This document shows positions 1 through 50,515 of a stretch of 50,515 nucleotides of DNA, in pieces. The DNA lies in the NCBI GenBank assembly GCA_903861125.1, contig CAIOTF010000052.1:1-50515 (forward strand), written 5' to 3'. Position numbers and translations under genes: made by a program. Origin of the DNA: an uncultured Ignavibacteriota bacterium. Lineage in GTDB: Bacteria > Bacteroidota > Ignavibacteria > UBA10030 > UBA8401. Under the pieces are notes generated by a model. The model saw only the letters and a list, made by a program, of their open reading frames with translations, did no database searches and was not told the origin of the DNA. Within the stretch, counting starts at the first letter, position 1. The number at the start of each line of letters is the position of its first letter.

Positions 1-3000
1 CTGTAATAAAGCATACGCACCAGGCCTCAACGGATTGTTGGTGTACTTCCAGTACTGCGTGTCATGTTCTGTAAGATCGATGCGTCCGGTGCGAACTGAG
101 ATGGTTCCGAGATCCGTTCCCATTGCTTCACCGGCATTGATGATAAGATTCATCATCACCTGCTGGATCTGACCGATGTCGCCCGAAATGCGCGGTGATG
201 AAGAATCAAGTTCGTACTTCAATTGAGTTGTCTTCGGTATGGAGACCTCGAGTATTTGTACATTTTCTTTGACCAAAAGATTGAGATCAATTTCCACAAT
301 AAAGAATTTGCCTTTACCGGAGTACGCCAGCAGCTGACGCGTAAGGTCGGCCGCACGTTCGGTTGCTTTAATCGCTTTGGTGATGTTGCCCGCCGCCGGA
401 TTTTCTTTCGGAATCTTATTCAGGGCAATGGACGATTGTCCAAGAATAGCATTGAGAAGATTATTGAAGTCGTGAGCAATGCCGCCGGCAAGCGTGCCGA
501 TACTTTCCAGTTTCTGCGCCTGTCGCAGTGCTTCTTCCGCTTTTTTGCGTTCCTGAATATTCCGTGAAATACCTATGATCCCTATTCCGTTTTCGGATTC
601 ATCATATATGATACGTGAAACAACTTCCGTCCATACGCTGGATCCGTTTTTGCATGGTTGTTCAACTTCAACTGATTCGATCGGTAATTGTTTTCCGTGA
701 TGTGCAATCTGAAACTGCTGTTTCATTTTTTCCGCAACAATATTCTGTGAACCCGGAGATATCACCTCGTGAAACGGCTGAAGCATCACTTCTTCAGGCG
801 TATAACCGCGCAGATGGAAGACCGATGGACTGATGTACATAAACTTACCGGTCAGATCCATTGTCCATATGACATCCAGCGAGTTGTCCGCCAGCATTTT
901 ATAACGGTATTCACTTTCGCGCAGGGCATCTTCCGCACTTTTCCGTTCCGTAATATCCTGTCCCTGAGCAATAGTTGCAATTGGTTTCGAGCCGTCCGGC
1001 GAGAAGAGGGTAGCCGAATTCCAAAGCACGGTCCGGGTGGATCCGTTGCAATGCTGAATTCCGATCTCCACGGTCTCCCACCGCTCGCCGGTCGATGTTT
1101 TCCGGATCAGCGCCATTGAATGTTCCGCAAGAGGTGCGGGAAATAATATTTCCAGTGACTGCCCGAGGATATCGGCCTCACGCAGGCCGGTCAACGATTC
1201 AAATGCATGATTGAAACGGGCAATACGGAATTGCTGGTCCCAAACGATAATCGGCGCATTGGCATAGTTGATCAGATTTTCAAGGTAGGCGTTGGTTTCG
1301 CGCAATGCGTCTTCTGCTTTTTTGCGTTCGGCGATGTCGCGCCACACAGTATAAAATATTCTTTCTCCTTTTAATATGATCGGCGTCAGCATCACTTCCA
1401 CCGGAAAACTAGTGCCGTCCGACTTTATATGGATCCACTCAAAGCGGTGATATCCTTTACGGACTGCTGATTCCATCATCGACACTGCTTTATCGGCGGA
1501 GAGCATACCATCGGGCTGCCGTTCCGGAGAAAGTGCCCAAGGCTGTTTTTTGAGAAATTCATCCTTCGTTCGATATCCGAGAATGGCAATTGCTGATTGA
1601 TTGCAATCCAAAAATCCGGAATCGCCGAGCAGTAAGATGGGATCGGCAGATTCTTTGAACAGCCGCCGGAATGTTTCTTCGCTCGCCCGCAGCGCATCCT
1701 CGGCCAGTTTGCGTTCGTTAATATCACGCATAACACCTTCGTGAAACAGTACCGAGCCATAATTATCGCAGACATGGCGCCCATGATCTTCCACCCAGAC
1801 TTCACTTCCATCTTTTTTCTTCATGCGAAAAACAGCCATCTCTTCATGTTTCTCTTTTAATGCGATACTGTCACGGTCTGTTTCTTCGAAATACAGTTCA
1901 TTTTTAATATCAATTGCCAATAGTTCTTCCATGCTGCTGTATCCGAGTATCTTCACCATGGCCGGATTAACCTCGAGAAACTTCCCTTCATGACTGCTTT
2001 TGTAAACCCCGTCGGGCATTGTTTCGATCAATTCGCGGTATCGTTTTTCGCTTTCACGTTGTGCATTTTCTGCCCGCTTGCGTTCCGTGATATCGATGAC
2101 GAATACGGATACTCCGATAATGTTCTTCGTCTCGTCAAAGATCGGACCATATCTGTTTTCATAGTATGACCTTTTAAATTCTTCACTTCCGTATTCTTCC
2201 AGAATAACAAATTTTTCTCCTTCCAACGCTTTATCGAAATTCTTTCGGGCCTTTTCACGGTCAGTGGAGTTGAGAATATACCCAAGCATATTGGACCCGA
2301 TTTCAATATCATTGCCCCATATTTCCTTCATCGTATGTTTGTGCAGCAGCGTGAAGTCCACATAACAATAATTCACGTCCAACGCAAAGACAATGATCCC
2401 TTCCGGACTTTCCAGTATTGCCTTTTTCAGTATGGAGAGACTCTTGAATTTTTCTTCGGAAGCGATCAATTCCATCTCCACTCGCATGCGTTCGGTAACA
2501 TCCCTATTGCTGACGCGTCTTCCGAGATAGTGATGATGTTCATCGTAGATCGGTCTGCAGATATGATGGATATTCATCACCGAACCGTTTTTGTTCGTGA
2601 TCCTGAATTCCGCCTGGCTTGCATGTTCCCTATGCTCGATTGTATGGACCTTGATAAAATGCTGAAGCATCACGGAGGCATCTTCACGGTAGATAATCTT
2701 TTCAATCAATGACGGATCGGCAATGAACTCTTCACGGGAATATCCGGTGATTCTTTCGCACGACGGCGACATATAAACAATGTGCTCATTCTCGTCCTTC
2801 CAATACTCCCAATCGTAGGTATAATCGGCAACAGTACGGAATTTCAGTTCGCTGTCGCGAAGCGATACCTCCATTTTTTTGCGTTCTGTAACATCAATAA
2901 ATGTTGCCAGGATGTTGTCCTCAAAGTATTTGCCTCCAATCATCACAATACGTTCCGTGCCATTCTTGCACGTTACCCTGAATTCAACCGGTTCAATATC

Positions 3001-4395
3001 TTTTCCATCCTTTAATGATGTACGCTCGGCAGCCATCCATTTCTCCAGAGACAGGTGCCGGTTCGTTTCATCCGGGTATGCAAGCTGCCACCACTGCTTC
3101 ATTGTTGGAAGATCGTTGATGGTGTAGCCGAAGACATTGGTGAACCGTTTGTTGAGATATACTATTGCTCCATTCTTGTTCGATACAGCCAGCGGAATGG
3201 GAATGAGCATGAACAATTCCATGAATTTCTTATCGCTCGCACGCAGTGCCTCTTCCGTCTGTTTCCGCCGGGTGATCTCCTCTTTTACCGCTATGAAGTG
3301 CGTCGTTTCCCCCTGCGCATTGACAATGGGAGATACCCGTGCGGACTCCCAGTACAACTCTCCGTTCTTCTTCTTGTTTTGAAACTCTCCCTGCCACTCC
3401 TTTCCCTGCGTGATATTCTCCCAGAGAATTTTATATTCCTCCGGCGATGTATGTCCGGATTTTAATAAACGCGGATTTTTCCCGGCAATTTCCTTCAGTG
3501 TATATCCCGTGACCTCTTCACATTTCGGATTGACATATTCAATCGCACCGTGCGTGTCTGTAATGATAATTGAAACCGGACTTTGTTCTACCGCCTGAGA
3601 AAGCTGCCGAAGTTTATTTTCCGCCTGTTTTTGTTCCGAGACATCCCTGTAAATTCCCAGAAACCCGACAATGTTTTTATCCTTGTCGATGATCGGACTG
3701 ACCGAACCTTCAACGACGATCAGGCTTCCATCCTTTTGTTTATTGAGAATCTCTCCTTTCATCTCCTTCCCGGACGAGATCGATATCCAGAATTGTCCGT
3801 ATTCCTCTGCCGTTACCGCATCCCCTGTAAGTATTTGCAGTGTTTCGGAACCAACAAGATCATCGGTTGAATATCCAAATAAAGCAGAAAATCCCGGATT
3901 GATGTACGTAAAGATGCCTGAAGTATCGGTGAGAAAGATCGCCTCGCCGGAAGTGTCGATGGCCTGACGCATTTTTGCCACGACAAGTTCCGCTTCTTTT
4001 CCGTCTTGCATTAATTGCCATTCGCGTAAAGAACGGTCAACCACATGCGGCAACGTGTCAAACGATTCGGGTGATTTGGCAACATAATCCAATGCTCCGA
4101 GCTTTATCGCCTGCACTGCCAATTGTTCGTCGCCGTGTGAGGTAAGCATGATGACGGGAAATTTGTCTTTTCCCAAAGCAATGATCTCATCTCCCTGTCC
4201 GTCCGGCAAACGATAATCAACAAGCGCAATGTCCGGACTTTGCCGCCGGATCAACTGCTGAGCTTCATTGATCGTTGAAGTAACCTTCACATCGTATCTT
4301 CCCCCGCTCACTTCGAAAGCCCGCATGATCAATTCGGCGTGGCCGGATTCATCTTCGATAACAAGAATATGGCGTATGGTGTCGGTATTGTTCAT
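1..4395 (-). CDS. Receiver-first sensor histidine kinase with nine PAS domains (partial, C-terminus beyond window)
   Basis: The frame is open from the ATG at 4395 to the left edge (1465 residues seen). It starts with a receiver domain (about residues 8-125) containing the acidic pair in VIEDE, the phospho-acceptor Asp in ALVDYRLPDG, and a conserved Lys in YVAKSP. About nine PAS domains follow, beginning near residues 142, 264, 387, 516, 651, 786, 908, 1036 and 1164; many end in the PAC-like (D/N)ITERK or RDIxERK motif. A HisKA domain follows with GGIAHDFNNLL, phospho-acceptor His1308. The ATPase domain begins (MMNLIINAGEAM) but is cut by the window edge. No membrane segment is seen, so it should be cytosolic. 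The N-terminal receiver suggests that it takes phosphate or a signal from the upstream kinase and then senses further inputs through its PAS domains. It lies 97 bp downstream of the stand-alone receiver gene, probably in the same operon. Ligands are unknown. Confidence 0.9.
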   Translation of the reverse strand, partial: MNNTDTIRHILVIEDESGHAELIMRAFEVSGGRYDVKVTSTINEAQQLIRRQSPDIALVDYRLPDGQGDEIIALGKDKFPVIMLTSHGDEQLAVQAIKLGALDYVAKSPESFDTLPHVVDRSLREWQLMQDGKEAELVVAKMRQAIDTSGEAIFLTDTSGIFTYINPGFSALFGYSTDDLVGSETLQILTGDAVTAEEYGQFWISISSGKEMKGEILNKQKDGSLIVVEGSVSPIIDKDKNIVGFLGIYRDVSEQKQAENKLRQLSQAVEQSPVSIIITDTHGAIEYVNPKCEEVTGYTLKEIAGKNPRLLKSGHTSPEEYKILWENITQGKEWQGEFQNKKKNGELYWESARVSPIVNAQGETTHFIAVKEEITRRKQTEEALRASDKKFMELFMLIPIPLAVSNKNGAIVYLNKRFTNVFGYTINDLPTMKQWWQLAYPDETNRHLSLEKWMAAERTSLKDGKDIEPVEFRVTCKNGTERIVMIGGKYFEDNILATFIDVTERKKMEVSLRDSELKFRTVADYTYDWEYWKDENEHIVYMSPSCERITGYSREEFIADPSLIEKIIYREDASVMLQHFIKVHTIEHREHASQAEFRITNKNGSVMNIHHICRPIYDEHHHYLGRRVSNRDVTERMRVEMELIASEEKFKSLSILKKAILESPEGIIVFALDVNYCYVDFTLLHKHTMKEIWGNDIEIGSNMLGYILNSTDREKARKNFDKALEGEKFVILEEYGSEEFKRSYYENRYGPIFDETKNIIGVSVFVIDITERKRAENAQRESEKRYRELIETMPDGVYKSSHEGKFLEVNPAMVKILGYSSMEELLAIDIKNELYFEETDRDSIALKEKHEEMAVFRMKKKDGSEVWVEDHGRHVCDNYGSVLFHEGVMRDINERKLAEDALRASEETFRRLFKESADPILLLGDSGFLDCNQSAIAILGYRTKDEFLKKQPWALSPERQPDGMLSADKAVSMMESAVRKGYHRFEWIHIKSDGTSFPVEVMLTPIILKGERIFYTVWRDIAERKKAEDALRETNAYLENLINYANAPIIVWDQQFRIARFNHAFESLTGLREADILGQSLEILFPAPLAEHSMALIRKTSTGERWETVEIGIQHCNGSTRTVLWNSATLFSPDGSKPIATIAQGQDITERKSAEDALRESEYRYKMLADNSLDVIWTMDLTGKFMYISPSVFHLRGYTPEEVMLQPFHEVISPGSQNIVAEKMKQQFQIAHHGKQLPIESVEVEQPCKNGSSVWTEVVSRIIYDESENGIGIIGISRNIQERKKAEEALRQAQKLESIGTLAGGIAHDFNNLLNAILGQSSIALNKIPKENPAAGNITKAIKATERAADLTRQLLAYSGKGKFFIVEIDLNLLVKENVQILEVSIPKTTQLKYELDSSSPRISGDIGQIQQVMMNLIINAGEAMGTDLGTISVRTGRIDLTEHDTQYWKYTNNPLRPGAYALLQ

Positions 4396-4492
4396 TGGTA
4401 TCATCTTCCAAAAAATATTTCACTGCCAAATAACACCGGGTGATAGGAAATCCCGGGAAAAGTTTCTGTCTCGTGTTCGACAATATCAGAAA

Positions 4493-4933
4493 TTACCACG
4501 GCCGCTTATTCCACGCCAGCCAATAAAAACCAAGATCCTTTAACAGCATCGCAAAATTATCGAAATCAACCGGCTTCGTAACATAACTGTTGGCATGATA
4601 TTCATACGCCATTGCCACATCACGTTCGCCGTCGGATGTGGTAAGAATGACGACAGGAATCATATGCATGGTCGTGTCGCTTTTTATTTCCCGTAACACT
4701 TCCAGACCATCGATGCGCGGCAAACGCAAGTCGAGCAAGATAAGATCAGGCAAGGGGTATTTGGACCGATTCGAATATCGTCCGCGCCCTTTCATATAAT
4801 CCAGCGCCGCTTCGCCATCCTCAACATGACTGATCTGATTCGCCACTTGAAACTCTTCAAGATTGCGCTTGACTAATTCGGCATGATCGGGATTATCCTC
4901 CACCAGCAAAATCGTTAACGGATCACCATTCAT
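4493..4933 (-). CDS. Single-domain response regulator (Rcp1-like)
   Basis: This 146-residue protein is a receiver domain with no output domain. The acidic pair is in LLVEDNPDHAEL, the phospho-acceptor Asp is in LILLDLRLPRIDG, a Thr follows in VVILTTSDGE, and the Lys is in SYVTKPVDF. Length and the PDHAEL and GRG(R/K)Y-like features fit the Rcp1 family, which usually pairs with multi-PAS or phytochrome-like kinases as a phosphate shuttle. Its ATG overlaps the stop codon of the upstream histidine kinase by 4 bp (ATGA), so the two are translationally coupled and are the likely cognate pair. The receiver-first kinase follows downstream, so a relay from kinase to shuttle to the second kinase is plausible but inferred. 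Confidence 0.92.
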   Translation of the reverse strand: MNGDPLTILLVEDNPDHAELVKRNLEEFQVANQISHVEDGEAALDYMKGRGRYSNRSKYPLPDLILLDLRLPRIDGLEVLREIKSDTTMHMIPVVILTTSDGERDVAMAYEYHANSYVTKPVDFDNFAMLLKDLGFYWLAWNKRPW

Positions 4934-7900
4934 GATAATTTTTCCTTTCGCAGGTGTTGGATTGATGGCAATGTAAAATTGAATGTTGAACCTTTTTTAT
5001 ACCCTTCGGATTCCACCCAAATTCTTCCGCCGTGCACTTCAATAATGCGCCGTGCGAGCGCCAGACCGATACCTGAACCTTTCGACGAGGCATCCAGTTT
5101 GTTGAACAGGCCAAAGATGGTTTCGTGATACCGGGAATCTATCCCTTTTCCATTATCGCGCACAAAGAAGATACGTTCATCACCCTTCTCCCGCATTCCA
5201 ATATCGATTCGCGGTTCCGGCTGATCCTCCATAAACTTGAGCGCATTTTCAATCAGATTTTGAAGCACTTCAAAAAGACGATGTCGGTCGGCATGCACGA
5301 GCGGTAGTCCGGCCTGAATTGCGACGGTCGTATTTCCGTTGGAGATAGGACCCGAAAGCAGCGTGATCACTTCCTGCGCCAGGATATCCAACGCGATCTC
5401 GCTCGGCGGATTGATAATGCGTCCGATACGTGAAAGCTCCAGCAGGTCTTCAAGCAGACCGTGCATCTTATTGGCTGCATCGGCAATGCGTTTCAGATCG
5501 GAATCGAACCTGTCATGCCTGCCGCGTGCAAGATCTTTCAGCAGCCCTCCGGAAAATCCTTTGATGGTAATGAGAGGGCTTTTTAAGTCGTGTGAGACCG
5601 TATATGTGAAACGTTCCAGTTCGGCATTCTTTTCCTGCAGTTCTTTCTCCTTCCGTTTGCGGTCCGTGATATCTTCGAAGATGGTCGCAAATGATCCTTT
5701 TGCCGGTGAAATGATACCGATGTGAAAATGCCGGTCCAATGGAGGATAATATGTTTCGAATGCGTATGGTATTCCGGTATCAGCGACAGATGCATATTCA
5801 TTAAAGTACGGAGGGGTCAGCGTTTTGTATAATTCACTCGCTAGTAAACCACGTGCATTTGCCTGGGAAAGTCCCGTATGTTTCTCGTAGGCCGCATTGA
5901 CGTCGATAATACGATAATCTATTGCCTTTCCGCCGTCATAGATCATTTCGTGAAGTGCTACCCCTTCCGTCATATTCTCAAACAGTGTCCGGAATTTTTG
6001 TTCGCTTTCCTGCAGCGCTTCTGCCAAATGCTTCCGTTCGGTGATGTCTTTTATCGTGCCGACCATCATGACGGGTTGCTGCTGTTCGTCAAATTTCAAT
6101 TCACCCACACCATGCACCCAACGTGCCGACTGATCGCTCTTGCGGATAATTTTATATTCTTTATCAAACTTTGTTTTTTTGCCGATGACCTCCTGATAAA
6201 AATACTCCAGCATAATTTTTTGCCATTCCGGATGAATAATTGAGCTCCAGCCGTTAATGGATTTATCATACTCGGCATCGATTCCAAAAATGGAATCGAG
6301 AATTTGTGAACTGCGCCATACACCGGTGGTAATATCCATAGAATATGTGCCAAGTTCAGCGATTGTCTGCGTTTCTTTTAAAAATTTCTCGCTCTCTTTC
6401 AGAGATTTTTCCATCTGCTTGCGAAGAGTTATGTCGATCGTCACAGCAATTGACCGTACGATATTGCCTTTCTCGTCATATTCAGAAACGGCTGTGAGCA
6501 GTGTATCAATAATTTGTCCGTTCTTTTTTACGAATTGATATTCAATATTATTACAAAATCCCCTCTTCATAAATTCCGGAAGAACGGTTTCATTGGCGTA
6601 TCTCCGCGACGCTTCAGTAAGGAATTCTGATGATTTTTTCCCGATCACCTCGTCCCTTTCATACCCTAACGTGGTCAACCAGTATTCGCTGACACTGTTC
6701 AGAACACCTTGTGAATTGATAGAGTGCAACATCACCGGAGTATTGTTGTAAAACGAACGGTATTTTTTCTCGCTCTCACGCAATGCCTCTTCGGTTCGTT
6801 TTCGTTCGGTGATGTCCAGCAGCGACGCAAGAAACTGGTGTACCGACCCGTCCGGGTTACGCTGACACGTAACACTCAATGTGGTATGGACTGTCGTACC
6901 ATCTTTTCGAACGAATCGTTTATCGAGTTCATAAGCATCCCGTTTACCCGATACTACCTGATTAAACAGTTCAAGATCGGAATCTATATCATCCGGATGG
7001 GTCAATTCGACCCACGTCAGCGCCATAAGTTCTTCTTTGGTATAACCGAGCATTTGGCATAAACGGTCGTTCACTTCCACCCACCCTTTTTCCGGCGAGG
7101 TTACACAAATACCGATCGACCCGATCTCAAAATATCCCTGATATTTTTCCTTGCTCTTTTTAAGATGTTCCTCCGCCACTTTCCGTTCCGTGATATCGCG
7201 AAAAACGCCGTATGTTCCGACAAAACCATTTTCAATATCTCTTTTCGGAACTGCCGTTACAATTATGTTCCTTTTTTCCCCTCCGGGCTGAATGATTTCA
7301 AGTTCATAAACGCTTTTATCCCCTTGGGCCCTCGCCGAACTCTCCCGTTGAACAAGGTTAAACTGTTCATCACTAACAAACTGATGAAGATTCTTTCCAA
7401 CCAACTGTCCGGATTCAACACCGAAGATCTCTTCAGCGGCACCATTGGCAAAATCAAATTGTTCCTGCGGATTTACAAAGCCGATCCCTTCACCTGTGCT
7501 CTCGATGATGGTGCGGAATCTCTCTTCGCTCTCACGCAGCACTTCTTCCATAACGTATTTTTCCGTAATATCGGAAAAAACCAGCACCACGCCGTGAGTC
7601 TTTCCTGCATCATCTTTTATGGGTGCAGCACTGTCCGCGATCTGATATTCATTACCGTCTTTTGAGAGCAGCACCGTATGATTTGCCATCCCGATGATTC
7701 CGTCCGTTTCCAGCACTCGTGTTACCGGATTAACAACAATCTGGCGCGTTTCCGCATTGACGATATTGAATACTTCCAGCAGCGGTTTCCCTTTTGCTTC
7801 CGTTAAGGACCACCCGCATAATTTTTCGGCAACCGGATTGATATGTGCTACCCGACCTTCAGCATCGGTGGAAATAACGCCGTCGCCGATGGAGTTCAGT

Positions 7901-8961
7901 GTGATGGAAAGATATTCCTCGGTAGACCGCAACGTTTTTTCCGAATCAAGTTTCACCTGTAAATTCTTTACCTTGTTCTGTTTCGCGACAAATCCAATGA
8001 ATGCAGAGGCACTCATCACCAGAAGTAGAATCGTAACGACCAGGATCCAGATCCGTTCATTGAAAGAAGAATATACTTCTGAAATATCCATTTTTGTGAC
8101 GATAAACCAGGGAGAATCAGGAACAACACCTACTTCTGCCATGACATCCACGCCGCGATAATCTTTCCCTTCCACTATTCCATCTTTCACAATTACCGCT
8201 TTTACCGCCGGCAGATTGTTATTTTCTTTTATGCCGATTCGTAAATTGAGCGGTATTTCGTTATTGAACCGAAGCTGATTAAGATACACCACATCATCAC
8301 CTTCACGGCGGATGAGTAATGTCTCCCCCGATTTGCTGGCGGAGGGCCATCGCTGAATAAAAGGATACAAGTACTTTTCGGGATCGATACGAAGCGCAAT
8401 GGTGCCGATAACGGTTTTATTGTCTGACGCATCCATAATGGGAATCAATATTTTCAAATAGATCTTTTTGCTTTGCGCGTTATAGTAAAAATCTTCGAAC
8501 ACCACCACGCCGGCTTTAATGCTGTCCATTGACCGTTGTGAGATGTACGAAAATGTCCGGTCTGCTCCTTCGCACACCACAATTTTTTGTTCAAACTTCG
8601 TATCGAGCAGGAATATTGCATCATATTCTTCAGGATTGAACATTTTGCCGATCATGATTTTTAAGCGATTTCCATCATGCGTATCTTTTGTGTCTGCAAG
8701 ATATTTCTTCGCCAGAACAGAAAATTCGGTGTTACGAAGGAAGAATACAGCATCCCACATTCGCTCTTTTCTCCAGCGTACTAATTCGTTTACCTTCAAA
8801 TCGGAGATCACCGAGAGCTGGTGAGCTATATTGGAATTATATTCTTTACGGTAGTTCACATAATAGAAGTAACCGGATAGTATAAACCCTGCCGACAACG
8901 CGATAAATGTACCGGCAAGAAGAAGGTTAAATGTTTTCTGTTTACGGAGAATGTTTTTCAT
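4930..8961 (-). CDS. Membrane-bound sensor histidine kinase with extracytoplasmic sensor region and six PAS domains
   Basis: This is a 1343-residue kinase. TM1 is about residues 12-34, an extracytoplasmic Cache-like region spans about 35-300, and TM2 is about 300-323. Six PAS domains start near residues 349, 479, 604, 731, 857 and 987, several ending in ITERK. The HisKA domain has TVSHDLKSPL with phospho-acceptor His1124. The HATPase region has an N-box (NLIENALKF), a G1 box (DNGKGID) and a G2 box (GSGIGLALARRI). It is likely to autophosphorylate and pass phosphate to the receiver encoded immediately downstream, with which it overlaps by 4 bp. It is the first gene of the minus-strand signalling block and is divergent from the hydrogenase operon across an 808-bp gap. 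The sensed ligand cannot be read from the sequence; a link to hydrogen or redox state is only suggested by position. Confidence 0.92.
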   Translation of the reverse strand: MKNILRKQKTFNLLLAGTFIALSAGFILSGYFYYVNYRKEYNSNIAHQLSVISDLKVNELVRWRKERMWDAVFFLRNTEFSVLAKKYLADTKDTHDGNRLKIMIGKMFNPEEYDAIFLLDTKFEQKIVVCEGADRTFSYISQRSMDSIKAGVVVFEDFYYNAQSKKIYLKILIPIMDASDNKTVIGTIALRIDPEKYLYPFIQRWPSASKSGETLLIRREGDDVVYLNQLRFNNEIPLNLRIGIKENNNLPAVKAVIVKDGIVEGKDYRGVDVMAEVGVVPDSPWFIVTKMDISEVYSSFNERIWILVVTILLLVMSASAFIGFVAKQNKVKNLQVKLDSEKTLRSTEEYLSITLNSIGDGVISTDAEGRVAHINPVAEKLCGWSLTEAKGKPLLEVFNIVNAETRQIVVNPVTRVLETDGIIGMANHTVLLSKDGNEYQIADSAAPIKDDAGKTHGVVLVFSDITEKYVMEEVLRESEERFRTIIESTGEGIGFVNPQEQFDFANGAAEEIFGVESGQLVGKNLHQFVSDEQFNLVQRESSARAQGDKSVYELEIIQPGGEKRNIIVTAVPKRDIENGFVGTYGVFRDITERKVAEEHLKKSKEKYQGYFEIGSIGICVTSPEKGWVEVNDRLCQMLGYTKEELMALTWVELTHPDDIDSDLELFNQVVSGKRDAYELDKRFVRKDGTTVHTTLSVTCQRNPDGSVHQFLASLLDITERKRTEEALRESEKKYRSFYNNTPVMLHSINSQGVLNSVSEYWLTTLGYERDEVIGKKSSEFLTEASRRYANETVLPEFMKRGFCNNIEYQFVKKNGQIIDTLLTAVSEYDEKGNIVRSIAVTIDITLRKQMEKSLKESEKFLKETQTIAELGTYSMDITTGVWRSSQILDSIFGIDAEYDKSINGWSSIIHPEWQKIMLEYFYQEVIGKKTKFDKEYKIIRKSDQSARWVHGVGELKFDEQQQPVMMVGTIKDITERKHLAEALQESEQKFRTLFENMTEGVALHEMIYDGGKAIDYRIIDVNAAYEKHTGLSQANARGLLASELYKTLTPPYFNEYASVADTGIPYAFETYYPPLDRHFHIGIISPAKGSFATIFEDITDRKRKEKELQEKNAELERFTYTVSHDLKSPLITIKGFSGGLLKDLARGRHDRFDSDLKRIADAANKMHGLLEDLLELSRIGRIINPPSEIALDILAQEVITLLSGPISNGNTTVAIQAGLPLVHADRHRLFEVLQNLIENALKFMEDQPEPRIDIGMREKGDERIFFVRDNGKGIDSRYHETIFGLFNKLDASSKGSGIGLALARRIIEVHGGRIWVESEGYKKGSTFNFTLPSIQHLRKEKLS

Positions 8962-9769
8962 TGAATAAAGTGTTTTGGTATTTTATCACACAATCGTTGA
9001 GATGTTTTTTATTATCGTAAGATCATCATGCTGAAAGCATGGCTAATAGCAACATACAATTCCAAAATCCCATAAAAGACCAAAGATTCCTGTTCAATAA
9101 TCATTCCACAATAAATGCTTATTTTCCTCTTTTTTTTGGCACTATTAAACTGCGTCAGAGTTTTATATTAATACTATGGCTAATATTGTCCATTTATGTC
9201 ATTGAAAGAAAAACCTGATGGTGCACCTTTTGTACGTTTTATTTTTCGTGAAACCACTAGAGTCGGACCATATTTTTCAATTTCACATACTGCTAACGAT
9301 GAACGTCATTACATAATGATCTTGTAACCCATTTTTTCTACGTTTTTATACTATTCTAAAATATTTTCTATCTATAATATTTTAGCTAAAACTTCAGGTG
9401 GTGACTTCAGAATCATACAATTGTCTACTATTGTCCATCGAAGTGTGAATATTTTGCCCGCCATATTTTCCCGTTCTCGAAAAGCCTTCATAATGGTATA
9501 AATCCGCTATTGTATGTCTGGGACAACGCTTTGTTGTTGGCACAAAATTTGAAAGCCTATCGTCACATTGTGCCGTTCAAGATACAGTACCTTTTTGTTC
9601 TCCAATTCATTCGTCGGCAAACAAACGGCCCATTCTTGTTTAAACGAGTGAACTGCAAGTAATTGAAAATAACCATTTCTTAAACCGGTTTGCAGACCGG
9701 ATGAGTACATCGGTTGCCGACCGTCTACAGAACTGCATCTTTAAATTACATTGATCGGAATTTCTCATT
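8962..9769. other. AT-rich divergent intergenic region between sensor kinase and hydrogenase operon
   Basis: This 808-bp stretch is visibly more AT-rich than its flanks and must hold the promoters of both divergent operons. I see no convincing gene. A 67-codon reading frame on the minus strand (9507-9710) has no recognisable features. Small palindromes include a 12-bp TTTTAGCTAAAA at 9380-9391 and CATGC/GCATG at 9027-9041. The most operator-like element is a pair of similar dyads at 9685-9723, listed separately. Confidence 0.6.
9685..9723 (+). promoter_or_regulatory. Tandem pair of similar inverted repeats upstream of hydrogenase operon (candidate operator)
   Basis: The first dyad is CCGGT-6nt-ACCGG at 9685-9700. 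The second is CGGT-5nt-ACCG at 9711-9723. The two are also similar to each other (CGGTTTGCAGACCG and CGGTTGCCGACCG) and their centres lie about 24-25 bp apart. They end 46 bp before the ATG of the first operon gene. Two related dyads roughly two or more helical turns apart fit a transcription-factor site. The binding protein is unknown and the match could be chance. Confidence 0.4.
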
Positions 9770-10267
9770 ATGCCTGAACTTCTAGAACAGCGTGCACAAT
9801 TGCAGGAGACGATGACGTTTCTCGGCGCGATTGCCAGCGGTATTGAAGAAGCGATCGGAGAATCAGCTAACTCAATATCATATCTTGCCGGTAAACGTCT
9901 GGGAATGCAATTCTCCGAACATGCTCCAAAAACAGACGATATCGAAGAAGCGCTCCTGATGGTCGGGAAAGTGCTGCGTGAAAACGATTGCTTATGGCAA
10001 TTCGAACCGTTTAAGGCACATGATCGCCCTCAGATGATCAGTCACACAGAAAAAGGGGATGAAATCATGCTCGTCTTCCGTGAATGTATGATCCGCCAAT
10101 CTCTGTTCAAATTCGGTCATCATCAGAAGGGGTCGCTCTGCAACATGATGTACGGTTTCTTTTCCGGCGCCTTGAAAAATATTATGGGAAAAGAATCGAA
10201 TCTCGAGATCCTTCATGCCGGCGAGAATGGATGCTATAAACGTCTGATTGTTTTCAAAAATTCTTAA
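9770..10267 (+). CDS. V4R-like small-molecule-binding domain protein (first of a pair)
   Basis: This 165-residue soluble protein has a C-terminal half resembling V4R (4-vinyl-reductase-like) domains: a conserved Cys in ECMIR, GSLCNMM, an amphipathic helix MYGFFSGALKNIM, and a terminal beta segment with a Cys near GENGCYKRL. V4R domains are found in bacteriochlorophyll reductase BchJ and as ligand-binding parts of regulators. It has no DNA-binding or catalytic domain, so a ligand- or metal-binding accessory role is inferred. It is paralogous to the protein at 12904-13362: both share the (E/R)C(M/V)IR motif, Gx1-2SLC, and a similar N-terminal helix with (S/G)xxAG(K/R). It opens the operon, 18 bp before the hydrogenase small subunit gene. 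The pair flanking the hydrogenase subunits suggests a role in hydrogenase assembly, sensing or signal transfer. The family call is moderate. Confidence 0.65.
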   Translation: MPELLEQRAQLQETMTFLGAIASGIEEAIGESANSISYLAGKRLGMQFSEHAPKTDDIEEALLMVGKVLRENDCLWQFEPFKAHDRPQMISHTEKGDEIMLVFRECMIRQSLFKFGHHQKGSLCNMMYGFFSGALKNIMGKESNLEILHAGENGCYKRLIVFKNS

Positions 10268-10285
10268 CTACCAACGGGAACGTTC

Positions 10286-11242
10286 ATGTCACAAACAACA
10301 TCAACCAAAAAGGCCCCGGTAACGATCAATACAGAATGGCTGAGCGATTGCTCCGGATGTCATGTTGCTATCGTGGATATGCATGAAAAACTGCTGAATG
10401 TTCTTGAGGCAATCGAAATCCTGCATTGTCCGGTTTTGACCGACATTAAGGATTACCCGAAGGCGAATATCGGATTGGTATCCGGCGCGATCAGAACCGA
10501 GCACGACCGTCATGCAGCAGAGGAAATGAGAAAAAGCTGCGATGTTATTATTGCCTGGGGTTCCTGCGCCGTCTATGGCGGCATTGCCGGTGCAGGGATC
10601 GTCCACTCCAAAGAAGAAATATTTGATGCGGTCTACGGAAACAACAAAACTACGATCTCGCATAATTCCCCTACCACCGGCATTTCTCCTTTTGAAAAAT
10701 TAGTTACACCGATTGATGAAGTGATCAACGTGGATCTCTACCTGCCGGGATGCCCTCCGCATCCTGCTTTTATCTTTGACGCGCTTCTGTCTCTGCTGGA
10801 AGGACGCGCACCAAAAGCAACAAAGGAATCGGTCTGTTCACGTTGCAACCGGACAATGGTTCATACCGATGTGGACAAAATAAAAAAGAATTTTGAAGGA
10901 GTTGCTGAAAAAGAGAATTGTTTTTTGAGTCAGGGGTATATCTGTCTCGGTTCGGTGACACTGGACCGCTGCATGTCTCCCTGTCCGACCAATGGAATGA
11001 TGTGCACTGGTTGCGCCGGTGCAACGATGCAGGTGTTAACAGAACCGAACCGCGACATCCGTACAGAAATAGCAGACAGGATGTCCAAAATAACAAAAAT
11101 CAGCAGAGACGATATCATCAGCGAAATTGAATATTCGGCGAAAAGTCACTATTCCTACACTATGGCGTCAAAGATGATCGGAAAAAAACCAACATTCCTC
11201 ATAAAAAAATGGATAGCCAATACGGAAGCGGAATATGAATAA
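10286..11242 (+). CDS. [NiFe]-hydrogenase small subunit, cytoplasmic, group 3-like
   Basis: This 318-residue protein has the proximal [4Fe-4S] cluster ligands of [NiFe]-hydrogenase small subunits: C22-S-G-C25 in DCSGCHVAIVDMHE, a Cys in AWGSCAVYGG, and a Cys in LPGCPPHP. A C-terminal Cys-rich part follows (CSRC, then CFLSQGYICLG, CMSPC, CTGC), typical of group 3 (MvhG/FrhG/HydD-like) small subunits that carry extra clusters. There is no Tat signal and no C-terminal membrane helix, so it is cytoplasmic. It should pass electrons between the NiFe site and an acceptor, perhaps the ferredoxin encoded downstream. It overlaps the large-subunit gene by 8 bp. No HoxEFU diaphorase, F420 or Hdr partner gene is present nearby. 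Assignment to a subgroup (3c versus another) is uncertain without a tree. Confidence 0.88.
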   Translation: MSQTTSTKKAPVTINTEWLSDCSGCHVAIVDMHEKLLNVLEAIEILHCPVLTDIKDYPKANIGLVSGAIRTEHDRHAAEEMRKSCDVIIAWGSCAVYGGIAGAGIVHSKEEIFDAVYGNNKTTISHNSPTTGISPFEKLVTPIDEVINVDLYLPGCPPHPAFIFDALLSLLEGRAPKATKESVCSRCNRTMVHTDVDKIKKNFEGVAEKENCFLSQGYICLGSVTLDRCMSPCPTNGMMCTGCAGATMQVLTEPNRDIRTEIADRMSKITKISRDDIISEIEYSAKSHYSYTMASKMIGKKPTFLIKKWIANTEAEYE

Positions 11243-12659
11243 GATCATCACGATCGACCCCGTAACACGAATTGAAGGACACGCACGCGTATTTATCAAC
11301 CTCGACGACTCTGGCGGCCTGGAAAAAGCAGGTTTAATTGTTAATGAACTGCGCGGCTTCGAAAAAATACTCGTGGGAATGGAAGCAGACCGGATGCCGT
11401 TGATCACAGGGCGTATTTGCGGTGTCTGCCCAACGGCGCATCATCTTGCCGCATCGAAAGCACTCGACAATGCCGCCGGTGTCCGGCCAACGCCGGCTGC
11501 AAATATTCTTCGCGAATTAATGCTGATGGGACATCTCATTCATTCTCATTGCCTGTCACTCTTTGTTCTGCACGGTCCCGACCTTGTTCTCGGACTTGAT
11601 GCGGATCCGGCTATCAGAAATATCGTCGGCGTTGTGAAAGCGGTGCCCGACATTGCGAAAAAAGCATTGCGGTGCCGCGCCATCGGCCAGCAGATAAACG
11701 AGATGGTCGGCGGTCGGGGAACCCATCCTGTAACTTCTGTTGTCGGCGGAATTACGTTCCTGCTTGATCCGGGAAAGAAAAAACAATTGGAAGCATGGAT
11801 CGACGAAGCTCTTGTCCTTGTTCAGGAACTTGCGCCGATCGCTAAAAGTCTTTTGATGAAACAGCTTGAACTTCATCCGTCCATGCTCACTTCATGGATA
11901 ACGCCTACTTGGAATGTAGGAACAGGAAATAACGGTACGCTCAACCTTTATGACGGAAACATCAGAATTGTTGATGACAAAGGGACACTTTGGAAAGAGA
12001 TCGCCGTCGATACGTATGACCAATACCTGAAAGAATCGGTTCTCGATTGGTCGTACATGAAACAGGTTCACGTGGGTGCAGACGATGCACTTCATATGTA
12101 CCGTGTCGGACCGATGGCACGGTTCAATGCGTGCGAGCGGTACGGAACTCCGATTGCTGATGCCGAAGCTGAATTAATGAGAAAAACATTTGGAACAACG
12201 GTGCATAATACCATTCTTCAGATCTATGCGCGGGTCATCGAATTAATTTACGTTATTGAACGGGCGAAACAACTCATTTCCGATCCGGACATCAACGGCG
12301 AAACGCGCGTTCCGGTAAAATTTCGCGGAGGACGCGGTGTCGGACATGTAGAGGCTCCGCGCGGAACGTTGATCCACGATTACGAAATTGATGCGAACGG
12401 CATTATCCGTGCAGCAAACCTTATAGTGGCAACACAACAGAATTATGCTGCAATCAATGAAACAATTGCTCAAGCTGCTAACGATTTTGTCATCGGAAAA
12501 GATTCCGATCACTCATTGCTCAATGCGGTGGAATTCGGGATCCGGTGCTACGATCCCTGTCTCTCCTGCGCAACACATGCAATGGGACCAATGCCGCTTG
12601 AAATCGTTATCTCGCGCAGCGGCTCCGTTGAACGAACTGTACGAAGAGGTATACAATGA
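11235..12659 (+). CDS. [NiFe]-hydrogenase large (catalytic) subunit, group 3-like
   Basis: This 474-residue catalytic subunit has both NiFe-binding motifs: RICGVCPTAHH (L1, near residue 60) and DPCLSCATHAMG (L2, near the C-terminus), plus DPVTRIEGHA at the N-terminus. All four cysteine ligands are present, so the active site looks intact. After the L2 His there is a 26-residue tail ending in RRGIQ, the peptide removed by a maturation protease; that protease is encoded three genes downstream. The sequence style (DPVTRIEGHARVFI and a short soluble form) fits group 3 cytoplasmic enzymes. Its TGA stop overlaps the ferredoxin start (ATGA). The enzyme should catalyse reversible H2 oxidation or proton reduction; whether it works metabolically or as a sensor is not shown by the sequence. 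Confidence 0.92.
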   Translation: MNKIITIDPVTRIEGHARVFINLDDSGGLEKAGLIVNELRGFEKILVGMEADRMPLITGRICGVCPTAHHLAASKALDNAAGVRPTPAANILRELMLMGHLIHSHCLSLFVLHGPDLVLGLDADPAIRNIVGVVKAVPDIAKKALRCRAIGQQINEMVGGRGTHPVTSVVGGITFLLDPGKKKQLEAWIDEALVLVQELAPIAKSLLMKQLELHPSMLTSWITPTWNVGTGNNGTLNLYDGNIRIVDDKGTLWKEIAVDTYDQYLKESVLDWSYMKQVHVGADDALHMYRVGPMARFNACERYGTPIADAEAELMRKTFGTTVHNTILQIYARVIELIYVIERAKQLISDPDINGETRVPVKFRGGRGVGHVEAPRGTLIHDYEIDANGIIRAANLIVATQQNYAAINETIAQAANDFVIGKDSDHSLLNAVEFGIRCYDPCLSCATHAMGPMPLEIVISRSGSVERTVRRGIQ

Positions 12660-12907
12660 TCCATATATCCATCCACGAACAGGCGTGCCGCGGCTGTCAG
12701 CTCTGCGCAGACATCTGTCCGACAAAGGTGTTCACGTATGATACATCATTGATGAAAGCAATCATTTCTCATGAAGAAGACTGCATCGGGTGTCTTAGCT
12801 GTTCCTATCTCTGTCCGTCCGGCGCTCTTCATCACACAGACCATCACGTTGTAAAAAATTTTTATCATGATCTCGAATTCCTTTCACGGATGGAGAAATT
12901 CTTATGA
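12656..12907 (+). CDS. 2[4Fe-4S] ferredoxin of the hydrogenase operon
   Basis: This 83-residue protein has two four-Cys motifs: CRGCQLCADICPT near residues 10-22 and CIGCLSCSYLCPS near residues 43-55. These bind two [4Fe-4S] clusters. It overlaps the large-subunit gene before it and the second V4R-like gene after it by 4 bp each (ATGA), so production is coupled to the hydrogenase. It is the only obvious electron carrier in the operon and probably accepts electrons from the small subunit. The tail HHTDHHVVKNFYHDLEFLS is His/aromatic-rich and not part of a usual ferredoxin; it may be a docking segment (inference). Confidence 0.9.
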   Translation: MIHISIHEQACRGCQLCADICPTKVFTYDTSLMKAIISHEEDCIGCLSCSYLCPSGALHHTDHHVVKNFYHDLEFLSRMEKFL

Positions 12908-13362
12908 GCGCAGTTTCCGCATCGGTACCAACCGTTGAAGAACACAAAAAAGCATTCACCGAAATCGCCTTTCTGCTGGATATCTTTGCAGCAACAATCG
13001 ACAATATCATGGGGGGATCTACATCCTCGGTCGGTAGGATCGCTGGACGGGAAATGGCAAAAAAACTTCCGGTCGATCTTGTTCATCCGACGCCGACCGA
13101 AGCATTATCTGTTATTGCACAATCGATGAAAAGCGGGTACGAATTTTCGTTCACCGAAGAAAATGATCAGGCAATGGTCACCTTTCAGCGGTGCGTCATC
13201 AGGGATGTCTGTAAAAGCCGTTCGCTTCAGCCGGGATGCTCTTTGTGTAAAATATTCCACTCATATTTTGACGGAATCGTGAACGAATTGATCAGCCGGC
13301 CGACAAAATCCGAACTACTTGAAGCAGGATCATCATGCCGCGTATGCATGAAAATTCAATGA
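12904..13362 (+). CDS. V4R-like small-molecule-binding domain protein (second of a pair)
   Basis: This 152-residue soluble protein is a diverged paralogue of the V4R-like protein that opens the operon. Shared features are an N-terminal helix with SSxGRIAGREMAKKL, TEALSVIAQSMKSG, the RCVIRDVC motif, PGCSLCKIFHSYFDG, and a Cys-rich C-terminal strand (SSCRVCMKI). It has more cysteines than its partner (CVIRDVCK, GCSLC, CRVC), which would suit metal or Fe-S binding. It sits between the ferredoxin and the maturation protease, overlapping both. Function is unknown; an accessory, redox-sensing or scaffold role between hydrogenase and the chemoreceptor-like protein is inference. Confidence 0.62.
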   Translation: MSAVSASVPTVEEHKKAFTEIAFLLDIFAATIDNIMGGSTSSVGRIAGREMAKKLPVDLVHPTPTEALSVIAQSMKSGYEFSFTEENDQAMVTFQRCVIRDVCKSRSLQPGCSLCKIFHSYFDGIVNELISRPTKSELLEAGSSCRVCMKIQ

Positions 13363-13856
13363 TCACGCCGGAACGGTCGACAATTCTTATCGTCTGTATC
13401 GGCAATGATATTGTTGCCGACGATGCCGTCGGTTATCATCTGTATCATGCGTTGAATGCCTCCGGTCTCCCGCCGGATGTGAAGACACTCTATCTCGCTG
13501 TCGGCGGTATCAATCTGCTCAATCATCTTGACGGATCGGAACAGGCGATTATCGTGGTTGATGCCGTGAAATTTGGGAATAAACCGGGAACCATCGTCAA
13601 ATCGCAATGGAATTCCCTCCCGCTTCCCTTGCACTCGCCGGTTTCGATCCACGGTATCGGACTGCGCGAAGTATTTGAAATCGTTCCGGTTCTGTATCCC
13701 GGCAAGTACACCGACAACATATTCTTTATAGGAATCGAAGGGGCCGAGTTCAATCAGTGCGGCGCCGGTTTATCGCCTGATGTCGCAAATGCGGTGGAAA
13801 AAGCAATTCTTATCATCCACGAAACAATAGAATTACTACAGGAGGTGATTCAGTAA
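13359..13856 (+). CDS. Hydrogenase maturation protease (HycI/HoxW family)
   Basis: This protein of about 165 residues starts at the ATG at 13359, which overlaps the preceding stop (ATGA); an in-frame ATG at 13335 is possible but would overlap more. It has the family pattern: a beta strand and loop with CIGNDIVADDAVGYHL (the acidic Ni ligand), a central DAV motif in IVVVDAVKFG, and a His in SIHGIGL. Such endopeptidases bind the Ni of the nearly mature large subunit and cut the C-terminal peptide after the L2 His, closing the active site. Its likely substrate is the large subunit encoded upstream, which has a 26-residue tail. Its stop overlaps the ATG of the chemoreceptor-like gene by one base (TAATG). 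Confidence 0.9.
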   Translation: MITPERSTILIVCIGNDIVADDAVGYHLYHALNASGLPPDVKTLYLAVGGINLLNHLDGSEQAIIVVDAVKFGNKPGTIVKSQWNSLPLPLHSPVSIHGIGLREVFEIVPVLYPGKYTDNIFFIGIEGAEFNQCGAGLSPDVANAVEKAILIIHETIELLQEVIQ

Positions 13857-15442
13857 TGGACCGCAACGGAAATATAACGCAGGATACATTCGAACTGGCG
13901 GTACAGCTGCAGCCGACGGAAGAAATTGCACGGATTGCCAACGCGATGGTTGAAGGACGTCTCGACGAACGGTGCAATGCATCGCAATTCTCCGGTGAGT
14001 CCCGTGTATTGATCGATCAGATCAACAGCATGCTCAATACGCTCATCTCTCCTCTTCATCTCACGGCTCACGCGATCGACGAAATCGCTCATGGTAAAAT
14101 TCCCGACTTCATCATTGAAGAATATAAAGGCGAATACAATCAAATAAAACTCAATCTGAATACCCTCCTGGCGACTCTCTACGGAATACATTATGAAACT
14201 CAAACACTTGTCTCCTCAATAAAAGAAGGACGGCTCGACGCCAGAGGCAACGATTGGGATTTCAGCGGTAACTGGAAAAATCTGATTGGCGGGGTGAACG
14301 AAACCTTGGATGCAGTCATTGATCCTGTTCATGAGGCCAGCAAAATTCTGGGCCAATTGTCGGAATACAAACTCGGTTCCCGCATGCACGGTAAATATCA
14401 CGGGGACCATGCGACAATAAAAAAAGTTCTGAACAAAACCGGTGATTCGCTTGCCCAGGCAATTTCGAAGGTCTCAGAATCTGTTACCAACGTGCGCGCC
14501 GCGGTGGTGAACATCTCGGAAAAAGTCGAACTTGTCTCTTCCGGAGCAACGGAACAGGCACGAGCGATTGAGGAGACATCGGAAAATCTCATGCAGATCT
14601 CCGTTACGTTTCAACAGGCGGTATCCAATACTCAGGAAGCAAAAATAAATGTTCAGCGTTCACAGGACTCGATGGTGACAGCCAAAGAAGTGATGGTGAA
14701 AATGAGCGATGCAATGGGAGAGATTCGGCTATCTACCGACAGCACCGTGGTGATCGTACAAGAGATCAATGAAATTACCAAACAAACGGATATACTCGCT
14801 ACTAGCGCGGCCGGTAAAGCCGAAAAGGTACGTTCGTCTGCCGGCGGTTTCGGTATTGTAGCAATGGAAATCCGACGGCTTTCCGTCCGCTGCGATGAAG
14901 CGGCAACGACATTGAAAGGAATGCTTAAAACAAATACGTTAGAACAATCGGAAAAAGAAAACGAAAAACTGCAAACTATTATCGATGATCTGGATGAGAT
15001 TGCAATGCTCTCCAATTTTCTTGGAGTGAATGCGGCAATTGAAGCAGCGCACGTGGAAGCTGCCGGACAGGCGTTTGAAACCCTCACCGATGAAGTCCGG
15101 CTGCTGGCTAAGCGGTCTGCGGAATCAGCAAGCAAAACGGAAAAGCTGATTAATCAATCGGTGGACCTGACGAAAAAAGGAGAGATGATCACGCAGGAAC
15201 TCGACGGACATCTTGATGTCATCTTCCAGGCAACACAAAATGTCGGCCGGATGACTGATGAAATATCCTTGGCAACAAACGACGGCGCTACGCGGATCGA
15301 GGAAATTAATATGGCGGTGCAGGATATCGATAAAGTAACGACACAAAATATCACAGCTGCCCGCGGATCGATGATGGCAATTAAAGAGCTGGAACAACAA
15401 ACCGTAGAACTGGACACTCTTGTGAAAAAATTTATATTTTAG
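13856..15442 (+). CDS. Soluble chemoreceptor-like (MCP) protein with poly-HAMP array and two signalling-tip-like segments
   Basis: This 528-residue protein has no membrane segment. About four HAMP-like units occupy roughly residues 18-210, with repeating patterns such as MVEGRLD, SIKEGRLD, and a start at each LISP or VIDP. A long helical MCP signalling domain follows. It contains two tip-like segments: residues about 302-342 (EINEITKQTDILATSAAGK, then GGFGIVAMEIRRLS) and about 380-421 (EIAMLSNFLGVNAAIEAAH, then DEVRLLAKRS). Normal chemoreceptors have one tip, so this is a duplicated or tandem hairpin. Both tips depart from the usual CheA/CheW-binding sequence. It is the last gene of the hydrogenase operon. 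It probably transmits a cytosolic signal, perhaps hydrogenase redox state, to a chemotaxis-type kinase; no che gene is in the window. Confidence 0.87.
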   Translation: MDRNGNITQDTFELAVQLQPTEEIARIANAMVEGRLDERCNASQFSGESRVLIDQINSMLNTLISPLHLTAHAIDEIAHGKIPDFIIEEYKGEYNQIKLNLNTLLATLYGIHYETQTLVSSIKEGRLDARGNDWDFSGNWKNLIGGVNETLDAVIDPVHEASKILGQLSEYKLGSRMHGKYHGDHATIKKVLNKTGDSLAQAISKVSESVTNVRAAVVNISEKVELVSSGATEQARAIEETSENLMQISVTFQQAVSNTQEAKINVQRSQDSMVTAKEVMVKMSDAMGEIRLSTDSTVVIVQEINEITKQTDILATSAAGKAEKVRSSAGGFGIVAMEIRRLSVRCDEAATTLKGMLKTNTLEQSEKENEKLQTIIDDLDEIAMLSNFLGVNAAIEAAHVEAAGQAFETLTDEVRLLAKRSAESASKTEKLINQSVDLTKKGEMITQELDGHLDVIFQATQNVGRMTDEISLATNDGATRIEEINMAVQDIDKVTTQNITAARGSMMAIKELEQQTVELDTLVKKFIF

Positions 15443-15657
15443 TTCTATAATTCGTTGATTGGTTCACAACAGCCGGTTTTTCATTCAATTCGGTCGTTTT
15501 GCATAAGCTTTTGAGCTGGTTTAATTATCCAAGAGAAAAATGTCTCTTAATGATTCTAAATCTTCACTGTTAGAATCTTATAATGTTCACTCTCTTGTGT
15601 TTCATTGATATCCCCTGTATACTGAACCATAGACAGTAACGACAGGTTAGCCAATTC
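15443..15657. other. Intergenic region after hydrogenase operon
   Basis: This 215-bp region contains a weak inverted repeat AAGAGA/TCTCTT (15531-15548) with no following T-run, so a classical terminator is not supported. The stretch just before 15658 is AT-rich and probably carries the promoter of the EF-hand gene. Confidence 0.4.
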
Positions 15658-16140
15658 ATGAATATTTTTAATCTATTTACAAGCCGATATACTCAGAATC
15701 AGACTTCGAATGCCGGTGTCCGGAAGCAGGAAAAGAATGCCGCTGATGCAAGTCGGGAAATAGATAAGTCACGTTTTGAATCGGTGATGGTGAAAAGAGG
15801 TATTCCGTCTCATGTGATCGAGACGCTTTTCAAAACAATGGATGTGAACGGTGATGGGAAGATCAATGGAAATGATTTTCAGCGTGTGCTGCAAATGCAT
15901 GCTCAAAGCGTTCGGCAGACAGAAACTTCCAAATCAAAAACTGAGACTGAACCGGTAAAGAAGGCAGCCGTTAACAATGCTCCTCCTCCGGAAACCAAAC
16001 AGACTCCGGTAAACCCGCAGACAAATTCCCGGCAAAAAGAATATTCTGTCTCGGCGGCAGCGAAAAAAATATTTACGTATACCAGGAACGGCTCCCCCTA
16101 TTTCTACCCCGTCAGCACATTTGTGAATGCACTCGTCTGA
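15658..16140 (+). CDS. Single EF-hand protein of unknown function
   Basis: This 160-residue protein has one canonical EF-hand loop, DVNGDGKINGND (near residues 62-73), with Asp/Asn ligands at positions 1, 3, 5, 9 and 12, preceded by a helix (HVIETLFKTM) and followed by FQRVLQM. A low-complexity linker rich in Thr, Lys, Pro and Gln follows, then a short ordered C-terminus (SAAAKKIFTYTRN). No signal peptide is obvious. A Ca2+-binding role is likely for the loop, but the biological role is unknown. It is the only plus-strand gene between the hydrogenase operon and the minus-strand TonB receptor, so a connection to the operon is possible but not shown. Confidence 0.75.
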   Translation: MNIFNLFTSRYTQNQTSNAGVRKQEKNAADASREIDKSRFESVMVKRGIPSHVIETLFKTMDVNGDGKINGNDFQRVLQMHAQSVRQTETSKSKTETEPVKKAAVNNAPPPETKQTPVNPQTNSRQKEYSVSAAAKKIFTYTRNGSPYFYPVSTFVNALV

Positions 16141-16221
16141 ATTACTTCAACGTTTCTTCAGTATATAATATCTGACACTTCAATCAATTCAATCACGCAG
16201 CCGGATTCATCATCTGCTTTA

Positions 16222-18651
16222 CTATTGCTGGGGATCCCCCTCCATAGTATCTCCTCCGTTATCGCGTTCGTTGTATTTATAATTATTGATGTTGAATCGA
16301 AGGTTAAGCATCACAACCGGAGACTCACGCTTGGAATAACGGTAGTTGTAAAAATCAAACGACTGGGTCACCGCTTCGTTGACCGACGGCGTGAACAGAT
16401 CTCGCACTTGCAGCGTGGCGATCAGCAGGTTGTCAAAAAGATTCTGCCGTACAGCGATGTTGGATGAAATATATCCCTCTCGCGTTCCCTGAGAACTTAC
16501 CGTAGCACTATTATACATCGCGTTCACCTGAATCATGGTTTTAGCACCGAGCCGGACCGTGTTGTTGCAGCGGACGTTCCAGTTGAAACTGCTTCTGTTG
16601 AAATCACTGCCACTCATTCTTCCGGTGATCCTGTAATCATATACGTTGCCCATCAGATTCATATTCCATTTTTGAACCGGATCAAAATTGAGAACTGTTT
16701 CGGCACCCAGCGCATAATCCTTGCCTATATTCTGCGGCGTTTGAAGCGTCACATTGTCCGCATAGAACGAGCGGATGCGGTCCACTTTATTATTCGTTAT
16801 GCGGTAATATGAATCAACGGAAAATAACGCTTCCCCCATCATCTTCTGAAAACCCAGCTCATAGGAATCAATGTATTCCGGCAGGATGGAAGGATTGCCG
16901 ATCCGCACATTGTACGCATCGATCCACGTTAAGAACGGTTCGAACTCCCAGCCGTGCGGACGGTTGATCCTTCGCGTGTACGATGTCATCAATTGATTGC
17001 CCGCACCAATATCAAATGAAAAATGGGCAGTGGGAAAATAGTCACGTTGATCCAGCGAATATTTCTGATTCCGTGCATCAATCTTCACTTCTCTTCCGGT
17101 ATATTCCCCCCGTACTCCAAGCTTATATCCGAATCTCCCCAACGTACTTGAATAGATCGAATACAATGCATATTGATTGGTATAATATTTTATGTCGTTT
17201 GAAAAAAGAGGATTCGTCACATATAGCGCCGTTATGGTGTTGTACGTATCCAGACTTGTTATTTCGTTCGACAACTGAAGTTCACCCTGATATCCGGCTT
17301 CAAATTTCGAATTTTCTCCGAACGGCAGCTGATAATCGATTTTTGATGTAAATTCACTTCCGGGTCCCGATTCGGATGCTTTTTTCCCGTCAGCGATCAG
17401 CGGTCCGTTCCACAGATTATTTGTCGTTACGTCGTTGCCATCCTCCGCCTCAAAATCCAATTCAATCGCAAACTCGTGTCCATTGCGGTTAAAGGGATGA
17501 TTGTACGAGGCCGTCAGCTGATACTCGCCTCCTCCCCGTTCGCCGTAGTTTTTACTGATGAAATTGCTCTTGGCAGCTGCGGCCGATGTCCATTCCGTAT
17601 AGTTGGAAAATGAATTTTCAACGGATTCTCTGTCACTGTATTTCCCTCCCAGCGTAAGAATCTTCTCGTCACCGAAATCCCATGCCACCGAACCACGCAG
17701 ACCAACATGTTCACCCTTGCGGAACGTGTTTCCGTCCGAATTGTAAAATGACGTTATCGTACCGTCGTTGGTCCAGTTGCGTCCCTGCTCGGTGGACGAC
17801 GTGGTTCGTTTGTTATAATTCGCACCAAAATTCAGCTGCAAATCTTCATTTTTATAGTCCGTCAATATCTCTACACCGTATTTGTCCTTCATTCCGGCAT
17901 TGAGTCCGGCCATGCCGCTGACCCCATGCATAGTATTTTTTTTATGGATCACATTGATGATGCCGGCCGTGCCTTCAGGATCGTATTTTGCAGAAGGATT
18001 AGTGATGATCTCAATATTCTCGATGGATGTTGCAGGAATCTGCTGCAGCGCAGTGTTTGCATCCATAATTGTCGGCCGTCCGTCGATCAACACAGTGAAA
18101 TTGCCGCTTCCTCGAAGACTGACATTGCCGTCGATATCAACCGTGACCGACGGAACATTTTCGAGAACATCAACGGCTGTTCCGGAGAGGGCCGTAATGC
18201 TGCCGCTGACATTAATCACTTTCTTATCGATCTGATATGAGATCGCCGCATGATCCGCGTTGACTACAACATCATTCATCTCTATCTCTTTGCTCTTCAG
18301 ATATACTTTGCCAAGATCTATTTTTGACCCGCGGCCGATCGATATATTTTTCGACTGATACGCTTCAAAACCGATAAAACTTATTTTGATATAGCACGAG
18401 CCTGCCGGTACGTTTTCTATGGTGAATTGGCCGGAGACATTGGTCACTCCGCCGGTCAATGCCTTATTATTCTCATCACTATGAACCATCACCGTTGCAA
18501 ATTCGATCGGCTTTGAAGTTTTCTGATCGAAAACATAACCGGTGATCACTCCCCCGTCACTTTTTTCATCATGCCGCTGAGCATGCACTGTTAATGTACA
18601 AAGCTGGAGAAAAAATACAGCGAACGGGAATAAATATTTATTGATACTCAT
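16222..18651 (-). CDS. TonB-dependent outer-membrane receptor with N-terminal carboxypeptidase-regulatory-like domain
   Basis: This 809-residue protein has a signal peptide (MSINKYLFPFAVFFLQLCT, cleavage after HAQ), then a carboxypeptidase-regulatory-like beta-sandwich (about 33-120; GYVFDQKTSKPIEFATV, then SGQFTIENVPAGSCYIK), a plug domain (about 125-230; VDVLENVPSVTVDIDGNVSL, then DPEGTAGIINVI) and a long beta-barrel. This organisation matches Bacteroidota-type outer-membrane barrel receptors (OMP_b-brl_3). There is no SusD partner, so a sugar substrate is not implied; peptides, metals or siderophores are alternatives. It lies 21 bp downstream of the membrane protein gene and is likely co-transcribed with the catabolic block. 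The substrate cannot be inferred. Confidence 0.92.
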   Translation of the reverse strand: MSINKYLFPFAVFFLQLCTLTVHAQRHDEKSDGGVITGYVFDQKTSKPIEFATVMVHSDENNKALTGGVTNVSGQFTIENVPAGSCYIKISFIGFEAYQSKNISIGRGSKIDLGKVYLKSKEIEMNDVVVNADHAAISYQIDKKVINVSGSITALSGTAVDVLENVPSVTVDIDGNVSLRGSGNFTVLIDGRPTIMDANTALQQIPATSIENIEIITNPSAKYDPEGTAGIINVIHKKNTMHGVSGMAGLNAGMKDKYGVEILTDYKNEDLQLNFGANYNKRTTSSTEQGRNWTNDGTITSFYNSDGNTFRKGEHVGLRGSVAWDFGDEKILTLGGKYSDRESVENSFSNYTEWTSAAAAKSNFISKNYGERGGGEYQLTASYNHPFNRNGHEFAIELDFEAEDGNDVTTNNLWNGPLIADGKKASESGPGSEFTSKIDYQLPFGENSKFEAGYQGELQLSNEITSLDTYNTITALYVTNPLFSNDIKYYTNQYALYSIYSSTLGRFGYKLGVRGEYTGREVKIDARNQKYSLDQRDYFPTAHFSFDIGAGNQLMTSYTRRINRPHGWEFEPFLTWIDAYNVRIGNPSILPEYIDSYELGFQKMMGEALFSVDSYYRITNNKVDRIRSFYADNVTLQTPQNIGKDYALGAETVLNFDPVQKWNMNLMGNVYDYRITGRMSGSDFNRSSFNWNVRCNNTVRLGAKTMIQVNAMYNSATVSSQGTREGYISSNIAVRQNLFDNLLIATLQVRDLFTPSVNEAVTQSFDFYNYRYSKRESPVVMLNLRFNINNYKYNERDNGGDTMEGDPQQ

Positions 18652-18672
18652 CGTAATCCTTTTTCGAGATTG

Positions 18673-19458
18673 TTATGTATTTGTTGAAACTTCAGCACCG
18701 GCGATCTTCGTGATTCGGCTTACTGCATCTTCCAGCGGTTTAAGCGATACATCCTCACCGGAATACCGCTCGTAGTATCCAAACGGATTATCGAGATCCC
18801 TGATGAGCATGAGCAGATAGATCATCAGATACGATATGACACCGACAAAAAACAACGATTCGTAAAACGGTTCTATCTTTGCAAAGATGAGTCCGGCACA
18901 CAGAAGAATGGTAACAAAATCGGCGAGCACATAACCCGAGGAAATGAATGATGTTTCCCGGATGGTATGTATGCGGACAAGTGTGCGGCGGAGATTGCTC
19001 TGTTCCTGTTTTAGCCGGGCCACCAGTGTTGCCTGCGTCCATTGCTCCATGACGGCGAACTGATATGTTAAATCGTTCAAGTGTTCCAGCAATTCTGCCG
19101 TCCGGTGTTTTTTGTGGAACCAGCTCAGAATATCCTCACTTAACTGCGAAATAATAATCAAACATGGACCTACCTTTGCTTCAGGCTTTGCCATTCTGAT
19201 GCCGCTCACTTCTTGAACTAAATTCTCTAAGCTTGCACTCAGCTCACCCGGCAGACGCTCACTTTCCTTAAAATCCGAAAGAACCCCGTTCAAAAGAAAT
19301 CCCATAAGGAAAACATTGGCCGCCACGATCCCCGAAAAAAGAGGGTTGACTGTAATAATCTCCCATCCCTGGTAGTGAACGAATAGTTTTGCAATTATTG
19401 CAGCAGCAACGATGGCGCTCACCAGGAGCAAAAGACGGTGTCGGTTATTGATGGTCAT
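18673..19458 (-). CDS. Integral membrane protein, bestrophin/DUF4239-like
   Basis: This 261-residue protein has two N-terminal membrane helices (about 8-27 and 38-60), a long helical cytosolic stretch, and two more helices (about 178-200 and 203-225) followed by RDLDNPFGYYERY. The RDLDNPF motif after the last helix and the 2+2 helix layout resemble bestrophin-like/DUF4239 membrane proteins, whose members may form ion channels. This is a weak family assignment based on layout and one motif. It lies between L-2-hydroxyglutarate oxidase-like and TonB-receptor genes, 117 bp after the former. Confidence 0.5.
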   Translation of the reverse strand: MTINNRHRLLLLVSAIVAAAIIAKLFVHYQGWEIITVNPLFSGIVAANVFLMGFLLNGVLSDFKESERLPGELSASLENLVQEVSGIRMAKPEAKVGPCLIIISQLSEDILSWFHKKHRTAELLEHLNDLTYQFAVMEQWTQATLVARLKQEQSNLRRTLVRIHTIRETSFISSGYVLADFVTILLCAGLIFAKIEPFYESLFFVGVISYLMIYLLMLIRDLDNPFGYYERYSGEDVSLKPLEDAVSRITKIAGAEVSTNT

Positions 19459-19575
19459 TGTTGTTTATCATGGTCTGATAATTAAATAATGAATGAATGT
19501 TCCTACGATATAACTTTACTGTTGAACAAGAAACAATCTGTTTATTTTGCTTCAGCCTTCGAAATATTCTCAATG

Positions 19576-20784
19576 TCAGGCTCCGATACGCCGAATGGCA
19601 TTCTCGGCAATATAGGAACCGATGGACAATGAAGATGTAGCCGCGGGTGACGGCGCATTGCATACATGCACAACGGAATCCTTTTCCGTGATGAAGAAAT
19701 CATCAAGCAGACCTCCGTCACGGTCGCATGCCTGTGCGCGAACGCCGGATCCTCCCTGAACAAGATCATCCTGTTGAATTTCCGGTATCAGTTTTTGCAG
19801 CGCTCCCGTAAACGCGCTCTTGCTGAACGAACGATAATATTCTCCCAGTCCGGTCCTCCAGTATTTTTTTGCAACTACATGAAAACCGGGCCAACTGATC
19901 GACTCCCACAGATCGTTCAGATCAATACTAGTGCGGTGATATCCTTCCCGCTTCAATGCAAATACGGCATTCGGTCCTGCTTCAACTCCGCCGGAGATCA
20001 TCCGGGTAAAGTGTACGCCCAGAAACGGAAACGCAGGGTCGGGAACCGGATAGATGAGGTTCTTTACTAAATAATTTTTTTCTTTTTTCAGTGTATAATA
20101 TTCTCCCCGGAACGGGATGATTCTCAGCGGCAAATCCGGCATTGTTAGTCGGGCTACACGGTCGGAATGCAGACCGGCACAACTGACAATCAAAGAAGCC
20201 TGGTACGACGAAACATTCGTTTGCACGGTACTTTGCGTTGACGAAGGAACAATATCAATTACTTTTTCACCAAAACGGATAACTGCGCCATGGTTCAGCA
20301 GCAGTTCCTTCATTTTTTCCGAGACTTCGGTGTAATCAACGATACCGGTCTGAGGAACAAATAGGCCTTCTACACCGGCAACGTGCGGTTCGATCTCGCG
20401 TAATTCACCGCTCGAAAGTTTTCGTATTCCGCTCAATCCGTTGGCGATGCCGCGTTCATGCAGTGTCGTTAACTGCGCTCTTTCTCCATCCTGAGTGGCA
20501 ACAACGATCTTGCCGCAAATGTCATGTTTCATACCATGTTCCCGGCAAAAATTCACCATCAGTGCGTACCCTTCCACGCAATTTTTGGCTTTCAGGCTAC
20601 CCGGCTTGTAATAGAGTCCGGAATGCAGCACGCCGCTGTTGTGTCCGGTTTGGTGAGCGGCTACGCTCATTTCTTTTTCCAGAATTAGAATTTTTGATTG
20701 CGGCTTTCGCTTTACAATCTGTAAGGCGGCGGCAAGACCAACGATCCCTGCACCAATGATAATGACGTCGTATTTTTTATCCAT
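19576..20784 (-). CDS. lhgO: L-2-hydroxyglutarate oxidase-like FAD enzyme
   Basis: This 402-residue flavoenzyme begins with a Rossmann FAD motif (IIIGAGIVGLAAAL, near 9-22) and has the DAO-type features EKEMSVAAHQTGHNSGVLHSG, GGVEAGPNAVFAL and GGSGVRAQACD. These match the LhgO/YgaF subgroup, which oxidises L-2-hydroxyglutarate to 2-oxoglutarate and passes electrons to the membrane quinone pool. Length is normal. It begins 6 bp after the KamB-like gene, so it is likely in the same operon as the B12 mutase. In that context its substrate might be a product of the same pathway, a 2-hydroxy or 2-amino dicarboxylate; L-2-hydroxyglutarate is the family default. Confidence 0.88.
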   Translation of the reverse strand: MDKKYDVIIIGAGIVGLAAALQIVKRKPQSKILILEKEMSVAAHQTGHNSGVLHSGLYYKPGSLKAKNCVEGYALMVNFCREHGMKHDICGKIVVATQDGERAQLTTLHERGIANGLSGIRKLSSGELREIEPHVAGVEGLFVPQTGIVDYTEVSEKMKELLLNHGAVIRFGEKVIDIVPSSTQSTVQTNVSSYQASLIVSCAGLHSDRVARLTMPDLPLRIIPFRGEYYTLKKEKNYLVKNLIYPVPDPAFPFLGVHFTRMISGGVEAGPNAVFALKREGYHRTSIDLNDLWESISWPGFHVVAKKYWRTGLGEYYRSFSKSAFTGALQKLIPEIQQDDLVQGGSGVRAQACDRDGGLLDDFFITEKDSVVHVCNAPSPAATSSLSIGSYIAENAIRRIGA

Positions 20785-20790
20785 GAACTT

Positions 20791-21828
20791 TTATTGGAAA
20801 CAGGCATTGAACAACAACGAAGGTTCCGTTTCCTGCGTATCAAACACAGGAGTAGAACACGATTTGCGAAGCTGCATCAAGAGTTCAGTGCCGTTGAGAT
20901 ATTGTGGCGAATATGTATTTCCCTCATACGCGGGGAAAAACGGATTAGCTGTAATATACGCAAGTTTTGGCAAACACCGATATGAAACTGATATGGAGTG
21001 ATTCTGAAGTTTCAAGATGCTCTTATATGTGTTGATGATGTTTTCATTCATCAGCAGAACGAACGGATCGGGAAAAATAATTTTTTGGATGGGCACAATA
21101 CCGTTTGTGCAGCAATCGGTCAATCGCACTAATGCCGCCTGCGAAATATATTTTGTGATGAAGAGTGTTGTATGGTCACCACGGATTACAGGCAGCAGAT
21201 CATCAACATCTCTCGGTTCCAGCAGCAATGGTACTTCAACACACTCCGGTGCCGAAAGAATTCCGGCCGGTGCAAGCGGTACTGTGAACAACGATTCGAT
21301 GGCATGCATTTCACTGCTGAGCAATGCAATATCCGTAGAGCGCGAACCACCCGTTGTAAAGATAACGGAATCGACTGCCGACATCGGAGCAATACGGTTC
21401 AATGAGCCGTCAACAAAAATGCGGCCGGCTTCGTACTGTTTCATTTTATCGAGGATGATACACAGTTCTTCCTTTTTCCCCGGACCTGCAATAACAAGCA
21501 GACCGGCCCGAAGAACGCGTGTGATAAGAATTTCTCCAAGCGAAGTAAATAATCCAGTGCGGTGAAGTATTTCAACAGGAGCGGTAGAGATTTCCAGACA
21601 GCGCTCCGATGTGGCGACAATGGAATCAGGATGAACAACAATGCGTGGTTTGGGCAGGAGTGTTACCGTATCCGCTTCTTCTCCGTCATACCCGATACCG
21701 GTTATGCCAACGGAGATGCTGCGCCGCTCAGCTTCCTTCAACAAACAATTAAGTGTTGTCGTTTTCCCGGTATTCTTTGCCGTTCCGACAATACCGGTAA
21801 CCGTTTTTTGTTGAGGCTCTTTTTTCAT
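20791..21828 (-). CDS. KamB-like reactivase subunit for a B12-dependent aminomutase
   Basis: This 345-residue P-loop protein has a Walker A motif GTAKNTGKTT (residues 15-24), then GITGIGYDGEEADTVT, KPRIVVHPDSIVAT, TGLFTSLGEILITR, IAGPG and VDGSLNR. The same ordered motifs are familiar from KamB, a subunit of the reactivating factor of lysine 5,6-aminomutase that removes inactivated cobalamin. It is adjacent to and overlaps (ATGA) the B12 mutase-like gene upstream, which supports a shared function. No KamC-type (MutS-like) partner is visible, and this form is longer than my expectation for KamB, so it may act alone or with an unlinked partner. Assignment is by remembered motif pattern, not by search. 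Confidence 0.7.
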   Translation of the reverse strand: MKKEPQQKTVTGIVGTAKNTGKTTTLNCLLKEAERRSISVGITGIGYDGEEADTVTLLPKPRIVVHPDSIVATSERCLEISTAPVEILHRTGLFTSLGEILITRVLRAGLLVIAGPGKKEELCIILDKMKQYEAGRIFVDGSLNRIAPMSAVDSVIFTTGGSRSTDIALLSSEMHAIESLFTVPLAPAGILSAPECVEVPLLLEPRDVDDLLPVIRGDHTTLFITKYISQAALVRLTDCCTNGIVPIQKIIFPDPFVLLMNENIINTYKSILKLQNHSISVSYRCLPKLAYITANPFFPAYEGNTYSPQYLNGTELLMQLRKSCSTPVFDTQETEPSLLFNACFQ

Positions 21829-23657
21829 TGGATGCCGGCAGAAGTGACGGTCCCTTTTCCGAATTTTCCGGGATATGCACCATCTTCAGCATTACCCAAT
21901 ATACCTTTATTGATCGCATCGGGAAGATGTTCTGCTTCGGCTGCAGCGCGGAGTGTTTCTGTTATCTTTTCTATCAGCTGATTCTTGAACGCCTGCATCG
22001 CCGGTGTCGGAGCGATATCCGCATTTCCCATAAAACGGAATGCGTCCGTAACGGCGCGAATGCTGTCGATTCGCGATGCAATGCTGATCGGTCCGCGGGA
22101 ATATGCCTCATCGGTTGATGCGATGGTGATTGCATCAACTCCGAGCGATGCTGCCAGCGACGCATGATAGGATGTTGCATTCGCGGACTGCACGCGGTCT
22201 TCCGTTTGCGTCATAAAGGCAATTGGTTCGCCGGGCCAAATAGGACAATCGACTATCTCTTTAAGAGCGTGTATCTTTGCAGCATTGTAATCAACAAAAT
22301 TCAATTTCATCTGGCCGTTCAGCACAATATGCGGTCCGTAACAGAAGAGCGGTTTCAGGATTGCATGTGTTCCGAGTTTTTTCCCGAGCATCACATTAAT
22401 GAGCAGACCGGCAAGCGTTTTCCATGCCGGAACACCGCTCAGTTCGTCGTTTCCCGGTATGTCGAAAGCCATTTTATATTTTCCTGCGATCCTGATCGAT
22501 TCGATGCCGTCCATTGTCAAACGTTCCGGATCGGTACCGGCACCGAGTGAGCCGTACACAAGATCGATCTTTGTCAGGTCCGCACCTGCTTCACCCGCAA
22601 GCAATGTTGTTTCCGGCGTGTTCAATCCGCGGTGCGCACGTACGGTAAGTAATGTTGCCGGATCGAGCCATCGTTTCATCAGGCGGATATTCTCCAGCGA
22701 GGTGATCGTTCCGTCGTTCTCGTGCGTCAGCATTCCTTCCAGCAGACCCTCATACCGCGCTTCCCATGAAGGATTGATAATGAGAAATCCGTCGATTCCC
22801 CACCGTTCACAGATCTTGCCGTGCATAATGTCCATTACCGGACAACCGCTTCCCAGAAACTTAAAGACCAGCGGCTGGCCGGCATTATGCTGTATCGTTA
22901 CAGGATTATGAGGATTATGCGAGTTGAGCATCTTCTCAAGATCATTCAGTTCATCGTTTCTGACAATGCGTACGCCTTTGGGGAAATGATGCTCAGAATT
23001 CCCCTCAACGATCTCTCTGTCGCACAATTCATGGTATTGTAACTCCAGCTGTTCGTGTTTCGCGTTCTCTTTGGTATGAAGTATTTCCTCGCGCAGATGT
23101 GCGCGGCGTATCCCGGGCGTTGTTTTCCCTTCCGACCAGCGGAGAGTTTTATCAACGATCCGTTCAAGAAGCGCTTCAATTTCTTTGTGATGAAATGTGT
23201 ATGAATGACCCGAAGGAATATTCTTTTTCACTTTTTTTATCGACGCTGATTGCGCTGCGGCTTCTCTTCCTTCGATATAGGCTGTAATATGTTCTATCGA
23301 AGCATGTTCATCAAATCCTTTGTCGAAACCGAGTTCGGCGGCAAGTTCCGGTGTAACCGCCTTCCCTCCGATAACGATCTTTGTTCTTTCACGGATACCG
23401 GCAGCATCAAGCTGATCGACAAATCTGGCCAGCAGTTCGGCAATGCCGTAACCGAGTGTGCGGCTGACCAGAATGAAATCGTAACGGCCCGCCGCCGCTT
23501 TTTTAATGATGCTCTCGATCGGAAGATCGGGCGCAAGAAGTTCTGTGGTGTGTCCGTGCTTCACTAATTCGGCATTGATCAGTTTAATGCCGACATCGTG
23601 AACAGGATCGAGCGGTACACACAGAATTTTTTTCGGTTGAAATATTTCTGTCACCAT
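21825..23657 (-). CDS. B12-dependent mutase-like protein, N-terminal cobalamin-binding domain plus large C-terminal catalytic region
   Basis: This 610-residue protein has an N-terminal cobalamin-binding-like domain (about 9-130): LDPVHDVGIKLI with H20 as candidate lower ligand and G23, SRTL near residue 64, and VIGGKAVT. The normal Asp two residues before the His is Pro18 here, with Asp17 one position earlier. The remaining region (about 230-580) looks like an alpha/beta barrel (HNAGQPLVFKFLGSG, DGFLIINPSW, VRAHRGLN, KIDLVYGSLGAG, AFDIPGND). It does not clearly match glutamate mutase E, methylmalonyl-CoA mutase or lysine 5,6-aminomutase alpha. The overlap with a KamB-like reactivase strongly suggests an adenosylcobalamin aminomutase or carbon-skeleton mutase. 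The substrate is unknown. It overlaps the end of corA by 7 bp. Confidence 0.7.
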   Translation of the reverse strand: MVTEIFQPKKILCVPLDPVHDVGIKLINAELVKHGHTTELLAPDLPIESIIKKAAAGRYDFILVSRTLGYGIAELLARFVDQLDAAGIRERTKIVIGGKAVTPELAAELGFDKGFDEHASIEHITAYIEGREAAAQSASIKKVKKNIPSGHSYTFHHKEIEALLERIVDKTLRWSEGKTTPGIRRAHLREEILHTKENAKHEQLELQYHELCDREIVEGNSEHHFPKGVRIVRNDELNDLEKMLNSHNPHNPVTIQHNAGQPLVFKFLGSGCPVMDIMHGKICERWGIDGFLIINPSWEARYEGLLEGMLTHENDGTITSLENIRLMKRWLDPATLLTVRAHRGLNTPETTLLAGEAGADLTKIDLVYGSLGAGTDPERLTMDGIESIRIAGKYKMAFDIPGNDELSGVPAWKTLAGLLINVMLGKKLGTHAILKPLFCYGPHIVLNGQMKLNFVDYNAAKIHALKEIVDCPIWPGEPIAFMTQTEDRVQSANATSYHASLAASLGVDAITIASTDEAYSRGPISIASRIDSIRAVTDAFRFMGNADIAPTPAMQAFKNQLIEKITETLRAAAEAEHLPDAINKGILGNAEDGAYPGKFGKGTVTSAGIQ

Positions 23658-24565
23658 TTTTTATGTTTCCATATGTATGTAACAGTTGCAACGGAGAGAC
23701 CTGCCATGCCGATAATGATCCAGAATGCATAATTGTGCTGCTGCAGCGGTATCGTAACATTCATTGAAAATGCACTAACAACAAAGGTCGGCACCATTAT
23801 CGCGATAGTTATGATATTCAGCGTTTTCATCAGCACGTTAAGATTATTCCCCACGATGGATGCCCTCGCATCCATTAGGCTGGCAAGAATATTCGAATAG
23901 ATCTCCGCTTGACGATAACACTGGTTATTTTCGATCATCATATCATCAAGAAATTCAACTTCCTCGGTGGAGAATCCTATTTTTGCTCCCCCCAGTTTCA
24001 ATTTATCGATCAAAACGCCGTTGGAATTGATCGAATTAAGATAGTACACAAGGCTCTTTTCCAGGGTGAATAGATTGATGAGATAACTGTTCTCCATCGA
24101 CGCATTGATCTTTTTTTCCAGTTCATCGGAGATCATGTTGATGATCTTCAAATGCTCCAAAAAATGGAAGATGGAACGGTAGATCAGTTTTACCATCACT
24201 TCATTCAGCGAGGTTACTTTGGTAAACGGCTTGCCGTCGAACAAAGGAATATCTTCCGGCAATACAATAACTAATTTATCTTTGAAGAGAAAAAGACCCG
24301 CTGACGATACTTTGAAGACCAGACCGTCTTTACCCGAGTAATTCTTCGGACGTTTATAGATGAGAGCAACATGATTCGGTTCGAATTCCAATCGAGACAA
24401 TTCATCCGGATCCATTGCCGAATTAAGCGTATGTTCATCGATAGTCAATTCTTCGATCAGCTTCCGCTTTTCGTTCTCGTCCGGATTACAATACACCAGC
24501 AGCTGATCCTGGCTGGAATCTGATTCAATGATCTTGTTATTTTCAATTGAATATCGTCTGAGCAT
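23651..24565 (-). CDS. CorA-family divalent-cation transporter with SMN in place of the GMN signature
   Basis: This 304-residue protein has a cytosolic alpha/beta N-terminal domain, a long helical stalk, and two C-terminal membrane helices (about 247-270 and 280-300) with a short positively charged tail (KHKKW). The layout is that of CorA Mg2+/Co2+ channels. The normal pore signature GMN at the end of TM1 reads SMN here (SAFSMNVTIPL). It has a clear Shine-Dalgarno (ACGGAGGA). It overlaps the B12 mutase-like gene downstream by 7 bp, so both are expressed together; a Co2+ supply role for cobalamin is an attractive but unproven reading. Confidence 0.85.
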   Translation of the reverse strand: MLRRYSIENNKIIESDSSQDQLLVYCNPDENEKRKLIEELTIDEHTLNSAMDPDELSRLEFEPNHVALIYKRPKNYSGKDGLVFKVSSAGLFLFKDKLVIVLPEDIPLFDGKPFTKVTSLNEVMVKLIYRSIFHFLEHLKIINMISDELEKKINASMENSYLINLFTLEKSLVYYLNSINSNGVLIDKLKLGGAKIGFSTEEVEFLDDMMIENNQCYRQAEIYSNILASLMDARASIVGNNLNVLMKTLNIITIAIMVPTFVVSAFSMNVTIPLQQHNYAFWIIIGMAGLSVATVTYIWKHKKW

Positions 24566-24601
24566 ATCGTCCTCCGTTCAGAACATGGTGTGATCTGTAT
24601 A

Positions 24602-24829
24602 TTATTTCAGCCAGCGATAGGCATTGCCGGGCTTGTAAATATATTTCCTGAGGCGGACCCGCATTCCATATCCGTCGAATTCTTCGAACATGATATCTAC
24701 ATCACCGAGATTCATCTCTTTGCCCAGCTGCAATGCAAGACGTTTTCCTTCCTGCACATCGCTGCAGACAAGATACGTCTCGATGTCGAGTCCGTCCATG
24801 ATCTTATCGAAAGCAGAACTATTTTCCAT
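24602..24829 (-). CDS. Small conserved-looking protein of unknown function (75 aa)
   Basis: This 75-residue protein (MENSSAFDKIMDGLDIETYL at the N-terminus) has a mixed alpha/beta pattern with an acidic middle segment (GDVDIMFEEFDGYGMRVRL) and a basic C-terminal end (YKPGNAYRWLK). I recognise no family and see no signal peptide. It lies 36 bp upstream of corA on the same strand and is probably the first gene after the repeat-rich gap. It may be real because of its position and amphipathic character, but that is the only support. Confidence 0.55.
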   Translation of the reverse strand: MENSSAFDKIMDGLDIETYLVCSDVQEGKRLALQLGKEMNLGDVDIMFEEFDGYGMRVRLRKYIYKPGNAYRWLK

Positions 24830-24900
24830 GATAGCTATTTTTTTTTATGATATCCAATGACATCGGTTAGAACACTTCAATATCGTTACTTGATATTTAG

Positions 24901-25097
24901 AAGTGGTCTCAAGAACTGTAATTAGAGAATCATGCCTCGACTTCGCCCGGCATGACAACAAATTACTATTTTAAAGACCACTTCAAGTATTTTTTAGCAT
25001 GTTCGGAAACATGTCCGGCGCGTCCCGATGACCCTTCGACTTCGCTCAGGTCCGAAGGACTCCTTCGGAGGTGGCATCGGGACGTGCTCGGCATGAC
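24901..25097. repeat. Repeat-rich intergenic segment with nested inverted repeats
   Basis: The gap 24830-25127 is unlike its neighbours. A 9-bp inverted repeat AAGTGGTCT/AGACCACTT (24901-24909 and 24975-24983) encloses a 6-bp dyad CATGCC/GGCATG (24931-24954). To the right, CATGTT/AACATG (24998-25013), then CGTCCCGATG (25021-25030) pairs with CATCGGGACG (25075-25084), enclosing TCCGAAGGA/TCCTTCGGA (25051-25069). Segments like CTTCGACTTCGCTCAGG and TCGACTTCGCCCGGCATGAC resemble interspersed palindromic repeats seen in many genomes. This looks like one or two short palindromic or MITE-like elements inserted between the PLP-enzyme and small-protein genes. No transposase is seen. Confidence 0.7.
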
Positions 25098-25127
25098 TGT
25101 TTGCATTAATGAATTGTATCTTGTGCG

Positions 25128-26597
25128 CTATTGTTCGTACATACCGGAATGTGCGCAGATAATTTCCATGAGCATCACGAGACCGCGAACGACCATTTGC
25201 GCCCGTTCCTGAACGAGTTGCCCTTGGTTATCGGATGTTCCAAGTCCCGGTGAGATGAAGATATTCGCATCGTACGAGATTGTTGGAATGATTCCCATTT
25301 GCGAACAACCATCCTGCAGAAGATTTGAACCAGCATACATATCTTCGATGGAGAAAATCGGGATTCCGAGTTTACCGCTCTTCCAGCTCTCTTCGTAATT
25401 GATCTCAACGGCGCAGCTGTTGTAGCTTTTGATGATCTTGAAGAACGATTTGATACGCGGATCGATCTTCGCAAATTCCGCAACAACTACTTCGTATAGA
25501 TCATCGACGGTTTTTGTAACATTTTTCGGATTGTCGCGGAGAAGTTTCAATGCGGCAACCATTCCGGAGAGTGATTCTTTACCCGGATCGAATGTTACAT
25601 ACGCCGCTTTGCCGTACGAACCGGTCGTACCGTACCGATTTCCATGAAGGCCGAGCGCACGCCGTATCGGCACCATGGCATCCTCTTTTCCGATGATCAA
25701 TCCGCCGTGCGGAAAACTTGGAGCTTTGTCGATGCTGTAGATCATCACATCGGCACCGATCTTTTTAATGCTCGTTCCAACGAGCGGCAAACCCCATGCG
25801 TTATCGATAACGTACGGTACATTGTATTCTTTTGCCAGCTTTGCTATCCCTTTGGAGAGATTTGGTGTGCCGTCACTGTCTCTGTCGCCGTAACCGTAAC
25901 CGGGTGTATCGTAACCAAGGGAAGAGAATCCGGAAAGAAGGGTTTCGTTCCGTTGTGCGGCCGTGCGCATTGCTTCGAGCGATTCTTTCACTTTCACATT
26001 CTTCAACAACGGAACGGGATGATATTTAATACCATGCACCGGATATTCCGCACCCTCTAACGGCACATATACCGTGTCGAGATTATTCTGACGTTTGCCG
26101 GAAAATCCGAGTTCGCCGGACGTACTTCCGCGATCCGCGAGGATATCCTTATACTTCGGCGGAAACGGACGTCCATAACCGCCATGATGATGAATGTGCC
26201 GTTCCATCGGGAGGATATAGCGTGTGCGGTAGTTATCGCCGCGTCCCTGCATCGGAGGAGTCATGAGTGAATCAATTGAAACCCACAACCCTGCTTCGCA
26301 GGTGCTGACCGGTGCTGCATCATACTCATCACCGTAGACATCCTTCACGATCTCGCGTATCTGATCGACATAATATCCCAGCGGGACAACCTTCTTCGAT
26401 TCCGTTTGAATCACTTTTTCCAAATCTTCGCGCAGCGGGGCCGGGCATCCGGAAATTGCGCCGGTGAGTCCTATTGCTCCCTTCAATTCGGAAGGCATAT
26501 TGAGCGTTTCCGCCGCTTTTTTTGCTTCTGCATAGATCTGCTGCGTCTCAGCCTGAAGTTTTTTATACATTTGAAATTTATGCTTTGGTGCTGCCAT
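25128..26597 (-). CDS. Uncharacterised PLP-dependent enzyme, aspartate-aminotransferase fold type I
   Basis: This 489-residue protein has the features of fold-type I PLP enzymes: a Gly-rich cofactor-phosphate turn (RGDNYRT and GSTSGELGF), Asp in NVPYVIDNAWGLPL (pyridine nitrogen), and a candidate Schiff-base Lys in IYSIDKAPSFPHGGL. The Lys-containing motif and the long N-terminal part do not fit a single known subfamily that I can name; beta-eliminating lyases and SelA/SepSecS-like enzymes are the closest in style. It does not look like OrtB, the fold-type II partner of ornithine fermentation. It is preceded by the small 145-residue gene and the diaminopimelate dehydrogenase-like gene in one operon, so a transamination, lyase or thiolase step on a diamino acid is likely. 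The substrate is unknown. Confidence 0.75.
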   Translation of the reverse strand: MAAPKHKFQMYKKLQAETQQIYAEAKKAAETLNMPSELKGAIGLTGAISGCPAPLREDLEKVIQTESKKVVPLGYYVDQIREIVKDVYGDEYDAAPVSTCEAGLWVSIDSLMTPPMQGRGDNYRTRYILPMERHIHHHGGYGRPFPPKYKDILADRGSTSGELGFSGKRQNNLDTVYVPLEGAEYPVHGIKYHPVPLLKNVKVKESLEAMRTAAQRNETLLSGFSSLGYDTPGYGYGDRDSDGTPNLSKGIAKLAKEYNVPYVIDNAWGLPLVGTSIKKIGADVMIYSIDKAPSFPHGGLIIGKEDAMVPIRRALGLHGNRYGTTGSYGKAAYVTFDPGKESLSGMVAALKLLRDNPKNVTKTVDDLYEVVVAEFAKIDPRIKSFFKIIKSYNSCAVEINYEESWKSGKLGIPIFSIEDMYAGSNLLQDGCSQMGIIPTISYDANIFISPGLGTSDNQGQLVQERAQMVVRGLVMLMEIICAHSGMYEQ

Positions 26598-26629
26598 GAT
26601 CGTAACCCTTTCTTCGATAGTATGTTTTG

Positions 26630-27067
26630 TTATTTCCTGAATCCTTGAATAATAATTTCGTCGCCAAGCGCAAAACCGGATTGAGCGCCGGATTTCCGTT
26701 CGGTCATTGTTACAATTGTATTTTGATGGTTCGGCATGTGCGTATCATCATATCCTGCGATCGTACCGATCAGCTTCGACTGACAAAAGACCGGATCGCC
26801 ATTCAGCAATACGCCACCGTTGGACAGTTCGACAAATGCAAGATATGCGATCCTGTTGACGGTGCCGCCCGGACCGGCATTCTGTTCGTCCGTTCCGATC
26901 AGTTCAATAATAGTTCCTGCCGGAAATGCTCTTGAAGGAGGTTTGATGAGCTGCAATCCCCGATTCTCGATCACGCCATCAAGGACAACAACGATCCTGC
27001 CTCGTATATCAACTTTGCTGTGATAAAAATTTTGATTCACCAATTTTTGTTCGTACGGATCCGGCAT
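26630..27067 (-). CDS. Small soluble protein of unknown function in a diamino-acid gene cluster
   Basis: This 145-residue protein appears mostly beta-stranded (RGRIVVVLDGVIENRG, IIELIGTDEQ, NRIAYLAFVELS, VLLNGDPVF, KLIGTIAGYD, NTIVTMTERK, LGDEIIIQGF). It has no membrane helix, signal peptide or obvious catalytic motif. Its position between the PLP enzyme (32 bp) and the DapDH-like enzyme (9 bp) suggests it is an accessory subunit. The small beta-rich OrtA subunit of the ornithine pathway is a possible analogue, but I cannot see sequence similarity that would support it. Confidence 0.75.
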   Translation of the reverse strand: MPDPYEQKLVNQNFYHSKVDIRGRIVVVLDGVIENRGLQLIKPPSRAFPAGTIIELIGTDEQNAGPGGTVNRIAYLAFVELSNGGVLLNGDPVFCQSKLIGTIAGYDDTHMPNHQNTIVTMTERKSGAQSGFALGDEIIIQGFRK

Positions 27068-27076
27068 AAAATATTC

Positions 27077-28000
27077 CTATACAAATTTTGTTACGAATGA
27101 ATCAACGTCGCCGTAGAGAAAATCGATCGCCGGCAGTTCGATCATTGTGTAGCATCCCGATTCCTGCAGCATGGCTGCACGCGCGGCCGAGACCATGACT
27201 TGTGCTGTCAACGCAGGATTGTTCACCTTCAATTCGAATTTCATCGATTGATTGTGCGTCATGCCGGAAACACCATGCCGCTCCATGGAAACAGCGTGAC
27301 TGACATCCATGAGATTCTCCACGTTGTCTACCTGATACACGTATGTTCTATCCTTAATAAAATACGGATCCTTTTTGATTCGCTCTTCCACATCATGGAA
27401 ATCCGCCCCTTCGTTCAGTTCCACATACACCATACGGCGATGGACTCCCATGCTTGCAGGAACAGTAATCGAAATGGCATTTTTCACGCCGGGAATGGAT
27501 TTTACGGCAACCGAATGTCCCATGGACATGCCGGGGCCGAAATTTGTGTAGGTGATTCCGCGTGGTGCCATAGCTTCAAACCAGCAACGGATGATCGAAT
27601 CAATCCCGGGGTCCCAACCGGCGGAGAGAATTGAAACGGTGTTGTTCTCCTTTGCCACTGCATCCATATATTTTCTCATCTCCGGTATTTCCAGATGAAT
27701 ATCAAAACTATCCACGGTGTTGATGCCGAGCTTATGAACTTTCGTTGCTGTTTCTTTCACAAGACGTGACGGACAGCTCAGGATGGCAACATCGACTTCA
27801 TCAAGGTCTTTCAGGTCGCTGACGATCTTTGTGTTGGTAAGCGCGATGGGATGCTTATTGGTGAGAAGACATTTTGCTGATACAATTTCGGGCACTTCAA
27901 CCAGTCCGATGAGATTCATATCCGGTTCGTTGAGAATGGATTCAACGGCACATTTTCCGACATTGCCGTAACCGATGACGGCAACATTAATTTTTTCCAT
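27077..28000 (-). CDS. Diaminopimelate dehydrogenase-like enzyme
   Basis: This 307-residue NAD(P)-dependent enzyme has an N-terminal Rossmann motif VIGYGNVGKCAVESI, and the family-typical segments ILSAGWDPGIDS, NFGPGMSMGHSVAVKSIPGV, VHRRMVYVELNEGADF and MVSAARAAMLQESG. These match meso-diaminopimelate D-dehydrogenase (Ddh), which interconverts meso-DAP and L-2-amino-6-oxopimelate. Length fits the family. Context is not a lysine-biosynthesis operon; it sits with a PLP enzyme and, farther along, a B12 mutase-like protein and KamB-like reactivase, under a GntR regulator. A catabolic role on DAP or a related diamino acid is therefore more likely than biosynthesis. It is 2 bp from the regulator gene and 9 bp from the next. 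Confidence 0.85.
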   Translation of the reverse strand: MEKINVAVIGYGNVGKCAVESILNEPDMNLIGLVEVPEIVSAKCLLTNKHPIALTNTKIVSDLKDLDEVDVAILSCPSRLVKETATKVHKLGINTVDSFDIHLEIPEMRKYMDAVAKENNTVSILSAGWDPGIDSIIRCWFEAMAPRGITYTNFGPGMSMGHSVAVKSIPGVKNAISITVPASMGVHRRMVYVELNEGADFHDVEERIKKDPYFIKDRTYVYQVDNVENLMDVSHAVSMERHGVSGMTHNQSMKFELKVNNPALTAQVMVSAARAAMLQESGCYTMIELPAIDFLYGDVDSFVTKFV

Positions 28001-28002
28001 AA

Positions 28003-28728
28003 CTACTCCATGTTTAATTCTTGAGGGGGTTGTGAGAGTGATTGCTGCCGGATGAAATCACATAATGAACGGCAGGCAGATGCATTATGTTCCTGAATAA
28101 GATGTTCTAATTGTTCTTTGTTCTTTTGCCTGATTGCTTCTATGATGTTCCTGTGGTCGAAGATCGAATTGTCGATCCTGGATTTGAGCGACAGATAAAT
28201 ATAGTTGTACCGTAATGTCTGACTGCGGAGATTGCGGATGAACTGCGAAATTTTTTTATTTCCCCCGGCATCGCTCAGCAGCTGGTGAAATTCCGAATTC
28301 AAATTAAGCAGCGTGCGGTAATCGTTCCGTTCGTCATTGATCGTTGTTTCCATTTCATCCGTGAGGGCGGACAGTTCATCTAACGTCTCGGCCGTGATCG
28401 TATCGCATGCAAGTTTTGCTGCGGCTGATTCCAGAATGCTCTTTGCGCCATAGATCTCTTGCACATCTTCCGACGAAATTTCGCTGACAACGGCGCCGCG
28501 ACGTGGAAGTACATTCACGAACCCTTCCGAATCCAGAAGCAGCAATGCTTCGCGTAGCGGCGTTCTGCTGACTCCGAACATTGTTTCCAGTTCCTGTTCG
28601 GTCAACCGTGAGCCGGGCTGCAACCTTCCATCAATAATCGCGCTACGGATGGATGATGCAATGCGGTCACGAAGAGGGGCCAAATTGGTGAAATCAACAT
28701 TTAGGGAATTACTCTGTTTTTTTGTCAT
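28003..28728 (-). CDS. GntR-family regulator, FadR subfamily (HTH plus FCD domain)
   Basis: This 241-residue protein (ATG at 28728) has an N-terminal winged helix (LRDRIASSIRSAIIDG, then LTEQELETMFGVSRTPLREAL) and an all-helical FCD domain (about 95-215) with the His/Asp metal or ligand positions in SEFHQLL and DHRNIIEAI. The longer version from a TTG at 28788 would translate the operator palindrome, so the ATG at 28728 is preferred. No good Shine-Dalgarno is present. It is first in the operon with DapDH, the small protein and the PLP enzyme, and probably represses the operon until an amino-acid-type ligand binds the FCD domain. The ligand is unknown. Confidence 0.92.
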   Translation of the reverse strand: MTKKQSNSLNVDFTNLAPLRDRIASSIRSAIIDGRLQPGSRLTEQELETMFGVSRTPLREALLLLDSEGFVNVLPRRGAVVSEISSEDVQEIYGAKSILESAAAKLACDTITAETLDELSALTDEMETTINDERNDYRTLLNLNSEFHQLLSDAGGNKKISQFIRNLRSQTLRYNYIYLSLKSRIDNSIFDHRNIIEAIRQKNKEQLEHLIQEHNASACRSLCDFIRQQSLSQPPQELNME

Positions 28729-28738
28729 ATTTTCATCA

Positions 28739-28764
28739 ATTGTATATTGTATACAATATACAAT
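28739..28764 (-). promoter_or_regulatory. Perfect 26-bp palindrome, likely operator of the GntR regulator
   Basis: The sequence is a perfect palindrome: left half ATTGTATATTGTA, right half its exact reverse complement. Its core TTGTATACAA fits sites bound by GntR/FadR-type regulators. It lies 10 bp upstream of the ATG of the regulator gene, where binding would block transcription, so autoregulation of the regulator-DapDH-PLP operon is likely. It also lies in the region before the divergent gene at 29094, which it might affect. Confidence 0.8.
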
Positions 28765-29093
28765 ACGACGATTTTCCTTATCAGTCAAGCGTTTCGGGCG
28801 TATTTTTTTCCAAATCGCTCAGAATTGTTCAATATTGAGATCAAAATCGAACAAAATAAATTAGAAAAAAGGAACTCACGGATTGTTCATATAAACAGCA
28901 TTCATTTCAGCATCAGTTTTCTTACATTCAACTACGTAAAACGGAATTACCAAAATAAATTTCATAACACGATTTTTAAGGTCCTATAAAAGACACAAAT
29001 CCATATCGCGAACGTCAATGGTACAACATCGGAAAAGGAGCTCTTCTTTCCATTATTCTTGCTTTTGTACTTCCACTTCCCTTCATCCTGTCC
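28765..29093. other. Divergent intergenic region, AT-rich, with coding-like 3' part
   Basis: The first 210 bases are AT-rich and probably contain promoters for the GntR operon and the divergent gene. From 28980 the plus strand is open in the frame of the next gene for 38 codons before its first ATG, and encodes residues that look like a membrane helix; this part is discussed with the next gene. Confidence 0.5.
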
Positions 29094-29777
29094 ATGCTCG
29101 AAATGAAGGTTTATGTAGCTCTTGGCGCGTATATCGGCACATGGATCGTGCTGGTTTTTCTTATTGTGTATTTCGTCCGAAGGTCACGTCCTAATGCGTA
29201 TCACTTTGTTGACCCGAAGATCATCGCACAAACAAAGAGAGAGTTGAATACCGGCCGTATCGCGCGGCATAATGAATTCATTGCTACGGAACTTGCGGAA
29301 CTACGCCGTGGAAAGAAACTGCCCGTTCTTGATGTGTGGAAATTTGATACCCAAATGATTCACCGGAACAGTTATTTTTCGCGTATTGTACACATTGCAC
29401 TCGATCCGCAGAAGAAAGAAATGGAACTGCTGATCCGGCTGCCTGCCATCAAAACTGCCGGCGCTGAAGAACTATATTTCTCAAAAGTGCAGCTGTACTC
29501 AAGGATCGGTGATTTTCTTATCCACTCCGCAGCCGATCCGCGCCTTGATGCGTATAAAGAATTTTTTACAGTAATGTATATCGAGTGCGACGTGCTGCGA
29601 GAAGATGAACGTGGATATGATATTCCCGTTCCCGTCTTCAGCATGGAACTGCCTGCCGAACGATTATGGGAACTCACCGCTTTTACTCAGTATCAACAAG
29701 TAGCGCTGGATAGAATAGCCGATATTCGTTTTTTAGAGGGAGGTCGGATTGAACCTCACAGGATCATGATAACGTAG
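29094..29777 (+). CDS. Membrane-anchored protein of unknown function; start unclear
   Basis: This 227-residue protein begins at the first in-frame ATG and has a membrane helix at about residues 7-29 (ALGAYIGTWIVLVFLIVYFV) followed by a cytosolic or extracytosolic domain without a family I recognise. The frame is open upstream to 28980, with residues such as YRERQWYNIGKGALL and then SIILAFVLPLPFILSM, which resemble another helix. That upstream part contains no ATG, GTG or TTG. Either a start codon has been lost, a frameshift lies upstream, or a rare start (ATT, ATA, CTG) is used. Function is unknown. Confidence 0.6.
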   Translation: MLEMKVYVALGAYIGTWIVLVFLIVYFVRRSRPNAYHFVDPKIIAQTKRELNTGRIARHNEFIATELAELRRGKKLPVLDVWKFDTQMIHRNSYFSRIVHIALDPQKKEMELLIRLPAIKTAGAEELYFSKVQLYSRIGDFLIHSAADPRLDAYKEFFTVMYIECDVLREDERGYDIPVPVFSMELPAERLWELTAFTQYQQVALDRIADIRFLEGGRIEPHRIMIT

Positions 29778-29831
29778 GGTGACGGATATGTTCAGCCCCA
29801 ACGGGCAGCCGATGGTTCACACGCCAAAGTG

Positions 29832-30278
29832 CTAAGACAGCGGATGAAGTCTTATCAGATCTTCAAAATCTTTTTTCTTGTTGTGGTGTGACAATATAAG
29901 TTTTTCTTTCTCCTGCAGCACCCACTCGTCGTCTATTCCATTGCACTTTGCCACCGACCGGAGCCATTGCAGTTCATTTTTATGTATCTCGTTATCGGAA
30001 TACGAGATGATCAAACCGTGGTTGATGAAGTTTTCTGCAATTTTCTTATTCGAAAATACCGGCGGAATATTTGAGATATATTTGTTCTCCATTATCTCCC
30101 CGATTGCCGTGGTGCAAAACGATGGTGCAAATCCGAGTGATTTACCGATTCGCATCAACAATGTTTTTTCTTCTTCCGTAATTTTCTGGTCTTTCCGGAT
30201 CAAAAGAAGCAAACCGCGAAAGAACTCGCTTCCTTCCTGAAGAGTAATGTGCATGTCAAATATTTCCTTCGTTAACAT
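29832..30278 (-). CDS. TerB-like protein
   Basis: This 148-residue soluble helical protein resembles the TerB/tellurite-resistance-like fold: LLIRKDQKITEEEKTLLMRIGKSLGF, then an inner helical repeat with HKNELQWLRSVAKCNGI, where acidic residues could bind a metal. The second half (DNEIHKNELQWLR) echoes the first (DQKITEEEKTLLM), as in TerB-like domains. It has no signal peptide or membrane helix. It lies 19 bp after the zinc-ribbon gene on the same strand, with a small hairpin at the boundary. Function is not known; a stress or membrane-surface role is inferred from the family. Confidence 0.6.
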   Translation of the reverse strand: MLTKEIFDMHITLQEGSEFFRGLLLLIRKDQKITEEEKTLLMRIGKSLGFAPSFCTTAIGEIMENKYISNIPPVFSNKKIAENFINHGLIISYSDNEIHKNELQWLRSVAKCNGIDDEWVLQEKEKLILSHHNKKKDFEDLIRLHPLS

Positions 30279-30282
30279 TCAT

Positions 30283-30298
30283 GGACACGTGAGTGTCC
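30283..30298 (-). repeat. GGACAC/GTGTCC hairpin between zinc-ribbon and TerB-like genes
   Basis: A perfect 6-bp inverted repeat with a 4-nt loop overlaps the first base of the stop codon (TAG, 30298-30300) of the upstream gene and ends 4 nt before the ATG of the next. It could affect translation or be a processing site. No T-run follows, so it is not a standard terminator. Confidence 0.4.
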
Positions 30299-30597
30299 TA
30301 TTTTCTAAAGATATCAAATACGGCATGAAGCACCGATTGATCGAGCTTTGAGATTACTTCCAATTCGCCAGCGTCAAGCCATACGCCGTTACAGTGAGAA
30401 CACTTGTCGATCTTTACGTCCTTATGATCGACCTCAGACAATTTCATTCCACATTTCGGACATCGCATATAATGCAATTCCTTCAATTGTATCTTCTCAT
30501 GTTCTTCTCGGCGAAGTAGTTTTTCTGCATCTGCTTTTCTTTTGTTTTCCAGCGTCAATCTGGTAAAATATTCTTCTTCCTTAATGCTTGGTGTCAT
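30298..30597 (-). CDS. Zinc-ribbon protein, zf-TFIIB type
   Basis: This 99-residue protein has a zinc ribbon with two CxxC pairs, MRCPKCGMKL and DKCSHCNGVWLDAGEL, typical of zf-TFIIB family proteins. The N-terminal part is a charged helix (EEEYFTRLTLENKRKADAEK). Such proteins are small and their roles are mostly unknown. It sits between the P1B ATPase and TerB-like genes on the same strand, consistent with a metal-related region. Confidence 0.85.
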   Translation of the reverse strand: MTPSIKEEEYFTRLTLENKRKADAEKLLRREEHEKIQLKELHYMRCPKCGMKLSEVDHKDVKIDKCSHCNGVWLDAGELEVISKLDQSVLHAVFDIFRK

Positions 30598-30673
30598 ATC
30601 ATCATTCCTTCATATTGGGATAGAATTGTGTTGAATATCAAAACGCATGCGGACCCGACCAGATGCTCCGCCG

Positions 30674-32656
30674 TTATTTGCTCCGTAATAAACGTAATCC
30701 ATTGGCTACCACAACAAGCGTACTTCCTTCATGTCCTACAACCCCAAACGGAAGAGGAAGATTGAAACCCATTGCAGCGCTTACTAAGACCACAATTACC
30801 GAAAGCGAAAAAAGAATGTTCTGCCATACCACTCTGCGCGCCCGTTTGCTGAGATTGATAGCATACGGAATATTCATCAGCGTATCCCCCATCAGAACAA
30901 CATCAGCTGTTTCCATCGCCACATCCGTTCCGGCAGCTCCCATAGCAATACCAACCGATGCGGTAGCCAAAGCAGGAGCATCATTCACGCCGTCTCCGAC
31001 CATTGCAACGGTTCCATACTTTTTCTGCAGCGTCCGCAATACATCCACTTTCTGTTCGGGAAGAAGATTGGCGTAAAATTCATCGATCCCTGTTTGCCGT
31101 GCAATGCCGGCTGCAACAGTCGGATTGTCGCCGGTGAGCATTACGGTTGCCGCAATACCGATCCGTTTCAATTCTGCAATTGCATGGACGGCATCCTCGC
31201 GGACAGCATCGGCAACGGCTATGCAGCCAAGCCAGCCGCCGTCATCCTCATGGATTCCCAGTTCGCCCTGCCGGCCGAGTTCACGGTGGATGATGAGTAC
31301 GGTCTTCCCTTCTTTTTCAAAACGATCTTTCGCTTCCATCAGATCACCCGGAATGGTCTCGCCGTGTTCTTCAAACAAACGGTATCCGCCGATCCACGTT
31401 AAATACCCTTCAACTTTTGCGTGAACGCCCCGTCCGGGCATCGAAACAAAATTTGTCATTGCCGGAATGAGCGCTTTCCTTTCGTTCGCTTCCGTTACCA
31501 CTGCTTTCGCAATGGGATGCTCCGAACGTCCTTCCAACGCTGCAGAAAGACCAAGCAGTGAAGAATCCGTAACATTGTCCGGATTATTTTTCGAGACATA
31601 GATATCGGTTACTTTCATTTTCCCTTGCGTTAATGTTCCGGTCTTGTCGAACGCCACGCATTTCACCTCGGCCATACGCTCCATATACGCACCCCCTTTA
31701 TAGAGAATTCCTTTCCGGGCACCATTAGCAATGGCAGAGAGGATTGAGGCGGGAGTGGAAATAATAAGTGCACACGGCGACGCAACGACAAGAATAACCA
31801 TTGCTTTGTAGAATGAAGAATAGAATTCATGGCCAAGCACCAACCACGGAACAATAATGAGAGTCAATGTTGCAAGGATTACTCCAACGGCATAATACGA
31901 CTCGAATTTTTCAAGAAGATATTGCGTCTTGGCCCGCTGATGCTGCGCTGTCTCCACCATCTGAATGATGCACGACAGAGTGGAATCCGATGCCAGACGC
32001 GTTACTCGTACTTCCAGTGATCCGCTTCCGTTCATTGTTCCGGCAAAGACGATCTCACCGGCTTCCTTGTCGACCGGAACCGATTCACCGGTGATGGATG
32101 CCTGATTGATAGCGGATTCACCGTTGACGATGATGCCGTCCGCAGCGATACTCTCGCCTGGAACGATGATGATATGATCGTCGAGACGAAGATCGGAAAT
32201 GGGAACCCGAATTTCTTTCCCATCGCGGATCGCCGTTGCTTCGTTCGGCCGGAGTTTCAGTAGCGCTTTAATCGCGTTGCGTGATCGGTCCATAGCGTAA
32301 GTTTGCAAAACATTTGAGAGCGAAAAAAGAAAAAGCAGAATTGCCCCTTCGTGCCACTGGTTCACCGTGGCAGCGCCGATTGCCGACAGGATCATCAGCA
32401 TATCAACATTGATCTTTTTTTCCCGAAGGCTATTCAACGCTTCCTGAATTCCGTACCAACCGCCGAAAATATACGAAGCGATGTTGAGCAGGAAAATAAC
32501 CGCCGGCGGTGCAGCGAATGATTCGCCGGCTACGCTTAAAAGTACGGTGACCAAACAGAGTACGGTGAAGATGATCGGCCGCTGCTGAGTTGAGAACGCC
32601 TCATACAAACGGAATGAAGAATGGATTGGACTTTCAACAGAGGCGTTATTACTCAT
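30674..32656 (-). CDS. P1B-4-type heavy-metal ATPase (Co/Fe/Zn efflux class), without an N-terminal metal-binding domain
   Basis: This 660-residue P-type ATPase has the actuator-domain TGES (ASITGESVPVD), the phosphorylation site DKTGTLTQGK with Asp337, an HP motif (SEHPIAKAV), and GDGVNDAPAL. The membrane metal site has SPC (VVASPCALI) rather than CPC, and the last helices have HEGST. SPC with HEG(S/G)T is the signature of the P1B-4 subclass, known for Co2+ (CoaT), Fe2+ (PfeT, FrvA) and Zn2+ export. There is no HMA-type metal-binding domain or CXXC in the N-terminus, as in many P1B-4 enzymes. Which metal is exported cannot be read from the sequence; nearby rubrerythrin and an oxidative-stress setting favour iron (inference). 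Confidence 0.92.
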   Translation of the reverse strand: MSNNASVESPIHSSFRLYEAFSTQQRPIIFTVLCLVTVLLSVAGESFAAPPAVIFLLNIASYIFGGWYGIQEALNSLREKKINVDMLMILSAIGAATVNQWHEGAILLFLFSLSNVLQTYAMDRSRNAIKALLKLRPNEATAIRDGKEIRVPISDLRLDDHIIIVPGESIAADGIIVNGESAINQASITGESVPVDKEAGEIVFAGTMNGSGSLEVRVTRLASDSTLSCIIQMVETAQHQRAKTQYLLEKFESYYAVGVILATLTLIIVPWLVLGHEFYSSFYKAMVILVVASPCALIISTPASILSAIANGARKGILYKGGAYMERMAEVKCVAFDKTGTLTQGKMKVTDIYVSKNNPDNVTDSSLLGLSAALEGRSEHPIAKAVVTEANERKALIPAMTNFVSMPGRGVHAKVEGYLTWIGGYRLFEEHGETIPGDLMEAKDRFEKEGKTVLIIHRELGRQGELGIHEDDGGWLGCIAVADAVREDAVHAIAELKRIGIAATVMLTGDNPTVAAGIARQTGIDEFYANLLPEQKVDVLRTLQKKYGTVAMVGDGVNDAPALATASVGIAMGAAGTDVAMETADVVLMGDTLMNIPYAINLSKRARRVVWQNILFSLSVIVVLVSAAMGFNLPLPFGVVGHEGSTLVVVANGLRLLRSK

Positions 32657-32686
32657 ATAATATTTTTCTTCCGACAGAAAATGAAC

Positions 32687-32711
32687 GGAATGATCCGGTA
32701 TGGATCATTCC
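32687..32711 (-). terminator. 10-bp stem-loop downstream of the duplicated exported protein gene
   Basis: GGAATGATCC (32687-32696) and its perfect complement (32702-32711) form a stem with a 5-nt loop, 10 bp after the stop of the minus-strand gene at 32722. On the transcript it is followed by a short U-rich tail (GUUCAUUUUC). It is a likely weak terminator or 3' stabilising hairpin before the P1B ATPase gene. Confidence 0.6.
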
Positions 32712-32721
32712 ACTGCAATAG

Positions 32722-33420
32722 TTATTCGAACACTTTTTCCAGCATCTGATACCGGCTGTGTACCGTTCCTTCAGATTTTGTGAGCAAATCGACCGCCTTT
32801 GCTGCACGAACTTCACCAACATACGCTTTCACCGATTCAGAAAGAAGCGTGCGGCGTTTTTCGTACATCTCTTTTTTCTTTTCCCATTTTGCCGGAAGTT
32901 TCACAGTGTCGACGGTCGCCATCGCAGCCGAAAGATCTTCGGCAGATTTTTTAATCATCTCTATATTTTTTTCCGGAATATAATAATGATGAATTGAATA
33001 CAGAACCCGGTGGAACTCATCGATCTCTTTTGTTACCGGCCTCACGATCCGGATCATATGTTCGTACAGCATATGAACATTTTCCGCAGCCTTAAGAATC
33101 CGCAATGTGTCATTTCCGGCAATACTCATCCGGTATTCATCAACTGCCGTACGGAGTTCTCCTTTTTTCTCGTCCCATTTTATCTGTTTATCGCGCAGAA
33201 TACCCGGCAGTACTGCCGCGGCAAGTTTGATGTATGCAGTATCTACCTGCGGAAAAAGCTGTTTCAATGTTTGAATATCTTTTGCCGGCCACGCTTCGTG
33301 CCATATTGCATAGATCGGTTTGTGAAAGGCATCAAGTTCCGGTATCCTCCCTTTTGTTTCATCCGGCAACTGGGCAGTTAACGGCAGAGTAAGCAGAGCA
33401 AGAACAATCATCATTTTCAT
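32722..33420 (-). CDS. Exported protein with an internal duplication, function unknown
   Basis: This 232-residue protein has a signal peptide (MKMMIVLALLTLPLTAQ) and a mature part built from two similar helical repeats: ELDAFHKPIYAIWHEAWP, then AKDIQTLKQLFPQV, and EIDEFHRVLYSIHHYYIP, then EKNIEMIKKSAEDL. In both repeats conserved His lie in the pattern FH....Y.I.H, and each ends P(A/E)K(D/N)I. This indicates tandem duplication of an about 100-residue unit, perhaps a helical bundle with metal-binding His. No family is recognised. The gene lies downstream of the rubrerythrin terminator, and its promoter must sit in the short 33421-33447 gap or rely on read-through. Confidence 0.8.
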   Translation of the reverse strand: MKMMIVLALLTLPLTAQLPDETKGRIPELDAFHKPIYAIWHEAWPAKDIQTLKQLFPQVDTAYIKLAAAVLPGILRDKQIKWDEKKGELRTAVDEYRMSIAGNDTLRILKAAENVHMLYEHMIRIVRPVTKEIDEFHRVLYSIHHYYIPEKNIEMIKKSAEDLSAAMATVDTVKLPAKWEKKKEMYEKRRTLLSESVKAYVGEVRAAKAVDLLTKSEGTVHSRYQMLEKVFE

Positions 33421-33447
33421 TGTATTTCTCCTATGTATTAATCAGCA

Positions 33448-33484
33448 ATAAAAAAGGGACCCTGCACTGCGCACGAAGTCCCTT
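33448..33484 (-). terminator. Rho-independent terminator of the rubrerythrin gene
   Basis: On the minus strand, AAGGGAC (33484-33478) pairs with GTCCCTT (33460-33454) around a 17-nt loop and is followed by a run of T (33455-33450). It begins 26 bp after the stop codon of the rubrerythrin gene. The strong stem and the T-run make this the clearest terminator in the window. Confidence 0.85.
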
Positions 33485-33509
33485 CCATTTTTCAATGTTT
33501 GTGTCTTCG

Positions 33510-34130
33510 TCATGCGCCGATAGTAATAAACCGTTCTTTCGGTGTCATCGAGATTCCGCAGCGTGCCGGTGCTTCGCCGTCGTACGTATTGCCGCAGGTT
33601 TGGCAGACCATATATTTTGAGGGAAGCATTGTTTCTTTATTTGCCTTCATTTGTTCGGCAGCATTCTTATATAATGCCTGATGCTTCTTTTCGGTCTGGT
33701 AGGCATAGTTGAAAGAGATCAATGCCAGATTCACATTTTCTTTTTGAGCCTGTTTGATGAATCCGGGATACATCGTTGCGATCTCGTACGATTCTCCTTT
33801 ATATGCATCCTCTAAATTTTCTTTGGTCGATTTCACGGAATATTCAGGTTTGAATTCTTCCATTTTTTCCCCAAGCTGTTCCAGAACGGCGCGATGATTG
33901 TTGGCATGGATCAATTCCGCTTTCGAAGCTGCTTCAAACAATACTGCGATCTTTGCAAACCCTTCTTCTTTTGCTTTTAAGGCATACGCCGCATATTTAG
34001 CGCTGGCTGTCGTTTCGCCTTTGATCGCCGCTTTGATATTCCCGATCGTCTTCGATGCTTCCTTTGAAAAACCGATACTGCTTACTGCGAACAGTGTGAG
34101 TACGGCAAAAAATAATGTACGTAGTTTCAT
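33510..34130 (-). CDS. Exported rubrerythrin with an incomplete rubredoxin-like site
   Basis: This 206-residue protein begins with a signal peptide (MKLRTLFFAVLTLFAVSSIGFS), unusual for a rubrerythrin. The diiron ferritin-like domain follows with the expected pattern: KGETTASAKY, FEAASKAELIHANNH, KGESYEIATMYP, YQTEKKHQALY. These supply the Glu and His ligands. The C-terminal rubredoxin-like part has CQTCGNTY and a single Cys in ARCGISMTPKERF, where a second CxxC pair is expected; the fourth Fe ligand is missing. It may still bind a metal loosely or have lost direct electron transfer. Rubrerythrins reduce hydrogen peroxide. The gene follows an OmpR-type operator array. Confidence 0.9.
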   Translation of the reverse strand: MKLRTLFFAVLTLFAVSSIGFSKEASKTIGNIKAAIKGETTASAKYAAYALKAKEEGFAKIAVLFEAASKAELIHANNHRAVLEQLGEKMEEFKPEYSVKSTKENLEDAYKGESYEIATMYPGFIKQAQKENVNLALISFNYAYQTEKKHQALYKNAAEQMKANKETMLPSKYMVCQTCGNTYDGEAPARCGISMTPKERFITIGA

Positions 34131-34185
34131 TGGTGACCTCTCTGTTTGGTGATTGATGAGTGTAATTCTCTTACGATGATAACAT

Positions 34186-34243
34186 CAATATACACCGGCA
34201 CATCTTAAACCATTCTAAAGTGATCCTTAAAATCTGCTTAAAA
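34186..34243 (-). promoter_or_regulatory. Array of four 11-bp-spaced half-sites plus -10-like element upstream of rubrerythrin
   Basis: On the plus strand, half-sites CTTAAAC (34204), CTAAAGT (34215), CTTAAAA (34226) and CTTAAAA (34237) begin exactly 11 bp apart. That spacing is characteristic of OmpR/PhoB-type regulators binding in tandem. On the minus strand the array ends 11 nt before a TATATTG element (34192-34186), then a 55-nt leader to the rubrerythrin ATG at 34130. The same arrangement occurs before the two-component operon (36850-36907). The likely binder is the OmpR-family regulator encoded at 35636-36304. Confidence 0.85.
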
Positions 34244-34256
34244 CGGAAAGAAATGC

Positions 34257-35639
34257 TTATACGAAGGTCATTGTGAAGGTTGTTCCGACTGCAGGAGTGC
34301 TTTTTATCGAAATTCCAAGATGCTGTATCTCAGCCAAGCGCTTCACAATGGCCAATCCGATCCCTTTCCCAGCTGTTTGCGATGTGCGGGATTCATCAAC
34401 GCGGTAGAATCGATCGAAGATCTTCGAGAGCTGATCCTGCGGAATGCCGCAGCCGTGATCGGCAATGGTACACGTAACGCCGCCGGAATCCTTCCCTATG
34501 CTTACTTCAACGGACTGATCATTGGATGAATATTTGATTGCATTGGAAAGTATATTTTCAATGATGATCTTCGTCATCGAAATATCCGCTTTCACCACAA
34601 ATGCTTCCTCGGTAAGCATCCGAAGGGAAATATTTTTTTCAGCCGAAGCATATTCCATTCGTTTAACACAATCGCCGATAAGTGCGTTGAGCTCAAATTC
34701 AACAACGGATGGACGGACCATTCCGCTCTCAAAACGTGCAAACTCCAGCAGTTGGTCCACCAATTGCGACATTTGATCAACTTCATTCATCACATAACGG
34801 ATCTTATCAACATATTGCTCGCGCTCGCGCGGCTTGCGGATGAGTACTTCGAGCGTCCCTTTTATGACCGACAGCGGCGTCCGCAATTCGTGTGAGGCAT
34901 CGGCGGTGAATTGTTTTTCACGAATAACGACATCCCGCAAACGGTCCAAGAGATTATTGATAGTATATGCCAACGTATAGATCTCATCCTTATTCTGCGG
35001 CAGAACGATCCGTTCATCCAGATTCTCTTTCGTGATCTTTTCAGCCGTAGCAATTACTGTGTTAATGGGAGCGATGGAACGTCCGGCAATGAACCGCGAA
35101 ATAAAGAACAGCGCAATAAGCACAATCGGATACCCGATAATGAGCGTAAGACGAAGGTTCTTAAGAACGATCAGAGATTCCTGCAGTGGTATGGCAATGA
35201 CCAGGTACGCAAGGGTCCTTCCTGTCGGATTTCGGATCGGTAGTTGCAATTGCCGGATCGGCGCACCGGCAAGCAGTGTATCGAAGTACGATTTTTCGCT
35301 GATGGCGTGACTAAAAAACAACGCACCTTCGCGCAAATTCGGTGTTTTTTTCGCCACCGTTCCCGTCGTATCAACAATTTGAACAAATGTTGGATTCACC
35401 TCAATCAGGCCGTGTTCCTTTTCATTCCACTCGTTAGGATTTGCATACACGATGGCATTATCCAAAACAACAATACTGGAATAGACCTCCTGTATCTCTG
35501 CATCCAGATCGGAATCCAGGTGATTATAAACGGTTTGAAAAATTACGATGTAGATAAGGGAGAACAGTGCGGCGATAAGCAGTGCTGTAACGGCAATGTA
35601 GGTAAATGCAATCCTATTTCGAATGCTGAAATGTTTCAT
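34257..35639 (-). CDS. Membrane-bound sensor histidine kinase of the adjacent OmpR-type system
   Basis: This 460-residue kinase has TM1 (about 10-35), an extracytoplasmic domain (about 35-165), TM2 (about 165-190), HAMP, HisKA with DASHELRTPLSVI (His250), and HATPase with NILSNAIKYS, DHGCGIPQDQ and GKGIGLAIVKRL. This is the CusS/PhoR-like class. It overlaps the regulator gene by 4 bp (ATGA). It should sense an envelope signal and phosphorylate the regulator. Linked genes (exported rubrerythrin, P1B-4 ATPase) suggest a metal or oxidative signal, but the ligand is not known. Confidence 0.93.
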   Translation of the reverse strand: MKHFSIRNRIAFTYIAVTALLIAALFSLIYIVIFQTVYNHLDSDLDAEIQEVYSSIVVLDNAIVYANPNEWNEKEHGLIEVNPTFVQIVDTTGTVAKKTPNLREGALFFSHAISEKSYFDTLLAGAPIRQLQLPIRNPTGRTLAYLVIAIPLQESLIVLKNLRLTLIIGYPIVLIALFFISRFIAGRSIAPINTVIATAEKITKENLDERIVLPQNKDEIYTLAYTINNLLDRLRDVVIREKQFTADASHELRTPLSVIKGTLEVLIRKPREREQYVDKIRYVMNEVDQMSQLVDQLLEFARFESGMVRPSVVEFELNALIGDCVKRMEYASAEKNISLRMLTEEAFVVKADISMTKIIIENILSNAIKYSSNDQSVEVSIGKDSGGVTCTIADHGCGIPQDQLSKIFDRFYRVDESRTSQTAGKGIGLAIVKRLAEIQHLGISIKSTPAVGTTFTMTFV

Positions 35640-36304
35640 ACGTCGCGGATCATGTATCCCACCCCGCGCACGGTTTGAATATGATCTTTCCCGTCTTTCG
35701 TGGTGAGTTTTTTCCGGAGGGAATTGATATAGACATCGATTACCGATGTGTCGGCATCAAAATGGATGTCCCATACGTGTTCGATAATCCGGGTGCGTGT
35801 GCAAACGGCGTTCTTGTTACGGAGGAGAAATTCAAGCAATGCAAATTCTTTTTGGGTAAATGGGATCTCGGTATTATCTTTGCGGACCGTGTGGGTGAGT
35901 ATATCCATTTCGATAGCACCAACGGTCAATGTCGATATTTCACTGCTTCCCGTCCGCATTTGAACGCGGATACGCGCAAGCAGTTCATCAAAAGCGAACG
36001 GTTTTTTAATATAATCATTTGCTCCGGCTTCTAATCCGAACACGGTATCCTGCACGGTATCTTTTGCCGTTAAAAAGATGATCGGCACCGAACTATTTTT
36101 TTTCCGGATCTCCCTGCAGACTTCTATGCCGCTCATTCCGGGAAGCATCCAGTCCAGAAGGATAATATCGTATTCGTTCTCCCGGGAGAGCAACAAACCA
36201 TTCTTACCGTCGACAGCAACATCAACGGCAAATCCTTCCTCTTTCAGACCGTCGCGCAAAAAATTTGCGATCCCTTTTTCATCTTCTACAACAAGAATTC
36301 TCAT
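35636..36304 (-). CDS. OmpR-family response regulator
   Basis: This 222-residue regulator has a receiver domain with VVEDEKG, phospho-acceptor Asp in DIILLDWMLPG, Thr in IFLTAKD and Lys in YIKKPF, and a C-terminal winged-helix domain (FTQKEFALLEFLLRN, then VIDVYINSLRKKL, RGVGYMI). It is coupled to the kinase at 34257-35639 by a 4-bp overlap and lies 6 bp after the DUF2231 gene. Members bind direct repeats with 11-bp spacing. Two such arrays exist at 34204-34243 and 36868-36907, so it probably regulates its own operon and the rubrerythrin. Confidence 0.95.
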   Translation of the reverse strand: MRILVVEDEKGIANFLRDGLKEEGFAVDVAVDGKNGLLLSRENEYDIILLDWMLPGMSGIEVCREIRKKNSSVPIIFLTAKDTVQDTVFGLEAGANDYIKKPFAFDELLARIRVQMRTGSSEISTLTVGAIEMDILTHTVRKDNTEIPFTQKEFALLEFLLRNKNAVCTRTRIIEHVWDIHFDADTSVIDVYINSLRKKLTTKDGKDHIQTVRGVGYMIRDV

Positions 36305-36310
36305 GGACCC

Positions 36311-36820
36311 CTATTCTTTATCTTCCTTCGTGCTTTCAGCAGGTGTTGCTGTTGAATCCGCAGGGAATGTCTCGAAACCGAGGTTTAACTGCACGCCCGC
36401 CGCATGTTTGTATACCAGTTCTCCGCCGAAAAATCCTGTTCTGGCTACCGAAAGAACTGCAGATAAAAAAAATACATAGGCAATGGTTCTGTATATACCG
36501 GAGTATTTTTTGAACAGGACTACCGCAATTCTTACCAGTGCCGCAATGATAACAAGCCATAACGTCAATTCAGCGGCCCCTTCATGCGTTTCGAGCGCAA
36601 GTTTTAATGCACCCACTTCCGTTATGCCGTCACCGGCATTCTGACCTGAAAAATAGGCGGCAACAGATCCTGCAGCACCTAAAAGTAACAAATAAAATCC
36701 CGCGGTGCTAAAAAATTCTTTTCTCAGCGCCAAACCGACCGTTTCGGAGAGGAAACCGACAATGAGCAGAGCAATGGGAAAATGGACAAGCATAGGGTGT
36801 ATATGGGAGAGATCCGGCAT
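36311..36820 (-). CDS. DUF2231-type membrane protein, first gene of the two-component operon
   Basis: This protein of about 169 residues starts at the ATG at 36820, preceded by AAAGGA at a good distance (an upstream in-frame start at 36859 is less likely). It begins MPDLSHIHPMLVHFPIALLI, the hallmark of DUF2231 with conserved His residues, and has four predicted membrane helices. DUF2231 proteins are probably haem- or metal-associated membrane proteins; the precise role is unknown. The C-terminus is acidic (STATPAESTKEDKE). It lies 6 bp before the response-regulator gene, so it is likely part of the signalling system or one of its targets. Confidence 0.88.
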   Translation of the reverse strand: MPDLSHIHPMLVHFPIALLIVGFLSETVGLALRKEFFSTAGFYLLLLGAAGSVAAYFSGQNAGDGITEVGALKLALETHEGAAELTLWLVIIAALVRIAVVLFKKYSGIYRTIAYVFFLSAVLSVARTGFFGGELVYKHAAGVQLNLGFETFPADSTATPAESTKEDKE

Positions 36821-36849
36821 AGTGTACTTCCTTTCATAATTGTGTACAC

Positions 36850-36907
36850 CAAAATACAATACGGATGTTTAAGACTGACTAAAGAGATTCTTAAGATTTG
36901 CTTAATT
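36850..36907 (-). promoter_or_regulatory. Array of four 11-bp-spaced half-sites plus -10-like element upstream of the two-component operon
   Basis: On the plus strand, TTTAAGA (36868), CTAAAGA (36879), CTTAAGA (36890) and CTTAATT (36901) begin exactly 11 bp apart. On the minus strand the array ends 11 nt before TATTTTG (36856-36850), then a 29-nt leader to the ATG at 36820. Aligned with the rubrerythrin array in the same orientation, 29 of 40 bases match. Array-to-heptamer spacing is identical. This fits autoregulation by the OmpR-type regulator encoded in the operon. Confidence 0.85.
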
Positions 36908-37052
36908 CAAATGCTTTCCATGGAAATGATCTATTTCTAAGAAGCACGCTGAGCAGGGGTATTTTTTACGTTGCAAGGTTCTCTCTATTTTGCACAACTA
37001 TTCAACGCCGCAGTTCTGCTGAGGGACATAACTGTCGTACGTGAAGGTGTAT
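36908..37052. other. Intergenic region between envelope gene cluster and two-component operon promoter
   Basis: No gene, repeat or strong terminator is visible in this stretch. It separates the stop of the minus-strand lipoprotein-like gene at 37053 from the operator array upstream of the two-component operon. Confidence 0.4.
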
Positions 37053-37643
37053 TTATTTTTTTACAGGCAAGCCGGTTTCAGGATCGAATTGTATATTCTT
37101 TTTTTCAACCGGAACTCCGGTAAGCGGATCAAAGGGCTTTACGGATTGATCGGTTGCAGCAGGCTGATCGATGTATCTCACAAGATCTCCTTCAACTTCA
37201 TACGTTTTCAGGTCTTCATACATCGGAATGACCATAATGAGAAACAGCGGTGGGAACATGATGCCCCCTAAAAAACCAATGCCGAGAGGTAGAGCTACAT
37301 CTCCTATTGCTACTTTACCTCTGATACTGACATTCACAAGAGCGTCTGCCTGACTATTGCTCAGTTCCGAACGGAGCAATTCGTTCAGGTCAACGCTGCC
37401 GTTCTGCGCATTCATTCGGACGAGGAAAAGAAACGAAACTTTTTGCTGTACTACTATATGTTTAACTACTTCGTATTTCCTATTAATATCCGTTGTCATG
37501 CTTACCGTTTTCGTTCCCGGACGCAAAGAAAGGTCCACAGAGGTAAACGATGCACAATACGGAAAACATAATGTTGATACAATGATGATAATTGAAACTG
37601 ATATATTTTTCGGAAACATTTTCATCTGCATCGGTACAGGCAT
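37053..37643 (-). CDS. Exported lipoprotein-like protein with C-terminal FDPxTGxPV repeats
   Basis: This 196-residue protein has a hydrophobic N-terminus followed by a lipobox-like FPYC at about residues 28-31. The mature part includes a strand-rich segment (VVKHIVVQQKVSFLFLVR), a hydrophobic stretch with IGFLGGIMFPPLFLIMVIP (about 120-140), and two copies of FDP(L/E)TG(V/L)PV near the C-terminus. The upstream ATG at 37643 has a GGAG-like sequence; ATGs at 37625 and 37619 are alternatives. It lies 24 bp after the outer-membrane-like gene upstream and ends the operon. No family is recognised. Confidence 0.75.
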   Translation of the reverse strand: MPVPMQMKMFPKNISVSIIIIVSTLCFPYCASFTSVDLSLRPGTKTVSMTTDINRKYEVVKHIVVQQKVSFLFLVRMNAQNGSVDLNELLRSELSNSQADALVNVSIRGKVAIGDVALPLGIGFLGGIMFPPLFLIMVIPMYEDLKTYEVEGDLVRYIDQPAATDQSVKPFDPLTGVPVEKKNIQFDPETGLPVKK

Positions 37644-37667
37644 ACGGTCTCCGGAGTGATCAATGTT

Positions 37668-38876
37668 CTAAAGATGAAATCCCAAAACAAAACCGAAACA
37701 AGCATTACCGGATAATATTTGTTCCGGAAATCCTGCGGCCGCCTCCGGCGGGATAGTGACCGGAGGAAAATACGAATAGTCCGCTGTAAGGCCAAGCGTG
37801 AGATAGTCGCGTAAATAAAAGCTGCATTCACCAAACACCACCGCGCTTCCCATCGATTTATCAACATTGTACTGATATTTGGTCTCCGTCGTTGTTGTCT
37901 TATATTGCCCATTGACGATAGTAGAATTATAAGTTGTTATTCCGGCACCGCGGCGGTAAACGATCTTCGCAATACCAACTCCGCCCCCGACGGCAATATC
38001 CAGGTAATCGGGAATGTTGGCAACGAACGGTTTATATTTTCCAATCGCATGGTATCCTGTAACGGTAAACAATTGCTCATATCCGGTGGACGTTTGGACG
38101 CTATAGTCAGGGCTTGATGTATAGGACGACCGCGAAATTTTCGGTTCGCTGCTCCACTGAATTGCCGCACCGTATTCAAAGCTCTGGTCCGCTGAAAATG
38201 TTAATTGAATCTTCCGCAGCATCGTAAAGTCACTCACGCCAGCGCCATACATACCGTAATTATTTGTTCCGGCAACCTTTTCAAATTCGTCCTTCACATG
38301 CGCATACACACGGCCTCCCTGAACGCTTATATGAAGTTTGCGAATATCCTTGGTGTTAGAGAATATTCCGTACAGTTTTTCTCTTGCCGCTTTATTCTCC
38401 TGAGCGCTTCGGTTAAATTCCAGAACAAGTTCCTTATTCGACCCGGAATTTACAAAAACTCCTACACCTCCGCCGACAAGAATTCCCAAAGCAGAGGTAA
38501 GGATCAATCCGGCTCCGCCAGCATACGACTGCTCAAGAAATCCCGTCGGAAGTTCATCGGTGTGGCCGATCATCAGCGTACTGATGTACGTTCCGACAAT
38601 GGCGCCAGCCAGAAAAAGATTCCCTTCCTGTTCGCGGGAGAGGATGATAATTTTCGACAGTTCACCGACCTGAATGAGTTCCGTTCCTTTTGTTGAGACA
38701 ATGACAAGGGTGTCATCTTCCGTGCCTATTCGGATCTCCAGCAGATATCCGCTTGTTCCGGTACCAGATTTTGTAAAAACAACGGCGCGGTCTGTGGACC
38801 GTACCTGCGTTAGTGCTATGTGATGTATGAAGAGGAAACTCCACAGAGCGGTGAGGACGAAAATGTTCTTCTTCAT
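37668..38876 (-). CDS. Outer-membrane beta-barrel-like protein, function unknown
   Basis: This 402-residue protein (ATG at 38876) has a signal peptide (MKKNIFVLTALWSFLFIHHI, cleavage after LTQ), a small beta-rich domain (GYLLEIRIGTEDDTLVIV, then KGTELIQVGELSKIIIL), a Gly-rich hydrophobic stretch (about 100-150), and a C-terminal region of alternating aromatic strands ending NACFGFVLGFHL, typical of an outer-membrane barrel. A longer start from a TTG at 38906 is less likely. It overlaps no gene; the stop of the lipoprotein gene at 38887 is 10 bp upstream. Function is unknown. Confidence 0.8.
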   Translation of the reverse strand: MKKNIFVLTALWSFLFIHHIALTQVRSTDRAVVFTKSGTGTSGYLLEIRIGTEDDTLVIVSTKGTELIQVGELSKIIILSREQEGNLFLAGAIVGTYISTLMIGHTDELPTGFLEQSYAGGAGLILTSALGILVGGGVGVFVNSGSNKELVLEFNRSAQENKAAREKLYGIFSNTKDIRKLHISVQGGRVYAHVKDEFEKVAGTNNYGMYGAGVSDFTMLRKIQLTFSADQSFEYGAAIQWSSEPKISRSSYTSSPDYSVQTSTGYEQLFTVTGYHAIGKYKPFVANIPDYLDIAVGGGVGIAKIVYRRGAGITTYNSTIVNGQYKTTTTETKYQYNVDKSMGSAVVFGECSFYLRDYLTLGLTADYSYFPPVTIPPEAAAGFPEQILSGNACFGFVLGFHL

Positions 38877-38886
38877 AATGATAATT

Positions 38887-39279
38887 TTAAATGGAACTGA
38901 GAGCAATCATGAGCAGCGTAAAAAATATTCCCGATAAAATTGATAACGTGAACAATATGGTGCGTCCCGCGCTGAATTCCGACCGTTCAATTTTCGCATC
39001 CAGCACTTTTTCCAGATCGATCTGTACACGTTCATTGGAACGTGTATTGCCAACAACGGTTGTTTTTGCCGTCTGCCCTGTCTGCTTCCGATCCAGGTGA
39101 CCTCCGAGATCGTCAAAAAAAATTACAGCACCATTATCGAGCGTAATTTCAACAATTGTTTCGTCTGCCCACATGGACAGTTCATCGCGTATCAGCAGTT
39201 CATGCACCTTTGAAGAACATCCTACCAACAACATGCCGCACACTGCCGCAAGTGCCAATTCGAGCATCCGGTGCATCAT
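38887..39279 (-). CDS. Lipoprotein with a small beta-rich domain and C-terminal membrane helix
   Basis: This 130-residue protein has a lipoprotein signal peptide with lipobox LLVGCSS (Cys near residue 21). The mature part has a short beta-rich segment VEITLDNGAVIFFDDLG and ends in a hydrophobic helix (ILFTLSILSGIFFTLLMIALSS). No family is recognised. It belongs to a run of five exported proteins and may act with the outer-membrane proteins on both sides. The beta segment resembles those in the neighbours (G.(V/I).....G followed by a hydrophobic strand). Confidence 0.78.
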   Translation of the reverse strand: MMHRMLELALAAVCGMLLVGCSSKVHELLIRDELSMWADETIVEITLDNGAVIFFDDLGGHLDRKQTGQTAKTTVVGNTRSNERVQIDLEKVLDAKIERSEFSAGRTILFTLSILSGIFFTLLMIALSSI

Positions 39280-39312
39280 AGATTCCCTTTCGCATTCAGC
39301 GGTCCGTTCACC

Positions 39313-39822
39313 TTACGGTAAGACCACTTCCACATCCTGAAAAAAACTCTCGAATCCGAGCCATCCTCCGAACACTGCAAACACTACTGCAACAGCAGTC
39401 AATGAGGCCGGAGAGGATCCTTCGAAGAGAAGCGCAGTCGCACCCAGTCCAAATCCGCCGACAACAGCAGCGGATGCGACCATCAATATCCCTTCCGATA
39501 ATCCTGCCTTTTTTGTCAAAGAATGTATTAATGCCGTTTCAAAGTGCTCTTCGTTACCGTCGATTTCAAGAACGAATTGGTCTCCATTGGCCCGAACCAG
39601 ATTACCGGTCTTTGTTCCGGAATCCTTGAAATTCAAAGTCACGGCAGATCCTAGTAGATCACGAACTAGTCTTTGGATCTTCAATTTTGTCCCCGATGAC
39701 ACTGCAGAATGTTCCTGTGCCAGCAGGTGCTCAGTCAGAAAAAATGAAACACAGAGAATGAACAGAATCGAAACATACCGATTGTTCACGATCATCGATA
39801 TTTTTTTTCTTCTAGAATTCAA
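39313..39822 (-). CDS. Exported or membrane protein with a small beta-rich domain
   Basis: This 169-residue protein, if started at a TTG (39822), has GGAGGA just before it and a positively charged signal-peptide start (MNSRRKKISMIVNN); an ATG at 39795 would give 160 residues. The signal peptide is cleaved after LLAQ. A beta-rich segment, GSAVTLNFKDSGTKTGNLV, then DQFVLEIDGNEEHFETALI, is followed by a hydrophobic region with two likely helices (about 108-130 and 138-156). Function is unknown; the beta segment resembles those of the neighbouring exported proteins. Confidence 0.72.
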   Translation of the reverse strand: MNSRRKKISMIVNNRYVSILFILCVSFFLTEHLLAQEHSAVSSGTKLKIQRLVRDLLGSAVTLNFKDSGTKTGNLVRANGDQFVLEIDGNEEHFETALIHSLTKKAGLSEGILMVASAAVVGGFGLGATALLFEGSSPASLTAVAVVFAVFGGWLGFESFFQDVEVVLP

Positions 39823-41344
39823 CGATCCTCCAAAAGAGTGCTAGGTAGGGATGCTGAAAATGAATTCCGATGCGAAGGCTTTCATTCACGGCATACAGAA
39901 GACCGAAATCGAAATCAACGGTCCGTTCTTCCCCATCGAGTCCGTCTATGATAAACGGCGTTTCGCGCAGATAGTCTTTAATGACCTGATTCAGCGTGCG
40001 GTAACGGTATCCGTTATCCGCCCAGATATTGGCGGCAAGTTTAAGGTCTTTCATCAGATCATATTCGAACGCAGCCCAGAAACGAAATGGTACTTTACCA
40101 AGATTGTCTGATGACCATTTATATCCTGATGCCAATACTTCGTCCCTGTATATCGGGAGCGTATTTGTTCGGAATCCAAGATGGTAACCCATTTCGCCCC
40201 TGCCGGATTCCAGGGTCCACCGGTGAGAAAGGACGATATAGAATTCGGCATAGAAATTTTTCTTGTACGATTTGGAAAGTGCATCGGAGATTGAAAAGGT
40301 TGAGGGAAGTTCGTTGATCGCTTTTCCGCCGACCTTATCCTCTTTAATGAAACGGGCATATTTCGAGATCACCGATGTCATGTCGTGATGGCTGTACATA
40401 TCCATGCCGACAGCCGCAGCAATCCGATTTGTGGCTGTACGCTGAGTGTAGAACTGAATGATCGGCTGAAGGTTCAGGTCGCCGGAAAAATTATTGCCGA
40501 ACGATGTCCGGACCATAAACCGGTCGGTGAATCCGTATCCGAGCGAGAGTGCACTGATATAAAGCGAATTCGGTTCAAGAGGAAATGCCGTCGGATCGAA
40601 AAAAATATCTGTCAGTACTACATTGCCGCGATAGAATGTCTTTTTTTCTTCAGCCCATTGAACAAGTCTTCCGCCGTGATAGCGGTTCATTGTCTGAATA
40701 TCTCTTTTGTCCACAATAACATCTCCGTATTTGGACCGAAGTGTGATATCCTCAACCGATTCTTTTAAGACCGGACCTACATACCGGCTGCCGTCCCGTT
40801 TCGTGATCTCTGCCGTCTCTTCCAGAATATCTTTGGCAGGGATATTTAATACGCCGTCCACAGTTTCAATGCTGCATATTCCACTGTCTATCCGAGCTAT
40901 TACTCCTTGAATGATGTTCCCGTCTACAAGGTGGAACCGTTTGGACATTCCTATTTCCAGAAATTCAGCAATGATCAGAGCCTGTTGTTTGCTTTGAACG
41001 GTACTCTGCGGCAAAACAATAGTGTTTTGCTGCTGAACTGGAGGTGGTGTCTGTATAGGAACGCTGACTGGTGCTGCAGTTTGATTGGCTTCCAACGGTA
41101 TCGGAGGATTACTACTTTGAAATAACTGTATGAGAGCCGCTGCATCCTTCCGGGAAAGATTATTCATCGGACCGCCCCATTTTTGCGCGAGGTAATCGGA
41201 CAGCGTCTGCATCGTGAAACCGTGTTCAACGGCCAACGAACGGATCGCGTCTGCCTGCGCGGGAAGGATGTGATCATCCTGTGCACACACGTTGGTGAAT
41301 GCTGCCGTTACGATGAAAAGAAATACTATAATTTTTGCTTTCAT
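39812..41344 (-). CDS. Outer-membrane beta-barrel-like protein with two small beta-rich domains
   Basis: This 510-residue protein has a signal peptide (MKAKIIVFLFIVTAAFTNVCA), a helical N-terminal segment, a Pro/Gln-rich linker (about 85-115), then two related beta-rich segments: EIGMSKRFHLVDGNIIQGVI, then ICSIETVDGVLNIPAKDIL, and EITKRDGSRYVGPVLK, then DITLRSKYGDVIVDKRDI. A C-terminal strand-rich region with many aromatics ends ...LALFWRIVEF, with a terminal Phe as in outer-membrane barrels. The beta segments suggest small Sm-like or SH3-like barrels. It is the first gene of the five-gene envelope cluster. Function is unknown. Confidence 0.8.
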   Translation of the reverse strand: MKAKIIVFLFIVTAAFTNVCAQDDHILPAQADAIRSLAVEHGFTMQTLSDYLAQKWGGPMNNLSRKDAAALIQLFQSSNPPIPLEANQTAAPVSVPIQTPPPVQQQNTIVLPQSTVQSKQQALIIAEFLEIGMSKRFHLVDGNIIQGVIARIDSGICSIETVDGVLNIPAKDILEETAEITKRDGSRYVGPVLKESVEDITLRSKYGDVIVDKRDIQTMNRYHGGRLVQWAEEKKTFYRGNVVLTDIFFDPTAFPLEPNSLYISALSLGYGFTDRFMVRTSFGNNFSGDLNLQPIIQFYTQRTATNRIAAAVGMDMYSHHDMTSVISKYARFIKEDKVGGKAINELPSTFSISDALSKSYKKNFYAEFYIVLSHRWTLESGRGEMGYHLGFRTNTLPIYRDEVLASGYKWSSDNLGKVPFRFWAAFEYDLMKDLKLAANIWADNGYRYRTLNQVIKDYLRETPFIIDGLDGEERTVDFDFGLLYAVNESLRIGIHFQHPYLALFWRIVEF

Positions 41345-41640
41345 GCAGACCTCCTTGGAAAGAATTACTTCACTGCCGACAATTCAACAACATAAGAAAA
41401 TGAAGAATCTCTGGCATACAGTACATTGACTGCTGACGCTTTGCCGAATATTCTTGATACCAATTGAATATGGTACGGCTAATACAAAATAATATTGTCT
41501 GTATTGCTCTGCGTGAAGATAGATAATGGAGGATACATATGCAAACCAATAAAAACGGCTCACAGCAAAGTGTTTTTCAATGAGAATTTATACACTCTGT
41601 CGTAGTCCATGTTCTGATGGCCGATAGGAAGGAAGAAATT
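41345..41640. other. Intergenic region between envelope cluster and metallophosphoesterase
   Basis: No gene, repeat or strong terminator stands out in these 296 bases. The region is AT-rich and must hold the promoter of the five-gene envelope cluster downstream on the minus strand, as well as the end of the kinase/phosphoesterase transcript. Confidence 0.4.
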
Positions 41641-42342
41641 TTACATACCATACATCAACCGGTTCCCCAGTTCTTCCGGAAGTTTTGCGGCGTAGATCTT
41701 GTCGGCGGCTTTTTGGATATCATACTGCGAACGGATCAGTTCATATTCCCATGCCGACGAATCGAAAATTCCGAATGCAAGTTTCGGATTTCCGTCGCGC
41801 GGCTGTCCGACACTGCCGACATTGATGAGAAATTGTTCGTCCGGTGTAATTAATTTTGCCCGGCCATGATGCGAGAAGATACCGGGAACGTGCGTATGAC
41901 CGATGAAACAGATCTTTTCCTTAAAATGATCCAACGCAGAATCGGCATCATCGTTATCAATAACATAGTCCCACGCTTCCGGTGAATCCGGTGAGGAGTG
42001 GACGAAGAGGATCTGTTCTTTCCGTTCCACCATCGGAAGTGATAACAAATAGGACTTGCTTTCCGCCGTCAATTGCTCGGCGGTCCAAAAGACCGCTTTC
42101 CGTGCGATCGCATTAAAGTCGTGCGCCTGCGCCGTATCAAGTGCGGCCGCATCATGATTTCCCAACACAACCGCAGCACTTCGTGACCGGACAATGTCGA
42201 CACATTCGTTGGGATTGGCACCATAACCGACAATATCGCCGAGACAGATGATCTCATCGACATTTTTTTCATCGATGATGGTGAGCGCTTTCGTCAGCGC
42301 TTCAAGATTGGAATGGATATCAGAAATGATTGCGTATTTCAT
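41641..42342 (-). CDS. Calcineurin-like metallophosphoesterase
   Basis: This 233-residue protein has the full set of metallophosphoesterase motifs: DIHSN, GDIVGYG, GNHDAA, VHSSP, and GHTH. It resembles the YfcE/MJ0936 subgroup of small phosphodiesterases. It has no signal peptide. It is 6 bp downstream of the third (distal) Ser/Thr kinase gene on the same strand, so it is probably co-expressed with the kinases. Whether it reverses kinase action or works on nucleotides or cyclic diesters cannot be decided from sequence. Confidence 0.93.
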   Translation of the reverse strand: MKYAIISDIHSNLEALTKALTIIDEKNVDEIICLGDIVGYGANPNECVDIVRSRSAAVVLGNHDAAALDTAQAHDFNAIARKAVFWTAEQLTAESKSYLLSLPMVERKEQILFVHSSPDSPEAWDYVIDNDDADSALDHFKEKICFIGHTHVPGIFSHHGRAKLITPDEQFLINVGSVGQPRDGNPKLAFGIFDSSAWEYELIRSQYDIQKAADKIYAAKLPEELGNRLMYGM

Positions 42343-42348
42343 AGAGAT

Positions 42349-44994
42349 TTATTTTTGATCTTCTGTTAATATGACAACATCCGACCTCTGGTCCCCGCGC
42401 GTGACGATCACGGATTTGCCGTCCGGCGTCCACGCGAATGAGGTGATGAAATAATCGTCAAAATGGGTAAATTGTTTTTGTGGTCCTCCGTCGATCGAAC
42501 GGGTATAAATATTCGACACTCCGTCCGTAGTCACCACAAAACTGATCTCATTCGATCCCGGTCTGGCAAGAATATATTGTGCCGTAAATTTCGGAAGATC
42601 AAAGAGAAGTTGCGGTGTTCCCCCTGCAAGCGATATTGTGAACAAAGAATTCCGTTTATCATCCAAAGAAGCAAACACCACGGAAGTTCCATCATTGGAT
42701 ATTGCCGGACTGTTTCCATTGATCGTTGTAACATCCATCCTTTCGCCTCCAGCGGCAGGTATTTTCATAATCGTATTCGGACCGCGAAACCATGAATCAA
42801 AAATAATCCATTTCCCCGAACGGTCAAACACCGGACGGTAATCTTCCGCATCTTTCGTCATTTGTTTTAGACCTGTTCCATCGGCATGAATGGTCCAAAT
42901 ATTCGGTATGCCGGCCCTATTTGAATTGAATACCAACATGCTGCCATCCGGTGAAATTGAAATTTGCTGCTCGGCATTTTCATCGAATGTAATTTGTTTC
43001 TGATCTTCGCCGTTCAGTCCGATGGACCAAATATCATATGAACCGCCCTGCCGAGAAGCATAATAAACAGTATTGTCTTTACTCACGGCCAATCCGAGTA
43101 AACCGTCATCCCGTAATGTCGTTATTTTTTTCACATGTTTCGAATCGCCATTCGGGACATAGTACAGATACATCTCCCGTTCATTTTGTACGGTGCAGAT
43201 TTTCTTCATATCTCCCGTGACCGTTGTTCCTCCATAATCATTCAGGTCATTCGTAATTTTTCGGGTATCCCCGGAAGGATAGGAGACAAAAAATAACTGA
43301 TTCGAAAATGCCTTAAGATCAAATCCTTCCAATATCAGACCCTTGCCATCGGATAACCATTGCACTTTTCTGATGACTTCCCACTTTTGTTTTGAGAGCG
43401 GCTCTACTTTCCCGGTTACTGCATCAACACCGATCACCTCATGATGAAAACCATCTTTCCAAAGTCCGAGGGCAACGGCAATGATATTACTCTTCGGCGA
43501 CCATGAGGGAGCGCCGCTGATCCATTTATCCCCTTTATATGCAACAATATCTTTTTGCTGCGAACCGTCAGCCGAAGCAACAACAAGGGCAAAATTTCCC
43601 GAGACAGGATAGAGACGGTTAAAGGCAATCCGGCTCTTATCCGGCGAGAATGTGACCGGACCCTGAACATCCGATATTATTTTTATCGGATTACCGCCAA
43701 GCACAGGAATTTTATATAACGAAACATCGGTTGTTTTTTCATCGCTCATCCGATAAAAAATGAAATTACCATCCTCAGAAAATACCGGATCGCCGATGAA
43801 ATTATCCTGCGGAGTTTTGATCTGAATATTGCTGGATGTGGCAAGCTGGCGCACCCAGAGCGAATATTTCCCTTTATCAAATTGTGAATAGCTGATGTAC
43901 CTGCTGTCGGGAGAAATTGCTGCACTCTGGATCTTTCCGGTTGATGTGATCCGGCTGAACTGGAACGAAGAAAATGTTCTATTTTCATGAGGAAGAAAGA
44001 ACATCATTCCTGCAATGACGAAAATAACAATGCCTAATCCGATTCCTCCGTACAACAAGATTCTTTTCTGTTTTACCGGTCCGGCCTTTACGTGCTGCGT
44101 TTCCGATTGCTTCGGCTGCGATGCCGTATCCGCAGCGAATTTTTGATATTCGCCGGAAAAGGCAGGGCGATTGACGCGCGAGCTCTGTTTTTTTAATCTT
44201 CTCAGATCGCGAATGATATCGGACATATGCTGAAACCGGTCGTCCGGATTTTTTTCCAGTGCAGTCTTTAGCAGGAAGTTCAATTCAGCCGGAGCATCCG
44301 GGACATATTTTTGAATGGTCTCGGGATCTTCGTTGATGATGGAATACATCATTGCCGCTTCGTGTTCGCCGCGGAACGGAAGACGTCCGGAAAGCATCTC
44401 GAAGAACAATACACCGAATGCGAAGATATCGGAACGGGGATCGACATTGCCTCCCTGCATCTGTTCCGGCGCCATGTAGGCAAGCGTGCCGACGGTACTC
44501 GATGTGCGGGTAAGTTTCAATGAACCTTTCAGTTTTGCCAGACCAAAATCCATCACCTTTATCTGGTTCTTGGAATTGATCATAATGTTATCGGCTTTAA
44601 TATCCCGGTGGACAATTCCTTTGCTGTGTGCTTCTTCCAATGCTTCAGCAATTTGGATCGCGTAATCAATCGCCGTATCAATTTTGATCTGTCCTTTTTG
44701 AATTGTCTCGCGGATCGTGGCCCCTTCAACAAGTTCCATCACAATAAACTGCTTCCCATCCTCTTCACGAACGTCATGGATCACGCAAATGTTTGGATGG
44801 TTGAGAACCCCGGCGGCCTGCGCTTCCTGAAGGAACCGTGATTGCTCTGTTGTTCCTTTTGCAAGATGATGCGGCAGAAATTTAAGGGCAACGATGCGGT
44901 TCAACTTTGTATCCTGGGCCTTATAGACCACCCCCATGCCACCTTCGCCGATATGCTCAAGAATGGTGTATTGCCCGATTGTTTGACCTGTCAT
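42349..44994 (-). CDS. Transmembrane Ser/Thr protein kinase with C-terminal TolB-like beta-propeller (paralogue 1)
   Basis: This 881-residue protein (ATG at 44994, with TGAGGA upstream) has a PknB-type kinase domain (about 5-265): GEGGMGVVYKAQD, ALKFLP, IVHRDIKADNIM, MDFGLAKL, and an activation segment with SSTVGTLAYMAPEQM. One membrane helix (about 315-338) separates it from a periplasmic beta-propeller of repeated SPDxxxIxY or SPDGSMLVF units (TolB/PD40-like). All catalytic residues look intact. It is the most distal of three tandem paralogues and lies 22 bp from the second. The propeller probably binds an extracellular or envelope ligand. Confidence 0.93.
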   Translation of the reverse strand: MTGQTIGQYTILEHIGEGGMGVVYKAQDTKLNRIVALKFLPHHLAKGTTEQSRFLQEAQAAGVLNHPNICVIHDVREEDGKQFIVMELVEGATIRETIQKGQIKIDTAIDYAIQIAEALEEAHSKGIVHRDIKADNIMINSKNQIKVMDFGLAKLKGSLKLTRTSSTVGTLAYMAPEQMQGGNVDPRSDIFAFGVLFFEMLSGRLPFRGEHEAAMMYSIINEDPETIQKYVPDAPAELNFLLKTALEKNPDDRFQHMSDIIRDLRRLKKQSSRVNRPAFSGEYQKFAADTASQPKQSETQHVKAGPVKQKRILLYGGIGLGIVIFVIAGMMFFLPHENRTFSSFQFSRITSTGKIQSAAISPDSRYISYSQFDKGKYSLWVRQLATSSNIQIKTPQDNFIGDPVFSEDGNFIFYRMSDEKTTDVSLYKIPVLGGNPIKIISDVQGPVTFSPDKSRIAFNRLYPVSGNFALVVASADGSQQKDIVAYKGDKWISGAPSWSPKSNIIAVALGLWKDGFHHEVIGVDAVTGKVEPLSKQKWEVIRKVQWLSDGKGLILEGFDLKAFSNQLFFVSYPSGDTRKITNDLNDYGGTTVTGDMKKICTVQNEREMYLYYVPNGDSKHVKKITTLRDDGLLGLAVSKDNTVYYASRQGGSYDIWSIGLNGEDQKQITFDENAEQQISISPDGSMLVFNSNRAGIPNIWTIHADGTGLKQMTKDAEDYRPVFDRSGKWIIFDSWFRGPNTIMKIPAAGGERMDVTTINGNSPAISNDGTSVVFASLDDKRNSLFTISLAGGTPQLLFDLPKFTAQYILARPGSNEISFVVTTDGVSNIYTRSIDGGPQKQFTHFDDYFITSFAWTPDGKSVIVTRGDQRSDVVILTEDQK

Positions 44995-45015
44995 TATTTC
45001 CTCATTGAACAAATA

Positions 45016-47640
45016 TTATTGTTGAGCTTTATCAGCATCGGTCAGCAACACGATATCCGAGTTGCTTTCACCCCGCGCAACTATTAATTTACGTCCGTCA
45101 CGTGTCCAATCAAACGAAAAAATACGACCGGATTTGAAATCTGTGACTTGTTTCGGTTTTCCGCCGGCAGCCGGTACGGTCCAGATATTGGAGACATCAT
45201 TCTTTGTGTCGATATGAGCAAAACCCTTACCGTCCGGAGTCCAGCACGAGATTCCGTACTGATAGTCGATCTCATTGATCACCTGCCGCGTACTTAGGGA
45301 GATGACGGCAAGTTTCTGCTTCTGTTCATCATTAAAATAAATATATGCGAGCGATTGACCGTCCGGCGAGATGGCGTATGTTTGTACATGCTTCGTCGTC
45401 AATAATTGCGTGCTGTCTCCGTTCACCGTCATTTTCCAGATCGAAGATGCACTATCACCGAACGAACCGTAAACGATCCAGCGGCCGTCGGACGTTACAC
45501 TGGGTTCGATGTCGTAATTTCCATGAGTAAGTTGTTTCACATTTGAACCGCTGACATCACATTTCCAGATATTGAACGAGCCGCTCCTGTTCGATGAAAA
45601 GACGATGGTATTCCGGCCGGGTATGGCATGAGGAGTACGATCGACAAATGCTCCGGATGTGATCTGCGTTTCTGTTCCCCCTTTGCCATTTGTCATCCAG
45701 ATATTGTCATAGCCGCCGGATTGAGAAGAATAGATAATCTGATCATCATTCAGCCAACGGACTCCTTTCATGCCGTCATGTTTCTTTGTTCCTTCCGTGA
45801 GCGGTTGTGCAGAAGCAGCGGCATTATTCGATACAATAAAGAGATTCGAATATGATTCCGGTTCGATGGCGGCAAGCTGTTTCGATTTATTATCCATGGA
45901 AGAAAATGCATAGCCATTTAAATTGTTCGTAAGTTTTTTTGCGATCCCCTCTTTAATCGGGAAATACCATAATTGCGGTGAATCAAAACTCGACTGATCA
46001 TCCGCAGCGGTCACCACCAATCCCTTGCAATGTTCCATCCAATTGATGCTCCGAAGCGTAAGCCATTTTTGCCCGGCCGGCAGTATCTCTTTCTGCTCAT
46101 CCATGGAATAGATGAGGATTCTGTGGTTCATAAAACTTCCCGATCGCCCTTCGATCAACGCAACGTATTTTCCGTCGGGCGACCATGCCGCATCATCAAA
46201 ATGGCCCGGCGTGCGACGGGTTAACAGAATTTTCTTCCCCGAACCATCCGCATCGGCCACCGCAAGATACGTATCCGTTTCCGCGGAATCGGTGATGAAT
46301 GCGTATCTCTTCCCGTCGGGAGAGAATGAAATGCGGGAATTAACATGGGGCATGATCATCTTTGGATTACCGCCGAGAATCGAAATCTGATAGAGATCAA
46401 TTTTGTTCGTACCGTGTTTCATGATGAGAAAATAGAGGAAATCACCATTGGGCGAAAAGGTGAGGCCACCGATTAAATCTTCGGATGGCTGCGTGATCGC
46501 AATATTATTGGTGGTCGAAACTTGTCTGATCCAAAGATTATTTTTTTCTTTTTCGAAACGGACATACGCTACATATCTTCCGTCCGGCGAAACAGCAACG
46601 TCGGATGCTTTGCCGTCGGTCGTCAGCCGTGTCAGTTTCATGTTACTGAACGGAGCGGTTTCATTACCCTTAACGAGCACTTGGGAATAGATTCCGTACG
46701 CGATCAATACAATAACGATTGCGATCCCGGACCGGATGAACAGGGTATTCTTCGCTGCCGGTTCCGCTTTTTGCACCGGAATATTTTGCGTAGAATCCGC
46801 GGGAGTAATCGGAATAATCTTCGAGACTCTCGACGTTTGTTTTTTCGTTCTGCGAAGGTCAACAACCATATCATCAACCGAGTGGTACCGCACCGCGGGG
46901 TCTTTCTCAAGCGCTTTGTCGAATATCTGCTGCAATCCGGCAGATGCATCAGGAATGTATTTCGTGATCGATTCAGGTTCTTCGTTCACAATAGAGTAGA
47001 GCAGTGCTGCTTCATGCTCACCGCGGAAGGGAAATTTTCCTGTCAGCATTTCGAATAAGAGTACACCAAACGAAAAGATATCGCTCCGCTGGTCAACCTC
47101 GCCTCCCTGAATCTGTTCGGGAGCCATATAGGCCAATGTGCCTACGGTGCTTGAAGTTCGTGTAAGTTTGAGCGATCCTTTCAATTTCGCCAGCCCAAAA
47201 TCCATTACTTTAATCTGTCCTTTGGACGTGAGCATGATATTATCCGCTTTCACATCGCGGTGGACGATCCCTTTTGAGTGCGCCTCATGCAGTGCGTCGC
47301 CGATCTGGATGGCGATGGAAACCGCGTCATCAACTTTCTGATACGGCACTTTTTCGCGCAATGTTCCGCCGTCGATATACTCCATCACGATAAAGAGATT
47401 CCCGTCCACTTCGTCAACGCCATGGATCGTGCAGATATTGGGATGATTCAGCGCAGCGGCCGCTTTTGCTTCCTGCGTGAAGCGCGCTTTTGTTTCGGCA
47501 TTGACCGTAGCGTGTGCGGGAAGAAACTTGAGTGCGACGAACCGGTCAAGTTTTGTGTCATGGGCTTTGTACACCACTCCCATCCCACCTTCGCCTAACT
47601 TTTCAAGAATCTTGTAGTGCAAAATTGTTTGTCCAATCAT
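45016..47640 (-). CDS. Transmembrane Ser/Thr protein kinase with C-terminal TolB-like beta-propeller (paralogue 2)
   Basis: This 874-residue protein starts at the ATG at 47640 with GAGGAGT upstream. Kinase motifs are GEGGMGVVYKAHD, ALKFLP, IVHRDVKADNIM, MDFGLAKL, and SSTVGTLAYMAPEQI. A membrane helix lies at about 300-325 (FIRSGIAIVIVLIAYGIYS). The C-terminal part has repeated SPDGRYVAY, SPDGKRYAF, SPDGKYVAL and similar blades. It is closer to paralogue 1 in the kinase core (ADNIM) than to paralogue 3 (PENIM). Its 5' leader resembles that of paralogue 3. It probably belongs to the same transcriptional unit as paralogue 1. Confidence 0.93.
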   Translation of the reverse strand: MIGQTILHYKILEKLGEGGMGVVYKAHDTKLDRFVALKFLPAHATVNAETKARFTQEAKAAAALNHPNICTIHGVDEVDGNLFIVMEYIDGGTLREKVPYQKVDDAVSIAIQIGDALHEAHSKGIVHRDVKADNIMLTSKGQIKVMDFGLAKLKGSLKLTRTSSTVGTLAYMAPEQIQGGEVDQRSDIFSFGVLLFEMLTGKFPFRGEHEAALLYSIVNEEPESITKYIPDASAGLQQIFDKALEKDPAVRYHSVDDMVVDLRRTKKQTSRVSKIIPITPADSTQNIPVQKAEPAAKNTLFIRSGIAIVIVLIAYGIYSQVLVKGNETAPFSNMKLTRLTTDGKASDVAVSPDGRYVAYVRFEKEKNNLWIRQVSTTNNIAITQPSEDLIGGLTFSPNGDFLYFLIMKHGTNKIDLYQISILGGNPKMIMPHVNSRISFSPDGKRYAFITDSAETDTYLAVADADGSGKKILLTRRTPGHFDDAAWSPDGKYVALIEGRSGSFMNHRILIYSMDEQKEILPAGQKWLTLRSINWMEHCKGLVVTAADDQSSFDSPQLWYFPIKEGIAKKLTNNLNGYAFSSMDNKSKQLAAIEPESYSNLFIVSNNAAASAQPLTEGTKKHDGMKGVRWLNDDQIIYSSQSGGYDNIWMTNGKGGTETQITSGAFVDRTPHAIPGRNTIVFSSNRSGSFNIWKCDVSGSNVKQLTHGNYDIEPSVTSDGRWIVYGSFGDSASSIWKMTVNGDSTQLLTTKHVQTYAISPDGQSLAYIYFNDEQKQKLAVISLSTRQVINEIDYQYGISCWTPDGKGFAHIDTKNDVSNIWTVPAAGGKPKQVTDFKSGRIFSFDWTRDGRKLIVARGESNSDIVLLTDADKAQQ

Positions 47641-47790
47641 AATTTTACTCCTCTAGGTCCCGCTTAAAAACAACGGTAAATTCAAAATCACTTCCACTCG
47701 TAAAAAACACTCGCGGGTGAATTGGAATTTGATCGATCATACGACTTCTTCATTTATTGATTGATTCATTGAAAACATGCCATCACTGGA
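47641..47790 (-). promoter_or_regulatory. Leader of the second kinase gene with degenerate copy of the hairpin upstream of the third
   Basis: At about 47658-47678 the plus-strand sequence (TCCCGCT, A-rich spacer, ACGG) resembles the hairpin before the third kinase gene (TCCCGCT-AAAAAAC-AGCGGGA at 50495-50515), but the second arm is partly lost. On the minus strand it lies 18 bp before the ATG. The remaining part of the gap has no other feature that I recognise; it probably contains the promoter. Confidence 0.5.
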
Positions 47791-50478
47791 TCAATTGATT
47801 TTTTTCAGCTCTTCCGTCCAGTTCATGATATAATTGAAGGCGGTCATCTTTGCATTATTCTTTCCGTTCCTCACCATGATGAATCGTTTTCCATCCGGCG
47901 TGATGTCATAATTGTAGACCGGATTATTCGGGAAATACATCTGCGTAACATCAAAAATGTCATGGGGCTGTTCCGCAGAGAAGGTCGGCTGTGTCCTTAC
48001 TTTTGCCCCCATCAACTTACCGAGCGGATTGATGAAGTAGATGGATTTTCCATCGGGGGACCATTTAGGAGATACTCCGCCGTTCACAGAGATCTGCCAT
48101 TTTCCTTTCAACTCCGGGAAAGAGCGGACGAAGATCTCAAAGGTCCCGGTCTCATTGGTGTAGAAGAGGAAATATTTTCCGTCCGGTGATATTTGTCCAC
48201 CGGATTCATATGGCGCCGAATTCAACAGCATCGTTGAACCGTTCCTTTTTTGAAGATCGATCATCAGAATGTCGCCGTCGGACGGGCCTCCTTCCGTGTT
48301 GAGGATGAGGACTTTTCCGTCCCGCGAAACAGAAACGGGATATGTCGGGACCGTCATCCTCTGCAGCAATTTCCCTTCCGATCCGCCATCGGCAGAAATT
48401 TCCCATATTCCTTCTTCGCTCGCAACGGCATTCGCATAATAAATCGTCTTGCTGTCGGCACTCCAGGCCGGAGCGAACATTTTTTTGCCGAATGTCAGTC
48501 TGCTGAACGACGATTGTTTGATATCATAGATCCAAATATCATTGTCGCTACCACGTACAACACCGAACGTCACTGCGATTTTTGTTCCATTCGGAGACAC
48601 GCGGGGTGCATTATACGGCTGCAATTGTGCGGAAACGGGTGTGACCTTCCCTTCCAGATCGGCCCACACCAATTCAAGATCTTTGTTCAATGTGCCGGGG
48701 AGATAGACGAGATGTCCGTTGTTTGAGACGTCATAATCGACCACGCCGCTGCCGGGATCGCTGCTTACTTCACTGATCACTGTAGTCAATGGCTTATTCA
48801 GCCTGAAATCGTTCAGACTGAACGGTGCCGCGAGAAGCGTTCCATTGCGGCCGATGATCAAATAACCGGGTTCTACAAACTTCGCCATTTCTCCACGGAC
48901 ATCCAGGACATGACGCTCACCTGTCTTAATGGACTGCATGATGATCGTTGCATCGTCATAAGAGTTCGGATTATTCACATCGCCGAGCGTATAGAGAACA
49001 TATTTACATCCGGGAAGCACTTGTACCCAGCGATGAGTCCGTTCATGCCGAATGGTATCGAGCGTTGAGATTACTCTTAGATCTCCCCCTTTGGAATTCA
49101 CCGATATGATGCCGGATGAAAATGAGGGACTGAAATAGATCCTGTCATCGGTTCCCCATGACGCACCGCGAAATCCGACTGCATCAGTCACGATCTCGAC
49201 CGCACCTCCCTGAACAGGGATCTTCTTGATCTTACCATCGGCGGCAAACCCGATCCATTGGCCGTCCGACGAGAAGAACGGCGCAGTGCCGTTCTCCGTT
49301 CCTTTCAACGGTGTCCCGAGATAATTCGTCAATGACCGAACGTAGATCTTCGTTATTCCCGACTCGAACATTGTATACGCCAATATGGATCCATCCGGCG
49401 ACAATGCGATGCTTGGAATATCCGATCGTGCAATTTGCTGTTCGGACGCATTGATGACGGTAAGATTGAAACGGTTCGTACTGACCGAATGTACATTGAA
49501 CATCAGAAAGAACATCATCAGAACTGTGCAGATTACTACAACAAGCAATGTAATCAGCCAGGGGAGATTTCTCCCGCTGAAAAGTATCTTTGCAAATGAT
49601 TTCTCCGCAGGCTGCTGTAATGCATTTGACATTGCACCGGTGGTAAAGGTCCGGCTCATCCGCGATCTGCTCGACGTCCGCTTGAAGCGGTTCAGATCGA
49701 TCGCGACCTGCTTGATGGACTGCATCCGTTCGTTTGGATCTTTCTCCATGCACTCCATCACGATGCGGTCCAGTTCCGGATCGAGTTCCGGTTTCACCGT
49801 TGACGGCGGCGGAACATCCACGTTCACAACCTCATAAAGAATAGCACTTTCGTGTGCTCCCGTAAATGGAGATTTTCCGGTGATCATCTCATATAACAGC
49901 ACGCCGAATGAAAAAATATCCGACCGGTGGTCTGTGTCTTGACCCTGCACTTGTTCCGGGGACATATAGCCAAGAGTTCCGACGGTACTGCCCGCTTTCG
50001 TCAGCCGGGAAATACCGACAAGTTTCGCCAATCCAAAATCCATCACCTGAACAATTCCATCCTTGCGGATCATGATGTTTTCGGGCTTGATATCTCTGTG
50101 GACGATTCCCTTTTCATGAGCGGCGGACAATCCTTCGGCAATCTGAATTGCATAATCGATCGCCTGTTTCTGCGTGAGCGATGCTTTCTTCTCCTGAAGC
50201 GTTTGTCCATCGACGAACTCCATGACGATGAACATCTTCCCTTCATGTTCCTGAATATCGATGATGGAGCAGACATTCGGATGATTCAGCGCAGCGGCGG
50301 ACTTTGCTTCCTGAATGAAGCGCGCCTTGTCCTGTTCTGACGCGGCCATATGCTGAGGAAGAAATTTGAGAGCAACGAAGCGGTCGAGTTTGGTGTCCTG
50401 TGCTTTATAGACAATGCCCATTCCACCTTCGCCTAATTTCTCTAAAACTTTATAGTGTGAAATCGTTTGCCCTATCAT
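47791..50478 (-). CDS. Transmembrane Ser/Thr protein kinase with C-terminal TolB-like beta-propeller (paralogue 3)
   Basis: This 895-residue protein starts at the ATG at 50478, preceded by GAGGTG; the TTG at 50493 would add five residues and is less likely. Kinase motifs are GEGGMGIVYKAQD, ALKFLP, IVHRDIKPENIM, MDFGLAKL, and GSTVGTLGYMSPEQV. A membrane helix is at about 318-340. The C-terminal propeller contains SPDGSILAY, FSSDGQWIGF, SPDGKYFLF and SPDGKSIYF blades. It is the most divergent of the three tandem kinases in both halves and sits first in transcription order. Confidence 0.93.
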   Translation of the reverse strand: MIGQTISHYKVLEKLGEGGMGIVYKAQDTKLDRFVALKFLPQHMAASEQDKARFIQEAKSAAALNHPNVCSIIDIQEHEGKMFIVMEFVDGQTLQEKKASLTQKQAIDYAIQIAEGLSAAHEKGIVHRDIKPENIMIRKDGIVQVMDFGLAKLVGISRLTKAGSTVGTLGYMSPEQVQGQDTDHRSDIFSFGVLLYEMITGKSPFTGAHESAILYEVVNVDVPPPSTVKPELDPELDRIVMECMEKDPNERMQSIKQVAIDLNRFKRTSSRSRMSRTFTTGAMSNALQQPAEKSFAKILFSGRNLPWLITLLVVVICTVLMMFFLMFNVHSVSTNRFNLTVINASEQQIARSDIPSIALSPDGSILAYTMFESGITKIYVRSLTNYLGTPLKGTENGTAPFFSSDGQWIGFAADGKIKKIPVQGGAVEIVTDAVGFRGASWGTDDRIYFSPSFSSGIISVNSKGGDLRVISTLDTIRHERTHRWVQVLPGCKYVLYTLGDVNNPNSYDDATIIMQSIKTGERHVLDVRGEMAKFVEPGYLIIGRNGTLLAAPFSLNDFRLNKPLTTVISEVSSDPGSGVVDYDVSNNGHLVYLPGTLNKDLELVWADLEGKVTPVSAQLQPYNAPRVSPNGTKIAVTFGVVRGSDNDIWIYDIKQSSFSRLTFGKKMFAPAWSADSKTIYYANAVASEEGIWEISADGGSEGKLLQRMTVPTYPVSVSRDGKVLILNTEGGPSDGDILMIDLQKRNGSTMLLNSAPYESGGQISPDGKYFLFYTNETGTFEIFVRSFPELKGKWQISVNGGVSPKWSPDGKSIYFINPLGKLMGAKVRTQPTFSAEQPHDIFDVTQMYFPNNPVYNYDITPDGKRFIMVRNGKNNAKMTAFNYIMNWTEELKKIN

Positions 50479-50494
50479 ATGCACCTCAGGCAAC

Positions 50495-50515
50495 TCCCGC
50501 TAAAAAACAGCGGGA
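50495..50515 (-). repeat. Perfect 7-bp hairpin in leader of kinase paralogue 3
   Basis: TCCCGCT and AGCGGGA surround a 7-nt A-rich spacer. On the transcript it forms a stem with a U-rich loop 16 nt upstream of the ATG. No U-run follows, so it is not a standard terminator. The window ends here, so it may also belong to the 3' end of an upstream gene. A degenerate relative lies in the leader of paralogue 2. Confidence 0.65.

What the first reader, a model, noticed from the sequence alone, without database searches (positions are those of the whole stretch)
9770..15442. Hydrogenase, two V4R-like proteins and a soluble chemoreceptor in one overlapping operon: possible hydrogen-sensing module
Seven genes in order are V4R-like, [NiFe] small, [NiFe] large, ferredoxin, V4R-like, maturation protease and chemoreceptor-like. 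All junctions from the small subunit onward overlap (ATGA, TAATG or more). The NiFe sites, proximal cluster ligands and the cleavable C-terminal tail all look intact, so the enzyme should be active. No diaphorase, F420 or heterodisulfide reductase partner is present. Known H2 sensors are group 2b [NiFe] enzymes with a PAS kinase, or PAS-linked [FeFe] enzymes; a group 3-like enzyme tied to a cytosolic MCP would be new to me. The inference is that H2 or redox state is relayed through ferredoxin and V4R proteins to the chemoreceptor, giving hydrogen taxis or adaptation.
Basis: partly seen in the sequence, partly recalled or inferred. Interest (0 to 1): 0.85.

Follow-up and report, generated by a model that had tools for sequence, protein, structure and literature searches.

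The report
Hydrogenase wired to a chemotaxis receptor
A hydrogen-splitting enzyme, a pair of sensor-like adaptor proteins and an unusual chemotaxis receptor are encoded together as one inherited unit in several groups of bacteria, which suggests that these cells steer or regulate themselves by hydrogen, although no experiment has yet shown it.

Summary
Seven tightly packed genes (9770-15442, +) encode V4R-like A, [NiFe] small, [NiFe] large, ferredoxin, V4R-like B, maturation protease and a soluble poly-HAMP chemoreceptor. A genome-contig scan found 31 loci of the same enzyme clade (51-82% identity): each gene of the six-gene core is present wherever the contig reaches; the receptor follows in 20 (10 lack it, 1 is cut off); cheW lies directly upstream in 9. 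In one order, all 32 of 141 genomes with the enzyme have the receptor, against 1 of the other 109. The enzyme falls outside the MvhD-linked 3c and Hox 3d branches, and its genome has no MvhD. V4R-like A is predicted to have the V4R/TRAPP/H-NOX fold. The receptor carries two altered but conserved tip copies. Best reading: a hydrogenase-coupled chemosensory module; the relay from H2 through enzyme, ferredoxin and V4R to the receptor is inferred. Ten loci keep the core without the receptor, so V4R belongs to the hydrogenase and the receptor is probably one of several outputs; roadblock genes stand beside two of those ten.

The parts
9770..10267 (+). V4R-like protein A (165 aa)
   Evidence: AF2 model pLDDT 81; Foldseek best hits are the MopR/PoxR V4R sensor domains, then TRAPP Bet3 and H-NOX (Z about 12); C106, C124, H149, C155 invariant and E146 nearly so in 36 sequences
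10286..11242 (+). [NiFe]-hydrogenase small subunit (318 aa), Cys ligands enough for three Fe-S clusters
   Evidence: PF01058 E 7e-30; best NCBIfam VhuG, below cut-off; 12 Cys columns kept in 38 or 39 of 39 sequences
11235..12659 (+). [NiFe]-hydrogenase large subunit (474 aa)
   Evidence: PF00374; best NCBIfam VhuA 357 bits against a cut-off of 800; L1 RICGVC, L2 DPCLSCATH and 26-residue tail; trees
12656..12907 (+). 2[4Fe-4S] ferredoxin (83 aa)
   Evidence: PF00037; two CxxCxxCxxxC motifs here and in 39 of 40 family rows, the other (L078) being cut by a contig end
12904..13362 (+). V4R-like protein B (152 aa), paralogue of A
   Evidence: hhalign A against B 98.4% probability; C97, C115, H119, C145 invariant in 33 sequences; no structure of its own was predicted
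13335..13856 (+). hydrogenase maturation protease (173 aa)
   Evidence: PF01750 E 5e-14; TIGR00072 above cut-off
13856..15442 (+). soluble chemoreceptor (528 aa): poly-HAMP input, two copies of the signalling tip
   Evidence: HAMP_2 twice and MCPsignal in two overlapping stretches; 21-member family alignment; AF2 helices 185-359 and 366-527

Best explanation
A hydrogenase-coupled chemosensory module. A cytoplasmic [NiFe] enzyme with complete active-site motifs, on its own branch near groups 3c/3d, exchanges electrons between H2 and its ferredoxin. The two V4R-like paralogues, probably a TRAPP-like A/B pair carrying Cys-rich metal sites, sit on the hydrogenase and change state with its activity or redox poise. 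In the bacteria with the full operon this state is passed to a soluble chemoreceptor that has stacked HAMP domains and no recognised ligand-binding domain, and from there to CheW/CheA. The likely output is H2- or redox-guided swimming or another CheA-controlled response. Shown here: gene content, synteny, co-occurrence, active-site motifs, predicted fold of V4R-A, CheA and FliG in the searched hosts. Inferred: physical contact, A/B pairing, metal sites, electron path, direction of signal, behaviour.
For: Conserved operon in 31 contig-scan loci from several phyla by record title, receptor in 20, cut off in 1. In one order 32 of 32 genomes with the enzyme have the receptor, 31 of them on the same contig, against 1 of 109 without. 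cheW directly upstream in 9 of the 31 and in 4 of 7 further operon loci; Pfam CheW confirmed on the two tested. The receptor-linked enzymes form one clade, 100/100. CheA in all 20 searched receptor-type genomes and FliG in all 20. Active-site motifs and C-terminal tail kept. No MvhD in the genome. Receptor has HAMPs but no other recognised domain before the signalling part. Low dN/dS.
Against: No experiment. Ten of 31 loci keep enzyme and V4R genes without the receptor. CheA and FliG are also in most searched receptor-free hosts (CheA 15 of 17; FliG 9 of 11), so their presence does not discriminate. One genome has a receptor fragment without the enzyme. Both tip copies depart from the CheA/CheW-binding consensus of the genome's four ordinary receptors, so coupling to the same CheA is not certain. 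Among the window genome's CheW-domain genes none is beside the operon. Ferredoxin could simply feed metabolism. The 141-genome test is not free of shared ancestry, and only about 10 receptor candidates per genome were scored.
Confidence: 0.6

Rival explanations
1. Metabolic enzyme with an energy-taxis readout: the hydrogenase does ordinary ferredoxin-linked H2 uptake or evolution, V4R proteins are structural or maturation partners, and the receptor senses general redox state, not H2 itself.
For: The core without a receptor persists in 10 of 31 loci; ferredoxin is found in all 31, in part in L078; the catalytic motifs are unchanged.
Against: No ferredoxin-using enzyme is part of the conserved core (neighbours were not all annotated). 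Roadblock genes stand beside the receptor-free forms L094, L101 and L102 (Pfam-confirmed for L101 and L102). The host already has a group 1-like and a Hox-type enzyme. Tight 32-of-32 pairing with one receptor family.
Confidence: 0.22
2. A Che-type output other than flagellar taxis: the module controls development, surface behaviour or gene expression through one of several CheA systems.
For: Most receptor-type genomes show several CheA-type matches, 4 to 14 in 16 of 20; a soluble double-tip receptor recalls DosM in the Vibrio F9 system, whose cheA deletion has no detectable phenotype according to PMC7534058 (passages).
Against: The window's genome and G378 (same genus) have a single CheA match each, and in G000 FliG lies on the same contig as that CheA.
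Confidence: 0.12
3. Chance or hitch-hiking neighbours: the receptor merely moves with the hydrogenase operon by horizontal transfer and has its own signal.
For: Patchy presence in the window's order (3 of 98 genomes) suggests transfer or loss.
Against: One clade with the receptor retained in the same place across phyla, overlapping reading frames, receptor almost never without the enzyme in the order tested.
Confidence: 0.06

Closest known systems
[NiFe] group 2b regulatory hydrogenases (histidine kinase-linked H2 sensors; HydDB PMC5037454, passages)
   Same: A [NiFe] enzyme as the input of a signalling pathway
   Different: This enzyme is near groups 3c/3d, keeps a C-terminal tail and a protease gene, has its own ferredoxin and V4R pair, and the linked output gene is a chemoreceptor, not a kinase
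[FeFe] group C2 'Chemotactic (putative)' (HydDB PMC5037454, passages)
   Same: Hydrogenase proposed to act through methyl-accepting chemotaxis proteins, role undetermined
   Different: Unrelated [FeFe] enzyme; a V4R pair is not known to me there (recalled)
[NiFe] group 3c Mvh/Vhu hydrogenases
   Same: Closest curated subunit models VhuA/VhuG; long small subunit with extra Cys ligands
   Different: No MvhD partner in the genome; separate branch
V4R sensor domains of MopR/PoxR/DmpR and TRAPP Bet3
   Same: Predicted fold of V4R-like A; a Cys-Glu-His-Cys pattern resembling the zinc site (MopR ligands and spacing recalled, not read in a call)
   Different: Stand-alone, paired with a second V4R and a hydrogenase; His in place of one Cys
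DosM double signalling domain receptor, Vibrio F9 system (PMC7534058, passages)
   Same: Receptor with two signalling-domain sequences, in a cytoplasmic array
   Different: DosM is a rod with one signalling domain at each end; here two tip copies lie about 75 residues apart around one predicted turn

Membership tests
[NiFe]-hydrogenase | L1 RxCGxC and L2 DPCxxC ligand motifs in the large subunit | tested here: met
   RICGVC and DPCLSCATH
[NiFe] group 3c (Mvh/Vhu type) | Large subunit within the MvhD/Hdr-linked branch | tested here: not met
   18 sequences that I labelled 3c form a branch, 97/95, and the window's clade is outside it. FlpD was confirmed by Pfam beside two of them, L105 and L108; the other labels rest on tree position or ORF starts. 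No enzyme of known biochemistry was in the tree
[NiFe] group 3c (Mvh/Vhu type) | MvhD (FlpD) partner | tested here: not met
   No PF02662 match in the genome
[NiFe] group 3d (Hox) | Within the HoxFU-linked branch and beside HoxF/HoxU | tested here: not met
   Outside; the genome's HoxF/U-like genes lie beside another large subunit on C38
[NiFe] group 2b sensor | Adjacent cognate histidine kinase in the operon and group 2 large subunit | tested here: not met
   Best curated models are Vhu/Frh/sulfhydrogenase types. The PAS kinase at 4930-8961 is on the other strand; in L048 a different 778-aa ORF with a receiver-like start lies upstream instead
V4R (PF02830) | Curated sequence cut-off | tested here: not met
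   V4R-like A 12.7 bits against 31
V4R/TRAPP/H-NOX superfamily | Fold | tested here: met
   For protein A, on a predicted model: Foldseek E 7e-6 to 5kbg_A, prob 1.00; Z 12.1, rmsd 3.9, 142 aligned to 5kbi_A. B by its profile match to A only
Methyl-accepting chemotaxis protein | MCPsignal domain above cut-off | tested here: met
   104.9 bits against 34.6, in two stretches
Methyl-accepting chemotaxis protein | Canonical CheA/CheW-contact tip | tested here: not met
   Both copies differ from the near-identical tips of the genome's four ordinary receptors
Methyl-accepting chemotaxis protein | Methylation and CheA control | not testable with these tools
   Needs biochemistry

The most novel reading that the evidence does not exclude
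A new class of H2 receptor: a [NiFe] enzyme of an undescribed branch signals through a pair of V4R metal-site proteins into a double-tip soluble chemoreceptor. The same hydrogenase-V4R core has been joined to different outputs in different lineages (chemoreceptor plus CheW, or roadblock/LC7 proteins in other bacteria and, as a separate branch, in Methanomicrobiaceae-like archaea), making it a general hydrogen-to-signal adaptor.
Probability: 0.4. Interest if true: 0.87.

Novelty: new variant of a known kind. Interest (0 to 1): 0.76.

Why it matters
H2 is a main energy currency in anoxic communities, yet how motile cells find or avoid it is poorly known (general knowledge). A conserved operon that joins a hydrogenase with complete active-site motifs to a chemoreceptor, in FliG-bearing Geobacter-type and Ignavibacteriae-type bacteria, offers a direct, testable candidate. 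It also adds a branch to the [NiFe] tree whose constant partners are V4R-like proteins, links that fold to redox enzymes, and offers a receptor with a duplicated tip for studying how chemoreceptor arrays are built.

Tried and rejected
Tried without result: viral-contig scans with the receptor (none confirmed) and the large subunit (one partial match over residues 1-83, not followed). PDB sequence searches with the V4R profiles gave no credible relative; only the fold comparison did. A direct BLASTP of the two receptor tip halves shows no similarity (E 6.2), so their being copies rests on both matching the same MCPsignal positions 23-95. The AF2 receptor model is of middling quality (pLDDT 71, pTM 0.36), so whether each tip folds as its own hairpin or both lie in one long hairpin is open; the model favours the second. 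Rejected: ordinary 3c or 3d enzyme; decaying gene cluster.

Rows dropped: L072 (taken as the same contig as L048/G240: equal contig length, equal identity) from alignments and trees; L074 (cut by the contig end) from the receptor alignment; L087 and L095 from the V4R-A alignment; a group 1 sequence, L103 and nine others (mostly near-copies) from the first tree (89 of 100 rows kept); 57 of 100 rows in the careful tree. dS of V4R-A against L048 could not be computed, so 13 of 14 comparisons count. CheA search: 37 of 38 handles given were held (L089 not); L074 and L078 were not given. FliG was searched in 31 genomes, without the archaeal ones. Not done: HydDB's own classifier; any characterised Mvh, Frh or Hox sequence in the tree; a structure for V4R-like B; a genome-wide search for F420-type partners.
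Full report
WHAT IS THERE. The seven genes are real, intact and packed as described. Calling them one operon rests on spacing: an 18-nt gap, then overlaps of 8, 4, 4, 28 and 1 nt. The large subunit has both ligand motifs and a 26-residue tail after DPCLSCATH. The small subunit has 12 Cys columns kept in 38 or 39 of 39 aligned sequences, enough for three clusters. The proteins look cytoplasmic; hydropathy is borderline only in the small subunit (1.64 over 19 residues; the other six at most 1.36).

THE GENOME. G000 (4.19 Mb, 54 contigs) has two more [NiFe] large subunits, both on contig C38: one that matches the Pfam model over its whole length (taken as group 1-like) and one beside HoxF/HoxU-like genes. 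It has no MvhD (FlpD) match. It has one CheA match, three CheW-domain genes counting that CheA, four ordinary receptors besides the operon's own, and FliG.

CONSERVATION. Within the window's order 3 of 98 genomes have the enzyme at E at most 1e-120; all three carry all seven genes in the same order. Thirty-one lie at 51-82% identity (L072-L101, L103), mostly Desulfuromonadales/Geobacter-type and Desulfobulbales-type records plus one Ignavibacteriae record and some others; many are MAGs whose names may be wrong. L072 is the G240 contig already found. A profile scan of all six frames finds V4R-A in 29 of 29 loci whose contig covers it (L095 in part; L093 and L103 start downstream), V4R-B and protease in 30 of 30 (L078 ends early) and ferredoxin in 31 of 31 (L078 in part). 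The receptor follows in 20 of 31; L078 is cut off; ten lack it (L092-L101). cheW lies directly before V4R-A in nine (L078-L083, L085, L086, L090), and in four of seven further operon loci (L185, L186, L188, L190). Pfam confirms CheW for the two tested. L102, a more distant relative (46%), has the V4R pair and a roadblock gene but no receptor. Of the 48 loci L104-L151, 42 have no V4R match, several of them being short contigs; the other six (L106, L121, L125, L132, L144, L148) are Methanomicrobiaceae-like or Euryarchaeota records with ferredoxin, one V4R and two roadblock matches (roadblock confirmed by Pfam in L106).

CO-OCCURRENCE. In the order of Geomonas (141 genomes) the receptor (E at most 1e-60) is in 33 and the clade enzyme (E at most 5.5e-190) in 32; all 32 have the receptor, 31 on the same contig, in the ones I checked about 1.1-1.3 kb apart, and one (G494) on two contigs. 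The exception, G537, has a receptor fragment at a contig end behind large ORFs that I did not annotate. Another 47 genomes have only weaker enzyme homologues and no such receptor; 61 have neither at these thresholds. At most about 10 receptor candidates were scored per genome. Some of these genomes are also in the contig scan, and shared ancestry inflates the count.

TREE. With 57 rows and group 3b as outgroup (careful method), the receptor-linked enzymes form one clade (100/100) inside a V4R-linked clade (100/98; 99/94 with the long-branched L102), apart from the branch labelled 3c (97/95), the Hox branch (96/79) and the archaeal V4R-linked branch (99/100). So the bacterial V4R-linked enzymes appear to have one origin; the archaeal ones do not group with them, but the deep order is weakly supported (bootstrap 61-63). 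The quick tree of 89 rows gives the same main groups. The group labels are mine; FlpD beside two 3c rows and HoxF/U beside one Hox row were confirmed.

THE V4R PAIR. The AF2 model of A (pLDDT 81) matches the V4R sensor domains of MopR and PoxR, TRAPP Bet3 and, more weakly, H-NOX (the second tool warns that Z under about 13 can be a common arrangement in helical proteins, but the top rows here are one superfamily). C106, C124, H149 and C155 are invariant and E146 nearly so in 36 sequences. B is a paralogue with invariant C97, C115, H119 and C145. TRAPP subunits of this fold form heterodimers (structures titled so), hence the proposed A/B pair.

THE RECEPTOR. It has HAMP domains and no recognised ligand-binding domain. 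MCPsignal matches twice, profile positions 6-95 at residues 268-357 and 23-172 at residues 360-495, so the tip region occurs twice, although the two halves no longer resemble each other by BLASTP. Both differ from the near-identical tips of the genome's four ordinary receptors, yet in the 21-member family they are among the best kept parts (majority residue 0.75 and 0.81, the later HAMP region 0.77-0.81, 0.65 overall, 0.46 in the stretch between the tips). AF2 draws one turn, at residues 360-365, between the two copies (pTM 0.36). DosM of Vibrio is a known two-signalling-domain receptor but of different build (PMC7534058, passages).

FUNCTION. Shown: a conserved unit of hydrogenase, V4R pair and, in part of the family, receptor and CheW; CheA and FliG in all 20 receptor-type genomes searched. 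These are also in most receptor-free hosts (CheA 15 of 17, FliG 9 of 11), so this is consistency, not proof. Inferred: H2 oxidation or enzyme state reaches the V4R pair, directly or through ferredoxin, and changes the HAMP stack of the receptor. The receptor-free loci say that V4R serves the hydrogenase first; roadblock genes beside L094, L101 and L102 suggest other outputs.

LITERATURE. Searches of the open library: Geobacter + Mvh + receptor, hydrogenase + V4R, chemotaxis + hydrogen sensing + group 3c, hydrogenases of Geobacter, chemoreceptor/hydrogen taxis (25 of 82 listed), NiFe + receptor + Geomonas, roadblock + Methanoculleus, H2-sensing and hydrogenotaxis, sensory hydrogenase + chemotaxis. 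No listed title or start of abstract, and no passage I saw, describes this operon; no paper was read whole. The Geobacter chemotaxis survey PMC2577667 does not contain the word hydrogenase in its main text. Subscription papers, including Coppi 2005 on Geobacter hydrogenases, were not read, so prior mention cannot be excluded.

VERDICT.

Noticed in passing
L094, L101, L102, L106, L121, L125, L132, L144, L148: Roadblock/LC7 matches beside V4R-linked hydrogenases (Pfam-confirmed in L101, L102, L106); L102 also has a Ser/Thr kinase-TPR protein next door. V4R/Bet3 folds and roadblock domains together recall small-GTPase regulators (recalled), a possible second output.
   Followed up: partly
window 4930-8961 (-), 4493-4933 (-): 1343-aa multi-PAS histidine kinase and a receiver-like protein upstream on the other strand; similar ORFs are upstream in L071 (same genus) but not in L048.
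   Followed up: partly
window 15658-16140 (+): Small protein with weak EF-hand matches near the cut-off after the receptor gene; an ORF of the same length and similar start is in L071, none in L048.
   Followed up: no
window 42349-50493 (-): Three neighbouring large genes with similar protein-kinase starts; the one tested is a Ser/Thr kinase with PD40 propeller repeats.
   Followed up: no
L183 (G537 contig C212 end): Receptor of this family seen from about residue 59 on, without the hydrogenase, behind large unannotated ORFs at a contig end; real variant or assembly artefact.
   Followed up: partly
window 25128-26597 (-): 489-aa ORF without any Pfam match at E 1e-4.
   Followed up: no
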